Of a DNA stretch of 64,000 nt, positions 1-64,000 are shown one piece after another (the first letter of the stretch is position 1; every line of letters starts with the position of its first letter). Origin of the DNA: Bdellovibrionota bacterium (lineage in GTDB: Bacteria > Bdellovibrionota > Bdellovibrionia > Bdellovibrionales > Bdellovibrionaceae); the NCBI GenBank assembly GCA_963170155.1, contig CAUJGP010000021.1, positions 62,001 through 126,000 on the forward strand, written 5' to 3'. The position numbers and the translations under genes are program-made. The notes below the pieces were generated by a model. It was given only the letters and a program-made list of their open reading frames with translations, made no database searches and was not told the DNA's origin.

Positions 1-1760
1 ATGAAAAAAAAGAGTTGTGGAGTGATTTTGAATCTTTAAAAAAAATCTATCAGAAATTACCCCGCAACTTAGGGCCCCTGAAACAATGGGATGAATCTTA
101 TAAAAATTTGCGCACGCAAATGATGGATGATCTTGCGGCATTGAATGATGACTTCCTCACAATTAAAGAAAATTTTATTCATCATCATCAGGATGCCCTT
201 CAGTTGCAAGAGCTTGGGCTTGAATTTTCACAGATGTGGTTTAAAAAGAAACTGGAACTGGGCGAATTAGACATTGAAGATTTGGAGTTGTTGAGTCTTT
301 ATATTCTTCGTCATTATCCGGAGCAAACTAAAAAATTTTCTGAATCTTGGAATTATTGGTTTATTGATGAATATCAAGACACTAGTCCCATTCAAGTTCA
401 AATCCTCAATGACATGATAGGAGCTTGCCCTCATTATGTTGTCGGTGATCCCCAACAATCTATTTATTTTTTTAGGGGAGCACGGAGTAAGGTTTTCTAT
501 GAAAAACTCAATTTATTTAAAAAAACACAGGCCAGAATTGAAGAAAAAAAAATCAATCGGCGCTCTTTTGCTCCCACGTTGTATTTTATCAACGATTTGA
601 TGGATCAGATTAATAAACACCAATTTTCTCCCATGGATTCTTTGAGCGACAATGAAACCAAGGATTTATTGGCGGGCCATTTTTACTTGACGCCGGATAA
701 AAATGAAGAGCTGCATTTCAACCAGATCATAAAAGTTTTAATGCAACTATTGGAAGAGGGAGTACCTCCTTCGCAAATCGCGATTTTATGTCGGGAGAAC
801 AGCGAACTTCAAAGAGTGTACGATAAAATCAGATCAGCGGGTTTGCCAGCTCAAGTCTATTCTAAGGGGCGATTTTTAGAAGATCGTCAGGTTCGAGATG
901 CGTTGTGCTTATGGCACTTTTTGGTTAATCCCTACGATGATATGAATTTAGTCGAATTATTGAGATCTCCATGGTTTCGTGTTTCAGATCAAATTCTTTT
1001 AGAAGTGAGTTTTCAAAAGAGCGATTATCTTTGGAATCGCATTCAAACTCTGGATTTAGAGCCTTTGCTAAAACTCCGTCAGGGACTTCAGGACTTATCT
1101 CACGAAAGTCATTTTTGGATTTGGCAAAAACTACTGATTGATTCTATGGCGTTTTATGATTGTACTCAACAAGATCCCAGTGGACGTAAAGAGGCCAATC
1201 TTTGGAAACTCATTTCAATCATTCATGAAGAAATTAAAATGGGGACACTTGATTATGCAGATCCTCTGAATCGAGCCTTGTCCCTGGAGAATCAGAATGA
1301 AAACGAGGCTCCGTCCATTCGAGAATCTCACCAGATTCAGCTCATGACTATCCACGGAGCTAAGGGGTTGGAGTTTGAACATGTGATTCTGCCTTTTCTC
1401 AATCATTCACGAAAAAAAGAAAGCACAGGCTTTTTCACGACCGATCTTGAAAGCCAGTATTGGGTTCATTCTTTTATGAATGAATCTAATCGGACGACTC
1501 AGAGTCATTACTTTGCTCGCGAAGTGGCAGAGGCCATGAATTCTCTTTTAGATGACGAATTCGAACGACTTTTTTATGTTGCTATAACAAGAGCTAAAAG
1601 AGGATTATACTTCTTCTGTCCTTCTTCAGAGGACGAGTTTTCTAAAACAGGGTGGGCTCGCCATTTGCAAAGTTTTATCTCAAAGGGATCAGGTCGGTTC
1701 ATTGCAGAATCCGGGCGCTATGAGTTTCAGGTGGAAGATCTTCTCCCCGGAACTCCATGA
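1..1760 (+). CDS. UvrD/RecB-like ATP-dependent DNA helicase, C-terminal part (5' end outside window)
   Basis: The reading frame is open to the left edge, so the N-terminal Walker A region is missing. What remains is a superfamily 1 helicase. Numbering from a TTG at base 15, motif II is DEYQDTS near residues 118-124, motif III VVGDPQQS near 142-149, an arginine motif INRRS near 180, motif V TIHGAKGLEF near 445, and motif VI LFYVAITRAKRGLYF near 519. This arrangement is typical of the RecB/AddA helicase subunit that unwinds double-strand ends for recombination repair. Only about 50 residues follow motif VI, with no sign of the nuclease domain that ends AddA and RecB, so this is either a nuclease-less relative or an ordinary UvrD-family helicase. 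The stop overlaps an ATG of a small downstream frame (ATGATG). Identity as a UvrD-family helicase is secure; the subfamily is not. Confidence 0.9.
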   Translation, partial: EKKELWSDFESLKKIYQKLPRNLGPLKQWDESYKNLRTQMMDDLAALNDDFLTIKENFIHHHQDALQLQELGLEFSQMWFKKKLELGELDIEDLELLSLYILRHYPEQTKKFSESWNYWFIDEYQDTSPIQVQILNDMIGACPHYVVGDPQQSIYFFRGARSKVFYEKLNLFKKTQARIEEKKINRRSFAPTLYFINDLMDQINKHQFSPMDSLSDNETKDLLAGHFYLTPDKNEELHFNQIIKVLMQLLEEGVPPSQIAILCRENSELQRVYDKIRSAGLPAQVYSKGRFLEDRQVRDALCLWHFLVNPYDDMNLVELLRSPWFRVSDQILLEVSFQKSDYLWNRIQTLDLEPLLKLRQGLQDLSHESHFWIWQKLLIDSMAFYDCTQQDPSGRKEANLWKLISIIHEEIKMGTLDYADPLNRALSLENQNENEAPSIRESHQIQLMTIHGAKGLEFEHVILPFLNHSRKKESTGFFTTDLESQYWVHSFMNESNRTTQSHYFAREVAEAMNSLLDDEFERLFYVAITRAKRGLYFFCPSSEDEFSKTGWARHLQSFISKGSGRFIAESGRYEFQVEDLLPGTP

Positions 1761-1900
1761 TGATGAATCGTCACCTCTTGTTAGATCCATTGAGCCTGCT
1801 AGATCCCTACTTGCAACAATGTCATGATAATCTCGATCTTCGAAGCCTGTCATTCCTTCTTCATCGAAAAAACTGCCTGCGTTTTTATTTTTCTCTTTGA
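1757..1900 (+). CDS. small ORF overlapping the helicase stop; possibly a truncated gene
   Basis: Three ATG codons (1757, 1760, 1763) overlap the helicase stop codon, an arrangement typical of translational coupling. The frame runs about 47 codons to a TGA at 1898-1900. The product is leucine-rich, beginning MMMNRHLLLDPLSLLDPYL, and matches no family I recognise. It could be a genuine short coupled gene or the surviving 5' end of a gene lost by the decay seen in the bases that follow. There is no independent evidence of expression. Confidence 0.25.
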   Translation: MMMNRHLLLDPLSLLDPYLQQCHDNLDLRSLSFLLHRKNCLRFYFSL

Positions 1901-2373
1901 GATTACAAAAACTTTTCCATGTTCTTTTAATGAAGATTTGAAATCAGAGTTCCTTTTTTAGAATATCTTTTTTTTTAAATTAATTAGTTTACTCTTTTTC
2001 AATAAACCAACCTTCATTTTCTAGAAGTGAGATAGCTTTATTTTGGTATTTAGTTTTTATAAAAAACCAATCAGATTTAAAAGTTGAAACCACGCAAACG
2101 CCAATTTTCTCCCGTGGATTCTTGGAGTGACTATGCCTATAACACTTAAAACTCATCAAAATGTAATGAATGAAACTTTATCTGAAGCTAATGGTTATCT
2201 TAAGATTTTAAAAAATCACTTTTGTCAGTAAAATTTTCTTTTTAGCACCCTTTAATTGGATATTCTGGGATCATCAGACCTGAGGATAAAATTGCTGCTC
2301 ACCACGCAAAATAGAAAAAAGACAAGGTGTGCAGCACAGAACTTAGGCATGGGATCTTCGTTACATTAGGAAG
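1901..2373. other. intergenic decayed DNA with a helicase-derived fragment
   Basis: I see no intact gene here. Bases 2096-2135 match bases 615-654 of the helicase gene at about 35 of 40 positions. In the same reading frame they encode RQFSPVDSWSDY against HQFSPMDSLSDN in the helicase. A shorter match (atcagatt) lies just upstream of both. This is best read as the remains of a second copy, or a partial duplication, of the helicase gene. The rest is AT-rich and without recognisable signals, apart from the stem-loop listed at 2294-2335. Confidence 0.5.
2294..2335 (-). terminator. stem-loop downstream of the phosphoesterase gene
   Basis: The arms 2294-2303 and 2326-2335 are complementary at 9 of 10 positions (GCTGCTCACC against GGTGTGCAGC) around a 22-base loop. 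Read on the minus strand, the stem lies just past the end of the phosphoesterase gene and is followed by AATTTTATCC. It may terminate that transcript, although the loop is long and the T-run short. Confidence 0.4.
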
Positions 2374-3759
2374 CTATGGCACCCAAATTCCTGAGAGTGG
2401 GTTTGCATTTTTATCCCGATCTGAGAATGGGGCAATAGCGTATTTTTTTTCCAAGTAAGATAAAATAGAAACGGTTTCGTAATGAGTATGATCTACATAA
2501 CCCTTTCTCACATGAGGGGAAACAAAGATGGCGGGAATACGACTCCCCAGTCCCCAGCGATCCAATTTTTGAGGAGATTTGGGATCCCAGAATCCACCAT
2601 GTTCATCAAAGGTGATAATAACAAGTGTTTGTTGCCATTGTTTTGATTTCATCAGGAGTTCCATAATTTGTTTTAATTTAGCATCACCTGTGGAGACATC
2701 AGCATAGCCTGGATGAATATTATCAACGCCAACAGGTTTGTAAAAAGAGACTTCAGGAAGTTGCTCGGATTGAATGGCTTCTATCAAGTCTATTTCGTCT
2801 TTGAGGTGTTCTTTGCGCCCTTGAGTATCAGGCCCATAGTTTTTGAAATAAAGGAAGGGTTGATGGTGAAATTGAAAGTTGCCTGGGTTTTCTTTTTTTA
2901 GGATCGCATTCCATCCACCCGCATACCAAGCCCATGAGATTTTCTTTTCAGAGAGCCGATCACCAATCGTGGCATAATCAAGGGTTGGTAATCGTAACTC
3001 TGCGTTTTTTCCATCACCTGCAAAGGGAGGGTGGTACGGTTGAATGGTATTGACTACAAAATTGTCAGGGGTAAGGGGCTTGTTTTTTTTAGGAAGGCCG
3101 TTGGAGTCGAGAATAGTTTTTAGGGATTCTGGTGCATTGGGATAAGTGGGTGTTTGAGCCGCGATAAGCCACTGATGATTTAAGAAAGAACCACCGAATG
3201 CAGATTGATAAAACTCATCAGCAAGAACGTAATCTTTCGCTAGTTTCCACAAATAAGTATCTGCCATATCGTAGTAGCCCAGCGCAAAGGCGCCCACATG
3301 CGAATGAAGTACGAATTTGTCGTTATGCCCATTGTTGATTTGGACTTGATGAGTAAAAAACTCATGGACAGGGTCTGGAGTGAATTCTGATTTTTTAACG
3401 AAAGGATCAATCAAAAAAGGTTTATTAGGAAGCTCTTTAGGAAAGCGAGAGTCAGGAGTCTTTGACTTTCGTCCTTTAACAGCAGGAAGAACTTTATACA
3501 CCTCACCAGATTCATTAATTTGTCCTTGGTACCCAGGAGGGGGTTCGTTATTAACATCTCCGGGGAAAAGGGCAAACAAGTTGAAGAAGCTATGGTTTTC
3601 AAGATAAATAATTAAAGTTTTTTTGATTTTTTCAGCACCTTTGGGTGCTGAATTTTTTTTGGAGCCAAAAACCAACACAGGAAAAAAAGCAAATAAGATC
3701 AATATTATTTTAAAAAAAGAGAATAATTTTCGATGATTTGTCATAATGACGATCATCAT
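2374..3759 (-). CDS. exported phosphoesterase (phospholipase C/acid phosphatase AcpA-like family)
   Basis: A 461-residue protein with an N-terminal hydrophobic signal segment (about residues 13-32), so probably exported. The metal-binding family signatures are visible: LENHSFFNLF near residue 52 corresponds to the ENxSF motif, and FDEHGGFWD near residue 385 to the second metal/substrate motif of the phosphoesterase family that includes phosphatidylcholine-specific phospholipase C and AcpA-type acid phosphatases. The family hydrolyses phosphoesters; the substrate cannot be told from sequence. A GGAAGAG ribosome-binding site precedes the first ATG pair, which supports this start over the internal ATG at codon 6. 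It lies 45 bases downstream of the NtrC-type regulator on the same strand and may be co-transcribed with it. Confidence 0.8.
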   Translation of the reverse strand: MMIVIMTNHRKLFSFFKIILILFAFFPVLVFGSKKNSAPKGAEKIKKTLIIYLENHSFFNLFALFPGDVNNEPPPGYQGQINESGEVYKVLPAVKGRKSKTPDSRFPKELPNKPFLIDPFVKKSEFTPDPVHEFFTHQVQINNGHNDKFVLHSHVGAFALGYYDMADTYLWKLAKDYVLADEFYQSAFGGSFLNHQWLIAAQTPTYPNAPESLKTILDSNGLPKKNKPLTPDNFVVNTIQPYHPPFAGDGKNAELRLPTLDYATIGDRLSEKKISWAWYAGGWNAILKKENPGNFQFHHQPFLYFKNYGPDTQGRKEHLKDEIDLIEAIQSEQLPEVSFYKPVGVDNIHPGYADVSTGDAKLKQIMELLMKSKQWQQTLVIITFDEHGGFWDPKSPQKLDRWGLGSRIPAIFVSPHVRKGYVDHTHYETVSILSYLEKKYAIAPFSDRDKNANPLSGIWVP

Positions 3760-3804
3760 AAGCTCTTCCGATCTTGAAGAGCAACTAAATTGTTTTGTGT
3801 TTCA

Positions 3805-5301
3805 TCAAGTATTATCGGTGAGTGCGGCCATTTCTTCTGGTGGTCGTAAACCCTTTTTTTTCATTTTTTCTACTAATGTTGTTCTGTTTAGCCTTAAGAG
3901 AATAGCGGCTTGATTTCGATTCCATCCCGTTTTCTCCAGAGCTTTAATGATTAAATTATTTTCAAACTGATCCACCGCAGAGTTAAAGTCTAATCCCATG
4001 AGGGGGAGATCAAATTCTGTTGTTGGTTTAGCAGTTCCTAGCGCGGTTTCTGGTGTTGTTGTTTTTGCATGATATTTGGGAGGGAGGTCTTTAAGTTCAA
4101 TGAGCCCTTTCCCTTTGATGATTGTGAGTCTTTCAATTAAGTTTTCGAGTTCGCGAATATTCCCCGGCCATGGATAATGCATAAGGCTTTCCAGAGCTTC
4201 ATTGGAGAAGCCGGCCAGCTGGCTTTTTCGTTTTTGGGTAAAGTTATTAATAAAATATTGTATTAGTAGAGGAATATCTGACTTTCGTTCTCTAAGTGCT
4301 GGAATTGCGATGGGAATGACATTGAGTCGATAGTAGAGATCTTCTCGGAACTTTCCTTCCATGACGGCTTTTTCTAGGTTTACGTGGGTCGCAGCAATGA
4401 CCTGAACATTGACTTGAATAGATTTGGCGCTTCCAACGGGTTCAAAACTTCTTTCTTGGAGAGCTCTGAGAATTTTGACTTGGAGAGAGGGGCTCATGTC
4501 TCCGATTTCATCCAAGAAAAGAACCCCGCCATCAGCCATTTCAAAGCGGCCCACACGATTGGAGATAGCTCCGGTGAAAGCTCCTTTTACATGTCCGAAG
4601 AGTTCTGATTCGAGAAGTTCCGAGGGAATGGCGCCACAATTGATCGCAATGAATGGAAAATCTTTTCGGGGTGATAACTGGTGAATAGCTCGAGCGATGA
4701 GTTCTTTTCCGGTACCGCTTTCTCCCTGGATTAAGATAGTGGCATCACTATCTGCAACTCTTAGAGAAAGATCGAGAACTTGTTGTATTTCAGAGCTTTG
4801 ACCAATGATCCCCATTCGTTTGATAGCAATTTGTGTAGTCGTTAAAGGAGAGACGGATATTGAAGATGACAACGGAGTCTCTTCAGGGGAGAGAGAAAGA
4901 TTAGGTTCTGGGTTGATTTGAGGCTTTTTTTCTGTTGCTGCTATAGCGGCATTGAGGTTGTGAGTGACATCTTCGAAGTGGAAGGGTTTGGTGAGGATAT
5001 TGAAGGCCCCTTTTTGAGTGATCTCAACGGCTTCTTCAATAGAAATCGTCTCTGTCAAAATAATAACAGGAAGCCATGCGTTTTTATTCCTTATTTCGGA
5101 GAGCAATTGAATTCCATTTCCATCAGGGAGTTTTAAGTCCAATAGAATAGCATCCCATTCGGTTTGACTTCCGAGCCAAGTCAAAGCTTCAGATTTTGAT
5201 GCTGCTGTGGTGACGGAATAACCCGTCTTTGTCAGTGCTCTGAAGAGTGCCGTCTTGAGAGTGGAGTCATTTTCAATAATTAAGAGACGCTTAAATTTCA
5301 T
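3805..5301 (-). CDS. NtrC-family sigma-54-dependent response regulator
   Basis: 498 residues in three parts. Residues 1-115 are a receiver domain with phospho-acceptor D55 in LLDLKLPDG. An AAA+ sigma-54 interaction domain carries Walker A GESGTGKE at 193-200 and the sigma-54 contact loop GAFTGA at 240-245. A Fis-type helix-turn-helix near the C-terminus contains NRNQAAILLRLNRTTL. It should activate sigma-54 promoters when phosphorylated by a partner kinase; no histidine kinase gene is adjacent. The ATG at 5301 is chosen over an upstream ATG at 5328 because AGGAAGGAAG sits immediately in front of it and the receiver starts there. A consensus sigma-70 promoter lies 45 bases upstream. The target genes are unknown; the phosphoesterase just downstream may share its transcript. 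Confidence 0.93.
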   Translation of the reverse strand: MKFKRLLIIENDSTLKTALFRALTKTGYSVTTAASKSEALTWLGSQTEWDAILLDLKLPDGNGIQLLSEIRNKNAWLPVIILTETISIEEAVEITQKGAFNILTKPFHFEDVTHNLNAAIAATEKKPQINPEPNLSLSPEETPLSSSISVSPLTTTQIAIKRMGIIGQSSEIQQVLDLSLRVADSDATILIQGESGTGKELIARAIHQLSPRKDFPFIAINCGAIPSELLESELFGHVKGAFTGAISNRVGRFEMADGGVLFLDEIGDMSPSLQVKILRALQERSFEPVGSAKSIQVNVQVIAATHVNLEKAVMEGKFREDLYYRLNVIPIAIPALRERKSDIPLLIQYFINNFTQKRKSQLAGFSNEALESLMHYPWPGNIRELENLIERLTIIKGKGLIELKDLPPKYHAKTTTPETALGTAKPTTEFDLPLMGLDFNSAVDQFENNLIIKALEKTGWNRNQAAILLRLNRTTLVEKMKKKGLRPPEEMAALTDNT

Positions 5302-5345
5302 GCAGCTTCCTTCCTGGTGGCAAAACATGATTTATTTATTCTCAG

Positions 5346-5373
5346 ATTATACGAACAATAAAAAGACTGTCAA
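5346..5373 (-). promoter_or_regulatory. consensus sigma-70 promoter of the NtrC-type regulator
   Basis: On the minus strand the sequence reads TTGACA, 16 bases, TATAAT, with both hexamers matching consensus. The -35 is at 5368-5373 and the -10 at 5346-5351. The predicted start is about 40 bases upstream of the regulator ATG at 5301. Confidence 0.8.
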
Positions 5374-5739
5374 AAATCCTTCACACATAAAGTTTGGGAC
5401 TCTACTAAAACTAGACAAACAAATCGCTTGTTAAAATTGGTCTTGGGTCCGGCAAAAAAAGAAGTGAAAATTCACTTTAGGAGCTAGAAAAGAATGTTTT
5501 GCGGCCTTGAACTCAATAAAATTGGAAATTGAGAGGATAAATAAAAAAAGAGATGGAACGAAGCGGAATTCTCAAGTCAAAGAAGGTCTTAAGTGTTGAC
5601 CTCATTTTTAGTTCGTGGGTTGATATTCTAGTAAGAGTCTGTTTGCACTAGTATGATATATTGGAATCAACAGATTGAACTTGAATTCAGGTCGATGAGA
5701 GCTTTTGATCGATGGTTTCTCAATAAAGGAGAATGTAGG
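5374..5739. other. divergent intergenic region between regulator and amine-oxidase-like gene
   Basis: No coding stretch is convincing here. A short inverted repeat, GTGAAA-ATTCAC-like, lies near 5463-5475. A TTGACC at about 5599 could be the -35 of a promoter for the downstream gene, but no good -10 follows at the right distance. The ATG at 5653 opens the downstream frame earlier, but it lacks a ribosome-binding site and would bury the Tat signal. Confidence 0.4.
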
Positions 5740-7605
5740 ATGAGTAAAAATAATGGACGTCAAAAGAATTATCAAAGACGAACCCTATTAAAAATGGGAG
5801 CCCTAGGGGCGGGTAGTTTTATCCTGAATTCTTGTTCTACTCTTAAAAAAGAAGAAGGAATAGACGTAGAATCTTCTTCTAATGCTAGTAACGCCCCCGC
5901 GAAAGTCTTTCGTCCTCCTTCTGTTATCGAAGACGATGGTCCTATTGATCGTAACTTCGGTGAAATCGCGCCACTGAGATATTCAGGTGAGGATCCAGAG
6001 CGCAGTCATCAAATTTTATGGAATGTCTCAAGCGTTCTGGCTGGCACGGGAGGGGCTGTCCCTGAGCCAACAGAAACCAATCCAGTAGTGATCATTGGAG
6101 GGGGGATGAGCGGTTTGATGAGCGCTTACCAAATGAAAAAATACGTTCCGATTGTTTTAGAGAGTTCCGATCGTTTTGGAGGGCATTCACGAGGGGAGTC
6201 CTGGCGCGGGATCGATTACTCCATCGGGGCGGCTTATGTGACGGCACCGAAAGAAGGGTCTCCTTTAGATCAATTATACCGTGACTTGGATTTATACAGA
6301 AGAATGAAAGCTGCGCCTGAGCGTGAGCCTGTTGTGTTAAAAGGAAAATTGATTCAGAATTTTTTCAAGGGAGAGACTTCTCCTGAGGTTGAAGCTCAAA
6401 GTGCGATTTTGGATAAATATTTTACAGATGTTTTAGGAAATAGGAATGGGGAGGTTTTTCCAGTTCTCCCACCTGAGAATGAAGCGCAGTTAAAGTTGGT
6501 TAAAGAATTGGATCGTTTGAGTTTTCGGGATCATATTAAAAAAGTTCTCGTTGCCGATTCTATTCATCCTCATCTGGAAACTTGGTTTGAACACTATTGT
6601 TGGTCTGTCTTTGGATGTTCATTTAGGGAGTTGAGTGCAGCAATTGGCGTTAATCAATTAGCAGGTGAGTTCGGAAAAATTTTGGTACCCCCAGGAGGAA
6701 ACGCCTTTATCGCAGAGAATTTATTGATGAGATTGAAAAAAAATATTGGAAGCGACCGATTAAGGGCTCGTAGCGTGGTTTTTCAAGTTAAGTCCATGGA
6801 TAATGGTGTCTGGGTCACGTATGAACGAGACGGACAAATGAAAACCATCTTAGCGGAAGCGGTTGTCTTTGCTTGCCCTAAATTTGTTGTCCGAAAAATC
6901 TTTCATGACTTAGAGCCCGAAAGAGAAAAAGCCATTCGTCGTATCCGCTATAATTCTTATTTAGTGGCAAATGTTTTTTTGAATCAAAGGCAACCCGAAG
7001 GTTTCTATGATTTGTATCTTTTGTCTGAGGGTAAGGTCGATCCGCGAGATATTCAGGCGAGTTCTGAACGCCATCGGGTGACGGATGTTATTAATGGAAC
7101 CTATGTGAAAAGTGATGGTAAAAACGGGATATTGACCCTTTATCGCCCCTTCCCTTATTTGGCGGGTCGCGCCCAAGTGTATTCTAGTGGGTCGTTTTTC
7201 AAATATAGGAAAGAAGTTATTGATCAATTAGAGAATGAAATTTTGCCTGCATTGGGCATTCCTAAAACGGCAGTGAGCGGTATTCGATTGGCTCGTTGGG
7301 GGCATCCTTTGCCGGTGGCTTTAACTGGAATGATACGAAACGGGACGATGGAAGCCCTTCATAAACCATTCAAAGATAAAATTTATTTTATTAACCAAGA
7401 CAATTGGCTCAATCCTTGTATTGAACAAGCCTTTGGAGAGGTTATGAAGTGGACACCTCAATTAGTAAAAGTCCTGGAGCAACGAAGGCTGGAAAAAGTA
7501 AAGCAATCCGTAGGAGGTAGTCAGCCACCTAAAAAAGAAGAGCCAGCGGCGGCGGGTAAAGCTCCTTCTCCCAAGGGCACTCCTACAAAGAAAAAGGGCG
7601 AATAA
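5740..7605 (+). CDS. FAD-dependent amine-oxidase-like protein, Tat-exported lipoprotein
   Basis: 621 residues. The N-terminus carries a twin-arginine signal (QRRTLLKMGALGAG, R13-R14) ending in a lipobox LNSC with C32, so the folded flavoprotein should be exported by Tat and lipid-anchored. The Rossmann dinucleotide site VVIIGGGMSGL is near residues 116-126, followed by the amine-oxidase-type motif SDRFGGHSRG; the usual C-terminal FAD contact is probably the NPCIEQAFGEV segment near 575. Related enzymes include flavin amine oxidases and protoporphyrinogen-oxidase-like proteins; the substrate is unknown. The C-terminal 35 residues are a Pro/Lys/Ala tail of low complexity. The ATG at 5740 is preferred (AAAGGAG upstream) because it places the Tat motif correctly. 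The 3' end overlaps the convergent hydrolase gene by 23 bases. Confidence 0.85.
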   Translation: MSKNNGRQKNYQRRTLLKMGALGAGSFILNSCSTLKKEEGIDVESSSNASNAPAKVFRPPSVIEDDGPIDRNFGEIAPLRYSGEDPERSHQILWNVSSVLAGTGGAVPEPTETNPVVIIGGGMSGLMSAYQMKKYVPIVLESSDRFGGHSRGESWRGIDYSIGAAYVTAPKEGSPLDQLYRDLDLYRRMKAAPEREPVVLKGKLIQNFFKGETSPEVEAQSAILDKYFTDVLGNRNGEVFPVLPPENEAQLKLVKELDRLSFRDHIKKVLVADSIHPHLETWFEHYCWSVFGCSFRELSAAIGVNQLAGEFGKILVPPGGNAFIAENLLMRLKKNIGSDRLRARSVVFQVKSMDNGVWVTYERDGQMKTILAEAVVFACPKFVVRKIFHDLEPEREKAIRRIRYNSYLVANVFLNQRQPEGFYDLYLLSEGKVDPRDIQASSERHRVTDVINGTYVKSDGKNGILTLYRPFPYLAGRAQVYSSGSFFKYRKEVIDQLENEILPALGIPKTAVSGIRLARWGHPLPVALTGMIRNGTMEALHKPFKDKIYFINQDNWLNPCIEQAFGEVMKWTPQLVKVLEQRRLEKVKQSVGGSQPPKKEEPAAAGKAPSPKGTPTKKKGE

Positions 7606-8446
7606 AGTCCTGAATATCCTCAAAGCACTCGGCTTTGTCCAAGTCATTGTAAATTTCATGATAAGAATCATGATAAACTTTTTTTGTTTTTATGGGAGAA
7701 CTCACGGCTTCAAAAAAACGCGAAGCTTCAGTGTTGGAAACAACGACGTCTTGCCCTGCCAGTTGCAGCAAGAGAGGAGTTTTTAAATGACTGGCTTTTT
7801 TTTGCACATATTCAATGGCTTGTAAAAATCCAATATAAACCCCAGGGCTGATTTGTTCGTGGCGAAGAGGATCCTTTTCAAATTCTGTAAGAACGGCAGG
7901 GTCGCGAGTGAGGGAGTCATTTTTGAGATCATTGCCAAGGGTGAGTTTAGGATACAGATGGAAAGCGGCAAGTGCCGCTAGATCTTTAAGCAAAGGAATT
8001 TCTGTACCTAATCCAAAGAGGGGAGAGCTTAAGACTTGAGCTTTGATTGGTAAACTTATTTTATTGTCTAGAAGGGTTCGGGTTTGTATGAGTCCTCCCA
8101 TAGAGTGGGCAAGAGCGATCCAGGGAAGATCTTTATAAAGATCTTGATGAACCAACATTTCCAAAAACTTTTTATAATCCCAAACATAATGGGAAAAGTG
8201 ACCGGCATAACCTCTTTTACCTTCGCTGCGGCCGTGCCCTCTCCAATCCCAGGCAATGCAATCCCAACCACTGGTGTAAAGTCCATCGACAAGACGATGA
8301 TAACATTCAGAGTGTTCACCGTGTCCATGGGTGATGACAAAGAGTCCTTTGGGATTTTTTTGGGTCCATTCCTGGTAAAATAATTTTTGATTATCAAAGC
8401 CATTAAAATAGCTTTCTTGCCTTTTCCAGGGATATTTCATGATCAT
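7583..8446 (-). CDS. alpha/beta hydrolase, lysophospholipase/monoacylglycerol lipase-like
   Basis: 287 residues of the 'serine aminopeptidase S33 / Hydrolase_4' group, which includes lysophospholipases and monoacylglycerol lipases. The motif GHGEHS near residue 41 forms the oxyanion region and ALAHSMGGLI near residue 113 holds the nucleophile Ser in GxSxG-like context (HSMGG). AGQDVVVSN near 231 supplies the acid, and the His is probably in YHDSYHEIYND near 265. There is no signal peptide, so it is cytoplasmic. GAGAGG precedes the first ATG. It converges on, and overlaps, the amine-oxidase-like gene by 23 bases. A plausible promoter lies at 8477-8504. Confidence 0.85.
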   Translation of the reverse strand: MIMKYPWKRQESYFNGFDNQKLFYQEWTQKNPKGLFVITHGHGEHSECYHRLVDGLYTSGWDCIAWDWRGHGRSEGKRGYAGHFSHYVWDYKKFLEMLVHQDLYKDLPWIALAHSMGGLIQTRTLLDNKISLPIKAQVLSSPLFGLGTEIPLLKDLAALAAFHLYPKLTLGNDLKNDSLTRDPAVLTEFEKDPLRHEQISPGVYIGFLQAIEYVQKKASHLKTPLLLQLAGQDVVVSNTEASRFFEAVSSPIKTKKVYHDSYHEIYNDLDKAECFEDIQDFIRPFSL

Positions 8447-8476
8447 GCTGCCCTCTCACCAAGAGATGTTTAAACC

Positions 8477-8504
8477 ATTATCTTATCAAAATTGATGTTG
8501 TCAT
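8477..8504 (-). promoter_or_regulatory. putative sigma-70 promoter of the alpha/beta hydrolase
   Basis: On the minus strand ATGACA, 16 bases, GATAAT: five of six bases match consensus in each hexamer. The predicted transcription start is about 25 bases upstream of the ATG at 8446. Confidence 0.55.
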
Positions 8505-8698
8505 TACGATGAAACTGCACTGAATTTATTATCCAACCTTCTGATAGAAGAGGACAAGAAAATTATGGTTTGATATTTCATTATTATCGAGTTGATCTTG
8601 GAGCGCTGAAGACTGCAACTTGTAGGATTAACAATGGTCAATCTATTATTGTTAAGCCCATCTCCACAAACTGATCACTGCATGAAAAAGCATCAATC

Positions 8699-8848
8699 TT
8701 ACTCTGTGATGAGCTCGAGACCTAGAGGCGTTGTTTTGATTTTTGAAGTGTCTGAATTAATGCTGCAGTTTTGAAAAGAGGTGACGAGAACTAGAGATAA
8801 GAGAAAAAAATTAAGATAAAGGCGCCAGCGGATTTTCATTTTTTTCAT
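8699..8848 (-). CDS. small lipoprotein (49 residues)
   Basis: A short gene in a stretch that otherwise looks empty. The product begins MKKMKIRWRLYLNFFLLSLV, a positively charged start followed by a hydrophobic core, and continues VLVTSFQNC, a lipobox-like end with Cys at residue 28. The FQNC variant is not the textbook [LVI][AST][GAS]C box, but I recall it in Bdellovibrio-group lipoproteins. Only about 21 residues follow the cysteine, to a TAA at 8699-8701. GGAG lies eight bases ahead of the ATG at 8848. The function is unknown; it may be a small anchored peptide or an envelope accessory factor. Confidence 0.6.
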   Translation of the reverse strand: MKKMKIRWRLYLNFFLLSLVLVTSFQNCSINSDTSKIKTTPLGLELITE

Positions 8849-9024
8849 AAATTTTTCTCCATTTGCATGTAACAAGAACTTTTAAGTTAATTTTTTTACG
8901 GGTCTTTGCTTCGAAAAAATAATTTTGCAATTTTTGGAGCTAAGTTCCCTTTTAATGTAGCTTACCAAATGTCATGGAATCTTAAAAGTCCCGCTCTCGA
9001 TTTGGGTCGTGAAGAAATAATTTT

Positions 9025-9041
9025 AAGGAAAAGAGTTCCTT
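9025..9041. repeat. short inverted repeat next to putative promoter
   Basis: AAGGAA (9025-9030), AAGAG, TTCCTT (9036-9041) form a perfect six-base stem with a five-base loop. It abuts the proposed -35 element of the nitronate-monooxygenase-like gene, so it could be an operator. The evidence is positional only. Confidence 0.3.
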
Positions 9042-9069
9042 TTGAATGAAGTTTGAATAAAGGTAAGAT
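9042..9069 (+). promoter_or_regulatory. possible sigma-70 promoter upstream of the NMO-like gene
   Basis: TTGAAT, 16 bases, TAAGAT: four of six matches in each hexamer. It is placed about 30 bases before the GTG start at 9099. Confidence 0.35.
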
Positions 9070-9098
9070 AAAGAAAACTCAAATGAAATGGAGTTGCT

Positions 9099-10097
9099 GT
9101 GTATAAAGTTAAAACAAAATTGACGGACTTGTTGGGCATACAGGTCCCTATCATTGGTGCACCTATGTTTCTTGTCTCAAATGAAGATATGGTCGTTGAG
9201 ATTTCGGAAGCTGGAGGAATTGGGGCTTTCCCAGCCCTTAATTTTCGTCCCATTGAAAATTATAAAAAGGCTCTCATGGAGATTCGCAGCCGAACAACAA
9301 AGCCCATAGGAGTGAATATTATCGTTAATAAATCCAATCAAAGGCAGTCCGACGACTTGCGGATCGGACTTGATTGTGGAGTGAACCTTTTTATCACTTC
9401 ACTAGGAAATCCCAAAGAGGTGATTAAAGAGGCGCATCGTAATGGTGCCAAGGTTTTTTGTGATGTTATCAATTTAAAACATGCTTTGAAAGTTCAAGAA
9501 ATGGGAGCTGATGGGGTGATTGCTGTGGGGGTCGGTGCAGGAGGTCATGCAGGTCCTGTTTCTCCAGTAGTTTTGATCCCTTGGTTGGTTCGCCAGTTGG
9601 AGATCCCTGTCATTGCGGCCGGTGGCATTGCGGATGGTCGGGGGTTGGCTGCAATGTTGGCTCTGGGGGCCAGTGGTGTGAGTGTCGGAACTCGTTTTAT
9701 TGCGTCTCGAGAGGCTCGGGTGGGTGCTGATTATAAACAAGCTATTTTAAAAGCAACTCCTGAGGATATTATGCTGACCAGTCGTATTTCTGGAACGCCA
9801 GCAACAGTGATCAAAACCCCCTATACAGAAAAAATGGGAAGTGATTTGCCTTGGGCCATTAACCTTCTCAAAGACCATCCTGTAACTAAAAAATATGTTG
9901 TTCCATTAATTCATCTTTTGGGAATGAGAGCTTTAGAGGGGGCTGTGGAAAAGCCCACTTGGAAATCGGTTTGGTGTGCAGGCCAAAGTGTAGGGCTTAT
10001 TGAAAGTGAATTGAGTTGTCAGGAAATCGTGTATAAAATGATAGAAGAGTATAAAGAGATTTTAGGTCAATTACCACATGTGGAGGATTATAAGTGA
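9099..10097 (+). CDS. nitronate monooxygenase-like FMN-dependent TIM-barrel protein
   Basis: 332 residues of the nitronate monooxygenase (2-nitropropane dioxygenase) family, which binds FMN and oxidises alkyl nitronates; some relatives are FabK-type enoyl reductases or of unknown role. Visible signatures are the N-terminal IQVPIIGAPMF strand, GVGAGGHAGP near residue 145 (the catalytic His/flavin loop), and the phosphate-binding stretches IAAGGIADGRG and GASGVSVGTRFIAS near residues 170-205. Translation starts at GTG 9099 with GGAG upstream. The stop overlaps the start of the DUF4442 gene (GTGATG), so the two form a coupled pair. The true substrate is uncertain. Confidence 0.85.
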   Translation: MYKVKTKLTDLLGIQVPIIGAPMFLVSNEDMVVEISEAGGIGAFPALNFRPIENYKKALMEIRSRTTKPIGVNIIVNKSNQRQSDDLRIGLDCGVNLFITSLGNPKEVIKEAHRNGAKVFCDVINLKHALKVQEMGADGVIAVGVGAGGHAGPVSPVVLIPWLVRQLEIPVIAAGGIADGRGLAAMLALGASGVSVGTRFIASREARVGADYKQAILKATPEDIMLTSRISGTPATVIKTPYTEKMGSDLPWAINLLKDHPVTKKYVVPLIHLLGMRALEGAVEKPTWKSVWCAGQSVGLIESELSCQEIVYKMIEEYKEILGQLPHVEDYK

Positions 10098-10600
10098 TGA
10101 CACCGGTTGTAAAGAGTCTTTTATCTAAAGTTCCAGTGAAAACTCAACTCACATGGGGGCTGCGCGGAGGAGCTTTATTGAAGATCCCGCTATTAGCGTT
10201 TGTTTGGCCCGAAGTTTTGGAAGTCAGTGAGGAACGAAGTCAACTTTTTATTCCGTGCAGTTATCGGACTAAAAATCATTTGAATGTGATGTATTTTGGA
10301 GCCCTTTGTATGGGTGCAGAGGCCGTAATAGCTCTTCATGTGGTGGATGAAATTCGTAAAGAGGGGCGAATTGATTTTCTCTTTAAAGATTTTAAAGCTC
10401 AGTTTTTGAAGCGAGCTGAATCCGATGTGATATTTATTTGTGATCAAGGTTTAATGGTTCGTGAACTTATTAAAAAAGCGCGAGAGACCAAGGAACGACA
10501 GACGCAAACCTTTGAATCTTATGCCCTTACTCCTTCAAAAACCGGAAATGAAAAGATTGCGGAATTCAGTGTGACTTTATCAGCTAAGCAAAGACATTGA
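10094..10600 (+). CDS. DUF4442 / hotdog-fold thioesterase-like protein
   Basis: 168 residues resembling the DUF4442 family, hotdog-fold proteins related to acyl-CoA thioesterases. The segment RTKNHLNVMYFGALCMGAEA near residues 55-75 resembles the helix and loop that carry the thioester-binding residues in that fold. The GTG at 10094 overlaps the stop of the preceding flavoenzyme by four bases; the adjacent ATG at 10097 is the alternative start. This coupling suggests the two act together, perhaps on an acyl substrate, but that is inference. Confidence 0.7.
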   Translation: MMTPVVKSLLSKVPVKTQLTWGLRGGALLKIPLLAFVWPEVLEVSEERSQLFIPCSYRTKNHLNVMYFGALCMGAEAVIALHVVDEIRKEGRIDFLFKDFKAQFLKRAESDVIFICDQGLMVRELIKKARETKERQTQTFESYALTPSKTGNEKIAEFSVTLSAKQRH

Positions 10601-10767
10601 TTTTAATTGACCTTGAGAAGGTGTTTCCAAAAGAAGAATATCATGTTATCACTCCAGTCCTCCCCAGAGTTCCTCAAAAGAAATCTTCGCGGGAGGGTCT
10701 TCCATTCTTTATTTAAATTGTTTTTGAGATGAATTCGCATGAGAAGGGATTCTGAAGGAGATTGATT

Positions 10768-11613
10768 GTGAGTTTTTTAAGCCGAAATATTCATTATGCC
10801 GGAAAAGCAAAATTAAGTGCCTTTAGAAAAGTAGCTTTGGGAACATGGAGAACGGCTGGAGATCCGAGCGTTTATGCTGAACTTGAATTCAATATAGAGC
10901 CGGCCAGAGACTATTTGGATAAAATTTCTTCTATAACGGGGAAGAAACTCACACTGACCCATTTTGTTGGGAAAGCTTGTGCCGAAACCATTCGCCGTTA
11001 TCCTGAGTTAAATTGCATTTTAAGATGGGGATCTTTATATCGACGCTCCAGTATTGATATTTTCTTTCAAGTGGCCTCTGATAAGAAGGGGGAGGATTTA
11101 TCAGGAACTACTGTTCGCCATATTGACGAGAAGGACATCTGCGAAATTGCAGAGGATATGCAGAAGAAAGTAAAACGTATTCGCGATACTGGTGATATTG
11201 ATTATAAAGAAATGAAAAAGACCATGAAAATGATGCCGTCTTGGATGAGTCGTTCTCTTCTGAATTTCTCCTCGTGGCTGATGTACACTTTGAATTTATG
11301 GACTCCCTTACTGGGCGTTCCCAGAGATCCCTTTGGTTCTATTATGGTTACAAGTCTTGGATCGATTGGCTTGGACCGAGCTTTTGTTCCATTGGTGCCT
11401 TATGCGAGAATACCTTGTTTGGTGGCAATAGGAGCTATTCGTGAAGCGCCTTGGGTGGTTGATGGGAGAGTTGCCGTTAAGCCTGTGATCAGTCTTTGCG
11501 TAACCTTTGATCATCGCATCATTGACGGTATGCATGCGAGTCACATGGCTAAAACGATGAAAAAAATTTTTGCTAATCCCAGTGTGGAATTGGGTTTTCC
11601 ACACATGGGTTAG
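10768..11613 (+). CDS. stand-alone 2-oxoacid dehydrogenase acyltransferase (E2) catalytic domain protein
   Basis: 281 residues. The C-terminal half carries the E2/chloramphenicol-acetyltransferase signature FDHRIIDG with the catalytic His, and the beginning (GTWRTAGDPSVYAELEF) matches the start of an E2 core. There is no N-terminal lipoyl domain and no E1- or E3-binding segment. It is therefore not a normal dehydrogenase E2 but a lone acyltransferase core of unknown acyl donor and acceptor. An insert near residues 135-185 is hydrophobic and amphipathic (KMMPSWMSRSLLNFSSWLM), perhaps contacting membrane. The GTG at 10768 is chosen because AAGGAG lies seven bases ahead of it; the TTG at 10762 sits too close to that site. 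Confidence 0.8.
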   Translation: MSFLSRNIHYAGKAKLSAFRKVALGTWRTAGDPSVYAELEFNIEPARDYLDKISSITGKKLTLTHFVGKACAETIRRYPELNCILRWGSLYRRSSIDIFFQVASDKKGEDLSGTTVRHIDEKDICEIAEDMQKKVKRIRDTGDIDYKEMKKTMKMMPSWMSRSLLNFSSWLMYTLNLWTPLLGVPRDPFGSIMVTSLGSIGLDRAFVPLVPYARIPCLVAIGAIREAPWVVDGRVAVKPVISLCVTFDHRIIDGMHASHMAKTMKKIFANPSVELGFPHMG

Positions 11614-11628
11614 TCGTCTGTAATCAGG

Positions 11629-12129
11629 TTATTTCTTTGTTCGTGCTAGCTCCATTTTGGTTTCATTTAATACATCAGAGAGGGTCGAAATCTGGGCTTC
11701 TTTTTCGCTCAGAACCTTCTGAAGCTTTGTGATCCGAGCTTCATAGCTTTTTAGCATTTGTGATTGCTGCTCAATGACTTCTTGAGTTTTGAAATCAAAA
11801 GCTTTTCGTTCGGCCATTTTGCTGTTCACCATGGCGAGTCGTTCATTAATTTCTCGAATCATCTCAGAGTGATTTTGGTCAATGCGGCTGAGGGACTGCC
11901 CTAAGCGATCAAATTTAACCTGCTGACTTTTAGTATTTTCAGTGAATTGGGTTCCCATACGGGTCATTTGATCTTGAAGTCGGTTCAATTGCGTTCTCAG
12001 AAGTCGGACTTCTTCTGAAGCCGCCAAGGCTTTTTCATAAATAATTTCAAGGGAGGGGATATTCTCGAGAGGATTCTCTCGGAGGTTTTTGTTGTTAGGA
12101 AAAAGCTGTGGGTTGAGTTCCTTTTGCAT
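11629..12129 (-). CDS. hypothetical coiled-coil protein
   Basis: 166 residues, almost all predicted as coiled coil: heptad-like stretches run from about residue 30 to the end (for example LRTQLNRLQDQMTRMG and ITKLQKVLSEKEAQI). It has no signal peptide, membrane segment or enzyme motif. The ATG at 12129 follows GGAAAGGA and is preferred to an upstream ATG at 12249. I do not recognise a family; coiled-coil proteins of this size often serve as scaffold or polar-organising factors. It converges with the E2-like gene at a 15-base gap. Confidence 0.65.
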   Translation of the reverse strand: MQKELNPQLFPNNKNLRENPLENIPSLEIIYEKALAASEEVRLLRTQLNRLQDQMTRMGTQFTENTKSQQVKFDRLGQSLSRIDQNHSEMIREINERLAMVNSKMAERKAFDFKTQEVIEQQSQMLKSYEARITKLQKVLSEKEAQISTLSDVLNETKMELARTKK

Positions 12130-12350
12130 ATTAAATCCTTTCCGTGGATATGATAAATGCTGATGAAGAATTTCTATTTCAATGCCGTTCCTCTTTGTCA
12201 GCTCTCCGTTCGCTCTCCAACCGTGGGAGCGATAATATTGATCTGACAAAAGTGAACGACAGGGTTCCTAATTATATTAAAGTGAACAACATCACAATTT
12301 TAAGTATATTTTTTCTGGACTCCTGAAGCAAATCTTTCTACCCTGTTTTT

Positions 12351-13331
12351 ATGAAGATTTCGCATTTATTAAAATACATCGCTGATTTGAACCCTCAAAA
12401 TACCCCAGCCCGCTTGGCTTTTTACAATTTTTTACGTCATTTTCAATTTTTTAACGAAGATTTGACGCCCTCTGTTTTGAATGCTTTTTTTTTTCATGCG
12501 CTGGAATATCCTCATTGGGAAACAAATAAATCCTCTTTAGGTAAAGAAGTTCAATTATTAATGGAGGGCTTTGTCCGCTTTATTAAGATGGATTTCGATT
12601 TTGCACAGGTTTACTTTCCCCAGCATTTGCAGCTTGTTGAAATTCAATCGTTCTCGGATCTTTTGGAGGTTTCTCATGCCTATGCGAGAACGAGGTTGTT
12701 TGAAGAAGATAAATTTCGCATTATCCCCGACCAAGGTCGCAAGGTAGTTTTGGTTGTTCTCAAACCGGATCAATCCGTTGAAATTTCTGTCTTCGATAAA
12801 AAGTTCGTGATTCGAGGGGGCCAGTTGGAACCTCTTCGCACGGATTTGAGGCTTTTTTACAATTCTAATTTAGAGTTGAAAGAAGGGGTTGTCCATTGTT
12901 TGGAAATAGCCCCTTATTTGTTGGCTCAATTTACCATGCATCAAGGATGTCCTCAGGGGAATTTATTAAGAGGGTATGTTTTTCAAAAATACCAAGAATT
13001 GAATGATGTTCCTTTAGAGGATCAAACAAAGGTTTTGTTTCCTTTAAAGAGATTAGAGCAATTGTTTATTGATAAACAAAGTGATCCTTTTTATAGGGAT
13101 TTAATGGAGCAAATGACTCAAGCTCCGTCTCAACTCAAATTGGGTGATTTGGCCTCTGAAAAAATGGCAAGAAGAACATTGGAAAAAGCCGAATTAGCCT
13201 TAAAAGAAATATTCATGGGTGACAAGATGCTTTCAATGCTGATAAAGGATCTCCAACAGCTCCTTCAGCAAAAAGGATCAAAGGAACCGGTGATATGGGA
13301 AAAACAACACTCTCGAGGCTTAATAAGTTAA
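12351..13331 (+). CDS. hypothetical protein upstream of rluB
   Basis: 326 residues with no motif I recognise. It is soluble, mixed alpha/beta in the middle (RKVVLVVLKPDQSVEISVF near residue 130) and helical toward the end. There is no clear ribosome-binding site ahead of the ATG, which may mean a short or absent leader. Its 3' end overlaps the rluB start by 37 bases, so the two genes are translationally linked. Codon use resembles its neighbours. Confidence 0.7.
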   Translation: MKISHLLKYIADLNPQNTPARLAFYNFLRHFQFFNEDLTPSVLNAFFFHALEYPHWETNKSSLGKEVQLLMEGFVRFIKMDFDFAQVYFPQHLQLVEIQSFSDLLEVSHAYARTRLFEEDKFRIIPDQGRKVVLVVLKPDQSVEISVFDKKFVIRGGQLEPLRTDLRLFYNSNLELKEGVVHCLEIAPYLLAQFTMHQGCPQGNLLRGYVFQKYQELNDVPLEDQTKVLFPLKRLEQLFIDKQSDPFYRDLMEQMTQAPSQLKLGDLASEKMARRTLEKAELALKEIFMGDKMLSMLIKDLQQLLQQKGSKEPVIWEKQHSRGLIS

Positions 13332-14164
13332 TTTCAGAATCAGGAGTTGCCAGTCGTCGGCAGGCCGATAAACTCATCGAAGAAGGTGAGGTTACCGTCA
13401 ATGGAAAACGTGTATTTGAGTTAGGGATCAAAGTGGATTCTTCCAAAGACCGTATTTTCGTCAGTGGTAAGCCATTGAAAATCACTCAAAGTAAAATTTA
13501 CATAGCCCTTCATAAGCCTCAGGGTATTTTAACCACCATGAATGATCCTTTCAATCGCCCGACCATAGCTCGATATGTAGAACAGATGCCTGTGAAGGTT
13601 TTTCCAGTGGGGCGATTAGATTGGGATTCTGAAGGTCTTCTTCTCCTGACAAATGATGGGGATATGGCTCAAAAGATCACGCATCCCAAGCATGAAGTTA
13701 CTAAAACTTATTTAGTTAAGTTGCAGCGAGAGCCAACTTCAGACCAAGTACGTCGTCTCTTACGGGGAGTGACCATCATGGGAGGCAAGGTTTCGGCTAA
13801 ATCCTTGGCAAAAGTTCCCCGGGGAAAAGCTGAGCACCCATGGTATAAAATAGTGATTACAGAGGGGAAAAATCGCCAAATTCGTCAGATGTTTGAAAAG
13901 ATTAATAATGACGTTTTAAAGCTTCAAAGGGTTGCGATTGGTTGCCTCAAGCTTGGTAAGTTAAAGCGAGGTGACTGGGAAATCCTTGACAGCGCGGATC
14001 TTAAACGAGTTTTTATTCCTGATCGTCCCGAAGAGGTCAAAGAACTTAAAAGTTACAAACTGACCCCTGAAAGAGTTGCACATAAACCTGTGGTTCGTAA
14101 GCAAGGGACCAAGAAAAACCCGCTTATTAAAAGTAAACGGGAATTATTTGGCGATACTAAGTAA
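13295..14164 (+). CDS. rluB: pseudouridine synthase RluB/RsuA family
   Basis: 289 residues. An N-terminal S4 RNA-binding domain (LNKLISESGVASRRQADKL, residues 7-65) precedes the RsuA/RluB/E/F catalytic domain, with the nucleophilic Asp in PVGRLDWDSEGLLLLTNDG near residue 106. The family isomerises uridine to pseudouridine in rRNA; RluB acts on 23S rRNA and RsuA on 16S. Length and the basic C-terminal tail (about 40 residues, KQGTKKNPLIKSK) fit RluB better. AAGGA precedes the ATG. It overlaps the hypothetical upstream gene by 37 bases. Confidence 0.9.
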   Translation: MGKTTLSRLNKLISESGVASRRQADKLIEEGEVTVNGKRVFELGIKVDSSKDRIFVSGKPLKITQSKIYIALHKPQGILTTMNDPFNRPTIARYVEQMPVKVFPVGRLDWDSEGLLLLTNDGDMAQKITHPKHEVTKTYLVKLQREPTSDQVRRLLRGVTIMGGKVSAKSLAKVPRGKAEHPWYKIVITEGKNRQIRQMFEKINNDVLKLQRVAIGCLKLGKLKRGDWEILDSADLKRVFIPDRPEEVKELKSYKLTPERVAHKPVVRKQGTKKNPLIKSKRELFGDTK

Positions 14165-14231
14165 ATCAAAGGCGGCTTTTTAATCATGCTTTGTTAATTT
14201 TTTCAAAAAGCCCTCATGTATATATGGGTAT

Positions 14232-14621
14232 TCAGGCCTTTTGAAAAAGTGGTTTATAAAGTTTCCAGTAAGCTGTTGCTGCCAAAAGGTGGCAAACTAA
14301 AATCAGAATCGGCATAAGAAGATTCTGTAGCCCAGGGGTCAAGAACAAATGAACCATGAAGATGTTAATGGATATTGGTGCTAATATAACGAGTGCCAAA
14401 GCGGGAGCCACTCCAATCAAAAGCAATAATCCACAGACAACTTCGGTCCCTTTCAATAAAGGGAAAAAGTATCCAGCAGCCATCATTCCTGTCATGAATG
14501 TTTGTAGTTTTTCTGGCATATCAGGTTGAGCGGGGAGTAGATTCAACAGTCCAGCTCCACCAAAAATAAAGAAAATTAGCCCTAATAAATAGCGTGCTAT
14601 TTTAGGTATGATTGGTTTCAT
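14232..14621 (-). CDS. DoxX-family membrane protein
   Basis: 129 residues with about four membrane helices: ARYLLGLIFFIFGGAGLL near 6-25, then segments near 45-62, 65-88 and 95-118. The first helix followed by a Gly/Pro loop, and the pattern GYFFPLLKGTEVVCGLLLL, are typical of the DoxX family of small inner-membrane proteins, some of which interact with thiol or quinone redox systems. The ATG at 14621 follows GGAGTAAAA and fits the family length; the longer frame to 14756 has a Cys/His-rich, non-membrane leader that is unlikely to be translated. Confidence 0.75.
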   Translation of the reverse strand: MKPIIPKIARYLLGLIFFIFGGAGLLNLLPAQPDMPEKLQTFMTGMMAAGYFFPLLKGTEVVCGLLLLIGVAPALALVILAPISINIFMVHLFLTPGLQNLLMPILILVCHLLAATAYWKLYKPLFQKA

Positions 14622-14853
14622 TTTTACTCCAAGGTCATGTTGTGGGTTTAGTGCTTCGATCACGAATACCGTTTTGTAATATTTAGACATAGCTTTATGG
14701 CATTGGCAAGCCATGATGGGATTAAGAAGGTGTGAGCAATGAGGAGGAGTCTTCAAGTGAATCCCTCGTTTTTATTTTGATTTTAGATTCATTTAGGCCT
14801 ATCTTTTTTGCTTGATTTCAGATCGTTTCCAAAGGCGTAAGAAGGTGAACCGG

Positions 14854-15282
14854 ATGAAAAAAAGTTTGCGCGCAAAGTTCTTCAATAAAAGAGTTCTCAT
14901 TGTAGAAGATGATTTAGATGTGGCTGATGCCATTAAGTACATTGTGGAATCTTTAAACGCTCTTTACAAATGTACTATTGTCAATGACCCTTACGAGGCT
15001 TTATTGGATTTAGCGGATCGAGAGTATGACTTAATTCTCATGGATCAAGAAATGCCCGGGCTCTATAGCTCTGATATGTTAAAAAAAGCGGATCACTTTA
15101 TGGAAAACGATGCTGATTTCATAACAGGGAGAGGCGCCAAACCCATTCCGGTGGTTATGATTTCCGCGACGGAAAAAACAGAGAATCTTCCTTTGAATTT
15201 TAAAAATTTTATCGTGACCGATTACATTCAAAAGAAGAATCTCACCCATTTTTTGCGTCAGCGTTTAGTTTATAAAAATTAA
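14854..15282 (+). CDS. single-domain CheY-like response regulator
   Basis: 142 residues consisting only of a receiver domain. The acidic pair is in VLIVEDDLD, the phospho-acceptor Asp in LILMDQEMPG, and the conserved Thr/Ser position in VVMISATEK; the last Lys is in YIQKKN near the end. There is no output domain, so it signals by protein contact, as CheY or Spo0F do. The ATG at 14854 (AAGGTG upstream) places the beta-1 strand correctly; the TTG at 14812 has no support. No kinase gene is adjacent. Confidence 0.85.
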   Translation: MKKSLRAKFFNKRVLIVEDDLDVADAIKYIVESLNALYKCTIVNDPYEALLDLADREYDLILMDQEMPGLYSSDMLKKADHFMENDADFITGRGAKPIPVVMISATEKTENLPLNFKNFIVTDYIQKKNLTHFLRQRLVYKN

Positions 15283-15323
15283 CGTAATCTTTCTTTAAGG
15301 ACTTTATTAAAAAGAGGAGTTTC

Positions 15324-16517
15324 ATGAATCGATTGACAAAAGAAAATTCTTGGAAAGAGGAGCTCTTCTCGAATAGTTTTTTTTATATTGTTTTAGCTGT
15401 TTTTCTCATTACCTTGATGATGCTCCCGTTTCTTTCTGCTTTGATGGTTTCTTTCGTTTTACTCATGGCGCGAATGCAAATCAGGAAAAAACTGCAGACA
15501 ATCACAAAAAACCGTCAGCGATTTTTTAAATGGGCCGCTTTTTCTTTCGCATTCACTTTTTTGGCCATCACCGCCTATTCTCTCTATCAGATCGCTCTTA
15601 ATATTTCTTCTTTTGCCAATAATAGTAATTTGAAGACTAAATTTTCTTCTACACTGGATCCGATTAAAATTAAGATAGTGGCTTTTTTAGGGCAATTTTT
15701 TTCTGCATCACAAGCCACTCAGTTCGTTAATGAGAAATTATCAGATGCCTTTACTAGAGGAGCTCAGTTTTTAGCCTCGATGACTATTGGGTTGATTTCA
15801 TCTCTGCCGGATGTTCTTTTGTTTTTAGCTCTGGCAGTTGTTGTGTATCTTTTACTAAAGCGGCATTATCATGATATCCGATTCAAATCCCTTGTGTATC
15901 TGCCTCAAGGCCATCTGCGGGAAAAGCTGAAAACCCTCTGGAGATTATGTGAGGTAAGCGCTTATAGCGCTCTTATTTCCACCCTTTCCGTAGCTTTAGT
16001 TCAAGGTATTATTGTCTCACTGGGAGCCATGGCTGCAGGTATTGAAGCGTGGCCCTTATATTTTGTAGGCGCTTTCATTTTCTCTTTTTTTCCAGTGGTC
16101 GGGTTGCTCCCCATTATCATCATTGGTGGCATTCACTCCTACACCGCGTTCGGTTTGACTTCTTTTCTGACTTTTTTTCTTATCGGCCTTACCTCGACTC
16201 TTGCCGATAATATTTTGCGAACTCTCTTGATGTCTAAAGAAAGCGATAATATCAATTCTTTTCTCAGCTTTTTTTGTTTAATTGGAGCCATTTATATGTT
16301 TGGCCTTTCGGGCTTAATTTTGGGTCCTTTTTTTATTTCTTTGGCGAGTAATTTATTAAAAGAGACGGACTCAATTAATATTTCTAATTATTCTTCTTCT
16401 TTGCCCGCAGAATCCACAGAAGAATATCGTGTTAAAAAACCTAAAAATAAAATTTTAGAAGAACTTGGTTTTTTTGATCCCGTCCAAAAGCTAGAGGAAT
16501 CAAACCCAGAAAATTAA
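15324..16517 (+). CDS. AI-2E family permease-like membrane protein
   Basis: 397 residues with about seven or eight membrane helices: two near 20-55, one at 70-92, an extracytoplasmic stretch near 95-150, then helices near 155-185 and several between 210 and 350. This is the layout of the AI-2E (PerM/YdiK/TqsA) family, whose members export the signal AI-2 or carry Na+/H+ exchange. The segment VVGLLPIIIIGGIHSY corresponds to the conserved Pro-rich region of the family. A polar tail follows residue 355. GAGGAG lies five bases from the ATG. Confidence 0.8.
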   Translation: MNRLTKENSWKEELFSNSFFYIVLAVFLITLMMLPFLSALMVSFVLLMARMQIRKKLQTITKNRQRFFKWAAFSFAFTFLAITAYSLYQIALNISSFANNSNLKTKFSSTLDPIKIKIVAFLGQFFSASQATQFVNEKLSDAFTRGAQFLASMTIGLISSLPDVLLFLALAVVVYLLLKRHYHDIRFKSLVYLPQGHLREKLKTLWRLCEVSAYSALISTLSVALVQGIIVSLGAMAAGIEAWPLYFVGAFIFSFFPVVGLLPIIIIGGIHSYTAFGLTSFLTFFLIGLTSTLADNILRTLLMSKESDNINSFLSFFCLIGAIYMFGLSGLILGPFFISLASNLLKETDSINISNYSSSLPAESTEEYRVKKPKNKILEELGFFDPVQKLEESNPEN

Positions 16518-16616
16518 AAAGACTTTTCTTTCAAGTTCATCGCTGTTGAGAAACTCTTTTTAGTGTCGCCCAATTCGGAAAAAACGGGATGTCCAATGCT
16601 CAAATCGAATGGCGGT

Positions 16617-16633
16617 ACGTACTTCCTGTACGT
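16617..16633. repeat. short hairpin between convergent genes
   Basis: ACGTAC, TTCCT, GTACGT forms a perfect six-base stem and five-base loop between the AI-2E-like gene and the convergent lipoprotein gene. There is no T-run, so terminator function is doubtful. Confidence 0.3.
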
Positions 16634-16654
16634 CGTCGAATTCAAATTGGAGCC

Positions 16655-17401
16655 CTAGTTATTATTCATAGAATTCCAAATATCTAAGAGAGAAGCGCCA
16701 ATTTCTGTTGGAATTCCATTTCCAGAGGTGATTGCTGAATTTAGTTGAGTGCAAATCTCTGCGTTTTTTTCTTCGTTATTAGTAACACAGTGAGCCTGAT
16801 AGGCGACAAGAGCAGTGGCTCCGATGACTTCCGCTGAAGCCGTAGCTAATTCAGAATTTGGATCATTAATGAGGTTGGCAATGCCAGCTTCGATGTCATC
16901 ACCCCCCGTAATACTTGCAATAACTGTGGCCATATTGGCGATTGAAGCGACGAAGGAATAGCCAGAGCTACCGGATTGATGGCAATAGTCGAAGGTTTTT
17001 TGGGCAAACGCCTTGTCCTCGTCGTCAGTGATGTTTTCATCTCCTTGGTATTTGAACCTGAGGATAGACATCAGGGCGGTGGTGGGATCTTGATTAGAGT
17101 TGCTGACCTGCTTGGCAATCTGAGTGAGTTTGGCAGGGTCAGCAAAACCTTCAATCATGAAGCCAGAAGAGCACCGGATAAGATCTGCTTGTTTAGAAAC
17201 AACCCCATTCAGTTTTGATAAACAAGAGTTAATTTGAGAACTTCTTTGCGTATGAGTGAGTCCAGAGATAGGGATATCATCGAGGCAAAATTGCGCATCC
17301 CCTATTTTTTCTTCGTCTGTGGCTGCGGGGGAGCACCCTGTGAGGAGGTGTGTAGTGATAAGAAGAGAAGTGAAGGGAATGAGGATTTTGTACGTGTTCA
17401 T
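16655..17401 (-). CDS. putative lipoprotein of unknown function
   Basis: 248 residues. A signal peptide (about residues 1-21) ends in the canonical lipobox LLTGC. The mature part is rich in Asp, Asn and Ser with several cysteines (FCLDD, NSCLSKL, RCSSGF, DYCHQS, AHCVTNN, ICTQL), which could form disulfides in the periplasm or outer membrane. A Gly/Ala-rich stretch (VIASITGGDDIEAGIANL) lies near residue 165. I recognise no enzymatic motif. AGGAG is seven bases ahead of the ATG. The long upstream region it shares with the divergent parA gene holds repeated GGTCCT boxes and a palindrome. Confidence 0.75.
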   Translation of the reverse strand: MNTYKILIPFTSLLITTHLLTGCSPAATDEEKIGDAQFCLDDIPISGLTHTQRSSQINSCLSKLNGVVSKQADLIRCSSGFMIEGFADPAKLTQIAKQVSNSNQDPTTALMSILRFKYQGDENITDDEDKAFAQKTFDYCHQSGSSGYSFVASIANMATVIASITGGDDIEAGIANLINDPNSELATASAEVIGATALVAYQAHCVTNNEEKNAEICTQLNSAITSGNGIPTEIGASLLDIWNSMNNN

Positions 17402-17730
17402 TGAAGACTCCTACCGTTTGGACCTGTTTGAGTGTCTAAAAGTGACTTGAATGGGTCCTCGTTCTTTATCGGTCCTTAGGTCCTGAGAATTTAGATATTT
17501 CATTCAGTTTTTTACAATTGTAAAAAAGATAGGCTGATTTATGAGAATACCTCTTTGAATTGAGACTTCAGTGAATTGGGGTTCTCAAGATGATCTGATT
17601 GAGATAGAGAATGCTGTTTTCTATTGAGACGGGTTTTATATGATTTTGATTGCGATCGACAATGCGGTGCTCTCGGGTCGACCAAGTCGGAGAAAAATTG
17701 CAAAATCCAATAAAAAAAGGAGAAGAATTT
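17402..17730. promoter_or_regulatory. divergent regulatory region between lipoprotein and parA-like gene
   Basis: No coding stretch is convincing. GGTCCT occurs three times in one orientation at 17454, 17471 and 17479. A perfect 20-base palindrome spans 17508-17527. Both features sit where operators for the divergent genes would be expected. No promoter with two good hexamers stands out. Confidence 0.45.
17508..17527. repeat. perfect 20-base palindrome (possible operator)
   Basis: TTTTTTACAATTGTAAAAAA reads identically on both strands. It lies about 105 bases upstream of the lipoprotein start and 204 bases upstream of the parA-like start. Its size and symmetry suit a homodimeric regulator, but the AT-rich composition means chance or a transcription-termination role cannot be excluded. 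Confidence 0.45.
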
Positions 17731-18672
17731 ATGAGTCCGTGGAGTCAAAGTGATTTTTATTTGAGGCTTGATGATTTGGCTTTCCTATTTGATTTGAAGA
17801 CGGACAAAATCAAAAAAGAACTTTCTTCTTTGCAAATAGAGACTGTATCTGGTCAGGGAAAAACTCATGTAAAACCAGAGGGAGTCCGTCGCTATTTGGA
17901 GCACAAAGGGTTTAAGTACCAATCTCAAGTGATCTCTTTTCAGATGCTCAAGGGGGGCGTGTCTAAAACAACCTCGTGTTTAAATATTGGTCTTCGCGCC
18001 GCCATGTATGGTTTTAGAGTTTTATTTATGGATTTGGATCAACAGGCGAATTTGAGTTTTGCATTAGGGGTTGATGATCTCGAAGTCCCTGTTTTTATCA
18101 ATGTTCTCGAAAAGAAAATCAGCATGCAAAACGCGGTGATCCCTATTGTCGAGGAGCAGATTGGTTTGTTGCCCTCGAATCTCAATAATTCAGTAATAGA
18201 ACGTGTTTTGCTCAATGGTACAAAAAATTTAGGTCGTGTGGTAAAAGCTCCACTTGAAGAGGTTCAGGGTTCTTATGATCTTATTTTAATCGACACGTCC
18301 CCCAGTTTGAGTGCTTTGAATACAGCTGTAACGTGTGCTTCGGACTTAGTGATTTTGCCAATAAATCCCGATAAATTCACTTTATTTGGGGCTCAAAAGC
18401 ATCTAGCGGATCTTGATCAGATTCGAGAGGATTTTGATTTAGATTTGGAAATCAAGTTATTATTTACCAAGTATGATGGTCGTGAAGCTGCCAGTGAGGC
18501 CTATTTTAATCAGTGCTTAGAGCTTTTTGGGAATAAAATGATCCGGAGTTTCGTTCGTCAAACCACCGAAATCAAAAATACGATCGCCAGTGGAAAAACT
18601 ATTTATGATTCTAAAGGGAACGCTAAATCGGATTATGATCGAGTTTCTCGCGATATTCTTGGGATTTGGTAA
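17731..18672 (+). CDS. ParA-like ATPase with N-terminal DNA-binding-like region
   Basis: 313 residues. Residues 10-65 look like a MerR/excisionase-type winged helix (LAFLFDLKTDKIKKELSSL... GVRRYLEHKG). The rest is a ParA/MinD-type ATPase: deviant Walker A KGGVSKTTS near residue 76, Walker A' MDLDQQANLS, and Walker B LILIDTSPSL near 190. Such proteins segregate DNA or position protein cargo using ATP-driven dimer switching. No ParB gene or parS-like repeat cluster is nearby, which favours an orphan ParA that positions a cell component. AAGGAG precedes the ATG at 17731. It is followed by a Lys-rich protein gene and bolA on the same strand. Confidence 0.88.
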   Translation: MSPWSQSDFYLRLDDLAFLFDLKTDKIKKELSSLQIETVSGQGKTHVKPEGVRRYLEHKGFKYQSQVISFQMLKGGVSKTTSCLNIGLRAAMYGFRVLFMDLDQQANLSFALGVDDLEVPVFINVLEKKISMQNAVIPIVEEQIGLLPSNLNNSVIERVLLNGTKNLGRVVKAPLEEVQGSYDLILIDTSPSLSALNTAVTCASDLVILPINPDKFTLFGAQKHLADLDQIREDFDLDLEIKLLFTKYDGREAASEAYFNQCLELFGNKMIRSFVRQTTEIKNTIASGKTIYDSKGNAKSDYDRVSRDILGIW

Positions 18673-18700
18673 AAGGAGCCTAAAAATTTATGATGAGGGG

Positions 18701-18729
18701 TTGTTTTCCTCTCTGTCTTTGTGTATAAT
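18701..18729 (+). promoter_or_regulatory. putative sigma-70 promoter of the Lys-rich protein gene
   Basis: TTGTTT (18701-18706), 17 bases, TATAAT (18724-18729): a perfect -10 with ideal spacing, about 75 bases ahead of the ATG at 18808. Confidence 0.6.
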
Positions 18730-18807
18730 TCGTCCGTTTTTATAGATAGAGATAAAGTTGTTTCGGTCGTTTCATAAATTTAAAAATATAAGAATAAGAG
18801 GTTATAA

Positions 18808-19458
18808 ATGGCCACTTCAAAAAGTAAATCTAAGAAATCAGTTCAAAAAAAAGATCAAGCTCATGTTATCCCTCCTTCCAAAGTTGCTAAAGGACGCCGT
18901 CCTCATACAGAGGCTTCAGAAGGTGAACCCTATCAAACATCTTTATTGAGTTCTTCAGAGTTGGAAAGCCCCTTAGCGATTCATAAAGAAAGTACATTAG
19001 AGACACCTCATTCTCTCGATTCGCAGGAAATTCAAGAAAAGGCTTCTCCTATGAGGGATTCTATTTCAGAGGATGTCGCTGCAGCGGTAAGTTCAGCCAA
19101 GATTAAAAAAGAAGCTCTTTTGGAGGGGCAACCCGCTCCTAAAGCAGGACGAACAAAAGTGGATTTGAAAGATCATCTTGAAAGCGTCAAGGGAGTTGTA
19201 CAAATGGGAACAGCTTTGGTGAAGAATTCTTTTCCAAAGCCTTTTGAGATTGCTGAAAAGGTCGTGGAAAACTGGAAAGAAGATGGGGATTTTTCAGAAC
19301 TACCCATTGAGCAACCGTTGGTTCAATTTTATCTAGGATTAGGCTTGAGAAAAGCAAAGCAAACTGAGAAAGAGCTTGAATCAAAATTAGAACATGCTGG
19401 CGTTCTTCCTATTTTTAGACAGCAGTGGCAAAAAGCCCAGAAACTATTTAATAAATAA
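18808..19458 (+). CDS. hypothetical Lys-rich protein following parA
   Basis: 216 residues. The first 20 are strongly basic and simple in composition (ATSKSKSKKSVQKKDQ), residues 20-110 are polar and probably disordered, and the last 100 look folded and helical (LKDHLESVKGVVQMGTALV... LPIFRQQWQKAQKLF). AGAGG precedes the ATG. It lies directly after the ParA-like gene with its own promoter, and 16 bases before bolA. A disordered basic head on a helical body would suit a ParA cargo, adaptor or nucleoid-binding protein, but I recognise no family. Confidence 0.65.
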   Translation: MATSKSKSKKSVQKKDQAHVIPPSKVAKGRRPHTEASEGEPYQTSLLSSSELESPLAIHKESTLETPHSLDSQEIQEKASPMRDSISEDVAAAVSSAKIKKEALLEGQPAPKAGRTKVDLKDHLESVKGVVQMGTALVKNSFPKPFEIAEKVVENWKEDGDFSELPIEQPLVQFYLGLGLRKAKQTEKELESKLEHAGVLPIFRQQWQKAQKLFNK

Positions 19459-19474
19459 AAAAGGGGTTTTGTTA

Positions 19475-19762
19475 ATGTCTTCTTCAGGAGGGCGCACCCG
19501 CCGTATGGAGGATAAACTAAAACAAAGTTTATCCTTGTTTTTTTTAAAAATTGAAAATGAAAGCCAACAACATTCTGATCATTATTCAGGAGATGGAGAG
19601 ACTCATTATAAAATTCTCCTTGTTTCTCCTGATTTTCGAGGTCTTAGTCGCATTCAAAGACACCAAAAAGTTAATCAAGTTCTTTTGAATGAGTTTCAAG
19701 AGGGTTTACATGCTCTTTCTCTGCAGGTGTTTTCTCCTGAGGAGTGGGAGAAACAACGTTGA
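19475..19762 (+). CDS. bolA: BolA-family protein
   Basis: 95 residues with the BolA pattern: GDGETHYKILLVSPDFRGLS, RHQKVNQVL, and GLHALSLQVFSPEEW at the C-terminus. BolA proteins bind iron-sulfur clusters with monothiol glutaredoxins and some bind DNA. The conserved His in RH and the family length (80-105 residues) fit. The ATG at 19475 follows AAGGGG at eight bases; the longer frame starting at 19394 reads through the end of the upstream gene and is rejected. Its last 92 bases overlap an opposing gene candidate. Confidence 0.85.
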   Translation: MSSSGGRTRRMEDKLKQSLSLFFLKIENESQQHSDHYSGDGETHYKILLVSPDFRGLSRIQRHQKVNQVLLNEFQEGLHALSLQVFSPEEWEKQR

Positions 19763-19991
19763 TATTTTGTGAAGATTGTTTGGGAGTTGATGCTGGAGAG
19801 AAAGACAGCTCGTCGAGTTTGAATTTAAGTTCAGAGAGAAGTCCCTTGATATCGTTGAGAAGCTTTTGATCGGGAGCAACCGGTTTTTCAATTTGAACGG
19901 ATTGAGAAATATGAGACCAGCCTTCAAGAGCTTGGGCCAAATGACTTTGCTGGGGGCCCTTCCATGTTTTTTTGTGATGCTTCTCTGCCAC
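19671..19991 (-). CDS. hypothetical 106-residue protein overlapping bolA 3' end
   Basis: A GTG start at 19991 with AGAGG seven bases upstream opens a frame of 106 codons. The first 70 residues look like a helical soluble protein (LAQALEGWSHISQSVQ and LLNDIKGLLSELKFKLDEL); the last 35 are Pro/Thr/Ser-rich and lie opposite the bolA coding sequence. The good start site and the amphipathic helices argue that it is real; the 92-base overlap and lack of a known family argue for caution. Confidence 0.5.
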   Translation of the reverse strand: MAEKHHKKTWKGPQQSHLAQALEGWSHISQSVQIEKPVAPDQKLLNDIKGLLSELKFKLDELSFSPASTPKQSSQNINVVSPTPQEKTPAEKEHVNPLETHSKELD

Positions 19992-20340
19992 GATTCTACC
20001 TCTTACCTGAGTTAATGATCGTTGAAATTTTTTTCTTACATTGCTTGTTTGTCGACGTCCATTTCGACGAGCTCTCGCTCTCTTCTATTATTAAGAGCTT
20101 TATAAGTGTAAAACACAAGAAAAAGTTTGAGAAGCTATTTGAAAATTCATTTTTGAACTGAATTTGAACAAAAAAGAACATTCTCATGACTTTTTAATGA
20201 GTCATTGTCATGCCAATCCTCTCGGTAAAGCTGAAGAAAGAATGAATCTCTATGGGATGGGGATTTGACATTTCTTTGATCTCTTTGCAGAATCAAGCCG
20301 TTCTCGATGGAAAAATCATTTAGCCCAAGGAGGCCTTATC
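19992..20340. other. intergenic region upstream of ettA
   Basis: I see no gene. It contains nested inverted repeats (CATGAC at 20185-20190 with GTCATG at 20207-20212; ATGACT at 20186-20191 with AGTCAT at 20200-20205) and the ettA promoter candidate at 20265-20293. Confidence 0.4.
20265..20293 (+). promoter_or_regulatory. putative sigma-70 promoter of ettA
   Basis: TTGACA (20265-20270), 17 bases, CAGAAT (20288-20293): a perfect -35, with four of six -10 bases including the last three. The predicted start is about 40 bases ahead of the GTG at 20341, which has AAGGAGG upstream. Confidence 0.55.
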
Positions 20341-22014
20341 GTGTCTCAAGACATTATTTACACCATGAAAGGTGTTTCAAAAGTTTATCCACCGAATCGT
20401 TATGTTCTCCGTAATATTTATTTGTCTTATTTCTATGGAGCGAAGATCGGTGTTTTGGGATTGAATGGATCAGGTAAGTCAACCCTTCTAAAAATCATGG
20501 CGGGCGTAGATCAAGAGTTCTTGGGAGAGGCTTTTCCTGCGCGAGAGTTCAAGGTGGGGTTTCTGCAGCAAGAACCGCATTTAGATCCAAAGCTCACCGT
20601 GAAAGAAAATATTTTTTCAGGTATGGGAGAATTGCCGTTTTTGATTGAAGAGTTTAATAAAATCAACCAACGCTTGTGTGAAGAGATTTCGCCAGAAGAG
20701 ATGGAACAATTGATTGATCGCCAGGGTAGCGTGCAAGAGAAAATTGAAGCCTTGGATGGGTGGGAGGTTGATCAAAAAATCAATGTTGCTATGGAAGCTC
20801 TTCGATGTCCCGAGGGGGACTCCCCCGTGACTCATCTTTCAGGTGGAGAGAAGCGCCGAGTGGCTCTTTGTCGTCTTTTGCTTTCAAATCCTGATATTCT
20901 TCTCTTGGATGAACCAACCAACCATCTCGATGCGGAGAGTGTTGCATGGCTTGAGCAATTTTTAGCGCGTTTTCCTGGAACTGTCATTGCGGTCACTCAC
21001 GATCGTTATTTTCTTGATAATGTCGCCGGCTGGATTCTTGAGTTGGATCGAGGCGAGGGAATTCCTTGGAAAGGAAACTACTCTTCATGGCTGGAACAAA
21101 AAGATGCTCGTCTCGTTCAGGAAGAAAGAGAAAACAGCCGTAAAAATAAAACTCTTGAGAGAGAATTAGAGTGGGTCAGGATGGCTCCTAAGGCGCGACA
21201 AGGCAAATCCCGAGCGCGACTTTCTGCTTATGAGAATTTATTGAAAGAACCAACCAAAGAACGTCTGCAAGAGCTTTCTATTTATATTCCACCAGGACCA
21301 CGTTTGGGAGATGTTGTTGTTGAAGCTAAAAATGTCACGAAGGCCTTTGGTAGCAAATTGCTTTTGGATAACGTGAATTTTTCTATTCCCAAAGGTGCTA
21401 TCGTGGGCATCGTTGGACCCAATGGGGCTGGTAAAACGACTCTTTTTAAAATGATGACAGGGCAAGAAAAGCCTGATTCTGGTGAACTCATTGTAGGAGA
21501 GACCGTTCAGTTAGCGTATGCAGATCAAGGGCGAGATTCTCTTGAGGCTGGAAAAACCGTTCATGAAGTTATCAGTGAAGGCCAAGAACCTGTTCGCTTA
21601 GGAGCACGAGAAGTCTCTTCAAGGCAGTATGTTTCTTGGTTTAATTTTTCCGGGAGCGATCAAGAAAAGAAAGTGGGAGTGCTTTCGGGAGGAGAGCGCA
21701 ATCGTGTGAACTTAGCTCGTGTTCTAAAAACAGGAGCGAATCTTCTTTTGTTAGATGAACCAACGAATGATCTGGATGTTAATACAATGCGAGCCCTCGA
21801 AGAAGCTCTCTTAGAATTTGGTGGTTCTGTTGTTGTGATCTCCCATGATCGTTGGTTTTTAGATCGTATTTGCACTCATATTTTATCGTTTGAAGGAGAA
21901 AGTCAGGTTTATTTTTATCCAGGAAATTATTCTGAATATGAGGCCGATCGGCAGAAGCGTTTAGGCTCTTCAGCTCTGCAACCAACGCGTATTCGTTATC
22001 GTCCCATTCAGTAA
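20341..22014 (+). CDS. ettA: ABC-F ATPase EttA, energy-dependent translational throttle
   Basis: 557 residues with two ABC ATPase domains and no membrane segments. Domain 1: Walker A GLNGSGKST near 40, signature HLSGGEKRR near 165, Walker B LLLDEPTNHLD. Domain 2: Walker A GPNGAGKTT near 360, signature LSGGERNR, Walker B LLLDEPTNDLD. The linker (LEWVRMAPKARQGKSRARL, near 280) is the charged P-site tRNA-interaction motif. EttA binds the ribosomal E site and gates the first peptide bond according to ATP/ADP level. Length matches E. coli EttA (555). Translation begins at GTG with an AAGGAGG site. Confidence 0.95.
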   Translation: MSQDIIYTMKGVSKVYPPNRYVLRNIYLSYFYGAKIGVLGLNGSGKSTLLKIMAGVDQEFLGEAFPAREFKVGFLQQEPHLDPKLTVKENIFSGMGELPFLIEEFNKINQRLCEEISPEEMEQLIDRQGSVQEKIEALDGWEVDQKINVAMEALRCPEGDSPVTHLSGGEKRRVALCRLLLSNPDILLLDEPTNHLDAESVAWLEQFLARFPGTVIAVTHDRYFLDNVAGWILELDRGEGIPWKGNYSSWLEQKDARLVQEERENSRKNKTLERELEWVRMAPKARQGKSRARLSAYENLLKEPTKERLQELSIYIPPGPRLGDVVVEAKNVTKAFGSKLLLDNVNFSIPKGAIVGIVGPNGAGKTTLFKMMTGQEKPDSGELIVGETVQLAYADQGRDSLEAGKTVHEVISEGQEPVRLGAREVSSRQYVSWFNFSGSDQEKKVGVLSGGERNRVNLARVLKTGANLLLLDEPTNDLDVNTMRALEEALLEFGGSVVVISHDRWFLDRICTHILSFEGESQVYFYPGNYSEYEADRQKRLGSSALQPTRIRYRPIQ

Positions 22015-22100
22015 GGAGATTGAGGATTCATTAAAAATACCTGCTATTGGGATTTTCGACGAATTTGTTTTTTCAAAACTAAATAAAAGATGAGATCAAA

Positions 22101-22130
22101 AAAACCGCCTTGTCAGAGGCGGTTTTTGGT
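22101..22130. terminator. bidirectional Rho-independent terminator
   Basis: ACCGCCT (22104-22110), TGTCAG, AGGCGGT (22117-22123), flanked by A-run on the left and T-run on the right, so it works in both directions. It separates ettA from the convergent J-domain gene. Confidence 0.9.
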
Positions 22131-22134
22131 TTTC

Positions 22135-22596
22135 TTAAACAAGAAGAAGCCCCAGATTTCGATAATGCTCTCGTAATTGAATAAAGGATTCAGAAGCTTT
22201 AGGGTGAGTGTTTTTATCTGGATGAAGAACTTGAGCTAGTTTCCGAAATTGTTTTTGTAGTTCATGGCGAGTGAATCTTTCATTGAGAGGAGCACCTCGT
22301 TTCCAAAACCACAGCCAAGCTTCTTTTTGTTGAAAATTGAAGTTTCTTGGAGGGAGAGGAGGAAGAGGCAGCTCCACAGAAGAAGCTTTTGCTTGGGTGC
22401 TTAGGTTTGTTGGCTGGAGATAACTGTGACTTTTTGGCGGATGGGGTATGAAGGTTTTCTCAACTTGACCCATGAGAAAGGCTAAGTGAAGAGGGTCTGG
22501 ACTTTCCATGATTGAAGATCTTCGAGAGCATTTTGTATCTTCAACTCTATGGATTTTCTCTCTGAGGATTTGGTGAAACTCCCTTTTCATAAGCAT
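22135..22596 (-). CDS. J-domain (DnaJ-like) protein
   Basis: 153 residues. The first 85 are low-complexity, Pro/Ser-rich and without a known fold. The last 65 form a J-domain: helix II RHELQKQFRKLAQVL, the HPD tripeptide in LHPDKN, then helix III ESFIQLREHYRNL. J-domains stimulate the ATPase of a DnaK-type Hsp70, so the N-terminal part probably dictates the client. There is no Gly/Phe region or zinc-binding cysteines, so it is a type III co-chaperone. No clear ribosome-binding site precedes the ATG at 22596. Confidence 0.8.
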   Translation of the reverse strand: MLMKREFHQILREKIHRVEDTKCSRRSSIMESPDPLHLAFLMGQVEKTFIPHPPKSHSYLQPTNLSTQAKASSVELPLPPLPPRNFNFQQKEAWLWFWKRGAPLNERFTRHELQKQFRKLAQVLHPDKNTHPKASESFIQLREHYRNLGLLLV

Positions 22597-22655
22597 TTTA
22601 TCGGTTCTTTAAGAGCTTTTTTGAGTCGAGAGGATAAGAAAAGAAAAATTCGCTA

Positions 22656-22685
22656 TTGACTCTCGTTTTTTTTGGACATTAGACT
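22656..22685 (+). promoter_or_regulatory. putative sigma-70 promoter of the SWIB-histone-like gene
   Basis: TTGACT (22656-22661), 18 bases, TAGACT (22680-22685). It lies about 50 bases ahead of the ATG at 22740, which itself follows GGGAGG. Confidence 0.5.
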
Positions 22686-22739
22686 AGAGAAGAACGAAAA
22701 CAACAATAACGGCCAAAGACCAAATTTTGGGAGGATCAA

Positions 22740-23099
22740 ATGGCGAAGGCAAAAAAAGCCACAAAAAAAGCAGCACCAAAGAAAGCAGCACCAAAGAAAG
22801 CAGCTCCAAAAAAAGCTGTAAAGGCAGCACCTAAAAAAGCCGCTGCAAAAAGAAAGCCGAATGCCGCTTTCATGAAACCACTGACTCCGAGCTCTGCACT
22901 TGCTGCGATTGTTGGAGCATCTCCACTACCAAGAACACAAATTGTTAAAAAAATGTGGGATTACATTAAAAAACATGGTCTTCAAGACATGAAAAACAGA
23001 AGAAATATCAATGCTGACGATAAATTAAAGCCGATCTTCGGAAAAGCAACTGTGAGCATGTTCGAAATGACTAAATTGGTAAGCAAGCACCTTAAATAA
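22740..23099 (+). CDS. SWIB-domain protein with histone-H1-like Lys/Ala tail
   Basis: 119 residues. Residues 1-40 are a repeat of KKAAP units (AKKATKKAAPKKAAPKKA), similar to the basic tails of histone H1 and bacterial Hc1-like proteins, so the protein should bind DNA without sequence specificity. Residues 45-119 form a SWIB/MDM2 domain (MKPLTPSSALAAIVG, TQIVKKMWDYIKKHGLQD, RNINADDKLKPIFG, VSMFEMTKLVSKHL). In eukaryotes SWIB occurs in chromatin remodelling complexes; bacterial versions occur in Chlamydiae and some others, often joined to topoisomerase or to basic tails. It has its own promoter and terminator, suggesting strong single-gene expression of an abundant nucleoid protein. Confidence 0.9.
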   Translation: MAKAKKATKKAAPKKAAPKKAAPKKAVKAAPKKAAAKRKPNAAFMKPLTPSSALAAIVGASPLPRTQIVKKMWDYIKKHGLQDMKNRRNINADDKLKPIFGKATVSMFEMTKLVSKHLK

Positions 23100-23145
23100 G
23101 GTTTTGCGAATCAAATTTATTTAGGAATAGATTTGAATTTCTTTT

Positions 23146-23180
23146 AAAGCCTTCCTTGATCAAAGGAGGGCTTTTTATTT
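23146..23180 (+). terminator. Rho-independent terminator after the SWIB gene
   Basis: AAGCCTTCCTT (23147-23157) pairs with AAGGAGGGCTT (to 23173) with one mismatch around a short GATCA loop, followed by TTTTATTTT. Confidence 0.85.
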
Positions 23181-23228
23181 TCATTTCTGCCTTCACTGTT
23201 GCCTCATTTAATGTTAGCTTGTGATTCG

Positions 23229-23999
23229 ATGTTAAAAAAATTATCGATACTTTCAAAAGATGAAATTGAACTCATGAAAAAATCCTGTCGTTTGGCGGCT
23301 CGAACTTTGGAGCATGTTAAACCCTATGTGAAGGCGGGAATTACCACCAATGAAATTGATCAGATTATCCATGACTATATTTTAAGTCATGGTGCGACTC
23401 CATCTCCTTTGGGATACCATGGGTATCCCAAGAGTAGTTGCACTTCTGTGAATTCCGTTGTTTGTCATGGGGTTCCTGATGAAACTCTTCTCAGAGAAGG
23501 AGACATTATCAATGTTGATGTCACAACCTTCTATCAAGGGTTTCATGGAGATACGTCTGCGACATTTATGGTTGGTGCTGTTTCGGATAAGGCGCGTGAT
23601 ATTACTCAAGTGGCTTTTGATTGTATGATGAAGGGGATTGAGGCGATTGTTCCTTTTGGAACAACGGGAGATATTGGCTTTGCTATAGATAAATATGCAA
23701 CTCGCAAAGGATACACAACAGTGAAGGATATTGGAGGGCATGGAATTGGTCGAATTTTCCATGATGAACCCTTTATCCCTAGCTATGGAAAAAAAGGGAA
23801 GGGACCTTCTCTGGTGCCTTGGCGGTGTTTTACCGTAGAGCCGATGGTGAATGAAACTTCCGCGTCTCTAGAGGAATACGACATCCCTCATTCTTCTATT
23901 AAATGGTACAAAACAGAGGATAATACTCTTTCTGCTCAATTTGAGCATACGGTATTGGTGACAGATACAGGATATGAAATTTTAACGGTGCCTTCGTGA
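23229..23999 (+). CDS. map: type I methionine aminopeptidase
   Basis: 256 residues that remove the initiator Met from nascent proteins. Metal ligands are visible: Asp in INVDVTTFYQGF, Asp in HGDTSATF, His in GGHGIGRIFHDEP, Glu in TVEPMV and Glu in QFEHTV. The substrate His is in SVNSVVCHGVP. The N-terminal LSKDEIELMKKSCRLAARTLE aligns with the usual start of the enzyme, so the ATG at 23229 is preferred to the TTG at 23199 or the ATG at 23211. An insert, GKKGKGPSLVP, lies near residue 195. It follows the SWIB terminator and is expressed separately. Confidence 0.95.
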   Translation: MLKKLSILSKDEIELMKKSCRLAARTLEHVKPYVKAGITTNEIDQIIHDYILSHGATPSPLGYHGYPKSSCTSVNSVVCHGVPDETLLREGDIINVDVTTFYQGFHGDTSATFMVGAVSDKARDITQVAFDCMMKGIEAIVPFGTTGDIGFAIDKYATRKGYTTVKDIGGHGIGRIFHDEPFIPSYGKKGKGPSLVPWRCFTVEPMVNETSASLEEYDIPHSSIKWYKTEDNTLSAQFEHTVLVTDTGYEILTVPS

Positions 24000-24084
24000 T
24001 TAAATATGCCAACTTTATCAGTGGCATTAACTAGAATTCTAATTTAAGAGAGAATGAATTTTAACCAAGAAAGGTTTATTATTT

Positions 24085-25530
24085 ATGGCTACAATGACTG
24101 TTACGCAAACTCAGACTAAAAAATCCCCTGGAATCAAAGGAAGCAAAATGACGAAAAATAATTCTAAAAAAATGATAGTAAGGAATTCGGCAAAAAAGGC
24201 TACGACCATGCCTGACTACCGTGTTTGCAAGGAAGCCATGAATAATCCTGAAGTTTTTGCTGAGTTGGCTCGCTGGGGACGTGAAGAAATCCGAATTGCA
24301 GAGTCTGAGATGCCGGGGCTCATGGCCTTACGCAAAGAGTATGGAAAATCTCAAGTTCTGAAGGGAGCTCGGATCGCGGGTTGCCTTCACATGACTATTC
24401 AGACTGCGGTATTAATTGAAACACTCACTCATTTGGGAGCTGAAATTCGTTGGTCCTCTTGTAATATTTTTTCCACACAAGATCATGCCGCTGTCGCTAT
24501 TGCTGCCGCTGGTATTCCTGTGTTTGCCTGGAAAGGGGAAACAGAGGAGGAGTTCAATTGGTGTATTGAACAGACTATTACGGGTTGGGGAAAAGAAGGG
24601 TTTAATTTGATTCTTGACGATGGCGGCGATCTGACCAACATGATGCATGAAAAAAGGTTCTCCCAGTTGATAAAATCAGTGATTGGCCTGAGCGAAGAAA
24701 CAACCACTGGTGTTCATAATCTTGAGAAACTCCATAAAAAAGGTTTACTTAAACTGCCAGCGATCAATGTGAACGATTCTGTTACTAAATCAAAATTCGA
24801 CAATCTTTATGGATGTCGAGAGTCTTTGGCAGATGGGATCAAGCGCGCTACGGATACGATGGTTGCTGGTAAAGTCGTCGTTGTCGCTGGTTACGGGGAC
24901 GTTGGTAAAGGGTGTGCGCAAAGCATGCGATCTTACGGAGCAAGAGTGCTCATCACTGAGATTGATCCTATTTGCGCCCTTCAAGCAGCGATGGAAGGTT
25001 TTGAGGTGACAACAATGGAAGAGGCTGCTCCTGAGGCCGATATTTTTGTAACTGCAACGGGTTGTTGTGACATCATCGCAGAGAAACATTTCACCAAGAT
25101 GAAAAACAACGCCATCATTTGTAACATTGGTCACTTTGATATTGAGATAGATATGGCTTGGTTGAATAAAAATAGCAAAATGAGAGAGATCAAGCCTCAG
25201 GTAGATATCCATGTTCTTAAAAATGGGCGTAATGTGATTGTATTGGCAAAAGGGCGATTGGTTAATTTAGGATGCGCCACAGGACACCCTAGTTTCGTTA
25301 TGAGTAACTCCTTTACCAATCAAGTTTTGGCTCAGATAGAACTATACACCAATGATGATCAGTATTCTGAAGTGGGTGTTTACCGGCTCCCTAAGCATTT
25401 GGATGAAAAAGTGGCGGCCTTGCATCTTGGTAAGTTGGGCGTTAAACTCACAAAGCTGAGCGATAAACAATCTAAGTATTTGGGACTCTCTCAACGTGGG
25501 CCCTTTAAACCAGAGCATTATCGCTACTAG
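24085..25530 (+). CDS. ahcY: S-adenosylhomocysteine hydrolase
   Basis: 481 residues. The enzyme splits S-adenosylhomocysteine to adenosine and homocysteine using bound NAD, recycling the product of methylation. Signatures are the N-terminal [16 protein letters not shown], the HDH-like QDHAAVA catalytic region, the NAD site [13 protein letters not shown] near residue 270, and the C-terminal NAD-contacting stretch that ends [10 protein letters not shown]. The first 40 residues are an extra Lys/Thr/Ser-rich segment not usually present in bacterial enzymes; an internal start at ATG 24148 (KMTKNNSKK) would shorten but not remove it. An AAAGG site stands about ten bases before the ATG. Confidence 0.97.
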
Positions 25531-25561
25531 CCTCTGTTGAGCGGCATTGAAGTGGAGATAT

Positions 25562-27505
25562 ATGTTAAGGAAATACTATCGTTTGATACGTCAACGTGTA
25601 TTCTCGTTCCACCAAAAGCGATCTTTGGTGGAAATTTTGGAATTTGCTCATTCATCGCCTACGACTTTTCGCGAAGTTATTTTATGGTTTGAGGATTTAG
25701 TTGAGTGGATTAACTCACCGATTAACTCTCAGCAAGGCCTTACGGGAAGTCATCCTCAAATCATACGCATTAAGATGCTGGTGAAAACCCTTCAGGAAAA
25801 TGAGAAGTACCGTATCGCTGTTCAAAACTTAGTAAAAACTGTTTTGATAAAAACAGATCCCCTGGATTTTTACTCTGATGCTGGGTTGATCAACTCCCAT
25901 GCTTTTTTTAGAGAGTTAATGGATCGAGTGATTCTTCGTCATTTGCCCTCTCATCGAAACTATGAAAATTTATCAGTTCTCATGGAAGAGCTTTTCAAGG
26001 GAGAGGCCGATGCGGTGTGGATTGAAGCCCTTCCAGTAAATCTTCTGGTTCAAATGGGAGAGGTCTTGCAATTTGAACCAGAATTTTTAGCAAAGCTTCA
26101 GAGAAAATACTATGAATCTTTGATTCATGCTTTTCGAATACTCTCTGTGCGATTAGCAAGCTTGTCCTCTTTTGTGGAGTTTCGAAATCGTGTGCTCGCT
26201 CAAGACCGATTTTTACTCATTCAATCTTTGGAAAATCAAAATATCGAAATTCTAGCCACGGCAGAAAAAATTGTTGAAGAAGTTTACCAGTCTCTTGAAG
26301 AATCAGGTGTTAGTATTGAGTTGGTGTTTCTTCTTGAAAGGATGAGGAACCTTTTGGGACGACTGCGGTTGATTGAAGAGGCTGTGAACAATCCTGCTTC
26401 AGTAAGTCAACACCTTCGTTTTGTAGGCGCGATTCTTAAGGCTCAGGAAGAAAAAAACTCTGTCATTAGTTTTTTGTCGTCAAACCTGCAGTTACTTTCT
26501 ATTAAAATCACGGAACGCTCTGGGGTTACAGGAGAGCATTACATTGCTCGAACAGCGAAGGAATCACGTCAGTTGTTTTTTTCTGCAGCAGGTGGAGGCT
26601 TAGTCACTGTTCTTACGACGTTGATTAAATCAGGTGTTTCGAAGTTGGGATTGCCACTGTTTGTAGAGGGATTTTTAGCATGGGTTAATTATTCCGTGAG
26701 TTTTATGTTCATGCAGGCTTTTCACATGACATTAGCTACGAAAACTCCCGCGATGACAGCGTCAGTTTTAGCCGCAAAGCTTAAAAATGTTCAAAGTGCT
26801 GAAGAGAAAAAAGCTTTTCTTCAGGAAGTGCGGGCTATTTTTCGTTCCGGATTTCTTGCGATCCTAGGAAATGTGTTATTTGTGATTTTGGGTTCTGTTA
26901 TTTTGGATATGATTATTTTTGCAGTGAGTGGCTCTCATGTGTTGTCAGAGCAAACTGCTATTGACTACCTTTACGATCACCATATTTTTATGAGTTTCAC
27001 GATATGGTATGCCATCTATACAGGAGGCGTCCTTTGGCTGGGAAGCGCCATTGGTGGATGGTTTGAGAACTGGTATACCTACCGAGGGCTTCCTCACGCC
27101 CTCGAAGACAGCGTTTACTTGAAGGCGTATCTTGGTAAAGTGGGTGCTCAGCGAGTTTCTCAGTGGTTCACTCAAAGCATTATGGGGATTGCTACAAATA
27201 TCGCCCTTGGTTTTTTATTGGCTTTCTCCACTGTTTTTGGGAAGTTTATTGGGATTCCCATTGATGTACGCCATGTAACTTTATCTTCAGGAACGATTGG
27301 TTTTAGTTTGGCTGCGATTGGAGATTTTAAAAACCATGTGTGGCTTCTTGTTTTTTCTATTTCGGGGATCTTTTTTATTGGCTTGTTAAATTTAGGAGTG
27401 AGTTTTATTATTTCTCTGTTGGTGGCGGGTCAAGCTCGCGACATCAAGTTTTACCAGTATCCGATGTTGTTTAAAAATATTTTTTCCCGTAATAAAACCC
27501 AGTGA
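25562..27505 (+). CDS. 'site-specific recombinase' Gcr-family membrane protein
   Basis: 647 residues resembling the SpecificRecomb/Gcr family. The first 340 residues are soluble and helical; the rest has several membrane helices (near 375-395, 440-465, 495-515, 550-575 and 600-635) and the family pieces LATKTPAMTASVLAAKL and IGGWFENW. The family name comes from an early gonococcal report. No tyrosine or serine recombinase catalytic motif is visible here and the protein is membrane-bound, so recombinase activity is unlikely. The ATG at 25562 follows GGAG; an upstream TTG at 25547 is less likely. It lies 32 bases after ahcY and may be in the same transcript. Confidence 0.75.
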   Translation: MLRKYYRLIRQRVFSFHQKRSLVEILEFAHSSPTTFREVILWFEDLVEWINSPINSQQGLTGSHPQIIRIKMLVKTLQENEKYRIAVQNLVKTVLIKTDPLDFYSDAGLINSHAFFRELMDRVILRHLPSHRNYENLSVLMEELFKGEADAVWIEALPVNLLVQMGEVLQFEPEFLAKLQRKYYESLIHAFRILSVRLASLSSFVEFRNRVLAQDRFLLIQSLENQNIEILATAEKIVEEVYQSLEESGVSIELVFLLERMRNLLGRLRLIEEAVNNPASVSQHLRFVGAILKAQEEKNSVISFLSSNLQLLSIKITERSGVTGEHYIARTAKESRQLFFSAAGGGLVTVLTTLIKSGVSKLGLPLFVEGFLAWVNYSVSFMFMQAFHMTLATKTPAMTASVLAAKLKNVQSAEEKKAFLQEVRAIFRSGFLAILGNVLFVILGSVILDMIIFAVSGSHVLSEQTAIDYLYDHHIFMSFTIWYAIYTGGVLWLGSAIGGWFENWYTYRGLPHALEDSVYLKAYLGKVGAQRVSQWFTQSIMGIATNIALGFLLAFSTVFGKFIGIPIDVRHVTLSSGTIGFSLAAIGDFKNHVWLLVFSISGIFFIGLLNLGVSFIISLLVAGQARDIKFYQYPMLFKNIFSRNKTQ

Positions 27506-27590
27506 ATGAGGTTTTTGAGATGACATAGAGGAGTTTAAAAGAACGTACACGCTGCTTGTAAATAGAATTGGGCACTTGTGAGTTTTGTTT

Positions 27591-28622
27591 TTATAAGCTT
27601 TTAAGCCCCTCGACCGGGTCCTTGTGCGACTCAAGAGTTTTTATTTTGTTGATGAAAAGCGGTAAATCGCCATTGAGTTTATCAAAGAGAGTTTGAAATT
27701 CGCTGAGGTCTTCAATGTAGGTTTTGAATAAAAGAAGTCGAGCATTGTTCAGAGGGCGTTTGTCGAAGTTTTCATAAGAAGTCGTTTTAAGCTGAGATTT
27801 GATTTCGTCCCTGAATCTTTTTTTCATTTCATTGTACTGTTCTTCGCGGAGTGCCAGATCTTCTTGAGGGTGGTTTTTAAAGACCTGATTGAGTTTTTTG
27901 ATTTCTTCAGAAATAAATTGAGAAAATATTTTTTGATCTTGATTTCCATTCTTAATGGCAATCAAGTGAGGTGAGTTTTTTCCTTCGCGCATTTCATAAA
28001 AAAGTTCTGTTCCTTTGTCGCCAATAAACGTAGCCAATCGCTCGTTAAAATCAGCGTGGCTTTTAATATAAAGAGTCGCATGAACAGATTCATGAATAAC
28101 GGTGTTGACGAGGTCTTCTTCTTTGTAGCGCAACATCGAAGATAGAATGGGATCATTGAACCATCCCAGTGTGCTATAGGCGCTCACCCCTCGAACATAG
28201 GTATCATAACCTTTCTTTTGGAGTTCTTTTTCTTCTTCTTTGGCATCAACTTCATTGGGGAAGCCTTTATAGGGGACAGATCCCACGATGGGAAAGTGCC
28301 ATAAGTAATGCTTTAGTTTCCATTTCGGAGACGCATTAACAGCCCAAACTGGATAAGGCTTCTTTAATTGAACATAGGTGGAATAATTTTTACCCACGTT
28401 TAACTTCAAGTTTTCGGAGGCAAACGCGCGGACTTCTTGAACTAAAAAAAGTTTATCTTTTTCGGGTTTGGATAAAGAATCGCTGTTTAAGGCTTTATCG
28501 ATAGGTTCTCTTTGATAGAGGATACTCATTTGGTTATAAGCACTTTTCATTAGATAAGTGATTTGGCAACCCGAGAGAAAAAATGAAAAAGCCAGCAAGG
28601 AAACTTTAGTTAAAACATCCAT
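27591..28622 (-). CDS. lipoprotein zinc metallopeptidase (putative aminopeptidase family PF10023)
   Basis: 343 residues. The signal peptide ends in the lipobox FLSGC (C19). The zinc motif HESVH occurs in VIHESVHATLYI near residue 180, with a third ligand probably in NERLATFIGDKG about 20 residues on. This matches a family annotated as putative aminopeptidase that is common in Gram-negative bacteria. The enzyme should act in the periplasm or on the outer membrane. It overlaps the upstream beta-barrel gene by 13 bases and is the last gene of a TonB-like / beta-barrel / peptidase operon. Confidence 0.85.
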   Translation of the reverse strand: MDVLTKVSLLAFSFFLSGCQITYLMKSAYNQMSILYQREPIDKALNSDSLSKPEKDKLFLVQEVRAFASENLKLNVGKNYSTYVQLKKPYPVWAVNASPKWKLKHYLWHFPIVGSVPYKGFPNEVDAKEEEKELQKKGYDTYVRGVSAYSTLGWFNDPILSSMLRYKEEDLVNTVIHESVHATLYIKSHADFNERLATFIGDKGTELFYEMREGKNSPHLIAIKNGNQDQKIFSQFISEEIKKLNQVFKNHPQEDLALREEQYNEMKKRFRDEIKSQLKTTSYENFDKRPLNNARLLLFKTYIEDLSEFQTLFDKLNGDLPLFINKIKTLESHKDPVEGLKSL

Positions 28623-29317
28623 GTCATTCCAGTGCGACTGGCTAAATCATTGGTGGATGTGGCATCGTCTTTCCATACATCTAGGCTGGTTGAGAGACCA
28701 AAGTTTTTGGTGAGTTTTATTTTAAGGCCAACACCATAGGAGGGCACATAACCCGGTTTTGGATTGGTTTGAAACGCAGCGGTACCGGCATCCTGAGTGA
28801 TTTGTCGTTTTTCTATATAGGCTACGCCGCCTTTAATAAAAGGTTGGAATGTGGATTGGCGATCAGCAAAGCCCAGAATCAAGTCGCTGCCATAGATAGA
28901 GGAGTGTTGAGTGATCGTTTTTGCAGGGTAATTGGGTTCGGTTTCTTTGCGGACGGCGAGCCCTTTCGTATAGCTAAGTTCTAGAGCAATGTTCTCCCAA
29001 AAATAAAAAGAAACAGATCCAGAAACCATTTCTGATTCAACGTAGTTATTGTTACTAAAGGACGTTTTCTTATAGCTTTGAGAGACGCCAAATTCTGTGT
29101 ATATCGCATGGAGATCTATATTGAAGAATAAAATAAAAAGACTCAAGAATACTGAAATAGGAGAAATTAAAACAAAATGTGAATATAAATAAGAGAGGTA
29201 TTTTTTTGTTATCTTCGCAAGAGAGATGATTTCACTCAGGAGGTAGGGAAAAAAAGTTTTCACATGGGTATTAGAAAAATCTTGGAATGACATAGATTCA
29301 ACATAGTATGTTGTCAC
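28610..29317 (-). CDS. outer-membrane beta-barrel protein
   Basis: About 165 residues at the C-terminus show alternating beta strands typical of a small eight-strand OmpA/OmpX-like barrel, ending in a terminal Phe (GMTWMF), the outer-membrane sorting signal. A hydrophobic segment that would be the signal sequence ends near residue 69 (SLFILFFNIDLHA). That leaves an unusual 45-residue stretch before it, so the real start probably lies downstream of the GTG at 29317; no internal start has a good ribosome-binding site. It sits between a TonB-like gene and a lipoprotein peptidase gene in one operon. Confidence 0.7.
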   Translation of the reverse strand: MTTYYVESMSFQDFSNTHVKTFFPYLLSEIISLAKITKKYLSYLYSHFVLISPISVFLSLFILFFNIDLHAIYTEFGVSQSYKKTSFSNNNYVESEMVSGSVSFYFWENIALELSYTKGLAVRKETEPNYPAKTITQHSSIYGSDLILGFADRQSTFQPFIKGGVAYIEKRQITQDAGTAAFQTNPKPGYVPSYGVGLKIKLTKNFGLSTSLDVWKDDATSTNDLASRTGMTWMF

Positions 29318-29339
29318 GAACTTGGGCAGTCCTGAGTTT

Positions 29340-30233
29340 TTAATAAACGGTAAATAAGTACTTAAGTACGATAAGACCCTCTTCGTTTACAATTCCTTTA
29401 GGTGGATGAGGAAAGAAATCAGCCTTTTCAAAGGCTGATATGGCGGCTTCATCAAATCCTTTCACCCCTGAGCTCTTTAACAACGAAACCCGAATGAGTT
29501 TTCCTGTAGGGTTTAGAATAACGTCGAGTCGGGTGCTCCACCCTCCTTGGGGTCGAAGGAGATTGGCCGTACGTATAAGTTTTGCTTCCCGAGTGACATC
29601 TTCTTCCCATGGTGGGCGAATCATTTCTTCAATGCGTGAGTAAAAAGAATAATACAAATGGCGATCCGTATTGAGGGCTGTAAATTGACCGAGTTCAACC
29701 TTTTTTTTAAGGTCATTACCAAAAGTGGAAGCGCCCGCATCCAGTGGGTTGGAGTGTGGCAAAGAGTTATTGGAATTCCTTGTGAGGTCTGAATTATGGA
29801 TTTGATTTATTGAGTCTGATGATTGTGGATCCGTATCCTTTTTATGGGTTCTGGAGGAAGACTCCGCAGAGGGCGATTGATGATTATTTCCCGTAGAAGA
29901 AGGTTGATTCCATCTGTTTTTTGTCAGACCAAAAAGCTGAGCTTTTGTTTCTTTTTTTACCCGCTGCACTTTTTCTGATAAAATATCGACTTTCTTTTTA
30001 AGTTGTTCGAGAGAATCATCAATAAGCTCTTTGGGGGCCTCAGCAAAGCGCAAGGGAACTGGGTGAGTTTGCGTTTCATTTTTCTCAGGATCAGTTTCGA
30101 TCATACTCACTTCAATACGATTTTTATTGTTGTTAAGATTGAGTTTATAAGGTTGTATGGAGTACGTGCCCCAGTAACCACTGAGGTGCAGAAAGAGGCT
30201 GAGTAAAATAAATAGGGTGAGAAATTGTCTCAT
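29340..30233 (-). CDS. TonB-like protein
   Basis: 297 residues. An N-terminal membrane anchor (FLTLFILLSLFLHLSG) is followed by a coiled stretch (LEQLKKKVDILSEKVQRV near 75-95), a long Ser/Asn/Pro-rich region, and a C-terminal TonB domain (LDVILNPTGKLIRVSLLKSSGVKGFDEAA... ADFFPHPP). TonB couples the proton gradient of the inner membrane to outer-membrane transporters through ExbB/ExbD; those genes are not in this window. The ATG at 30233 has no ribosome-binding site and lies only about five bases from the predicted transcription start, so translation may be leaderless. The neighbouring beta-barrel could be its partner, by inference. Confidence 0.75.
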   Translation of the reverse strand: MRQFLTLFILLSLFLHLSGYWGTYSIQPYKLNLNNNKNRIEVSMIETDPEKNETQTHPVPLRFAEAPKELIDDSLEQLKKKVDILSEKVQRVKKETKAQLFGLTKNRWNQPSSTGNNHQSPSAESSSRTHKKDTDPQSSDSINQIHNSDLTRNSNNSLPHSNPLDAGASTFGNDLKKKVELGQFTALNTDRHLYYSFYSRIEEMIRPPWEEDVTREAKLIRTANLLRPQGGWSTRLDVILNPTGKLIRVSLLKSSGVKGFDEAAISAFEKADFFPHPPKGIVNEEGLIVLKYLFTVY

Positions 30234-30244
30234 AGTCGAGGATT

Positions 30245-30274
30245 AATATATTTCTTAGAGCTGGAAAATGGCAA
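30245..30274 (-). promoter_or_regulatory. putative sigma-70 promoter of the tonB-like operon
   Basis: On the minus strand TTGCCA (30269-30274), 18 bases, TATATT (30245-30250): five of six matches in each hexamer. The start of transcription would fall near 30238, almost at the ATG at 30233. Confidence 0.55.
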
Positions 30275-30354
30275 CTAATAATGATAAGGCCAGCTATTCA
30301 TTAGCATTGTTAGAGTGATTTATTTTAAATAAAATGTTGAAGGGAGCTTCAGTG

Positions 30355-31314
30355 ATGAAAAATGAAATCTGCAAAATTTGGAATTCACAAAAACAACATT
30401 TAGTAAGTAACTTGTTTTTAATATTGATATTTACAGCCATAACAGCGGGGTCGATGAAGGTTTTTGCTGATGCCAGTCACTGCGCTAATCCTCTAGAGCT
30501 GTCCATTGGCAATCAGGTAAAAATGAGATTTTGTGAAATTCCCGCTAATTCAGCAGTGATGATTGGCAGCGAAAATGGTGGCGATGATGAAAAGCCTGTG
30601 AAAGCGAGAAGTTTTAAAGAATTTCATGTGGCTCAATTTGAGGTTTCGCGGCTTCAATATCGGACTGTGATGGGTTCGGAGCCATGGGAGAGAAGGGGAT
30701 ATCTTCAAAATGATGATCATCACCCTGCTGTCTATATGTCTTATGAAGAAGCTCAGCAGTTTGCGAGTGCTTTAAATTCAATGGATCCCACCGCCATTTA
30801 TCGTTTGCCCACAGAAGCGGAATTTGAGTATGCAGCTCGGGCAGGAACCACCACTCACTATTATTGGGGAGATGAGATGGATGCCAACTTTGCTTATTTT
30901 TGGGGGAATACTGAAATCACGGGACCTTATGACCGTGCCGTGAATTCTTGTCCTATGCCAACTTCAGTACTATCGCCATTCGCACCAGTATCACCCATGG
31001 ATGTTCGACGATCGGGGTATTGTGCAAATGGATTTGGTCTTTATCATATACTTGGTAATGCTTGGGAGTGGACAGAAGATATTTATAAAGAAAATTATAC
31101 AAATGCTCCAGTCGATGGGCATATCGCTGTCAAGAGCGATGATGAACGGGCCCTCAGCTATAGTCGTGTTGTTCGTGGTGGAGGTTGGAATAGCATGGCT
31201 TCAGAATTACGTTCTGCTTTTCGTGGAGTCGCTGGACCAGAGCAACGTCGACATGTGGCTTTAGGGTTTCGCCTTGTGAGAATTCCCAAATCAGAAAGCT
31301 CTATTAATAAATAA
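30355..31314 (+). CDS. exported FGE-sulfatase (SUMF1-like) domain protein
   Basis: 319 residues. A signal peptide (about residues 20-40, ending VFADA) precedes a formylglycine-generating-enzyme-like domain: FEVSRLQYRTVMG, HPAVYMSYEEAQQFASAL, YRLPTEAEFEYAARAGT, GLYHILGNAWEWTED and VVRGGGWNS near the end. In true FGE the domain oxidises a sulfatase Cys; most bacterial relatives have other or unknown roles, including ligand binding on the surface. The catalytic Cys pair is not evident. The ATG at 30355 (AGGGAG upstream) is preferred to the ATG at 30334. Confidence 0.85.
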   Translation: MKNEICKIWNSQKQHLVSNLFLILIFTAITAGSMKVFADASHCANPLELSIGNQVKMRFCEIPANSAVMIGSENGGDDEKPVKARSFKEFHVAQFEVSRLQYRTVMGSEPWERRGYLQNDDHHPAVYMSYEEAQQFASALNSMDPTAIYRLPTEAEFEYAARAGTTTHYYWGDEMDANFAYFWGNTEITGPYDRAVNSCPMPTSVLSPFAPVSPMDVRRSGYCANGFGLYHILGNAWEWTEDIYKENYTNAPVDGHIAVKSDDERALSYSRVVRGGGWNSMASELRSAFRGVAGPEQRRHVALGFRLVRIPKSESSINK

Positions 31315-31336
31315 AATTTATCTATGTAAGTTCCCA

Positions 31337-31435
31337 CTAAAAGTCTTGAATGTCGAGAAGAACCCAATCCTTGTTTGTCTGAGTTTCGGGCACTTTGGGC
31401 TTGGGTTTTCTCATATACGCCTTGCGAGATCTCAT
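31337..31435 (-). CDS. small basic ORF (32 residues)
   Basis: The frame MRSRKAYMRKPKPKVPETQ ... DWVLLDIQDF runs from an ATG at 31435 to a TAG at 31337-31339. The second ATG, at codon 8, has AAGG five bases upstream and would give 25 residues. The Trp/acidic end resembles real protein rather than random translation, but length and lack of homologues keep this tentative. It lies opposite no other gene, between the FGE-like gene and pilZ. Confidence 0.35.
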   Translation of the reverse strand: MRSRKAYMRKPKPKVPETQTNKDWVLLDIQDF

Positions 31436-31583
31436 CCTGAGACGTCTTGAAATGAAAATTCGAATCTTTTTAAGAATTACGGTACACTTAATTTATATAT
31501 TCTTAAATTCTAAAATGATTGATTTCTCTAAAGTCTCCGAATGAAACGCCGAAAATGAAGTATAAGGGTGGGAGGTGTAGTCC

Positions 31584-32090
31584 ATGGGTGATATTATTGA
31601 TTTAAAAGGTCGTCGAACCAGTGAAAGTGAAAAAGTAGTTGAAAACCCTCCAACTCCAGTAATGGATATTACCGAGATCCGGGAAAAACAGATTCAGCAA
31701 GAGCGACGTATTGCTAAGAGAACCGTGATTGATGGATTAGTGGGATTTTCGGTGGTGATTCCTGGACGCGGTTTATTGAAAGTGGATTTATTTGATGTAT
31801 CGAGAGGAGGGCTTGCTTTTGATATCAACATGGAGTCAGGCCATTTCCGCGATCATGAAGAGGTGGCTGTCCGTTTTTACTTTAGTCAAACGAGTTACTT
31901 TCCCTTCTATGTGAAAATAACCAGCTCGCGTGTTTTTGCCGATGAAGGGTTCACTCGGCATGGCGCTAATTTCAGTTCAGACTTGTCTGATATGACAGTC
32001 ATTGGGCACTTTGTTGATTTTATTGAATCTGTCTCTTTGAGCCTCAGAAAAGATAATGGTGACTTGTTTATCAATGAATTTGGTGGATAA
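31584..32090 (+). CDS. PilZ-domain protein (cyclic-di-GMP receptor type)
   Basis: 168 residues. The c-di-GMP-binding signature is present: RRIAKR near residue 42 for the RxxxR element and DVSRGGLAF near 73 for DxSxxG. The N-terminal 38 residues are polar. PilZ proteins transmit c-di-GMP levels to motility or secretion machinery by contact. A GGGAGG site precedes the ATG. It lies just upstream of the PIN-PhoH gene, with a 117-base gap. Confidence 0.85.
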   Translation: MGDIIDLKGRRTSESEKVVENPPTPVMDITEIREKQIQQERRIAKRTVIDGLVGFSVVIPGRGLLKVDLFDVSRGGLAFDINMESGHFRDHEEVAVRFYFSQTSYFPFYVKITSSRVFADEGFTRHGANFSSDLSDMTVIGHFVDFIESVSLSLRKDNGDLFINEFGG

Positions 32091-32207
32091 AGTTATTTTG
32101 CAGCATGTAAGTTTAAATTCTTTTTAATAGTTAACTAGACTTTCGCTCAGCCCTCGTTTGCAATGGATGATAGGGTAATATCATCCATGGTGATCTTGGA
32201 GGGTTCT

Positions 32208-33521
32208 TTGGCAAAATTGAAACGTCGTAAAATAGTGGTCGATACAAATGTCATTTTATTTGATGCATTAGCGATTTGTAAATTTCAAGAGGCCGATGTT
32301 TATGTTCCTATTTCCGTGATTGAGGAAGTGGATCGCTTCAAGAGGGATTTGGGCGAGAATGGCCGGAACGCCCGTCAATTCAGTCGTTTTGTGGATGTGC
32401 TGCGAGAAAAAGGTTCTTTATCCGGAGGAGTTCAGCTGGATAACAGTGAAACCATTATTTTTGTTACTATTGATGCTGCTCAGATGGGTTTGTTTCACGA
32501 AGATAAGGTGGATAACCGAATTTTAGCAACAGCCTTGGCTTTGCAAAAGCAATATCCAAAGTTTCCAGTGGAATTAATTACCAAAGACATTAACCTTCGC
32601 ATTAAAGCTGACGTTGTAGGCGTTCAAGCAAAAGACTATGAACCGGAAAGCGTTTCCGCTGATGAACTTTATGAAGGCTATAAAGAAATTGATGTTACAT
32701 CTGAGCAGATTGATCAATTTTATCATGAAAAGCGTTTTGTAGTTCCTGGAACAACCAAAGTTTACGCTAATGAATATGTCATTATGAAAAATACAGCCAA
32801 TAGCAATCATAGTGCCGTAGGGCGCTATTGCCACAAAGAAAAGGCGATTGTTCCGTTAGTGGTTCATACAGACAACATCTGGGGCATTCATCCCAGAAAT
32901 GTGGAGCAGAGCTTTGCTTTGGACAGCTTACTCAATGACGAGATTTTATTTGTATCGCTGGTGGGTAAAGCTGGGACAGGAAAAACTTTGCTCGCCATTG
33001 CCGCTGGTTTGCACAAGACTCTTGATGAGGGACGCTTTCAAAGATTATTAGTCAGCCGTCCTATTTTTCCGATGGGACGAGATATTGGTTATTTGCCAGG
33101 CGACATTGAGCAGAAATTGAACCCTTGGATGCAGCCTATTTTTGATAACGTAGAGTTTTTGATGGGGGCCGATAAAAAAGCTGCGGGTAGAGCACAAGAG
33201 CTCATCAATCAAGGGATGTTGAACATTGAACCTCTCACTTATATCCGCGGTCGCAGCATTCCTAAACAATATTTGATTGTTGATGAAGCGCAAAATTTAA
33301 CCCCTCATGAAATTAAAACAATCGTAACTCGAGCGGGTCAGGGAACTAAAGTTGTTTTAACGGGAGATGTTTATCAAATCGATAATCCTTATGTAGATGC
33401 CGCAAACTCTGGTTTGACCTACGCTGTAGAGCGATTTAAGGGGCACCCTATTTCAGGTCATATTACCTTATCTAAGGGAGAGCGTTCAGAGTTGGCAGAA
33501 CTTGCCGCAAATATTTTATAA
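32208..33521 (+). CDS. PIN-PhoH fusion protein (PhoH2-like RNase/helicase)
   Basis: About 437 residues. The N-terminal PIN ribonuclease domain has acidic residues in VVDTNVILFD, EEVDRFKR and HEDKVDNRILATAL. The C-terminal PhoH ATPase has Walker A GKAGTGKTLL near residue 270 and Walker B YLIVDEAQNLTP near 370. PIN-PhoH (PhoH2) proteins unwind and cut RNA. The TTG at 32208 is preferred: GGAGGG stands four bases before it and it gives MAKLKRRKIVVDTN, the usual N-terminus. The ATG at 32163 or 32187 would add 7-15 residues but lack a ribosome-binding site. Confidence 0.9.
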   Translation: MAKLKRRKIVVDTNVILFDALAICKFQEADVYVPISVIEEVDRFKRDLGENGRNARQFSRFVDVLREKGSLSGGVQLDNSETIIFVTIDAAQMGLFHEDKVDNRILATALALQKQYPKFPVELITKDINLRIKADVVGVQAKDYEPESVSADELYEGYKEIDVTSEQIDQFYHEKRFVVPGTTKVYANEYVIMKNTANSNHSAVGRYCHKEKAIVPLVVHTDNIWGIHPRNVEQSFALDSLLNDEILFVSLVGKAGTGKTLLAIAAGLHKTLDEGRFQRLLVSRPIFPMGRDIGYLPGDIEQKLNPWMQPIFDNVEFLMGADKKAAGRAQELINQGMLNIEPLTYIRGRSIPKQYLIVDEAQNLTPHEIKTIVTRAGQGTKVVLTGDVYQIDNPYVDAANSGLTYAVERFKGHPISGHITLSKGERSELAELAANIL

Positions 33522-34012
33522 TAAATCAGTGTTACCAAATTAGAATGTGAGTTTCTCGACGGAGATTCATTAAAGTGTTTATTTTGGTTAGGTTTAAATT
33601 TTTTATCATATTTTTATTCATTAATTTATTTTCGTGAATTTGAATTTATCAATCTTTTTTGCATTTCATTTTTTTCCATCCATAGTTTGAGTTTTTATGG
33701 TGACAAAAAAACTGGCCTTCAGATTGCAAGGTTATTCATTGTGTCGCTGAAAAGATTGAGTTGGCTTCTCCTCACACAGAAATTAATGGCGTTCATTTAT
33801 TAGGCTTAAATTTTGATAAAATGAAATGAAAAATGATTCTTAAAGAGGAAAAGATTTCAATAAAGTGAAAAAAAATTGCAAAGGAAGGCAATTTGCTCCA
33901 ATGTGACTGCTGCTTATGGTGGCTCTAGTCATCTTATTCAGTGGTGTCAAAGTGACTCGATCAGAAATTAATAAGTTGAATAAAGGAAATAAAGCGCAAA
34001 GGAGCTAGCAAA
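33522..34012. pseudogene. intergenic region with coding-like remnants
   Basis: 491 bases with no intact gene. Three short stretches in different frames look protein-coding: about 33698-33751 (VTKKLAFRLQGYS), 33708-33829 (DCKVIHCVAEKIELASPH ... GLNFDKMK) and 33865-33971 (ICSNVTAAYGGSSHLIQWC). This is what a frameshifted, decaying gene leaves behind. The stretch ends at the AAGGAG site of the AMP-ligase gene, so it is also where the cluster promoter should be; no clear promoter is seen. Confidence 0.35.
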
Positions 34013-35614
34013 GTGTCTGAGATTTCATTAAAAAATCTGATACATAAAGCTTTGAGTGACTTTGCCGATCATGTTCTTTTGGAAGACTTCCAAAGTTCAT
34101 GGACAGGACATCAGTTGCAATCCTGCATTCCTTCTATCGTACAAAAAATTATCCAACAAACTTTGCCGGGTTCAAGAGTGGGAATCTGTTTTCATAATTC
34201 CGCGTCTCAAGGGATAGCTATTCTTGCAACTCATTTATCTGATCGAGTCCCGGTGATGATTAATAGCGTAGATTTAATTGAAGGAAAGATCGATTGGATT
34301 CGAAAAGCTAAACTTAACTTCATTATCACCTCAGAAGAATTGGCTGGCTTGATTAAGGTTCCTCATTTGGTCTTAACAGAGAATGGATTGGCTAAGGAAT
34401 TAGTTAGTAAAACGAGTATATTGGGAGAGCTTGATCAAGTTTTATTTATGCCCCCCAAGGGCACAGGAGTTATCCTTTTTACCTCTGGATCCACGGGAGA
34501 ACCTAAGGAAGTTTATGTCCCCGAAAAAGGAATCATAAAAAGTGTCATGGAGTTGAAGCAGAAATTTGATCTTTCTTCAAAAACAGTAGCGTCGATCATA
34601 CTTCCTGTTTGTCATAGCATGGCTTTGAATACTCAGTTCTACCCCACATTTCTCTATGGTGGCAAAAGTCATTTTTATAATATCCGGCTATCAATGAATA
34701 AAGTGTTCAGAAATATTTCCAATGATAAAATTACTTTTGTATCCATGATTGGTGAGATTGTACGAACCTGTTGGGAAGAAAAGAACCTTAGAAAGCTTCC
34801 ACCTTGTGAGACTGTCACCCATGTTCAATTAGCAGGTGGAATGATTTCTCAAAAACATTTAGAGATGACTCGCGATTTATTTCCCCAAGCTGTTATTCAT
34901 AAAGGATACGGTCTCACAGAGGCGATTCGGGTGACTATGGTTTCCAGCCGCGAAAAAGCTTTTTATACGTCTGCTGTTGGAAAGCCACTTCCCTTTCTTG
35001 ATATCGAGATCCGAAATGAGCGTGGCGATGTCTTGCCGAATGGGCAAACAGGAGAAATTTTTGTTAAAGGAGATAGTGTGATGCTCGGTTTGCGCGCCCT
35101 ATCTTCAATGGAGATGCGGATCGCCAGTCCAAATCATTTTTTACCAACAGGAGATCTTGGGACGATAGATTCTGAAGGTTATCTTCATGTGACGGGTCGC
35201 CTTGATAGCCTTTTTAAAATCAATGGAAAACGTGTTGCTGGGGCTGAGATTGAGAAGATGGCACTTGAATCTTCTTCTCAGTTTCGTTTTGCCAAGGCAT
35301 TACTTGTGACGGATGAAAATATCGGCCGTTCAAAAATTGTACTTTTTATAGAGTTGGATCGAGCGAGTTGGAAGGATGGGGCTTTAAATTTAGAAAAAGA
35401 AACGCAAGAGCTTTTGTTTCAACGAATGAAACTATTAAATGTACCGCCAAAAGAAGTGGTATTTACTCCTCACATTCCAAGGACTTCTAACGGTAAGTTG
35501 AACATTCCTGCTTTGAAAAGAATTTGGAGCATACAATCCATGCTTCAGCCTGTAGAAAAAAAAATTCCATTCAATTTAAATCTATTTAGTGTCAATGAAG
35601 TGGTATTTTTGTAA
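34013..35614 (+). CDS. AMP-dependent acyl-activating enzyme (acyl-CoA/ACP ligase)
   Basis: 533 residues of the ANL adenylate-forming superfamily. Motifs: LFTSGSTGEPKEV at 156-168 (phosphate loop), GYGLTEAIRV near 303 (adenine site), PTGDLGTIDSEGYLHVTGR near 380 (ribose and hinge), and the catalytic Lys in PRTSNGKLNI near 500. It activates a carboxylic acid as acyl-AMP and transfers it to CoA or to a carrier protein; with an acp gene in the cluster, loading a starter unit is likely. Translation starts at GTG with AAGGAG eight bases upstream. It is the first gene of the biosynthetic cluster. Confidence 0.9.
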   Translation: MSEISLKNLIHKALSDFADHVLLEDFQSSWTGHQLQSCIPSIVQKIIQQTLPGSRVGICFHNSASQGIAILATHLSDRVPVMINSVDLIEGKIDWIRKAKLNFIITSEELAGLIKVPHLVLTENGLAKELVSKTSILGELDQVLFMPPKGTGVILFTSGSTGEPKEVYVPEKGIIKSVMELKQKFDLSSKTVASIILPVCHSMALNTQFYPTFLYGGKSHFYNIRLSMNKVFRNISNDKITFVSMIGEIVRTCWEEKNLRKLPPCETVTHVQLAGGMISQKHLEMTRDLFPQAVIHKGYGLTEAIRVTMVSSREKAFYTSAVGKPLPFLDIEIRNERGDVLPNGQTGEIFVKGDSVMLGLRALSSMEMRIASPNHFLPTGDLGTIDSEGYLHVTGRLDSLFKINGKRVAGAEIEKMALESSSQFRFAKALLVTDENIGRSKIVLFIELDRASWKDGALNLEKETQELLFQRMKLLNVPPKEVVFTPHIPRTSNGKLNIPALKRIWSIQSMLQPVEKKIPFNLNLFSVNEVVFL

Positions 35615-35713
35615 CCGGATTGAATCTGAAATTAATTGAATGTAAGGTTAAATTGTTTTACTAATTTCAAAAATTTTTTAATTTTTAAATGTAACAAATA
35701 AAGGGTAAAATGA

Positions 35714-36970
35714 ATGAAAAAGAGATTTAGTATTTTTATTAAAATCCTAGTTGTGATTCTAATTCCTTTTGTGACGTTGGCAGTTCAGGCAAAACCATTT
35801 AAGCGTGTTTTAGTTATCAGTGGCGGTGGGATTAATCCAGGGTTGGCTTTGGGAATGATCGCTGGTATTCAGTCTTCAGGGTGGATGCCGGACTTAGTAA
35901 TTGCAACTTGTGGAGCGGGTATCGGTAGCATAGTTCACAATGCTGAAAAATCCACGGAAGCAAGTCTGCAGTTGATGAAATCCCAAGAGTTTTACAAAGC
36001 TTTAAGCGAAGTTAAAATTGAAACTTCCAGTGGCATAGCGCTCATGAAAAAAATTGAAAAAGCAAAGGATACATCTATTTACCCTGACATTTTTACAAAC
36101 TTGCTTCTTCATTCTCCCAATAGCTTTCCAAAACTCATAAAAACCACTGAATTCAATACAAATTCTGCACATCCTAAATTAATTTTAATTTCATCTCGAT
36201 CTAATTTTGGTCCTCAAGATGTGGGGCAAATTCGCAATAATCAACCTCTTTTTCAGCAAGTTTATTTTACAGATACAGAGACGGCTAAGTTACTTCAAGG
36301 TTGGAAGCTTCCTGATCAGTTTGCCTTCCCCAATACAACAGTGCAAAAAGACACTTTGGCTTTTGGGGAGTACGATTTAATTACGGCAATGAGAGCTGGA
36401 ATCTCTGATCCCTATCTTTTAAATCCGAGCATTGTTGACGGTCACTATTATTTTACAGGTGCTGTGGATCTTTATCCCATTGATCTGGCTTTAGCTCTTG
36501 GAGATGAAGTTGTAACCACGTATCCTGCGAATCTCTTCAAAGATTATGAAGATGTTGTCTTTATGTCAGCTTTCGGTTTCAAGCAAACAACAAGAGCACT
36601 TGAGGCCATTCAACATAAGTCTGTTAAATGGATTGATATTAGCGGAATGGATGATCTTAGTTTTAATCCAACGCGTGAGATTATTAATATGAAAAGTGGC
36701 ATTCCTGATACTTACAGCAAGTACGAAAAGAAGATTACTGAGCAGTGGAAATTTGGTTATGACAGAGGATTCGAGGCTATTAAGTCGGCTCCTGGTGCAG
36801 CTAAAGATGTAAGAACTCATTTAAGAAAGCCTATTAACCCTAAATTACGTGACCGTTTTTCCTGTGAAAATGCAAATGAGTGGGCGACTGAAAGACGAAG
36901 TTCTTGTACCAGCGATAGAAGAGATGGTTGTGATCGTTATTCGAGTAAAAAATGCACTCCATTAAGATGA
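35714..36970 (+). CDS. exported patatin-like protein lacking the catalytic Ser
   Basis: 418 residues with a signal peptide (about 1-26, ending VQA). The patatin oxyanion motif is present (SGGGINPGLALG, residues 36-47), and the usual Asp is in IVDGHYYFTGAVD, the family's DGG/DGA position. The nucleophile elbow, normally GxSxG, reads GAGIG at 67-71, with Gly where Ser should be, so it is unlikely to be a normal phospholipase. The C-terminal 40 residues are Arg/Lys-rich with four cysteines (SCENANEW, SSCTSDRR, DGCDRY, KKCTPLR). It is the second cluster gene, 99 bases after the ligase. Confidence 0.75.
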   Translation: MKKRFSIFIKILVVILIPFVTLAVQAKPFKRVLVISGGGINPGLALGMIAGIQSSGWMPDLVIATCGAGIGSIVHNAEKSTEASLQLMKSQEFYKALSEVKIETSSGIALMKKIEKAKDTSIYPDIFTNLLLHSPNSFPKLIKTTEFNTNSAHPKLILISSRSNFGPQDVGQIRNNQPLFQQVYFTDTETAKLLQGWKLPDQFAFPNTTVQKDTLAFGEYDLITAMRAGISDPYLLNPSIVDGHYYFTGAVDLYPIDLALALGDEVVTTYPANLFKDYEDVVFMSAFGFKQTTRALEAIQHKSVKWIDISGMDDLSFNPTREIINMKSGIPDTYSKYEKKITEQWKFGYDRGFEAIKSAPGAAKDVRTHLRKPINPKLRDRFSCENANEWATERRSSCTSDRRDGCDRYSSKKCTPLR

Positions 36971-37236
36971 TTACGATTTAAGAAAAGCGAAAAGACCTAT
37001 TCATGTAAAGTTAATAGAGGGGTCAAGACGAACAAATTCATGAGGGACTCTTATGCATAAGGAAGGATTGAGCAATTAGTCTATCTTTAAAACTATGAAA
37101 AAATTCCACTCATTAGGAAGGAATTGGAAATTTCGCTGAAAATATAATAAAAAATATTTAGTTTTCTTATTTTCAGACCAGAATAAATCTGTGTTGATTT
37201 GAAGAGTATGATAATACAGCTATTTTTGAGGTTTAA

Positions 37237-37698
37237 ATGCGTTGGCTTTTGATTGATCAAATTCTTGAATGTGAGCCTGGAGTTAAAGCTAAAGGTGTAA
37301 AAACCTTCTCTCGTTCTGAAGAGTTTTTTCAGGATCATTTTCCTGGGATGCCGATTGTTCCTGGTGTCTTACAGATTGAAATGATGGCTCAGATGGCAGG
37401 AAAATGTTATGCTATCTCAAATTCAGAAGTTCTTCCTGTTTTAGGAACAGTAAAGGCAGCAAAGTTTTATGGAAATATAAATCCAGGGGATCGTTGCTTT
37501 ATCCATGCTAATATCATTAAGGCTTCTTCCTCTTTTTTGATGGCGGATTGTCATGTTGAGGTTGAAGGAAAAAAAGTTTCTAGCGCCTCGATCTTATTTG
37601 GTTACGTTAAAAGAGATCGTTTGAACTCAAAAGAATTTGATGCGGTTACAGAAGAATGGAAAAAGCGTCAATTACTGGCCTCTGGGGTCGAAGCATGA
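37237..37698 (+). CDS. FabZ/FabA-like hotdog dehydratase (cluster copy)
   Basis: 153 residues. The hotdog catalytic pair is visible: His34 in FQDHFPGMP and Glu48 in PGVLQIEMMAQ. Such enzymes dehydrate 3-hydroxyacyl-ACP to trans-2-enoyl-ACP. A second, ordinary fabZ sits in the lpx operon at 47602, so this one should serve the cluster product. GAGG stands five bases before the ATG. The last four bases overlap the next gene (ATGA). C-terminal 25 residues are charged. Confidence 0.85.
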   Translation: MRWLLIDQILECEPGVKAKGVKTFSRSEEFFQDHFPGMPIVPGVLQIEMMAQMAGKCYAISNSEVLPVLGTVKAAKFYGNINPGDRCFIHANIIKASSSFLMADCHVEVEGKKVSSASILFGYVKRDRLNSKEFDAVTEEWKKRQLLASGVEA

Positions 37699-38519
37699 AT
37701 GACAAAATAGCGACAGCATCTTCTTTGAGAGTCCTATGGCAGAAACACCAGATCCCCGATTTATCCCTGGCTGCTCAAGCTTGGGTAGACCCTGTTTTTG
37801 AAGATTCTATTCCCAACATTCGTCGTCTTGCTGTTGAAAATAGTGATATCGTTGTTCCTGATCCAAAGGCTTTTCGTTCGATGAGTCGGGCTTCTTTGGT
37901 TTTGTCATCCTGGGCCGAGGAAATCAAATCAGTATTATCACCCTTTTTAGAGCAATCTTCTTTTTCGGTGGGTATTTATTGTGCTGTTGAAAATGGTCCT
38001 ATCGATGGTCCATCCACTGCAGAAATCATCAAACGTAGTTCTGAGCAATTTGATGTTTCTTTTGCGGAAGCTTACCGAAAACTAAGAAATCCAAAAATGT
38101 ATTTAAAACAACTTCCCAATTTGGTGCCTGCGCAGCTGGGGATTTCGCTGGGTGTACAAGGGCCTATGAACGTGTACACCCATTCTATCGATGGGAGTCT
38201 ACAGGCCTTAGAGCAGGCTAAGATAGATCTAAGCAGTCAATTTGTGAAAGCCGCATTGGTAGTTTCAGCTCATACTTTTGATGACTTTTGGGTGGTTAAG
38301 AGATCCAGAAAACAAGATGCTCGAGTTCTTTGTGAAGGGGCCGCGGGATTGATTCTTGTCAATACCGAGGTTGATTCGGGGATTGACAACAAAAATAGTT
38401 TAATGGATATGAAAAAAAGTTTAAAATCAGATTTTTTCTATGATCTGCAGAATTATTTTGGTATTTCAGATCCGTTAGTGAATTTAATAAGAAATAGAGA
38501 GGGAAGGTATAATATATGA
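37695..38519 (+). CDS. short beta-ketoacyl-synthase-like protein without active-site Cys
   Basis: 274 residues, about two-thirds the length of a ketosynthase. It resembles the N-terminal half of the KS fold: LGISLGVQGPMNVYTHSIDGSLQALEQAK near 148-175 matches the region around the active-site Cys, but Ile/Asp stand where Cys is expected, and the segment with the two catalytic His residues is absent. Inactive KS-like partners are known as chain-length factors in type II polyketide systems, and similar short KS-like proteins occur in aryl-polyene clusters. It is coupled to the dehydratase gene (ATGA) and to acp downstream (four-base overlap), fitting a KS partner role. Confidence 0.7.
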   Translation: MNDKIATASSLRVLWQKHQIPDLSLAAQAWVDPVFEDSIPNIRRLAVENSDIVVPDPKAFRSMSRASLVLSSWAEEIKSVLSPFLEQSSFSVGIYCAVENGPIDGPSTAEIIKRSSEQFDVSFAEAYRKLRNPKMYLKQLPNLVPAQLGISLGVQGPMNVYTHSIDGSLQALEQAKIDLSSQFVKAALVVSAHTFDDFWVVKRSRKQDARVLCEGAAGLILVNTEVDSGIDNKNSLMDMKKSLKSDFFYDLQNYFGISDPLVNLIRNREGRYNI

Positions 38520-38797
38520 CACAAGAAGTTTTATTTAATTCTATAAAAGATGCTATCCGCGACGTGGTTAACAATCAAAAGTTAGATGTTGAGGCTAATA
38601 GTCTTTTAATTGGAGATCTTGGCTTAGAAAGCATTGATTTTTTAGATTTAAGCTCAGAAATTGAAAATACCATTGGTTTTGAGTTGGATTTTAAAGAAGT
38701 GGTAGAGCACCTGAAGCAAAAATCTTCGGGAGTTGCGGATATCAAAGGTCTAACCGTCCAAAACATCATTGATTTTATTGAAACTAAGAAGGCTTAG
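38516..38797 (+). CDS. acyl carrier protein
   Basis: 93 residues, acidic, all helical. The 4'-phosphopantetheine attachment Ser39 is in DLGLESIDFLDL, matching the DSL-type motif. It would carry the growing acyl chain between cluster enzymes. It needs a phosphopantetheinyl transferase, which is not encoded here. It overlaps the upstream KS-like gene by four bases and precedes the ketosynthase by 12 bases. Confidence 0.9.
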   Translation: MTQEVLFNSIKDAIRDVVNNQKLDVEANSLLIGDLGLESIDFLDLSSEIENTIGFELDFKEVVEHLKQKSSGVADIKGLTVQNIIDFIETKKA

Positions 38798-38809
38798 GAG
38801 TTCATCTCT

Positions 38810-40069
38810 ATGAGGGGCTCTGATATTGTCATCACAGCATGTGGGCTTGTCTCGCCATTGGGAAGCACTTTAAAGGATTTTGAACAAGGTCTTTTTGAAG
38901 GCAAGAGTGGTGTTAAATCAATACGCGGCTCAATGGTGTCTGATAGTTTTCCCGTTCCTTATGCCGCTTATGTGGATCGTAAGGAACTCCCCTCAACCGA
39001 TTATTTCAAGAATGATGATACGCAGACCAAGATGAAATCTTGGTTGATGACGGCTGTGGCACTGGAATCTATCTTGAAAGATTTGAGCCCTCAGTTTCCC
39101 GTGGATGCTATTATTTATGGGACAGCCGATGGCGTTTCTTTTGAGCAAGTGGCTGAGGTGCTCAAACAAAAAAAACAAAATTCTTTTGATGAAACTAACT
39201 ATGATTTCATGAAGACGCGTTGTGAGTCCTCTCTGGAGGTTATTCATGATATTTTAAAAACAAATGGTTATGGAGATGTTTCCCCACAGAATACCATTTG
39301 CATTAATTCCGCATGTGCCACTGGGAATAACGTTTTGGGCATTGCTTTCAATGGGATTCGTAGCGGAGCCTGGGAGCGTTGCATTGTCGGAGGCGTGGAC
39401 GCTCGCTGTGAGCCGAGTAATTTTTTAAATTTCTTTTATTTAGGAGCTTTGACAACAGCAGATGTGTCTCCTGAAAAGGCGAGTCGTCCTTTTTCGGTGG
39501 ATCGCTCTGGTTTCGTGCGTGGGGAAGGAGCTGCGATTTTAATGGTGGAAACCCGTGAATCAGCTTTAGCACGGGGCGCTCAGATTTTATGTCAAGTGAG
39601 TGGCTACGGCTTTACCAGCGATGCTTTTCGTTTAACAGATGGGCGTGATGATGGCGCTTCTGTGATTGAAGCGATGTCTCAAGCTATAAGATCAGCTCAT
39701 TTGACTCCAGAGAACATCGATTACATCAATGCCCATGGAACATCAACTCCTCTAAACGATCGTTTAGAGTCTTATTCCATTAAAAAAGTTTTTGGTGACA
39801 GGGCTCATAAAATTCCAATTAGTTCCTTAAAATCCCAGATTGGTCATTCGACGATTGCCTCAAGCGCTTTAGAAGCTATTGCTTGCGTGCTGATGTTGAA
39901 AAATCAAAAAGTGTCTCCAACTTTGAATTTCACTGGAGGTGATCCTGAATGTGATTTGGATTATGTCGCAGAAGGAACGCGATCTGTAAAGTTGGATCAT
40001 GTCTTGAGTAATAGTTTTGGTTTTGGTGGGCAGAATGCCTGTATTGTATTTTCCAAGGAGTCACCATGA
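38810..40069 (+). CDS. beta-ketoacyl-ACP synthase (FabF/KS type)
   Basis: 419 residues with a complete catalytic triad: Cys169 in NSACATGNN, His309 in NAHGTSTPLND and His346 in KSQIGHSTIAS, with Lys341. This is the elongating condensing enzyme of fatty acid and type II polyketide synthesis. The C-terminus has the glycine-rich SNSFGFGGQNACIVF. It would condense malonyl-ACP with the chain on the cluster's ACP. It overlaps the ketoreductase gene by four bases. Confidence 0.93.
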   Translation: MRGSDIVITACGLVSPLGSTLKDFEQGLFEGKSGVKSIRGSMVSDSFPVPYAAYVDRKELPSTDYFKNDDTQTKMKSWLMTAVALESILKDLSPQFPVDAIIYGTADGVSFEQVAEVLKQKKQNSFDETNYDFMKTRCESSLEVIHDILKTNGYGDVSPQNTICINSACATGNNVLGIAFNGIRSGAWERCIVGGVDARCEPSNFLNFFYLGALTTADVSPEKASRPFSVDRSGFVRGEGAAILMVETRESALARGAQILCQVSGYGFTSDAFRLTDGRDDGASVIEAMSQAIRSAHLTPENIDYINAHGTSTPLNDRLESYSIKKVFGDRAHKIPISSLKSQIGHSTIASSALEAIACVLMLKNQKVSPTLNFTGGDPECDLDYVAEGTRSVKLDHVLSNSFGFGGQNACIVFSKESP

Positions 40070-40845
40070 AGCGGAGGCTGGCGATCGTCACAGGTGGAAC
40101 TTCTGGAATTGGCTTTGGAATTGCTAAAAAACTGATTCCTCATTGTCATTTAGCTCTTGTTTATGGAAGAGATCATCAAAAAGCGCAGAGTGCTTTGAAT
40201 CAACTTCAGCAAGACGCTAACGAAATGGATCCTGATTTCAAAGTGCAAGTCTATGCTCAGGATCTTCTGCAATTAGAAGAAATACCTGCTTTAGTTAAAA
40301 AGATTACGGCTGACTTTGGTGAAGCACCTGGGGTTTTGGTGAACTCTGCGGGACGATTAAGGGATGGGCTATTTCAATTATCCAGCATCAAAGATCATGA
40401 AGAGTTATTAAAAGAACACCTCCTGGCCCCTATGGCACTTTGCCATTCCGTGATCAAAGGAATGTCGATGGCAAAATTTGGTCGGATCATTAATTTGAGT
40501 TCAATTAGCGCCCAATACTCTAAGCGTGGGCAGACTAACTATGCGGCGGCAAAGGGAGGGATTGAATCTTTCACTCGAACTTTAGCGTTAGAAGTGGCCC
40601 ATCGAGGCATTACGGTCAACGCCATTGCTCCTGGATTGATTCAAACACCAATGACTCAGGGGTTAGTCGAGAAAATTCAAGCTTCTTCAGAAGGCATTCG
40701 AGGGCGTATTCCCGCTGGGAGATTAGGAACTCCTGAAGATATCGGCTCTCTGGCCGCTTTTCTTTGCTCAGAAGAGGCTTCTTATATCACGGGAGTCTCT
40801 ATTGCTATTGATGGTGGGCGCTCGTTGGGAGATCCACAATCATGA
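40066..40845 (+). CDS. 3-ketoacyl-ACP reductase (FabG-like SDR)
   Basis: 259 residues. The NADP site GGTSGIGFGIA, NSAG, and the catalytic Ser145/146-Tyr159-Lys163 (LSSISAQ ... NYAAAKGG) are all present, as in FabG. It would reduce the 3-ketoacyl-ACP made by the neighbouring ketosynthase. Four-base overlaps at both ends place it in a tightly coupled series KS-KR-ER. Confidence 0.92.
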   Translation: MKRRLAIVTGGTSGIGFGIAKKLIPHCHLALVYGRDHQKAQSALNQLQQDANEMDPDFKVQVYAQDLLQLEEIPALVKKITADFGEAPGVLVNSAGRLRDGLFQLSSIKDHEELLKEHLLAPMALCHSVIKGMSMAKFGRIINLSSISAQYSKRGQTNYAAAKGGIESFTRTLALEVAHRGITVNAIAPGLIQTPMTQGLVEKIQASSEGIRGRIPAGRLGTPEDIGSLAAFLCSEEASYITGVSIAIDGGRSLGDPQS

Positions 40846-41624
40846 CATCAACAACAATATCTGAAGGACAATATAATTTATTTACAGATAAAACAGCTGT
40901 GATTACGGGTGGAACAAGGGGGATCGGTCGAGCCGTTTCCCTTAAATTAGCTCGCCAAGGAGCGAAAGTTTTAGCTCTTTATGGAAGAGATTCTAAAAGC
41001 GCCGGAGAACTTGATTCTATTGCGAAACAAGAAGGACTTAAAATTGTATGTATCAAAGGGGATCTTTGTAATGACGAAAAATTCTCTTTGGTCGTGGAAG
41101 CGATTAAGGCTCAGGCTTCGCGAATTGACTTCTTGGTTCATTGTGCCGCTAGCGGTGTTCATCGAGATGCGATGGACTTAACATTAAAGCATTTACGTTG
41201 GACCTTTGAAATTAATGTCTTTGCAATACATCACCTCCTTCAGAGTTTAGTGGAGATGATGCCCTCAGGGGCACGAGTGATCGGCATCACATCTTCGGGT
41301 GGAACCAGGGTGATTCCTTATTATGCTGCGGTTGGGAGCAGCAAGGGAGCTCTTGAAGCTTTATTTAGGCACTATGCTTATGAACTTGCTCCTAAAGGGA
41401 TTGCGGTGAATTTAGTTTGTCCAGGTTTGGTTTTGACAGATGCAGTGGATGCTTTTCCGGATCGAGATGCGAGAGTGGAAAAAGCGAAACAAGCAACTCC
41501 TTCGGGGGAATTGGTGATTCCAGAGGATGTTGCAGAAATGATTTCTTTTTTATGTGAACCCCGTTCTGGACAAGTGATCGGTCAGACGATTGTGATTGAT
41601 GGGGGGAAAACCCTTCTCAGTTAA
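40842..41624 (+). CDS. FabL-type enoyl-ACP reductase (SDR)
   Basis: 260 residues of the short-chain dehydrogenase family with NAD(P) site GGTRGIGRAV. The usual YxxxK is absent: four residues before Lys168 is Val. Instead Tyr161 and Lys168 are spaced as Y-x6-K (PYYAAVGSSKGALEAL). That spacing and its surroundings match enoyl-ACP reductase III (FabL), as does the C-terminal GQTIVIDGG. It should saturate the enoyl-ACP made by the dehydratase. With KS, KR and DH it completes a full reductive cycle. Enoyl-reductase specificity is inferred from the motif, not shown. Confidence 0.8.
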   Translation: MTSTTISEGQYNLFTDKTAVITGGTRGIGRAVSLKLARQGAKVLALYGRDSKSAGELDSIAKQEGLKIVCIKGDLCNDEKFSLVVEAIKAQASRIDFLVHCAASGVHRDAMDLTLKHLRWTFEINVFAIHHLLQSLVEMMPSGARVIGITSSGGTRVIPYYAAVGSSKGALEALFRHYAYELAPKGIAVNLVCPGLVLTDAVDAFPDRDARVEKAKQATPSGELVIPEDVAEMISFLCEPRSGQVIGQTIVIDGGKTLLS

Positions 41625-41784
41625 TCGGTATCAAATAGATTGTATGGCGAGATCATTTTCCAGACCGCCAAATCGGAAATATGAGATGTTGTCAGCAACT
41701 CAATTCAAACCTGAGCGCTAGCCTCTGTTTTGGAACGAGTTGGGCGTGAGCCAACGAAAAGCTCTTTAGTTTCTTGATACCGAT
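41624..41784 (+). repeat. region bounded by an 11-base perfect inverted repeat
   Basis: ATCGGTATCAA at 41624-41634 and its exact complement TTGATACCGAT at 41774-41784 enclose 139 bases. Inside, GTTGGGC-GTGA-GCCAAC (about 41740) forms a strong hairpin. The left arm overlaps the stop codon of the enoyl-reductase gene and the right arm ends about 28 bases before the hydrolase start. It could be a structured mRNA leader, an attenuator between the synthase genes and the tailoring genes, or a small mobile-element scar. Confidence 0.5.
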
Positions 41785-41812
41785 GAGATAACTTTCAGTG
41801 AGGATGATATCT

Positions 41813-42634
41813 ATGGCGATGGCATTACAGAGTTTTGGCAATAAAAAAGGACCTATTATCGTGGGGATTCCTGGCTTGTTGGGAGGCTCTGAGGACTTTC
41901 GTGATATTGTTGAAACCTTTGGTGATTCATATCATTTTTTAATTTTTGATCCTAATTCTGAGCGGAGAGAGTTAGGGTTAGGAGCTTTGACTGCTGAAGT
42001 CATGCAAGAAATTCAATTGGATTGTGATGCTGACGAATTAATGCAAGAAATCAAAAAACACACGAATGAACCGGTATGGATGTGTGGAATTTCTATTGGT
42101 GGAAAGATTATTTATGACTTTTCCACGAAATACCCCCACTCTGTACGAGGGGCTGTCATTACCGATGTGGGGCTTGGGTCTTTTAGTGAATCGGAGCTTT
42201 ATATCTTTGTTGAAAATATCGTTGATCAAATTAATTTGAATCAACCATGGCCTGAGCTTAAAAAGGATTTACGTAATTTGGTTTCTGACGATAGCTTGAG
42301 ATCTCTGATTCAATTTCAACTTCATTATCCAATGCAGAAACCCCCAGCCGCTTGGAAAATGGGAATGTTTCATTTTAAGTCGATGTTAAATCGGCAATCC
42401 ATAGATGATCAATGGGAGACTTATCAAAAAGTGGATGGTATTCTCGCTGAAAATAACTCAACCCTTCATGTGATGAAGGCCACGCATTTGAGCGCTATCA
42501 ATGAAGCTGATTGTGAAAAATTAAAAAAATTAAAATCAGTAAAAATGCACGTTATTGAAGATTCAAGCCATTTTCTTCAGTTTACTCACAAGGATATTTT
42601 ATTTAATACTATTGATCATATGATAAAAGGATAA
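41813..42634 (+). CDS. alpha/beta hydrolase (possible thioesterase) of the cluster
   Basis: 273 residues. The oxyanion region GIPGLLGGSEDF, the nucleophile Ser94 in CGISIGGK, and the catalytic His in EDSSHFLQF near the C-terminus fit an alpha/beta hydrolase. A lid region lies between. In context it probably hydrolyses the acyl-ACP (editing or release thioesterase), but esterase activity on another substrate is possible. The ATG at 41813 is preferred, with GTGAGG nine to ten bases ahead; ATG 41804 and GTG 41798 lack good spacing. Six bases separate it from asnB. Confidence 0.75.
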   Translation: MAMALQSFGNKKGPIIVGIPGLLGGSEDFRDIVETFGDSYHFLIFDPNSERRELGLGALTAEVMQEIQLDCDADELMQEIKKHTNEPVWMCGISIGGKIIYDFSTKYPHSVRGAVITDVGLGSFSESELYIFVENIVDQINLNQPWPELKKDLRNLVSDDSLRSLIQFQLHYPMQKPPAAWKMGMFHFKSMLNRQSIDDQWETYQKVDGILAENNSTLHVMKATHLSAINEADCEKLKKLKSVKMHVIEDSSHFLQFTHKDILFNTIDHMIKG

Positions 42635-42639
42635 CCGGT

Positions 42640-44607
42640 ATGTGTGGGGTTTGGGCTCGGGCTAATATAAAAAAATCATTGGCTCTGGATGAGTTGTTGT
42701 TTCCTGTAAAGATGCTCAACCATCGCGGTCCTGACTCTTATGGTTGGTTTGCCGATCAGAAAGTAGGATTGGTCCACACCCGTTTGAGCATTATTGATTT
42801 GGGCGGTGGGGCGCAGCCTTTACAGAGTTTTGATCAGGGGCTTATCGGTATCGTCAATGGCGAGCTCTATGATTACCAAGAGCACAGGAACCGTTTGATT
42901 TCAAAGGGAGTTCATTTTCAAACTCAAAGTGATAGTGAAGTGTTGTTGAATTTATTTGCGCGAGAAGGGGCATCGGCTTTGCGAGGTTTATCGGGTGAGT
43001 GGGCTTTTATTTTTTATCACCCAAAGGAGCAAAAAATATTTTTTGCTCGAGACCCTCATGGTGTTAAGCCGCTTTTTTATCATTGGGACCAAGACTCATT
43101 GACTTTATCGAGTGAGGTCAAGGCCCTTAAAAATGAAAAACCTGTTTTGAGTGAAGATTATGTAAAAACTTTTTTAGCTCGCACTTTAATGCCCAAAGGG
43201 ACTGCTATTGATCAGTGCTTTCATGTTTTACCAGGTCGGCTTTATACATTTGATATTAAACAAAATAAATTGAGTTCAAAGATAGTTGATCCTCTTCCTT
43301 TGGGTTGTCATCGAGTGTTGAAGGGAGAGGAAGCCATCGAGGCGACCTATGATGCCCTTCGAAATTCGGTGAAAAGAAGATTGGTTGCGGATGTTGAAGT
43401 GGGTTGTTACCTCAGCGGAGGCGTTGATAGTGCTCTTATCACAGCTTTAGCTGTAGAGTTGGGTGCCAAGCCAAAGGCTTTTACTGTTGGTTTTGCAGAC
43501 CGTGATTTTGATGAGCAGGGGATTGCCGTCAAGATCGCTCAGCATCTAGGGATTCCCCATTACGCTTGCCAGCTCAATGGAAAAAACTTTTTACCCAGTT
43601 TGATTCGATCTATCGTGGCGTTTGAAAACCCTATTACTAATCCACATGGAGCTGCCAAAAACTTGCTTTCTCAACTCGCTAGCGAACAGGTGAAGGTGGT
43701 TTTGTCTGGGGAAGGCGCTGATGAGTGGTTTGGTGGTTATGCTTATTTGCGCATTCAAAAAATTATCAATTTTTCTCAAAGACATCCTCAATTAGGGCGC
43801 CAGCTTCTTCATAAATTTATGGAGCAGGAAAAAGGTCGAAGCATGAATCATCTTGATGGTCGCTCACAAATCAATCGAGAGCTTTTTGAAAAATATTTTT
43901 ATGGGTATCAACCTGCAGTTTTAGGGCGCGTGATCAAGCACAGAGCCTACGAGTATTTGACCGGGGATTCTTTAGCGCAAAGGCTTGGTTCCATGTCGAA
44001 AGAGCTTTCCGAGATGCTACAAGAAGACTGGCCAGAGGTGAATCATCAGAGTTCCGCTTGGGATTTAAATGCTTGGTTTGGATTGCGCGTGGATTTATTG
44101 CACTATATTTTAGCAAATGTGGGTGATCGCCAAGAGATGAGTCATTCCTTGGAGGGACGAACTCCCTTTCTAGACCCTGAAGTGATTAATGTCGCGGCGA
44201 GGATTCAAGAGAAGACTCATATGAAAGGGCTCACTGAAAAATACGTTTTAAAGAAAATAGCGGGAAAATTGTTTCCGCGAGAAATTGCGGAGCGTTCAAA
44301 ACACCCTTTCTTTGCTCCCTTGAAGTATTTTTATTTACGGGGCAATCAAGAGTCGATTAAGCACTATATTGAGACAGCAAGAGAGGCAACACCGTGGCTC
44401 GCATGGAATCATGTGGAACGGTTGCTAGGTCACCCTCAATCTATTGAATCAGCTCTGTTCTCTTTGCAAAATTCCACCAGGATTCTTTTGTTTTCATTAG
44501 GAGTCTTAGTGGAGCATCTGAGGGCCGATCCTCCTCTTATTCCCAGAGGCTTTCATATCCCCACAACGGTAGAAGAAATTCTTCCTTATCGACGTCTGGA
44601 GAGCTGA
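42640..44607 (+). CDS. asnB: asparagine-synthetase-type glutamine-hydrolysing amidotransferase
   Basis: 655 residues. The class II glutaminase domain starts at Cys2 (MCGVWARAN), with RGPDSYGW and VNGELYDY; the synthetase domain has the PP-loop YLSGGVDSAL near 260 and GEGADEWFGGY near 355. AsnB makes asparagine from aspartate and glutamine via an AMP intermediate, and many cluster-encoded relatives amidate another carboxylic acid. Here it closes the acyl-biosynthesis cluster, six bases after the hydrolase, which favours a tailoring role, but a housekeeping asparagine synthetase cannot be excluded. Translation starts at ATG 42640 because Cys must follow the initiator Met. Confidence 0.9.
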   Translation: MCGVWARANIKKSLALDELLFPVKMLNHRGPDSYGWFADQKVGLVHTRLSIIDLGGGAQPLQSFDQGLIGIVNGELYDYQEHRNRLISKGVHFQTQSDSEVLLNLFAREGASALRGLSGEWAFIFYHPKEQKIFFARDPHGVKPLFYHWDQDSLTLSSEVKALKNEKPVLSEDYVKTFLARTLMPKGTAIDQCFHVLPGRLYTFDIKQNKLSSKIVDPLPLGCHRVLKGEEAIEATYDALRNSVKRRLVADVEVGCYLSGGVDSALITALAVELGAKPKAFTVGFADRDFDEQGIAVKIAQHLGIPHYACQLNGKNFLPSLIRSIVAFENPITNPHGAAKNLLSQLASEQVKVVLSGEGADEWFGGYAYLRIQKIINFSQRHPQLGRQLLHKFMEQEKGRSMNHLDGRSQINRELFEKYFYGYQPAVLGRVIKHRAYEYLTGDSLAQRLGSMSKELSEMLQEDWPEVNHQSSAWDLNAWFGLRVDLLHYILANVGDRQEMSHSLEGRTPFLDPEVINVAARIQEKTHMKGLTEKYVLKKIAGKLFPREIAERSKHPFFAPLKYFYLRGNQESIKHYIETAREATPWLAWNHVERLLGHPQSIESALFSLQNSTRILLFSLGVLVEHLRADPPLIPRGFHIPTTVEEILPYRRLES

Positions 44608-44673
44608 ATCTTTCAGCGAATGATTGCAGGAATCCCTCTTCAGGGTATTGATGCAAGGTGTTTACGGCCTATT

Positions 44674-44703
44674 TTGACATTCCTTTTCAATCCAAGCTAG
44701 GCT
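44674..44703 (+). promoter_or_regulatory. putative sigma-70 promoter of the bamA-lpx operon
   Basis: TTGACA (44674-44679), 18 bases, TAGGCT (44698-44703): a consensus -35 with a weak -10. It stands just ahead of the bamA ATG at 44714. Confidence 0.45.
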
Positions 44704-44713
44704 TCGTTAACTT

Positions 44714-47053
44714 ATGCTAAAAGCTTTCATTTATTGGATTTTGACAATTTTTTTGGGAATAGCCGCAATCGCTCAAGATTCGGGTGTTCTTATTCGTAAA
44801 ATTACCATTGAGGGCCAAAAAAAACTGGAGATGGATGCGATCAAAGCAAAGATCGCGTCTACGGAAGGTAACGCTTTTTCTCCCGATCAGGTTCGTAATG
44901 ATGTTTTAAATCTTTTCGCCATGGGCTTTTTTGATGATGTTGAAGTACACAAAGAAGTGTCAGGACGTCAGGTCGATCTTATTTACCGTGTAAAAGAAAA
45001 ACCCACCATCGTTGAGTTGTCGATTGTGGGTCATTCTGAGGTCAAAGAAGATGATATCAAAGAACAGATTGGCATTAAGGCTTTTGAAATTTTGAATCAT
45101 GCTAAAATTCGAACTTCGCAAGAGAAGCTTCAAAAGTTTTTGGAAGATAAAGGGTTTTTATTGGCGAAGGTCGAAACGCAGATTGAAGATATTGTTCCAG
45201 GAGAGCGCGTTCGTTTGACTTTTCGGATCGAAGAAAACGAAAAGGTGAGGGTGAAGCAAGTCAGGTTTTTGGGAAATGCGAAATTAAAAGATGATTTTTT
45301 GAAAAATCGCATGCTGACTCAAGAGGGTGGTTTTTTTAGTTTTATGGGCGGCTCCGGTAGTTATAAGCAAGAGGCTTTTGATCGGGATACGCATGCGTTG
45401 AAATATTTGTATTTCAACGAGGGGTATGTTCAGGCGAAGGTTGAGAAGCCTCAAGTTTACGTAACCCCAGATAAAAAAGGGATTTATATCACTGTTCGTA
45501 TTGAAGAGGGTGAGCAGTTCAAAGTTGGAGAGATCGATTTTGCCGGAGATATTTTGTTTTCCCGGGAAGAATTGAGAGAGTTTATTCAAATTGATGAAAA
45601 AGAAGTTTTTGCTTATGAGGTCCTGCAAAAGGATTTAGCGCAATTACAGGCGAAGTATGGTGATCTTGGTTATGCTTTTGCAAACGTGATTCCTCGAACC
45701 AATATTGATGAAAAAAATAAAAAAGTGGATGTGGTTTTTGAGTTTGATAAAGGGCACAAGGTTTATTTCGGAAAAATCAATGTGGTGGGAAATAACAGAA
45801 CTCGCGATAAAGTAATCCGTCGTGAACTCAAGATCGTCGAGGGAGAATTGTATAATGAGACCCGCAAGCAAGAATCCATCGAGAACGTTCAAAGGTTAGG
45901 TTTTTTTGAAGAAGTGAATTTTAAAAACTCCACGCCTCCTGATAAACCTGATCAGCTCAATATTGATATCACCGTGAAAGAACGCCATACAGGTTCGATT
46001 CAGTTGGGAGCAGGTTACAGTAGCACTGATAAGTTTCAAATGACAGGACAGGTGAACGAAAGCAACTTTTTGGGTAAGGGTCAGAAGTTATCAGCGAGAC
46101 TCAATCACAGCCAAAGAGCCACGGATTTTAGTTTGGGTTTTACAGAACCCAATCTTGATGACTCTGAGTGGTCTTTGGGAGGTGAGCTTTACCAAAGCTT
46201 ATCTTATCGGGATGATTTTGATCAGAAGGTAACCGGCGGTGCTGTGAGTTTGGGCCATCCCGTCAGTGAGTATGTCAATGCCTTTTTGAGATACCGTTAC
46301 GATAAAACAGAGTTAACAGGCAAGAAAGATGACAAAGGTGTCCCTTTGACGGACCCTGTGATTTTTCCTCTGGAGACCGCCTCTGGTGTGACGAGTGCCA
46401 TCCGAGGGACGATCGAATATGATCGACGCAATGATCGATTTACCCCTTCTAAGGGTTTACTTTTATCGACATCTTTAGAAAAAGCAGGGTTGGGGGGCGA
46501 TCTTAATTATTTTAAAAGCATCAATACCTTTCGGTATTTCCAAAAGATTTTTTGGGATGTGGTGTGGAGAAATAACCTGGTGTATGGATCTCTTCAATCT
46601 CAGTCAGGGAATGAACCTCCTTTCAACGAAAGATTTTTACTGGGAGGAGCTTTTTCTTTGCGAGGTTATCCCGCTTATAGTGTCGGAAAACATGTTTTTT
46701 CGCAAAAAAGGTATGATTATTTAACAGGTTTGCCAGCTCCCAATAGTTGGGATCCTGATCTCGCACGGAGAGTCTCTCATCGGGCTTTTGGAGGTAAACA
46801 ACAATTGTATTACATGACAGAGTTGGAATTTCCTTTGATCAATGAGGCCGGTATCAAGGGAGCCGTATTTTTTGATATCGGGCAAGCCGAAGATACGCTG
46901 GCCAAAAGTGATTTTTACAGTGACATTGGATTTGGGATTCGTTGGTTTTCACCCATCGGGGCCCTTCGCTTTGAATGGGGTTTCCCTCTGAATCGTGATC
47001 CCGACCGCCATCCACCAATGAATTTTGAGTTTATGATTGGACCTTCTTTTTAA
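44714..47053 (+). CDS. bamA: outer-membrane assembly protein BamA
   Basis: 779 residues; signal peptide about 1-20 (ending AIAQ). Five POTRA repeats run to about residue 425, each with the hydrophobic-Gly pattern (for example FLGNAKLKDDFLKN and VVGNNRTRDKVIRR). A 16-strand barrel follows with the lid motif RGYPAYSVG near 655 and a C-terminal Phe (MIGPSF). BamA inserts beta-barrels into the outer membrane. It heads the operon bamA-skp-fabZ-lpxA-gfo-lpxB-lpxK-lpxL. Confidence 0.96.
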   Translation: MLKAFIYWILTIFLGIAAIAQDSGVLIRKITIEGQKKLEMDAIKAKIASTEGNAFSPDQVRNDVLNLFAMGFFDDVEVHKEVSGRQVDLIYRVKEKPTIVELSIVGHSEVKEDDIKEQIGIKAFEILNHAKIRTSQEKLQKFLEDKGFLLAKVETQIEDIVPGERVRLTFRIEENEKVRVKQVRFLGNAKLKDDFLKNRMLTQEGGFFSFMGGSGSYKQEAFDRDTHALKYLYFNEGYVQAKVEKPQVYVTPDKKGIYITVRIEEGEQFKVGEIDFAGDILFSREELREFIQIDEKEVFAYEVLQKDLAQLQAKYGDLGYAFANVIPRTNIDEKNKKVDVVFEFDKGHKVYFGKINVVGNNRTRDKVIRRELKIVEGELYNETRKQESIENVQRLGFFEEVNFKNSTPPDKPDQLNIDITVKERHTGSIQLGAGYSSTDKFQMTGQVNESNFLGKGQKLSARLNHSQRATDFSLGFTEPNLDDSEWSLGGELYQSLSYRDDFDQKVTGGAVSLGHPVSEYVNAFLRYRYDKTELTGKKDDKGVPLTDPVIFPLETASGVTSAIRGTIEYDRRNDRFTPSKGLLLSTSLEKAGLGGDLNYFKSINTFRYFQKIFWDVVWRNNLVYGSLQSQSGNEPPFNERFLLGGAFSLRGYPAYSVGKHVFSQKRYDYLTGLPAPNSWDPDLARRVSHRAFGGKQQLYYMTELEFPLINEAGIKGAVFFDIGQAEDTLAKSDFYSDIGFGIRWFSPIGALRFEWGFPLNRDPDRHPPMNFEFMIGPSF

Positions 47054-47086
47054 GAGTTTTTTATTTTAATTTCAAAGGAGAACGAA

Positions 47087-47602
47087 ATGAAGAAAATGGG
47101 AATGATGCTTGTTGGTTTTATGGTTTCTTTAGGGCTCAATGCCGGGGCTGCTGCTGATGCGAAGTTTGCTTACGTTGATTTGCAAAAGGCCATTCAAAGT
47201 ACGACAGCAGGAAAAAAAGCAAAAACGGAGCTAGAGGCTGAATTCAATAAAAGAAAAAAAGATATTGAAGCTAAACAAGCGGATATTAAAAAAATGGGTG
47301 AAGATCTAGAAAAGAAAAAAGGCGTGCTTTCTGATGAAGCTTTACAGAAAAAGCAAGCTGAGATCCAAGAAGAAATGATGAGATATCAAGAACTCGTGGG
47401 AAAAAATCAAGTGGAGATCCAAAAGAAAGAAAGAGATCTTACAGCTCCTATTTTGGATAAGATGAAAAATATTTTGGATAAGGTTGCAAAGACAGAGGGC
47501 TACTCTGTTATTTTTGAAAAAAATGAGCAAAGTGTTTTGTGGATTAAAGCAGAATACAATCTGACAGATAAATTAGTTCAAGAATTTGAGAAAACAAAAT
47601 AA
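47087..47602 (+). CDS. skp: periplasmic chaperone Skp/OmpH
   Basis: 171 residues. The signal peptide (MKKMGMMLVGFMVSLGLNAG, with AAA-like cleavage) precedes a long coiled coil (KRKKDIEAKQADIKKMGEDL ... LQKKQAEIQEEMMRYQEL), the tentacles of the Skp trimer that hold unfolded outer-membrane proteins. The mature start KFAYVDLQKAI matches the family. Translationally coupled to fabZ by TAATG. Confidence 0.9.
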   Translation: MKKMGMMLVGFMVSLGLNAGAAADAKFAYVDLQKAIQSTTAGKKAKTELEAEFNKRKKDIEAKQADIKKMGEDLEKKKGVLSDEALQKKQAEIQEEMMRYQELVGKNQVEIQKKERDLTAPILDKMKNILDKVAKTEGYSVIFEKNEQSVLWIKAEYNLTDKLVQEFEKTK

Positions 47603-48084
47603 TGACAACACCAGACTCTCAAATTCCCCTAACAATGGATAGCGTAGAGATTGCTCAAATATTGCCTCATCGTCATCCATTTATTTTTGTTGATCGGGTT
47701 TTAGAGAAAAATTGGGGCCCTCATTACCCGAATCGTATGGGTAGTACTATTCGAGCTTTAAAAAGTGTAACGATTAGCGAACCTTTTTTTCAAGGGCATT
47801 TTCCCCATCGTCCGGTCATGCCCGGAGTTATTATACTGGAGGTTTTTGCTCAAGTTGGTGCATTGATGTGTTACCGTCCCGGCGAACCTCCTCAAGATGT
47901 GGCATTGGTGGGTATTAATGAAGCCCGATTTCGGCAACCTGTTTTACCGGGAGATCAATTGATCATTGAAATGGATTGTCGAAAAGATCGGGGACAAATT
48001 TTGATTTTTGGTGGTCAAGCCAAAGTGGGCACAGAGATTGTGGCGGAGGCCGAGCTTTTAGCAAAGGTCTTTCCCAAGACTTAA
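47602..48084 (+). CDS. fabZ: 3-hydroxyacyl-ACP dehydratase FabZ
   Basis: 160 residues of hotdog fold with the family motif LPHRHPFIFVDRV, catalytic His in FQGHFPHRPVMPG and Glu in ILEVFAQV. It supplies hydroxyacyl-ACP turnover for fatty acids and competes with LpxA for 3-hydroxyacyl-ACP, which explains its place beside lpxA. The ATG overlaps the skp stop by one base. No lpxD gene lies between skp and fabZ, unlike in enterobacteria. Confidence 0.95.
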   Translation: MTTPDSQIPLTMDSVEIAQILPHRHPFIFVDRVLEKNWGPHYPNRMGSTIRALKSVTISEPFFQGHFPHRPVMPGVIILEVFAQVGALMCYRPGEPPQDVALVGINEARFRQPVLPGDQLIIEMDCRKDRGQILIFGGQAKVGTEIVAEAELLAKVFPKT

Positions 48085-48180
48085 CACAACCCTTCATTGA
48101 TCTATCGAGAATAGGGAAAGTGTAGCAAAGGTTTTGTGCCTGTATTCAGACCTAATGCTTCAAAGAGGAGTTCTTAATAT

Positions 48181-48966
48181 ATGAGCGTTCATCCTTCTAC
48201 GGTTGTCAGTGGAAAATTAGAATTAGATGAAGGTGCTGAAGTTGGCCCTTATTGTTTGATTCAAGGTCATGTTAAAATTGGTAAAGGAACTATTGTTGAA
48301 GGGCATGTTTCTTTGGGGAGCAAAGGGGGGATTATTGAGATTGGGGCTCATAATCACTTTCATCCAGGAGCTGTGATTGGTGGTCCTCCTCAAGATGTGA
48401 CTTACAAAGGAGAAGAAACCTCTTTGATTATTGGAGATCATAATACGTTTCGAGAGTTCTCCACTGTGAATTTGGCTACCAGCAAAGAAGATAAAAAAAC
48501 AATCATAGGTTCTCATTGCTATTTCATGAGTTACACGCATGTGGGTCATGATTGCTGCATCGGAGATCATGTCATTATCGCCAATGACTCACATGTGGGA
48601 GGTCATTGTTTGATTGATGACTATACTGTGATTGGTGGAATGTGCGCCTTTAATCAATTCACTCGAGTGGGGCGTGGGTCTTTTATTGCGGGTGGTTCTA
48701 TTGTTAATAAAGACATTTTACCTTTCTCCAAGGCTCAGGGGAATCATGCTGTTATCAGAGCAACCAATAAAGTGGGTTTAGCACGCAGAGGATTGCCTCG
48801 AGAAGAGGTGGAGAATATTCATCGAGCTATTCGGATCTTGATCATGGGGTCGGACACCCAAGAAGAAGCTTTGGCGAGAATCGATACGGAGTGCACTCCT
48901 TCAGAAAATATTGAGTATTTGTTGAAGTTTATTCGTCAATCGAAGAGAGGGATTGCAAAAGAATGA
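48181..48966 (+). CDS. lpxA: UDP-N-acetylglucosamine acyltransferase LpxA
   Basis: 261 residues. A left-handed parallel beta-helix of hexapeptide repeats covers residues 1-190, with catalytic His in SYTHVGHDC and the QGNHAVIRATNKVGLARRG segment of the family near 195. The C-terminal part is helical. LpxA transfers 3-hydroxyacyl from ACP to UDP-GlcNAc (or its 3-amino analogue), the first step of lipid A. GAGGAG precedes the ATG. It overlaps the oxidoreductase gene by four bases. Confidence 0.95.
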   Translation: MSVHPSTVVSGKLELDEGAEVGPYCLIQGHVKIGKGTIVEGHVSLGSKGGIIEIGAHNHFHPGAVIGGPPQDVTYKGEETSLIIGDHNTFREFSTVNLATSKEDKKTIIGSHCYFMSYTHVGHDCCIGDHVIIANDSHVGGHCLIDDYTVIGGMCAFNQFTRVGRGSFIAGGSIVNKDILPFSKAQGNHAVIRATNKVGLARRGLPREEVENIHRAIRILIMGSDTQEEALARIDTECTPSENIEYLLKFIRQSKRGIAKE

Positions 48967-49892
48967 AAAAATTAAGAGCAGCGGTGATAGGTGTTGGGTA
49001 TTTGGGAAATTTCCATGCTCAGAAGTACAAAGCCCACCCACAAATAGATTTGGTGGGAGTTTTTGATCTTAATCGAGAGCAGGCCCAGCGGGTGGCTCAT
49101 GATCTCCAGGTTTCTACAGTTAATAAACTCGAAGACCTTGTGGGAAAAATTGATTTGGCTACGGTTGCGACAACCACAAAAAGTCATTTTGAAGTGGCTG
49201 AGTTCCTTTTGCATCACAAGATTCACTTGAATATCGAGAAACCCATCACGGCAGAATTGGACCAAGCGAAAAAATTAATAGAGCTGGCTCGCGCTCAAGG
49301 TGTTAAGCTTGCCGTGGGGCATATTGAGCGTTTCAATCCAGCGTTTTTAAAGTGGCGATTGATGATGGGTATCCCTACCTACATTGAGTTTGAGCGTTTT
49401 GCTCCCTTTAAAACAAGAGGCTCCGATGTCAGTGTCATTCATGATTTGATGATACATGACTTAGATTTGTTATTATCGTTACAACCAGGCGTATTAAAAA
49501 ACATCGAAGTTCAGGGTGGACGAGTGAAATCGTCTTCGTTTGATTGGGCACAGGTGTGGTTGAGTTTTGGCTCTCGGTTGAAGGTGTGCTTAAAGGCTTC
49601 CCGAGTGAGCCCTGTCGCATCTCGCAAAATTCGCTCTTATGAGTCAAGCTCTTGGTGGTCGGTAGACTTACAGCAAGGCGAGTTGGAGCAGGTTTCCTAC
49701 GGTGAAGGGATTTCCACTCCTTTAGTCACCCATCAGTTTGTTACTGAAAAAGTAGACGCTCTTCAAAAAGAAACAGATTCCTTTGTAGAAGCTGTTCTTC
49801 ACAATAAAGAACCTTTATTGACAGGTGATGATGGACTGGCGGCTTTATCTTTAGTGGAGAGGATTTGTTCTGAGTTGAATCATGTCAGCTAG
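48963..49892 (+). CDS. Gfo/Idh/MocA-family oxidoreductase in the lpx operon
   Basis: 309 residues. An N-terminal Rossmann domain (AAVIGVGYLGNFHAQKY) is followed by the EKP motif in NIEKPIT near residue 93 and the dimer domain with HIERFNPAF and HDLMIHDLDL. The family oxidises sugar substrates with NAD(P). Its relative GnnA oxidises UDP-GlcNAc at C3 before transamination by GnnB to make 3-amino lipid A in some bacteria. Here the gene lies between lpxA and lpxB but no GnnB aminotransferase gene is nearby. The role in lipid A sugar modification is likely but unproven. Confidence 0.85.
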   Translation: MKKLRAAVIGVGYLGNFHAQKYKAHPQIDLVGVFDLNREQAQRVAHDLQVSTVNKLEDLVGKIDLATVATTTKSHFEVAEFLLHHKIHLNIEKPITAELDQAKKLIELARAQGVKLAVGHIERFNPAFLKWRLMMGIPTYIEFERFAPFKTRGSDVSVIHDLMIHDLDLLLSLQPGVLKNIEVQGGRVKSSSFDWAQVWLSFGSRLKVCLKASRVSPVASRKIRSYESSSWWSVDLQQGELEQVSYGEGISTPLVTHQFVTEKVDALQKETDSFVEAVLHNKEPLLTGDDGLAALSLVERICSELNHVS

Positions 49893-51060
49893 AATTTTGA
49901 TCGTTGCCGCTGAGGCTTCCAGTGCTTTGTATGCCGAACAACTTATCTTGCACTGGAGGAGCCAGGGGCGTCGCCGGGATTTGGAATATTTTGGGGTTGG
50001 TTCGCGCCGTATGGAGAAACTCAACTTTCGCTGTTTAGGTTATGCGGAAGATATGGCCGTGATGGGCTTTTCTGAAGTGATTCAACACTACTCCGACATT
50101 AAAAATGTATTTCAATCCATCTTAAACGAAGTGGATCAGGCCAAACCACTTGTTGCCATCCTTCTTGATTATCCAGGATTTAACTTGCGTTTAAGCAAAG
50201 AGTTACATGCTCGACAAATCCCAGTGATCTATTATGTTTCTCCTCAAATTTGGGCGTGGAAAAAAAACCGTGTTTACACAGTGAAAGCTTTTGTCTCCAA
50301 AATGTTGGTGGTGTTTCCTTTTGAAGTCGATTTTTATAAGGAGTATGGGGTTCCGGTTCAATATGTGGGGCATCCGCTATTAGATGACTTGAAACCGGAG
50401 CACGAAGATAAGGAGCTCATTGCCTTAAAACGCAGCCGCTTAGGGATTCAAAGGCATCAGAAAGTTTTAGGTTTAATGCCGGGCAGTCGAAAACAAGAGC
50501 TGGATCGCCACTTAGAACTTCAATTGCAGGTCGCTGAAAAACTAAAAGCACGTCATCCTGATTTAAAAATCGTTCTCTTAGTGGCTCCAACCATTTCTAA
50601 AACAGAGGTGCAGGACCGCCTTGAAAACACGAAGCTTTCTTTAGTTCTTCTGCAAGATGAACCATTCAATATGATTAGTTTGGTTGATGGGGTCTTAGCC
50701 GCATCAGGAACGGCTACTTTAATGGTAGGTTTACTCGAAAAACCGATGGTGATCATGTATAGGGTCAGTTGGCTCTCGGCATTCATTGGTCGACGTTTGG
50801 TCAAAGGTTTTTTCGGTTTGGTGAATTTATTGTCTAAGAAAGAGATCGTTCCTGAATTATTCCAGGAAAAGGCTAATTTAGAACAACTCACTCCACAAGT
50901 TGAAAGAATGCTTTTTGATGATCTCTATCGATCGCAGGTCATTCATGATTTACAAGTCCTCAAAACTCAATTGGGGGAGAAGGGTGTCACGTCCAGAGTG
51001 GCCAAAGAAATTGAGGTTTATCTCGATAGAGATAAAGTGGAAGGAGCACCATCGCTGTGA
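49882..51060 (+). CDS. lpxB: lipid-A-disaccharide synthase LpxB
   Basis: 392 residues with family motifs AAEASSALYAEQL at the start, YYVSPQIWAWKKNR near 115, VGHPLLDD near 155, GLMPGSRKQELDRH near 195, and ASGTATLMVGLLEKPMVIMYRV near 275. It joins UDP-2,3-diacyl-GlcN and lipid X to lipid A disaccharide. It overlaps both neighbours (11 bases with the oxidoreductase, four with lpxK). Confidence 0.95.
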   Translation: MSARILIVAAEASSALYAEQLILHWRSQGRRRDLEYFGVGSRRMEKLNFRCLGYAEDMAVMGFSEVIQHYSDIKNVFQSILNEVDQAKPLVAILLDYPGFNLRLSKELHARQIPVIYYVSPQIWAWKKNRVYTVKAFVSKMLVVFPFEVDFYKEYGVPVQYVGHPLLDDLKPEHEDKELIALKRSRLGIQRHQKVLGLMPGSRKQELDRHLELQLQVAEKLKARHPDLKIVLLVAPTISKTEVQDRLENTKLSLVLLQDEPFNMISLVDGVLAASGTATLMVGLLEKPMVIMYRVSWLSAFIGRRLVKGFFGLVNLLSKKEIVPELFQEKANLEQLTPQVERMLFDDLYRSQVIHDLQVLKTQLGEKGVTSRVAKEIEVYLDRDKVEGAPSL

Positions 51061-52082
51061 ATAGATGGAATCCCTTTGCCCCTATTGGCTCTTCTGTGGT
51101 GGAGCTCCGTCGCTGGCTTTATGAACAGCGTTGGGTGAAAACAGTTTCATTAGCGATTCCTGTGATCAGTATTGGAAATATCACTATGGGTGGGACTGGA
51201 AAAACGCCTTTTCTTCAATGGTTGCTTCATGAACTGACAGCAATGGGTTTTCATCCGGGAGTGGTTTCCCGAAACTATAAAACAAAAAGTCAAAACCCTG
51301 GTTTTGTGACTGTAGAACCAGGTGCAGCTTCTCGTTTTGGTGATGAGGCTGTTTTATTAAAAATGAAAAATCCCCAAATTCCTGTTTATTCCGGTCCTCA
51401 AAAATGGAGAAGCGCCACGGTTCTTGCTCGAGAATCTAAAGATATCGATGTTATTGTGATCGATGATGGTTTTCAGCATTGGCGATTGCAGCGAGATTTT
51501 GATATTGTGCTATTGGATACCTCTGTTGCAATAAAAGATTATGATTGGCCTCCATGGGGAAGAGCTCGTGAATCTCTTTCTTCCGTAAAACGAGCGAATA
51601 CTGTGGTTTTTACCAAAACGGAGCAGAGTAATAAAGAAACGCAATCTTTTTTAGAGAAAGAATGTGCGTTTCAAGGGATTGTCTTGCACTCACGACAAAA
51701 GCAAGGATTCCCTCAATGGGTTCGAGGGCAAGCGATGATGTCATTGAACCCGTTAGCCAATCAAAAGGCTTTAGCCTTTTGTGGGTTGGGGCACCCGAAA
51801 AGTTTTTTGAAAGGTCTCAAAAATCAAAATTTGCAAATTGCAGAGTTTAAATTTTTTTCTGATCACTTTGTTTATGATCAGTCTTCTGTGAAGGCACTGA
51901 TCTCGTTATTTCAAGAAAAAAACTGTGATTATTTAATCACAAGCGAAAAGGATTTTGTTAAGCTATTAGATTGGCCTGAAGAGGGTCCTCCTCTTTATGT
52001 TGTACCGTTGGAACATCAATTAGAAGGGGATTTGGAGGGTTTTCGTGCGGAGCTTTCTCGTTGTCTGCGGAAGAGGGATTAG
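51057..52082 (+). CDS. lpxK: tetraacyldisaccharide 4'-kinase LpxK
   Basis: 341 residues. The Walker A/P-loop GNITMGGTGKTP near residue 40 and the Walker B-like IDVIVIDDGFQHW near 120 match LpxK, which phosphorylates the 4' position of lipid A precursor at the membrane. The N-terminal amphipathic helix is present. GTG start at 51057 overlaps the lpxB stop by four bases. Its 3' end overlaps lpxL by 38 bases. Confidence 0.93.
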   Translation: MNRWNPFAPIGSSVVELRRWLYEQRWVKTVSLAIPVISIGNITMGGTGKTPFLQWLLHELTAMGFHPGVVSRNYKTKSQNPGFVTVEPGAASRFGDEAVLLKMKNPQIPVYSGPQKWRSATVLARESKDIDVIVIDDGFQHWRLQRDFDIVLLDTSVAIKDYDWPPWGRARESLSSVKRANTVVFTKTEQSNKETQSFLEKECAFQGIVLHSRQKQGFPQWVRGQAMMSLNPLANQKALAFCGLGHPKSFLKGLKNQNLQIAEFKFFSDHFVYDQSSVKALISLFQEKNCDYLITSEKDFVKLLDWPEEGPPLYVVPLEHQLEGDLEGFRAELSRCLRKRD

Positions 52083-52932
52083 TCAAATCCTGTTTTATGT
52101 ACCTGAACGTGTGCGTTGGTGGGTAATATCCATAGGAGCTGTGATTATTTTTGATGTTTTGCGATTTAGAAGAAAAATTGTTCTACGAAATATGGATATT
52201 GTTTTTCCTCAAATATCGGTGCAAGAAAAAAAAAGATTGGCTCGGAATTCTTTTAAAAATCTTCTTTATAGTTTTTATGAGTTTTGTTTACTTCCATCCA
52301 TTGATGAAAAATGGATTCGTCATCACGTGGAGTTCAAGGGATTAAATTATTTAGATGAGGCGAGAAAAAAAGGAAAAGGAGTGTTGTTGCTTTCATTGCA
52401 TTTAGGACACGGAGACATGGCCATTTCTATGTTGGCCCATCATGGTTATCCACTCTCTGTGATCTCAAAGCATTTTAAAGCAAAATGGCTCAATGAGTTT
52501 TGGTTTGGAACAAGGAAAAGATTTGGCGCTCACTTTCTTGATCCTCATGGTCGCAACAGCTCTTTTGATATTTTAAAGATTTTAAAGCAAAAAGGATTCA
52601 TTATTTTTGTTTTAGACCAGTACATGGGCCCTCCTTATGGCTTGGAAACAGAATTCTTCGGAGTTAAAACAGGAACGGCCTATGGTTTATCTCTATTTGC
52701 TCTTAAGACAGGGGCTCCGGTTGTGCCAGTGTGGTCTTATAGAGATGAAAGAGGGAGAAATGTGATTGAGGCTGGACCAGAGGTTGAGATGATTCAAGGA
52801 GCGACGAAAGATGAGACTTTACTCTTGACCACGCAACAATATAATCATGTTCTGGAAAAACTCATCCGCAAGCATCCAGAGGATTGGTTGTGGATTCATC
52901 GGCGTTGGAAGAAATACCGTTCCGATCTCTAG
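52045..52932 (+). CDS. lpxL: lipid A biosynthesis acyltransferase (LpxL/HtrB family)
   Basis: 295 residues with an N-terminal membrane anchor and the lysophospholipid-acyltransferase catalytic motif HLGHGD (HxxxxD) near residue 120. Later motifs are VLDQYMGPPYG near 190 and PVVPVWSYRD near 230. The family transfers a secondary acyl chain from ACP to Kdo2-lipid A. GTG start at 52045 has GGAGGG five bases ahead, inside lpxK. The exact chain and position cannot be told. Confidence 0.92.
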   Translation: MRSFLVVCGRGISQILFYVPERVRWWVISIGAVIIFDVLRFRRKIVLRNMDIVFPQISVQEKKRLARNSFKNLLYSFYEFCLLPSIDEKWIRHHVEFKGLNYLDEARKKGKGVLLLSLHLGHGDMAISMLAHHGYPLSVISKHFKAKWLNEFWFGTRKRFGAHFLDPHGRNSSFDILKILKQKGFIIFVLDQYMGPPYGLETEFFGVKTGTAYGLSLFALKTGAPVVPVWSYRDERGRNVIEAGPEVEMIQGATKDETLLLTTQQYNHVLEKLIRKHPEDWLWIHRRWKKYRSDL

Positions 52933-53194
52933 AGGGTGAAGCACTAGTATTTTGTCAGGTGATTTCGGTAAATATAAATACGTGAGTCCTAAAATAATAA
53001 AATAAGTCTGGTGATGCATTTGTTTTCAGCTTGTCTTCAGGGATTTTATGTTGCGTCTTAAGCTGAGATCATGAATACTAAAAAGTGCTAGAATGGCAAA
53101 AGATTTTGAATTTGCGCATGGCCCACATGTTCTCATAGAGGGCCAGGCGATGAGAAAGAAGACAATGATATCTTTTATAAATTTGAGGATTCAT

Positions 53195-54388
53195 TTGAAA
53201 AAAAATTCTAGCTATAAAATCATTTTATTTATTTTAGCCATAGGCATGTTGACGTCATGCTCAAGTCCTTTTCTTAAACATGAAGAGCCAACGCGATTGA
53301 GCGTTGATGATGAGATTCCAGAGATTCAGATTAAAGAAATGGGTGAAGATCCCAATATCAATAAAAGAGAATCGGGTGCGGTTCTGACAGAGACAGAGAA
53401 TGCAGAAGGAGCATTGCCTTCTGCTCCTTCTCCGTTGGGTGAACTTCGAAATAAGGAAACCTCTGTGATGGGTTCTAAATCAAAAAATCCAAAAAAAGGT
53501 AAAAAAGCGAAAAAAGAAACGTCAAAAGGGGGAACACAAACTCTGACTCAGCAAAAAGACGATGAGCTTCAAAAATCAACCTCATCATCAAAAGAGTCGA
53601 ATACTGTTTCCTCTGGTGAAACGAAGCGCAGAGAACCGTTACATGAAAGCAGTGTTGGCTTTAGTCCAGGATCACGCCGGCCTGAAAAAGATCCCTTCAG
53701 AGTGGGGGAAAAGGTTGTTATGAGTGTTCGATATTTTAGAGCTCAAGCGGGCGAATTGACCTTAGAAGTCAAACCAATGGTGGAGGTGAATGGACGAAAA
53801 TCCTACCGGTGGTATTCAGGTTTAAGAACTACGGGATTATTTTCACGGTTTTATTCCATTGAAGATTGGGCAGAAACTTTGGTGGATTTTGAGACTTTGA
53901 TTCCTTCTGTTTATACTTTGCAAGTGAAGGAAAGCGCGCAATTAAAAAATGGAAAAGGTTATTTTAATTCGAATAATTTAAAAGCTGTCTACGCCGAAAA
54001 AAAATATACAGAAAAAAAAGGACATGAGGAAAAACACCAGGAATGGCAAATCGCACCTTATTCGCAAAATGTATTCAGCGCTGCTTTTTACATGAGAATT
54101 TTTAATTATGAGGTAGGTAAAGAGTATAAATTTTATGTGTCTGATGATGAGAAGAATCTCATGTTTAAAGGCAAAGCCTTGCGAAGAGAAAAAGTGAGTA
54201 CGGATGCTGGCATTTTTGAGACGATCGTGGTGAAGCCTGAGTTCGAATTAAACGGTGTTTTTAAGCCAGTTGGAGATATTTTCTTTTGGCTGACAGACGA
54301 TGATCGTAAGTTGATTGTGCGTATTGAATCAGAAATTAAGATTGGAACGTTAGTCATGGAAGCCATTAAAGTTGAACGAGGCGAGTAA
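53195..54388 (+). CDS. DUF3108-domain lipoprotein
   Basis: About 397 residues. The TTG at 53195 gives a classic lipoprotein signal (LKKNSSYKIILFILAIGMLTSC, shown here in pieces: KKNSSYK, then IILFILAIG, then MLTSC) and has GAGG six bases upstream, so it is preferred to ATGs at 53093 and 53150. A Lys/Ser/Thr-rich linker follows (KGKKAKKETSKGG), then a C-terminal DUF3108 domain (SVRYFRAQAGELTLEVKP ... GDIFFWLTDDDRKLIVRIESEIKIG). DUF3108 proteins are periplasmic beta-sandwich proteins of unknown role, often near cell-envelope genes. Confidence 0.75.
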   Translation: MKKNSSYKIILFILAIGMLTSCSSPFLKHEEPTRLSVDDEIPEIQIKEMGEDPNINKRESGAVLTETENAEGALPSAPSPLGELRNKETSVMGSKSKNPKKGKKAKKETSKGGTQTLTQQKDDELQKSTSSSKESNTVSSGETKRREPLHESSVGFSPGSRRPEKDPFRVGEKVVMSVRYFRAQAGELTLEVKPMVEVNGRKSYRWYSGLRTTGLFSRFYSIEDWAETLVDFETLIPSVYTLQVKESAQLKNGKGYFNSNNLKAVYAEKKYTEKKGHEEKHQEWQIAPYSQNVFSAAFYMRIFNYEVGKEYKFYVSDDEKNLMFKGKALRREKVSTDAGIFETIVVKPEFELNGVFKPVGDIFFWLTDDDRKLIVRIESEIKIGTLVMEAIKVERGE

Positions 54389-54499
54389 GATAAGATTGGT
54401 GTGCGATTATTGTTCCATTCGCTGCCTTATTGAAAACCCAGGTGACTTTGACCTGACAAAACTCCCACTTTTGATTGGCATTAAAAAGAAACGGTGAGA

Positions 54500-54514
54500 C
54501 TCAATAAAATTGAG
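54500..54514. terminator. short hairpin between convergent genes
   Basis: CTCAAT, AAA, ATTGAG, followed by a short CTCTTT; a further hairpin CAGGT ... ACCTG lies at 54439-54455. Either could end the DUF3108 transcript or the convergent one, weakly. Confidence 0.35.
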
Positions 54515-54561
54515 CTCTTTGCTACCTTGAAATTCTTTTGCGGTTTTGCGGAGGCGACGAG

Positions 54562-55215
54562 TTAGTGATCGATTTGTTCCCATCCAGCGACTCTTCCGGA
54601 TTCAAAATAAATGATTCTACTTTGAAGTTGATATCCGTCAGTAGAGGGGGTGTAGCGTTTGTATCTCCAACGTTGGTTGCCATAAAGAGCATTGCCAGAA
54701 ATATCGATAGAATCAGGTTGTCCCCAACTTTTTTTGACATAATCAAAAGGCATTCCCAGGGCGATATCTTTTGCGGCAATTAGATCTTCTGTTGCTTCAT
54801 CTGGCTCTAAGGGTCTTTTACCTACGCCTTTTTTTCGTAACCACATTTGTCGCGCGTAATAGCCATTTTGTTTTAAAAAATCGAGTTGCTCTTGCGGATT
54901 TTTAAGCCAAGGCTGGTTTTGAAAGTACTGTCTTTTTTCTCGTTCATCGGTGAGCTGAAGCTCTCGGCTTTTAATCTCCAGAGCCTCTTGAAATTTCATT
55001 TGTCCTTCGGGTGATTGCAGTTCTTCAGCACTCATTCCAAGTTGCGCAAGAGTTTTTTGCCATTGCTGGTGAGAGAGAGAAGAAGAATGAGAAGTATTCA
55101 GGTGTTTAGATTTTTTAGAAGCAGAGGAATAGCCACTTTCAGGGCTTCTGTCCAGATGGCTGCAAGAACATAACAGAAAAAGAAAACAGATGACTAGCAA
55201 ATTCCATTTTTTCAT
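54562..55215 (-). CDS. lipoprotein with BamE/SmpA-like C-terminal domain
   Basis: 217 residues; signal peptide ending in a lipobox LLCSC, followed by a Ser-rich linker and a helical stretch. The last 75 residues (AAKDIALGMPFDYVKKSWGQPDS ... QRWRYKRY ... RIIYFESGRVAGWE) match the BamE/SmpA fold, found in outer-membrane assembly lipoproteins. The start is ATG 55215 with GGAGGG upstream; TTG 55218 is an artefact. It is coupled to the preceding short frame by TGATG. Confidence 0.75.
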   Translation of the reverse strand: MKKWNLLVICFLFLLCSCSHLDRSPESGYSSASKKSKHLNTSHSSSLSHQQWQKTLAQLGMSAEELQSPEGQMKFQEALEIKSRELQLTDEREKRQYFQNQPWLKNPQEQLDFLKQNGYYARQMWLRKKGVGKRPLEPDEATEDLIAAKDIALGMPFDYVKKSWGQPDSIDISGNALYGNQRWRYKRYTPSTDGYQLQSRIIYFESGRVAGWEQIDH

Positions 55216-55382
55216 CAACGCCCTCCTTGCGGATCATTTTTAACAAGTCGGTCTCGCGAAATTAAAATAGACTTCGTTGTCTTTTCCAAATCTCCCTCTG
55301 ACGCCTGAAAGATGCGCCCTCGTTCAATTTGATCTGCGAATGACTCGTATTGTAGTTCGTCAATAATATCGGTTTTTAAAGG
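55215..55382 (-). pseudogene. coding-like stretch coupled to the BamE-like gene
   Basis: On the minus strand an open stretch of 55 codons (DIIDELQYESFADQIERGR, then IFQASEGDLEKTT, then KSILISRDRLVKNDP) ends in TGA overlapping the next ATG (TGATG). It has no good start codon. It is in the same frame as the FliL-like gene, two stop codons later; a second coding-like piece (TLNQTPEITFKNRYY) in another frame abuts it. This may be a frameshifted or decayed small gene, or one using an unusual start. Confidence 0.45.
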
Positions 55383-55400
55383 TTATTTCTGGAGTCTGGT

Positions 55401-56339
55401 TTAAGGTTTAAGAAAAAAATTGTGCAACTCTACTTTTTTGATAACTCCATCAGATAGCTTTTTATTAATTTCTTTCTGTAATCGTTGTTTTAGCAATTCT
55501 TTACCATTGACGGAATCGAGCGTATTGTAAGTCATTTTTTCAATGGTTCTTTGAACTAAATCAATCATCTCGCTTTCTCGATTTTTAAATTCCACGACCA
55601 CATCATTAGAGTTCCCTACGAAAACAAATTCAAAATAAGACATAGGGTTGTCGTCAGACCCTTTCACTCTTTTGAGGTTAACAACGATAGGTTTCATTTT
55701 AAAGGTGTAAACTTTAACTCGTGGTGAATTATAGAAGGGCTCGACTTCTTCTTGAAGGTCATAGGAGAAAGAGACATCTGAAAGCTCTTTCATTGAACCG
55801 TAAAATTGATAGTCGTTAAAAATTGAGAGATCGTCCTTCAAAATCTTGTAATAAAGATAAAAAATGGATGTAAAAAAAATGAAAAATGAAAAAAAGAGGA
55901 TTTTTCTTTTTTTGGACCAAGCACTGAACTTTTGAAAGAGAGATGTCGCTTTGGCGGAAAAAGCTTTCCAAAGGCTAGAAATTTTTTTTGGTAGTTCTAA
56001 AATGATCCAGATAATTAAATATTTTAAGCGAATGAAAACCTTTTCATAAAAGTGAACCATTATTTTTTGGATTTTTTTTTGTAACCTTGAGAGACGTTTT
56101 ATCAGTGAAGAAGAGGGCGCTTGATTTTGGTTCTCACCTATATCAAGCGACTCGATATCGGCATTGAGCCCAAGGAAGTCGGATTGGAGTTGGTTTAATT
56201 CTTTATCCAAGTTAGGAATTGCCTTGGCGAGGAGGGCGTCCGCATCTTCATTAGAGTCTGATTCAAGTTCATCCAATAAACCGTTATTGGTCAAAGTTGT
56301 CGCCTTCTTTTTTTCTTTGTTTGATGACTCTTGATCCAA
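55401..56339 (-). CDS. single-pass membrane protein with FliL-like periplasmic domain
   Basis: 312 residues. The N-terminal half is polar and includes a basic/amphipathic stretch; a membrane helix at about 147-166 (ILFFSFFIFFTSIFYLYY). The C-terminal 140 residues resemble FliL: YTFKMKPIVVNL, YFEFVFVGNSNDVVVEF, then SVNGKELLKQRLQKEINKKL and VELHNFFLKP at the end. FliL surrounds the flagellar stator and modulates torque; relatives also serve other ion-driven motors. No flagellar genes are nearby. TTG start at 56339 with AGAGGA upstream. Confidence 0.65.
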   Translation of the reverse strand: MDQESSNKEKKKATTLTNNGLLDELESDSNEDADALLAKAIPNLDKELNQLQSDFLGLNADIESLDIGENQNQAPSSSLIKRLSRLQKKIQKIMVHFYEKVFIRLKYLIIWIILELPKKISSLWKAFSAKATSLFQKFSAWSKKRKILFFSFFIFFTSIFYLYYKILKDDLSIFNDYQFYGSMKELSDVSFSYDLQEEVEPFYNSPRVKVYTFKMKPIVVNLKRVKGSDDNPMSYFEFVFVGNSNDVVVEFKNRESEMIDLVQRTIEKMTYNTLDSVNGKELLKQRLQKEINKKLSDGVIKKVELHNFFLKP

Positions 56340-56361
56340 GGATTCCTCTTGTTGTTAATCT

Positions 56362-56499
56362 TTATTCATTGTTATCGTGTCGCCGACCCATTGTTGAATG
56401 GATTCGTGGCTCTTTATTCGCCATCCTGATCCAGAGGGTGTCCTTTGATGTTATCAACAGAGAAGGGTCGAAAACAAGTGATAAGGAGACCTTATCCAA
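56362..56499 (-). CDS. small ORF upstream of the FliL-like gene
   Basis: A 45-codon frame from TTG 56499 (DKVSLSLVFDPSLLITSKD, TLWIRMANKEPRIHSTMGRR) to TAA 56362. It reads like real protein and lies 23 bases ahead of the FliL-like start on the same strand, but has a weak ribosome-binding site and no known homologue. Confidence 0.3.
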   Translation of the reverse strand: MDKVSLSLVFDPSLLITSKDTLWIRMANKEPRIHSTMGRRHDNNE

Positions 56500-56587
56500 A
56501 AACTCTTACGATTGTTGAGTTCATAAATTCATTCGTTTTAAACCCGGGATTATCAAAGAATTTTTTAAGCAATTATTAATTGGAACC

Positions 56588-57889
56588 CTAAGTTGCTTCC
56601 AGAGATCTTTCCAATTGACCCAACTCTTTTTTGTATCCTTTAATGCGGTCGTTCAAGGTGCTTTTAGGCATACCAAGGTCAATTGCTGTTTTTCTTTGGT
56701 TCCCTCTATTTTGCCTAAGACGGGTGAGGATCATATTTTTTTCCATTTCTTTTACAAGATTTTCTTTTTTACTTAAGATAAGCGATGTTTCAGGAAAACT
56801 TTGAGGATCATTGAAATTAAAATCAATCAGGTTATGAACCATGGTTTCATTGATTGTTTGACTGCCGTAAAGTGCGGAGGCTCTTGATACCACATTTTTT
56901 AATTCTCGAATATTGCCCGGCCAATTATGGCTTTTAAGAAGTTTAATAGCTGAGAATGAAAAGCGAATTTTCTTTTCTTTGCAAATACTGTAAAAGATGT
57001 CTTCAAAATCCTCCATGCGCTCTCTTAAGGAGGGGGTGGTGATGGTGATCACATTGATTCGATAAAACAGATCGGAACGAAAAGAATTGCCTTTAATTTT
57101 ATCAAATAAATTTTGATGAGTTGCGGAGATCACTCGAACATCTGTTTTAATGACTTTGTCTGATCCTACGGCTCTGATTTCGCGATTTTCAAGGGCGCGT
57201 AAAAGCTTGGCTTGCAAATTATAAGAAAGATCTCCAATTTCGTCTAAAAAAAGAGTGCCACCTCGGGCTGTCTCGAAGGCTCCCTTTCGGTCGCTGATGG
57301 CTCCTGTAAAGCTTCCTTTTGTATGACCGAACAATTCACTTTCAATTAAGCTTTCAGCCAAAGCGCTACAGTTCACGCAAATGAAGGGGCCATCGGCGCG
57401 CTCAGAGTTAGAGTGTATCGCTTGAGCGGTGAGCTCTTTACCACTTCCTGAAGGACCTAAAATCAGTACGGGATAAGAGGATTGCGCCATTTTTGGGATG
57501 GTCTCAAGAATTTTGCTCCACTTGGAGTTATTGGTTTTAAAAAAACTTTTTAAAGTGGAAGGAAAAGCCTTATTCGCTGTCGATTCTTGCTCATCAGTCG
57601 TAAATTCAAATTGAAAGTCGCTGATCTCAATTTTGTCTCCGGGTGTCAGTAAGGCTTCAATAATACGGGTGCCATTAACAAAAGTCCCGGAGCTAGAGCG
57701 GAGATCTCGAATGGTGTAGTGCTCATCATCTTTTTTTTCAATACGGCAATGCCGAGGGTCTGTTTTTCCATAAGGAAGGGGAATATTAGCATCCGTGGAG
57801 CATCCTATGATTGTGAGCGGTGAATTGAGGCTGTAAGGAATGATTTGTTCATTACAGTACAGCTTTAAAAAGTAATTCACTTTTGACAT
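56588..57889 (-). CDS. FHA-domain sigma-54-dependent activator
   Basis: 433 residues. An N-terminal FHA domain (residues 20-95; DPRHCRIEKKD, RDLRSSSGTFVNG) binds phospho-threonine and replaces the receiver seen in NtrC proteins. The AAA+ domain follows: Walker A GPSGSGKE at 145-152, sigma-54 loop GSFTGA at 192-197 (usual GAFTGA, with Ser for Ala), Walker B LFLDEIGD. A Fis-type HTH (RKTAIDLGMPKSTLNDRIKGY) ends the protein. It should be controlled by a Ser/Thr kinase. AGGGGGG precedes the ATG. A good sigma-54 promoter lies upstream, facing this gene. Confidence 0.93.
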   Translation of the reverse strand: MSKVNYFLKLYCNEQIIPYSLNSPLTIIGCSTDANIPLPYGKTDPRHCRIEKKDDEHYTIRDLRSSSGTFVNGTRIIEALLTPGDKIEISDFQFEFTTDEQESTANKAFPSTLKSFFKTNNSKWSKILETIPKMAQSSYPVLILGPSGSGKELTAQAIHSNSERADGPFICVNCSALAESLIESELFGHTKGSFTGAISDRKGAFETARGGTLFLDEIGDLSYNLQAKLLRALENREIRAVGSDKVIKTDVRVISATHQNLFDKIKGNSFRSDLFYRINVITITTPSLRERMEDFEDIFYSICKEKKIRFSFSAIKLLKSHNWPGNIRELKNVVSRASALYGSQTINETMVHNLIDFNFNDPQSFPETSLILSKKENLVKEMEKNMILTRLRQNRGNQRKTAIDLGMPKSTLNDRIKGYKKELGQLERSLEAT

Positions 57890-57972
57890 AAGATCCCCCC
57901 TGTATAGTGATGGCTTGAGCTAGTCTTGGTTACTTTACGTGAGTTGCTTCTAGCCAATGATGAATCGTTTAC

Positions 57973-57990
57973 TGGCAAATAGTATGCCAT
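57973..57990 (-). promoter_or_regulatory. sigma-54 (-24/-12) promoter upstream of the FHA activator gene
   Basis: On the minus strand TGGCAT, five bases, TTGCC: GG and GC are ten bases apart, the diagnostic spacing of sigma-54 promoters (consensus TGGCAC-N5-TTGC). The leader to the ATG at 57889 would be about 75 bases. The element is almost symmetric, so the plus strand reads TGGCAA-N5-ATGCC and could also fire toward engB, about 65 bases ahead of its start. Confidence 0.65.
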
Positions 57991-58065
57991 GTAAAAAAGT
58001 AATTTTTTTCCAGATAAGAGTGGGAATGTCTTGTTTTTAGGACTTAATTCTTAGAAAAGAGAGAA

Positions 58066-58714
58066 ATGAATGAGAAAAACCATAAAATGAACAAACCTCT
58101 GAAAACAGCTCGGTACATAAAAAGTGCCTTTTTCCCCAAAGATTTCCCAGAAGGTGGAGTTGCTGAAATTGCGATCATTGGGAGATCAAATGCTGGTAAA
58201 TCATCCTTGGTCAATGCCTGGACGAAAACATCCATCGCTAAAGTGAGTCAAACACCTGGTAAAACTCGTCTTCTCAACTTTTATGACTTGGGAAGGTATC
58301 GATTAGTGGATATGCCAGGGTATGGCTATGCTTCTCGTGCACGTAGCGAAATGCAAGAGTATAAACAAATTGTCGAAGATTATTTTGCCATCCGTTCAGA
58401 TGTTGTTTGCCTCGTGCTTATTATGGATCTCCGTAGAAAATGGAGTGAAGAAGAAGAGATGTTGAAAAAATTTGCTAGTATGATTGATCGTCCTCTTGTC
58501 GTCGTCGCTAGTAAAGTAGATAAGGTGAATCAAAGTGAGCGTCATACTTTGGTGAAGAAGCTTGAAAAGTTTCTTCAAGGAACTCCTTATTATTTGATTT
58601 CTTCGGCTACTGGCAAAGGCATTCCTCAGTTAGATGAAGCGCTCTACCAACATTATGTGATTCCTTATCTTGAAAGACAAGAGCGCGAGAAGTTAGCGTT
58701 AAAAGGAGAGGATT

Positions 58715-58728
<14 letters not shown>
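58066..58728 (+). CDS. engB: ribosome biogenesis GTPase EngB/YsxC
   Basis: 220 residues: G1 GRSNAGKSSLVN near 43, G2 SQTPGKTRLLNF, G3 DMPGYGYA near 85, G4 ASKVDK near 148, G5 SSATGKG. EngB assists large-subunit assembly. The ATG at 58066 follows AGAGAGAA; an internal ATG at 58087 is possible. It overlaps kdsB by 14 bases and starts the engB-kdsB-pyrG-kdsD operon. Confidence 0.93.
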
Positions 58729-62154
<3,426 letters not shown>

Positions 62155-62373
62155 AAAAGAATTGTTTGAAGAGACTGTGAATGACGAATCACCTTCTCTT
62201 CATTTTGATCTCGAATGAAATCATGAATCTCATGAGCCTATAAAGTGTAAATAAAAATTGAAAAAAGACTTGAGAACTTCGCGCCAATCATTCAAGGAAG
62301 TGTTTTTTGACCCTTCTTTGTTCGATTTGAGTTTCCTGCGGATCTCTTGTCTTTTTCCAATTAAATTTGAAGT

Positions 62374-62393
62374 TTATAAAATTAATTTTATAA
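62374..62393. repeat. 20-base AT palindrome
   Basis: TTATAAAATTAATTTTATAA is perfectly self-complementary and lies between the convergent ends of kdsD and the Cys-rich protein gene. With no GC it is not a standard terminator. Confidence 0.35.
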
Positions 62394-62410
62394 TGTTGAT
62401 TTATTGAGTT

Positions 62411-62776
62411 TTACTTTACTTCGCACCAACCACGATCACCAAGAACCCAAGTCCATTGACCACGTTCGCAACGAAATTCAACTCTCATTTTTTTCTGCCT
62501 GTATCCGGGAGTGTAGACTTGATCACAGAAAGATCCTTCGTTGGAATATCCACAATCTGTGTAAGCAGTGATGTGTCCGAGGCGGCCATCCACCTTACAG
62601 TACAATTCTACGGCCTGATCGTTACAAGATCCACGAGAGGGGCGCTTGCGATCAAAATCAAAAGAATCTCTTGGACTACTGGTCGCAGAAGCCGAAAATC
62701 CGGACAACACGCTGAGACCAATTACTGCAGCTCCTACAAATTGTTTCCATCGACGCGATAGAATATTTTTTTTCAT
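62411..62776 (-). CDS. small exported Cys-rich protein
   Basis: 121 residues with a signal peptide (residues 1-32, ending SASA) and a mature part with six cysteines (GSCNDQ, LYCKVD, TDCGYS, SFCDQV, FRCERG, GWCEVK), probably three disulfides. The pattern CERGQWTWVLGDRGWC near the end suggests a small stable fold. No family recognised. GGGGGGG lies about five bases before the ATG. Confidence 0.7.
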   Translation of the reverse strand: MKKNILSRRWKQFVGAAVIGLSVLSGFSASATSSPRDSFDFDRKRPSRGSCNDQAVELYCKVDGRLGHITAYTDCGYSNEGSFCDQVYTPGYRQKKMRVEFRCERGQWTWVLGDRGWCEVK

Positions 62777-62866
62777 AAAAATCCCCCCCCTTTTTATTTT
62801 TTGAAAGTGTCATTTTGATTTTTTTAAAACCTAATGAACAAAATTGCAAAAGAGAGGCCAATGGCA

Positions 62867-62913
62867 TTTGGAGTCACTATGGCTCTGTCATAAGGCTCTG
62901 CGTTGACTCCAAA
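62867..62913 (-). repeat. stem-loop downstream of the S74 fibre gene
   Basis: TTTGGAGTCA (62867-62876) and TGACTCCAAA (62904-62913) form a perfect ten-base stem. On the minus strand the loop has two direct copies of CAGAGCC. It lies just past the fibre gene stop. The T-run is on the 5' side of the stem in that strand, so a simple terminator is unlikely. Confidence 0.5.
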
Positions 62914-62919
62914 AAAATA

Positions 62920-64000
62920 TTAGGGTTGGCAGAAAGAATAGGGTGGAGGATCTTCAGGATTTAGTGAGCGGTGTTTTGTGCATAGGACTTCACGGAGATC
63001 TTGATTTTCTTTTTTTAAGATTTGAATTTCTTTTTCTAATTGATTCACTGTTTCTGAAAGACCTATTAATTTATTGTATATTACACGAAGGGCTTCAATG
63101 ATGGGAGCTACGAAGTTCTGATAAAGCACTGACTTACGTCCTTTTTTATCAGTCTTTACAAGTTCAGGAAAAACCTTTTCGACATTTTGAGCAATGACTC
63201 CAATTTGCTTTTCTTTTCCGAGGGCTGAATCTTTCCAATAAAAAGAGACCCCTTGGATTTCTAAAAGTTTTTTCACAAAAAATTCAGGATCACTTTCGTG
63301 AGGTTCATTCAAAGGATAAATGTGTTTTTTCAGAGTGACATCAGAAGCGGCAGAAATAGTGCCTGTTGCTGTAATATTACCGTTGGATGAGATATTGGTT
63401 GTTATTAAATTACCCGTGGATTGAATTTGCCCATTGACGGTGAGGTTACCAGTGAGAGTGATTTCCCCTGAAGGAGGAGCCTCAATAATGCCATTCACTT
63501 TTAAATTTCCATCCAGCTCAAGGCGGCCTGTGCCACAATGATTGCCAGCAGAGGAGTTTACTAAAGCTCCCCCAATACCACTGTAGTCTTGAGCTCCAGA
63601 GCATTGCCATGGTGTCGTTCCCTGTGTGGCTCGCAGTCTTAGATTTCCTTGGATTAAAGTATTGCCATCCAATCGAAAGAAGCCGGGTTTGACGCTTCCT
63701 GAGGCATCAGCATCTTGGAAGTGCCAGTTCCAAGCCATTCCTTCTGGCATCATCACTCCGGCTCGGCTAGTATTATTACAGCCGACACAACTACCATCAG
63801 CCCAACCAATGGCATAGACTTTTGCTGGATCGACTCCATATCGATGAGCATCTTGAATGATGGTTTCCCAGTTTCCAAAACCAATAAAACTTGTTTTGGC
63901 TTTTTCGGTGCCATAGGAGGGCTGAAGTCCCACAACGTCTCCATAGTTTGTATAGATATTTCCTGAAGCAGCGAGGCTGGCACGAGTGAAGGTTGTAGGG
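62920..64000 (-). CDS. C-terminal part of a fibre/adhesin protein with Peptidase_S74 chaperone domain (continues beyond window)
   Basis: At least 359 residues; the frame stays open to base 64000 (TRASLAASGNIYTNYGD upstream of the first GTG at 63933). Repetitive beta segments (DGNTLIQGNLRLRATQG, GEITLTGNLTVNGQI, TNISSNGNITATG) resemble a trimeric beta-helical fibre. It ends with a Peptidase_S74 intramolecular chaperone: SDVTLKKHI, then GVIAQNVEKVFPELV with NFVAPIIEAL, and a coiled coil (LSETVNQLEKEIQILKKEN). In phage tail spikes this domain trimerises then cuts itself off; in Bdellovibrio similar fibres are host-recognition adhesins. Cysteines appear in CVGCNN and WQCSGAQ. Confidence 0.85.
   Translation of the reverse strand, partial: PTTFTRASLAASGNIYTNYGDVVGLQPSYGTEKAKTSFIGFGNWETIIQDAHRYGVDPAKVYAIGWADGSCVGCNNTSRAGVMMPEGMAWNWHFQDADASGSVKPGFFRLDGNTLIQGNLRLRATQGTTPWQCSGAQDYSGIGGALVNSSAGNHCGTGRLELDGNLKVNGIIEAPPSGEITLTGNLTVNGQIQSTGNLITTNISSNGNITATGTISAASDVTLKKHIYPLNEPHESDPEFFVKKLLEIQGVSFYWKDSALGKEKQIGVIAQNVEKVFPELVKTDKKGRKSVLYQNFVAPIIEALRVIYNKLIGLSETVNQLEKEIQILKKENQDLREVLCTKHRSLNPEDPPPYSFCQP

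Follow-up and report, generated by a model that had tools for sequence, protein, structure and literature searches.

The 64,000-nucleotide stretch of Bdellovibrionota DNA analyzed here (the window) carries a biosynthetic cluster that is real, conserved, and lineage-restricted, and its genes very probably encode a dedicated reducing type II synthase. The cluster appears to constitute a second, dedicated chain-assembly line, one that would make saturated fatty chains and place an amide at the finish or at the start. The explanation that best accounts for its content, put forward tentatively, is a ligase-primed reducing synthase whose chain would be released by an α/β hydrolase (ABH) and amidated after release by an AsnB-type amidotransferase (ASN).

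Gene Content and Layout of the Cluster

An ORF check of the window finds ten consecutive ORFs on the plus strand between positions 34013 and 44607, as the first-pass annotation had described. Families were assigned to the cluster genes by Pfam and NCBIfam profile searches, which agree with that annotation in recognizing an ANL ligase (LIG), a dehydratase (DH), an acyl carrier protein (ACP), a ketosynthase (KS), a ketoreductase (KR), a FabL-type enoyl reductase (ER), a hydrolase, and an AsnB-type enzyme (Table 1). The catalytic residues that had been named for KS, KR, and ER are likewise correct.

Table 1. Genes of the cluster, their positions in the window, and the features that identify them
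Gene	Product	Position	Strand	Identifying features
LIG	ANL acyl/aryl-AMP ligase, 533 aa	34013..35614	+	PF00501, 140 bits
PAT	patatin-fold protein	35714..36970	+	Pfam patatin below cut-off; fold match; GAGIG/TGA for GxSxG/DGx
DH	FabZ-like hotdog dehydratase	37237..37698	+	PF07977; FabZ model, 94 bits; HFPGMPIVPGVLQIE motif
KSL	half-size KS-like protein, about 250-274 aa	37695..38519	+	KS/CLF fold match; annotated ORF from 37656
ACP	acyl carrier protein	38516..38797	+	PF00550; Ser in LGLESIDFLDL
KS	intact ketosynthase	38810..40069	+	PF00109 + PF02801; C169/H309/H346
KR	FabG-type ketoreductase	40066..40845	+	TIGR01830, 204 bits; Y159-xxx-K163
ER	FabL-type enoyl-ACP reductase	40842..41624	+	NF005975 FabL, 242 bits; Y161-x6-K168
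ABH	α/β hydrolase	41798..42634	+	PF00561/PF12146, weak; S99, H258, probably D123
ASN	AsnB-type glutamine-dependent amidotransferase, 655 aa	42640..44607	+	TIGR01536, 365 bits

Overlaps of 4 bases, which had been noted among the central genes, connect KSL with ACP, KS with KR, and KR with ER, and an ATGA overlap connects DH with KSL when the latter begins at the ATG at 37695. This start was preferred to the one at 37656 on the basis of the homologues, which favor it, and of the overlap. The remaining junctions have gaps of 99 nt (LIG/PAT), 266 nt (PAT/DH), 12 nt (ACP/KS), 173 nt (ER/ABH), and 5 nt (ABH/ASN). Judged from this spacing, with gaps of up to 266 and 173 nt, one transcript across all ten genes is plausible. 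A promoter scan finds promoter-like sites at the cluster below the count in shuffled sequences, and a terminator scan finds 17 terminator-like sites versus 9.7 expected, most of them within genes. Composition gives no signal of foreign origin, the G+C content being 40.6% in the cluster and 40.5% in the rest. Envelope genes of the bamA-skp-fabZ-like type lie directly downstream.

The initial description of the cluster as self-contained does not hold. No malonyl-transacylase or phosphopantetheinyl transferase (PPTase) is present among the ten genes, so genes outside the cluster have to supply both malonyl transfer and PPTase activity. The fabD, fabG, and fabF genes lie within a housekeeping locus on another contig, with fabD on contig C8.

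Conservation and Distribution of the Gene Set

A profile search with KSL across 369 genomes of the phylum (denoted here by G numbers, and their families by f numbers) finds true relatives in nine genomes from four families. All of these score at least 297 bits, and the next score is 114. No convincing KSL relative is found outside the phylum in 399 Pseudomonadota genomes (best score, 36 bits) or in 50 other genomes. ACP, KS, and the dehydratase adjoin KSL in all nine genomes, and the ligase, KR, ER, or hydrolase accompany it in eight of the nine, as far as the contigs reach. LIG, DH, KSL, ACP, KS, KR, ER, and ABH are found together in G017, G368, G367, G208, G103, and G209. The G164 genes lie on two short contigs, PAT-DH-KSL-ACP-KS and ER-ASN-ABH, neither of which contains LIG or KR, and G350 has a reduced variant in which KR, ER, and ASN are not recognizable.

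Comparison of gene order with other Bdellovibrionota, which the first-pass annotation had called for, thus finds that the set recurs in partly rearranged form. The f12 genomes G208, G103, and G209 contain the same genes in a different order that is partly divergent. Next to the ligase, they have an additional gene that encodes 527-537 aa; both copies tested contain a C92-family amidase domain. These three loci also hold an extra small gene, the G103 copy of which is a YbgC/FadM-like thioesterase, so ABH is perhaps not the sole releasing enzyme. By these genome comparisons, the gene set is conserved as a unit and is not a chance neighborhood. The KS of the window, which belongs to family f1, shares 45-62% identity with the KSs of G017, G368, G367, G208, G103, and G209 and is by identity equally close to those of G368 (f29), G164 (f12), and G017 (f1). 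The cluster therefore does not track family lines, a pattern that suggests its transfer or differential loss across families.

The Ketosynthase and Its Proposed Half-Size Partner

KSL matches no Pfam family at 1e-3, and its profile finds no match among PDB sequences; a fold search was used next. The predicted structure of KSL, with a mean pLDDT of 80, matches ketosynthases and chain-length factor (CLF) chains, including the Iga12 chain 6kxf_B. KSL had been called a Cys-less KS-like protein. The alignment places no cysteine at the active-site position, as that name implies, but cysteines are present elsewhere in the protein. From its modeled fold, KSL is proposed to be the CLF that pairs with KS.

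In a tree of 48 KSs, a 100/100 branch divides the cluster KSs from all 34 FabF-type sequences, including the FabF of this genome, which clusters with the FabF proteins of relatives. On the basis of this branch, the possibility that the cluster KS is a copy of the housekeeping FabF was rejected. The cluster KSs share their side of the tree with other KSs of the phylum that adjoin half-size KS-like proteins, not as one resolved clade; branches are long and the deeper order is unsure. A search of genome contigs with KS, directed at relatives outside the phylum, gives matches of at most 49% identity, and those placed in the tree are FabF-type.

Aryl-polyene systems (ApeO-ApeC, ApeE/F/H/I/P/Q) resemble the window cluster, in which KSL is the putative CLF, in that they combine a KS, a half-size CLF, an ACP, an acyl-ACP synthetase, a FabZ-like DH, and a KR, with malonyl units supplied by the host. 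A half-size CLF with one thiolase domain is established for ApeO-ApeC (PMC8358021). KSL, however, is not recognizable as ApeC, with no ApeC-type sequence similarity detected, and the window cluster has an ER and an AsnB-type enzyme, which aryl-polyene systems lack; with no ER, the aryl-polyene chain remains conjugated. The gene list of the Escherichia coli aryl-polyene system includes ApeR as a second KS, a second ACP and DH, a methyltransferase, acyltransferases, and Lol/RND export genes (PMC8253772), none of which is present among the ten cluster genes. With an ER present and the second KS and ACP, the acyltransferases, and the export genes missing, the window locus is not an aryl-polyene cluster. 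The earlier reading of the locus as a ligase-primed type II synthase composed of a KS and a KS-like protein, with its own ER and distinct from aryl-polyene clusters, is supported.

Highly reducing type II polyketide synthases (PKSs), represented by Iga11/Iga12 of ishigamide biosynthesis, also combine a KS/CLF pair with KR, DH, and ACP; they make polyenes, and the described set contains no ER (PMC10698177). The discrete KS/CLF, ACP, KR, and DH within one cluster that characterize this class are present in the window, with KSL as the putative CLF. The differences are the ER gene and the size of the CLF-like chain, which is about 360 residues in Iga12 versus about 250-274 in KSL. The check set out at the first pass did not refute the reading: the same gene set was not found in a characterized fatty acid or aryl-polyene pathway and was observed in other Bdellovibrionota only. 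The accessible part of the open-access literature likewise yields no description of a bacterial cluster of this composition, and the available portions of work on primary fatty amides with asparagine synthetases and of Bdellovibrionota cluster surveys contain no matching cluster.

The Enoyl Reductase, the Ligase, and the Patatin-Fold Protein

The best NCBIfam model for ER is NF005975 (FabL), although its curated cut-off of 328 bits is not reached, and the top PDB match is Bacillus subtilis FabL (3oic) at 167 bits, with the next match at 112. ER carries the Y-x6-K catalytic motif of FabL and is encoded, unlike the B. subtilis enzyme, in a secondary cluster and not in a housekeeping fatty acid synthase (FAS) locus. 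By model, structure match, and motif, ER is FabL-like, and it is also found in G017, G164, G368, G367, G208, G103, and G209. Elsewhere in the genome, no FabI is found among the short-chain dehydrogenase/reductase (SDR) matches inspected, and no FabV above cut-off. A FabK-like protein at positions 9099-10097 scores 208 bits, below cut-off, and has similarly scoring counterparts in relatives that lack the cluster. Housekeeping enoyl reduction is therefore probably filled elsewhere, and a role for ER as the sole enoyl reductase of the genome is disfavored.

LIG contains the motifs TSGSTGEPK, YGLTE, and PRTSNGK and scores 131 bits on the XrtA/PEP-CTERM ligase model TIGR03098, below the cut-off of 592. 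The LIG homologue of G017 carries a fused PPTase-like domain, which fits loading of the cluster ACP by LIG, and LIG is the probable loader of this ACP, the serine of which is conserved among homologues. PAT has a signal-like or transmembrane segment at its N-terminus. Its first designation as patatin-like stands at the level of the predicted fold, in that the significant matches of its low-confidence model are patatin-family structures only, but not at the level of the active site or of the Pfam cut-off. The dyad of patatin phospholipases, the Ser of GxSxG and the Asp of DGG/A, is lost from the window protein, in which GAGIG and TGA are found in the respective positions; in homologues, the Ser is kept and the Asp is gone.

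FabZ, FabG, and FabL-like components would also be expected in a second FAS that provides a fatty acid for membrane lipids, in which case ASN would amidate another molecule, such as the head group carrying the chain, be it a sugar or an amino acid. The score of ASN on the XrtA/PEP-CTERM amidotransferase model TIGR03108 (287 bits, below the cut-off of 817) and the envelope genes downstream of the cluster are compatible with this arrangement. It is nonetheless unlikely, given that KS is not FabF-like in the tree and is probably partnered with a half-size KS-like protein. In addition, the conserved clustered genes include no acyltransferase, glycosyltransferase, or exporter/transporter, so attachment to the envelope, which the membrane-bound lipid suggested at first would imply, has no genetic support here.

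The Hydrolase and the Amidotransferase

Residues S99, D123, and H258 of ABH are invariant across seven homologues, and ABH is proposed, from its sequence, to be the releasing thioesterase. ASN displays the N-terminal Cys glutaminase domain, the SGGxDS synthetase domain, and the catalytic Glu and Lys of the AsnB-type superfamily, its conserved residues being C2, SGGVDS at 259, SGEGADE at 356, and K554. Its second-best PDB match, the hydroxyamidotransferase 7ylz, is in line with amidation, but its best is a true AsnB, so a substrate other than Asp is not proved by sequence.

That ASN is the ordinary asparagine synthetase of the genome and a chance neighbor of the synthase is highly improbable, although its score of 365 bits passes the cut-off of 267 of the asparagine synthase equivalog model and the genome contains no second such gene, GuaA being the sole other member of the asparagine-synthase family. 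A close counterpart of ASN is absent from most relatives. Matches of at least about 42-43% identity come from G000, G164, G368, G367, G209, and G103, all cluster-bearing, and the next best among the matches listed has at most 36%. This lineage is present in six of the nine KSL-bearing genomes and in none of the 360 others (p = 2.5e-11, which is a guide only because the genomes are non-independent), and ASN remains in the cluster in rearranged loci at about 42% identity. A housekeeping role was rejected on this phyletic pattern. ASN adjoins ABH in G000, G164, G368, G103, and G209, as does a truncated copy in G208 that lacks the synthetase domain. Co-occurrence and adjacency in distant genomes support a functional tie between ASN and the synthase, and thus the original view that the amidotransferase belongs with it. 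In G367, ASN and the cluster are on different contigs, and in G017, a genome that is 83% complete, ASN is not found; amidation may therefore be optional.

A tested precedent for release followed by amidation, by analogy, is provided by the fungal SoaABC system for sorbamide, in which SoaA is a reducing PKS, SoaB is a hydrolase, and SoaC is an AS-B type enzyme that amidates sorbic acid (PMC13284220). SoaABC thus shares with the window cluster a reducing PKS, an acid-freeing hydrolase, and an amidating AS-B-type enzyme. It differs in that SoaA is a type I fungal megasynthase of unrelated architecture, the product is a short polyene, and no ligase is involved. SoaC does not use Asp although it keeps the AsnB catalytic residues (PMC13284220), and these residues consequently cannot tell the substrates of ASN apart.

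The main rival, by analogy with other synthases, is that ASN acts at the start and makes the starter itself, an amide derived from a diacid (malonamoyl-ACP, for example), which would be extended into an ω-amide chain with a free or esterified acid. An AsnB-type amidotransferase, OxyD, acts on the starter in the type II PKS of oxytetracycline (PMC6164072), and a starter role has been proposed for the AsnB homologue that glutarimide clusters contain along with an ACP and an acyltransferase (PMC7756379). As in the window, these enzymes serve a PKS with a discrete ACP; unlike the proposed role of ASN, they act on a starter (malonamate), and their synthases are aromatic or trans-AT modular. We know of no FabL-type ER in either system. 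The window cluster does include a ligase that could charge the ACP with an acid, and ASN adjoins ER in G164 and G368. However, both in the window and in homologous loci the neighbor of ASN is the hydrolase and not the ligase, no dedicated acyltransferase is present, unlike in glutarimide clusters, and the ligase and synthase are kept without ASN in G017. A starter role is accordingly judged rather unlikely, and amidation after release is preferred.

Proposed Pathway and Implications

In the preferred pathway, LIG would activate a carboxylic acid and load it onto the cluster ACP, and KS, together with the half-size KSL as CLF, would add malonyl units, with the host FabD responsible for charging them. 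KR, DH, and the FabL-type ER would reduce each extension fully or partly, resulting in a saturated or mostly saturated acyl-ACP, from which ABH would release the free acid. ASN would then use ATP to activate the freed carboxylate and ammonia from glutamine to aminate it, so that the product is a primary acyl amide. The enzyme families to which the proteins belong are the basis for the suggested saturation, amidation, and loading of the starter by the ligase. Among the genomes sampled, the cluster may even represent a distinct type II synthase restricted to the Bdellovibrionota, with its own half-size CLF lineage, a FabL-type ER, and an AsnB-type enzyme that leads to primary fatty amides, a possibility held with less confidence than the pathway itself.

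A dedicated ER in a CLF-type type II synthase would extend this class from aromatic and polyene products to saturated chains. The clustered hydrolase and AsnB-type pair would offer a direct genetic route, open to testing, by which bacteria could make acyl amides and, if the proposal is true, a bacterial route to primary fatty amides of which no description was found in the open-access literature. The patchy presence of the cluster in four families points to a specialized trait, such as a signal, a surfactant, an envelope lipid, or a weapon, rather than to core metabolism.

Ligase, Patatin-Fold Protein and Amidotransferase in Homologous Loci

The ligase homologue of genome G017 is fused at its C terminus to a PPTase-like domain, which scores 20.8 bits against PF01648, below the cut-off of 25, and contains the motifs GIDVE and WVAKESAFK. 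In three rearranged loci, L129 (G208), L130 (G103) and L131 (G209), the ligase gene is adjoined by a gene encoding 527-537 residues, and the two of these genes that were tested both encode a permuted papain-like amidase domain of family C92 (YaeF/YiiX). The patatin-fold protein has a signal-like N terminus and a degenerate catalytic dyad; in the homologues from G164, G368 and G367 the Ser is retained and the Asp is not.

The AsnB homologue of G208 retains the glutaminase part and the extreme C terminus, with an apparent in-frame loss of the entire synthetase domain that is either a real deletion or an assembly error. No AsnB gene of the cluster lineage was found in G017, in which a penicillin-amidase family enzyme is encoded close to the cluster in divergent orientation.

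Coordinates of features in the window and in loci of other genomes
Location	Coordinates	Feature
Window	9099-10097	FabK-like flavoprotein
Window	35714-36970	Patatin-fold protein
L124 (G017)	2081-4639	Penicillin-amidase family enzyme (PF01804, 347 bits)
L124 (G017)	6052-8376	Ligase-PPTase fusion
L129 (G208)	1319-1930	AsnB homologue
L132 (G350)	8708-13660	UbiA-like prenyltransferase, DH, KSL, ACP, KS, B12-binding radical SAM enzyme

Related Enzymes and a Reduced Variant

The FabK-like flavoprotein of the window (208 bits, below the cut-off of 453) has counterparts in relatives without the cluster and is possibly a housekeeping enoyl reductase. Further pairs of a KS and a half-size KS-like protein, distant from the cluster, occur in the phylum at loci L125, L133, L134 and L135, which are perhaps of the aryl-polyene type.

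The variant in G350 is reduced, without recognisable KR, ER or AsnB, and its UbiA-like prenyltransferase scores slightly below the Pfam cut-off. The product of this variant may differ from that of the cluster.
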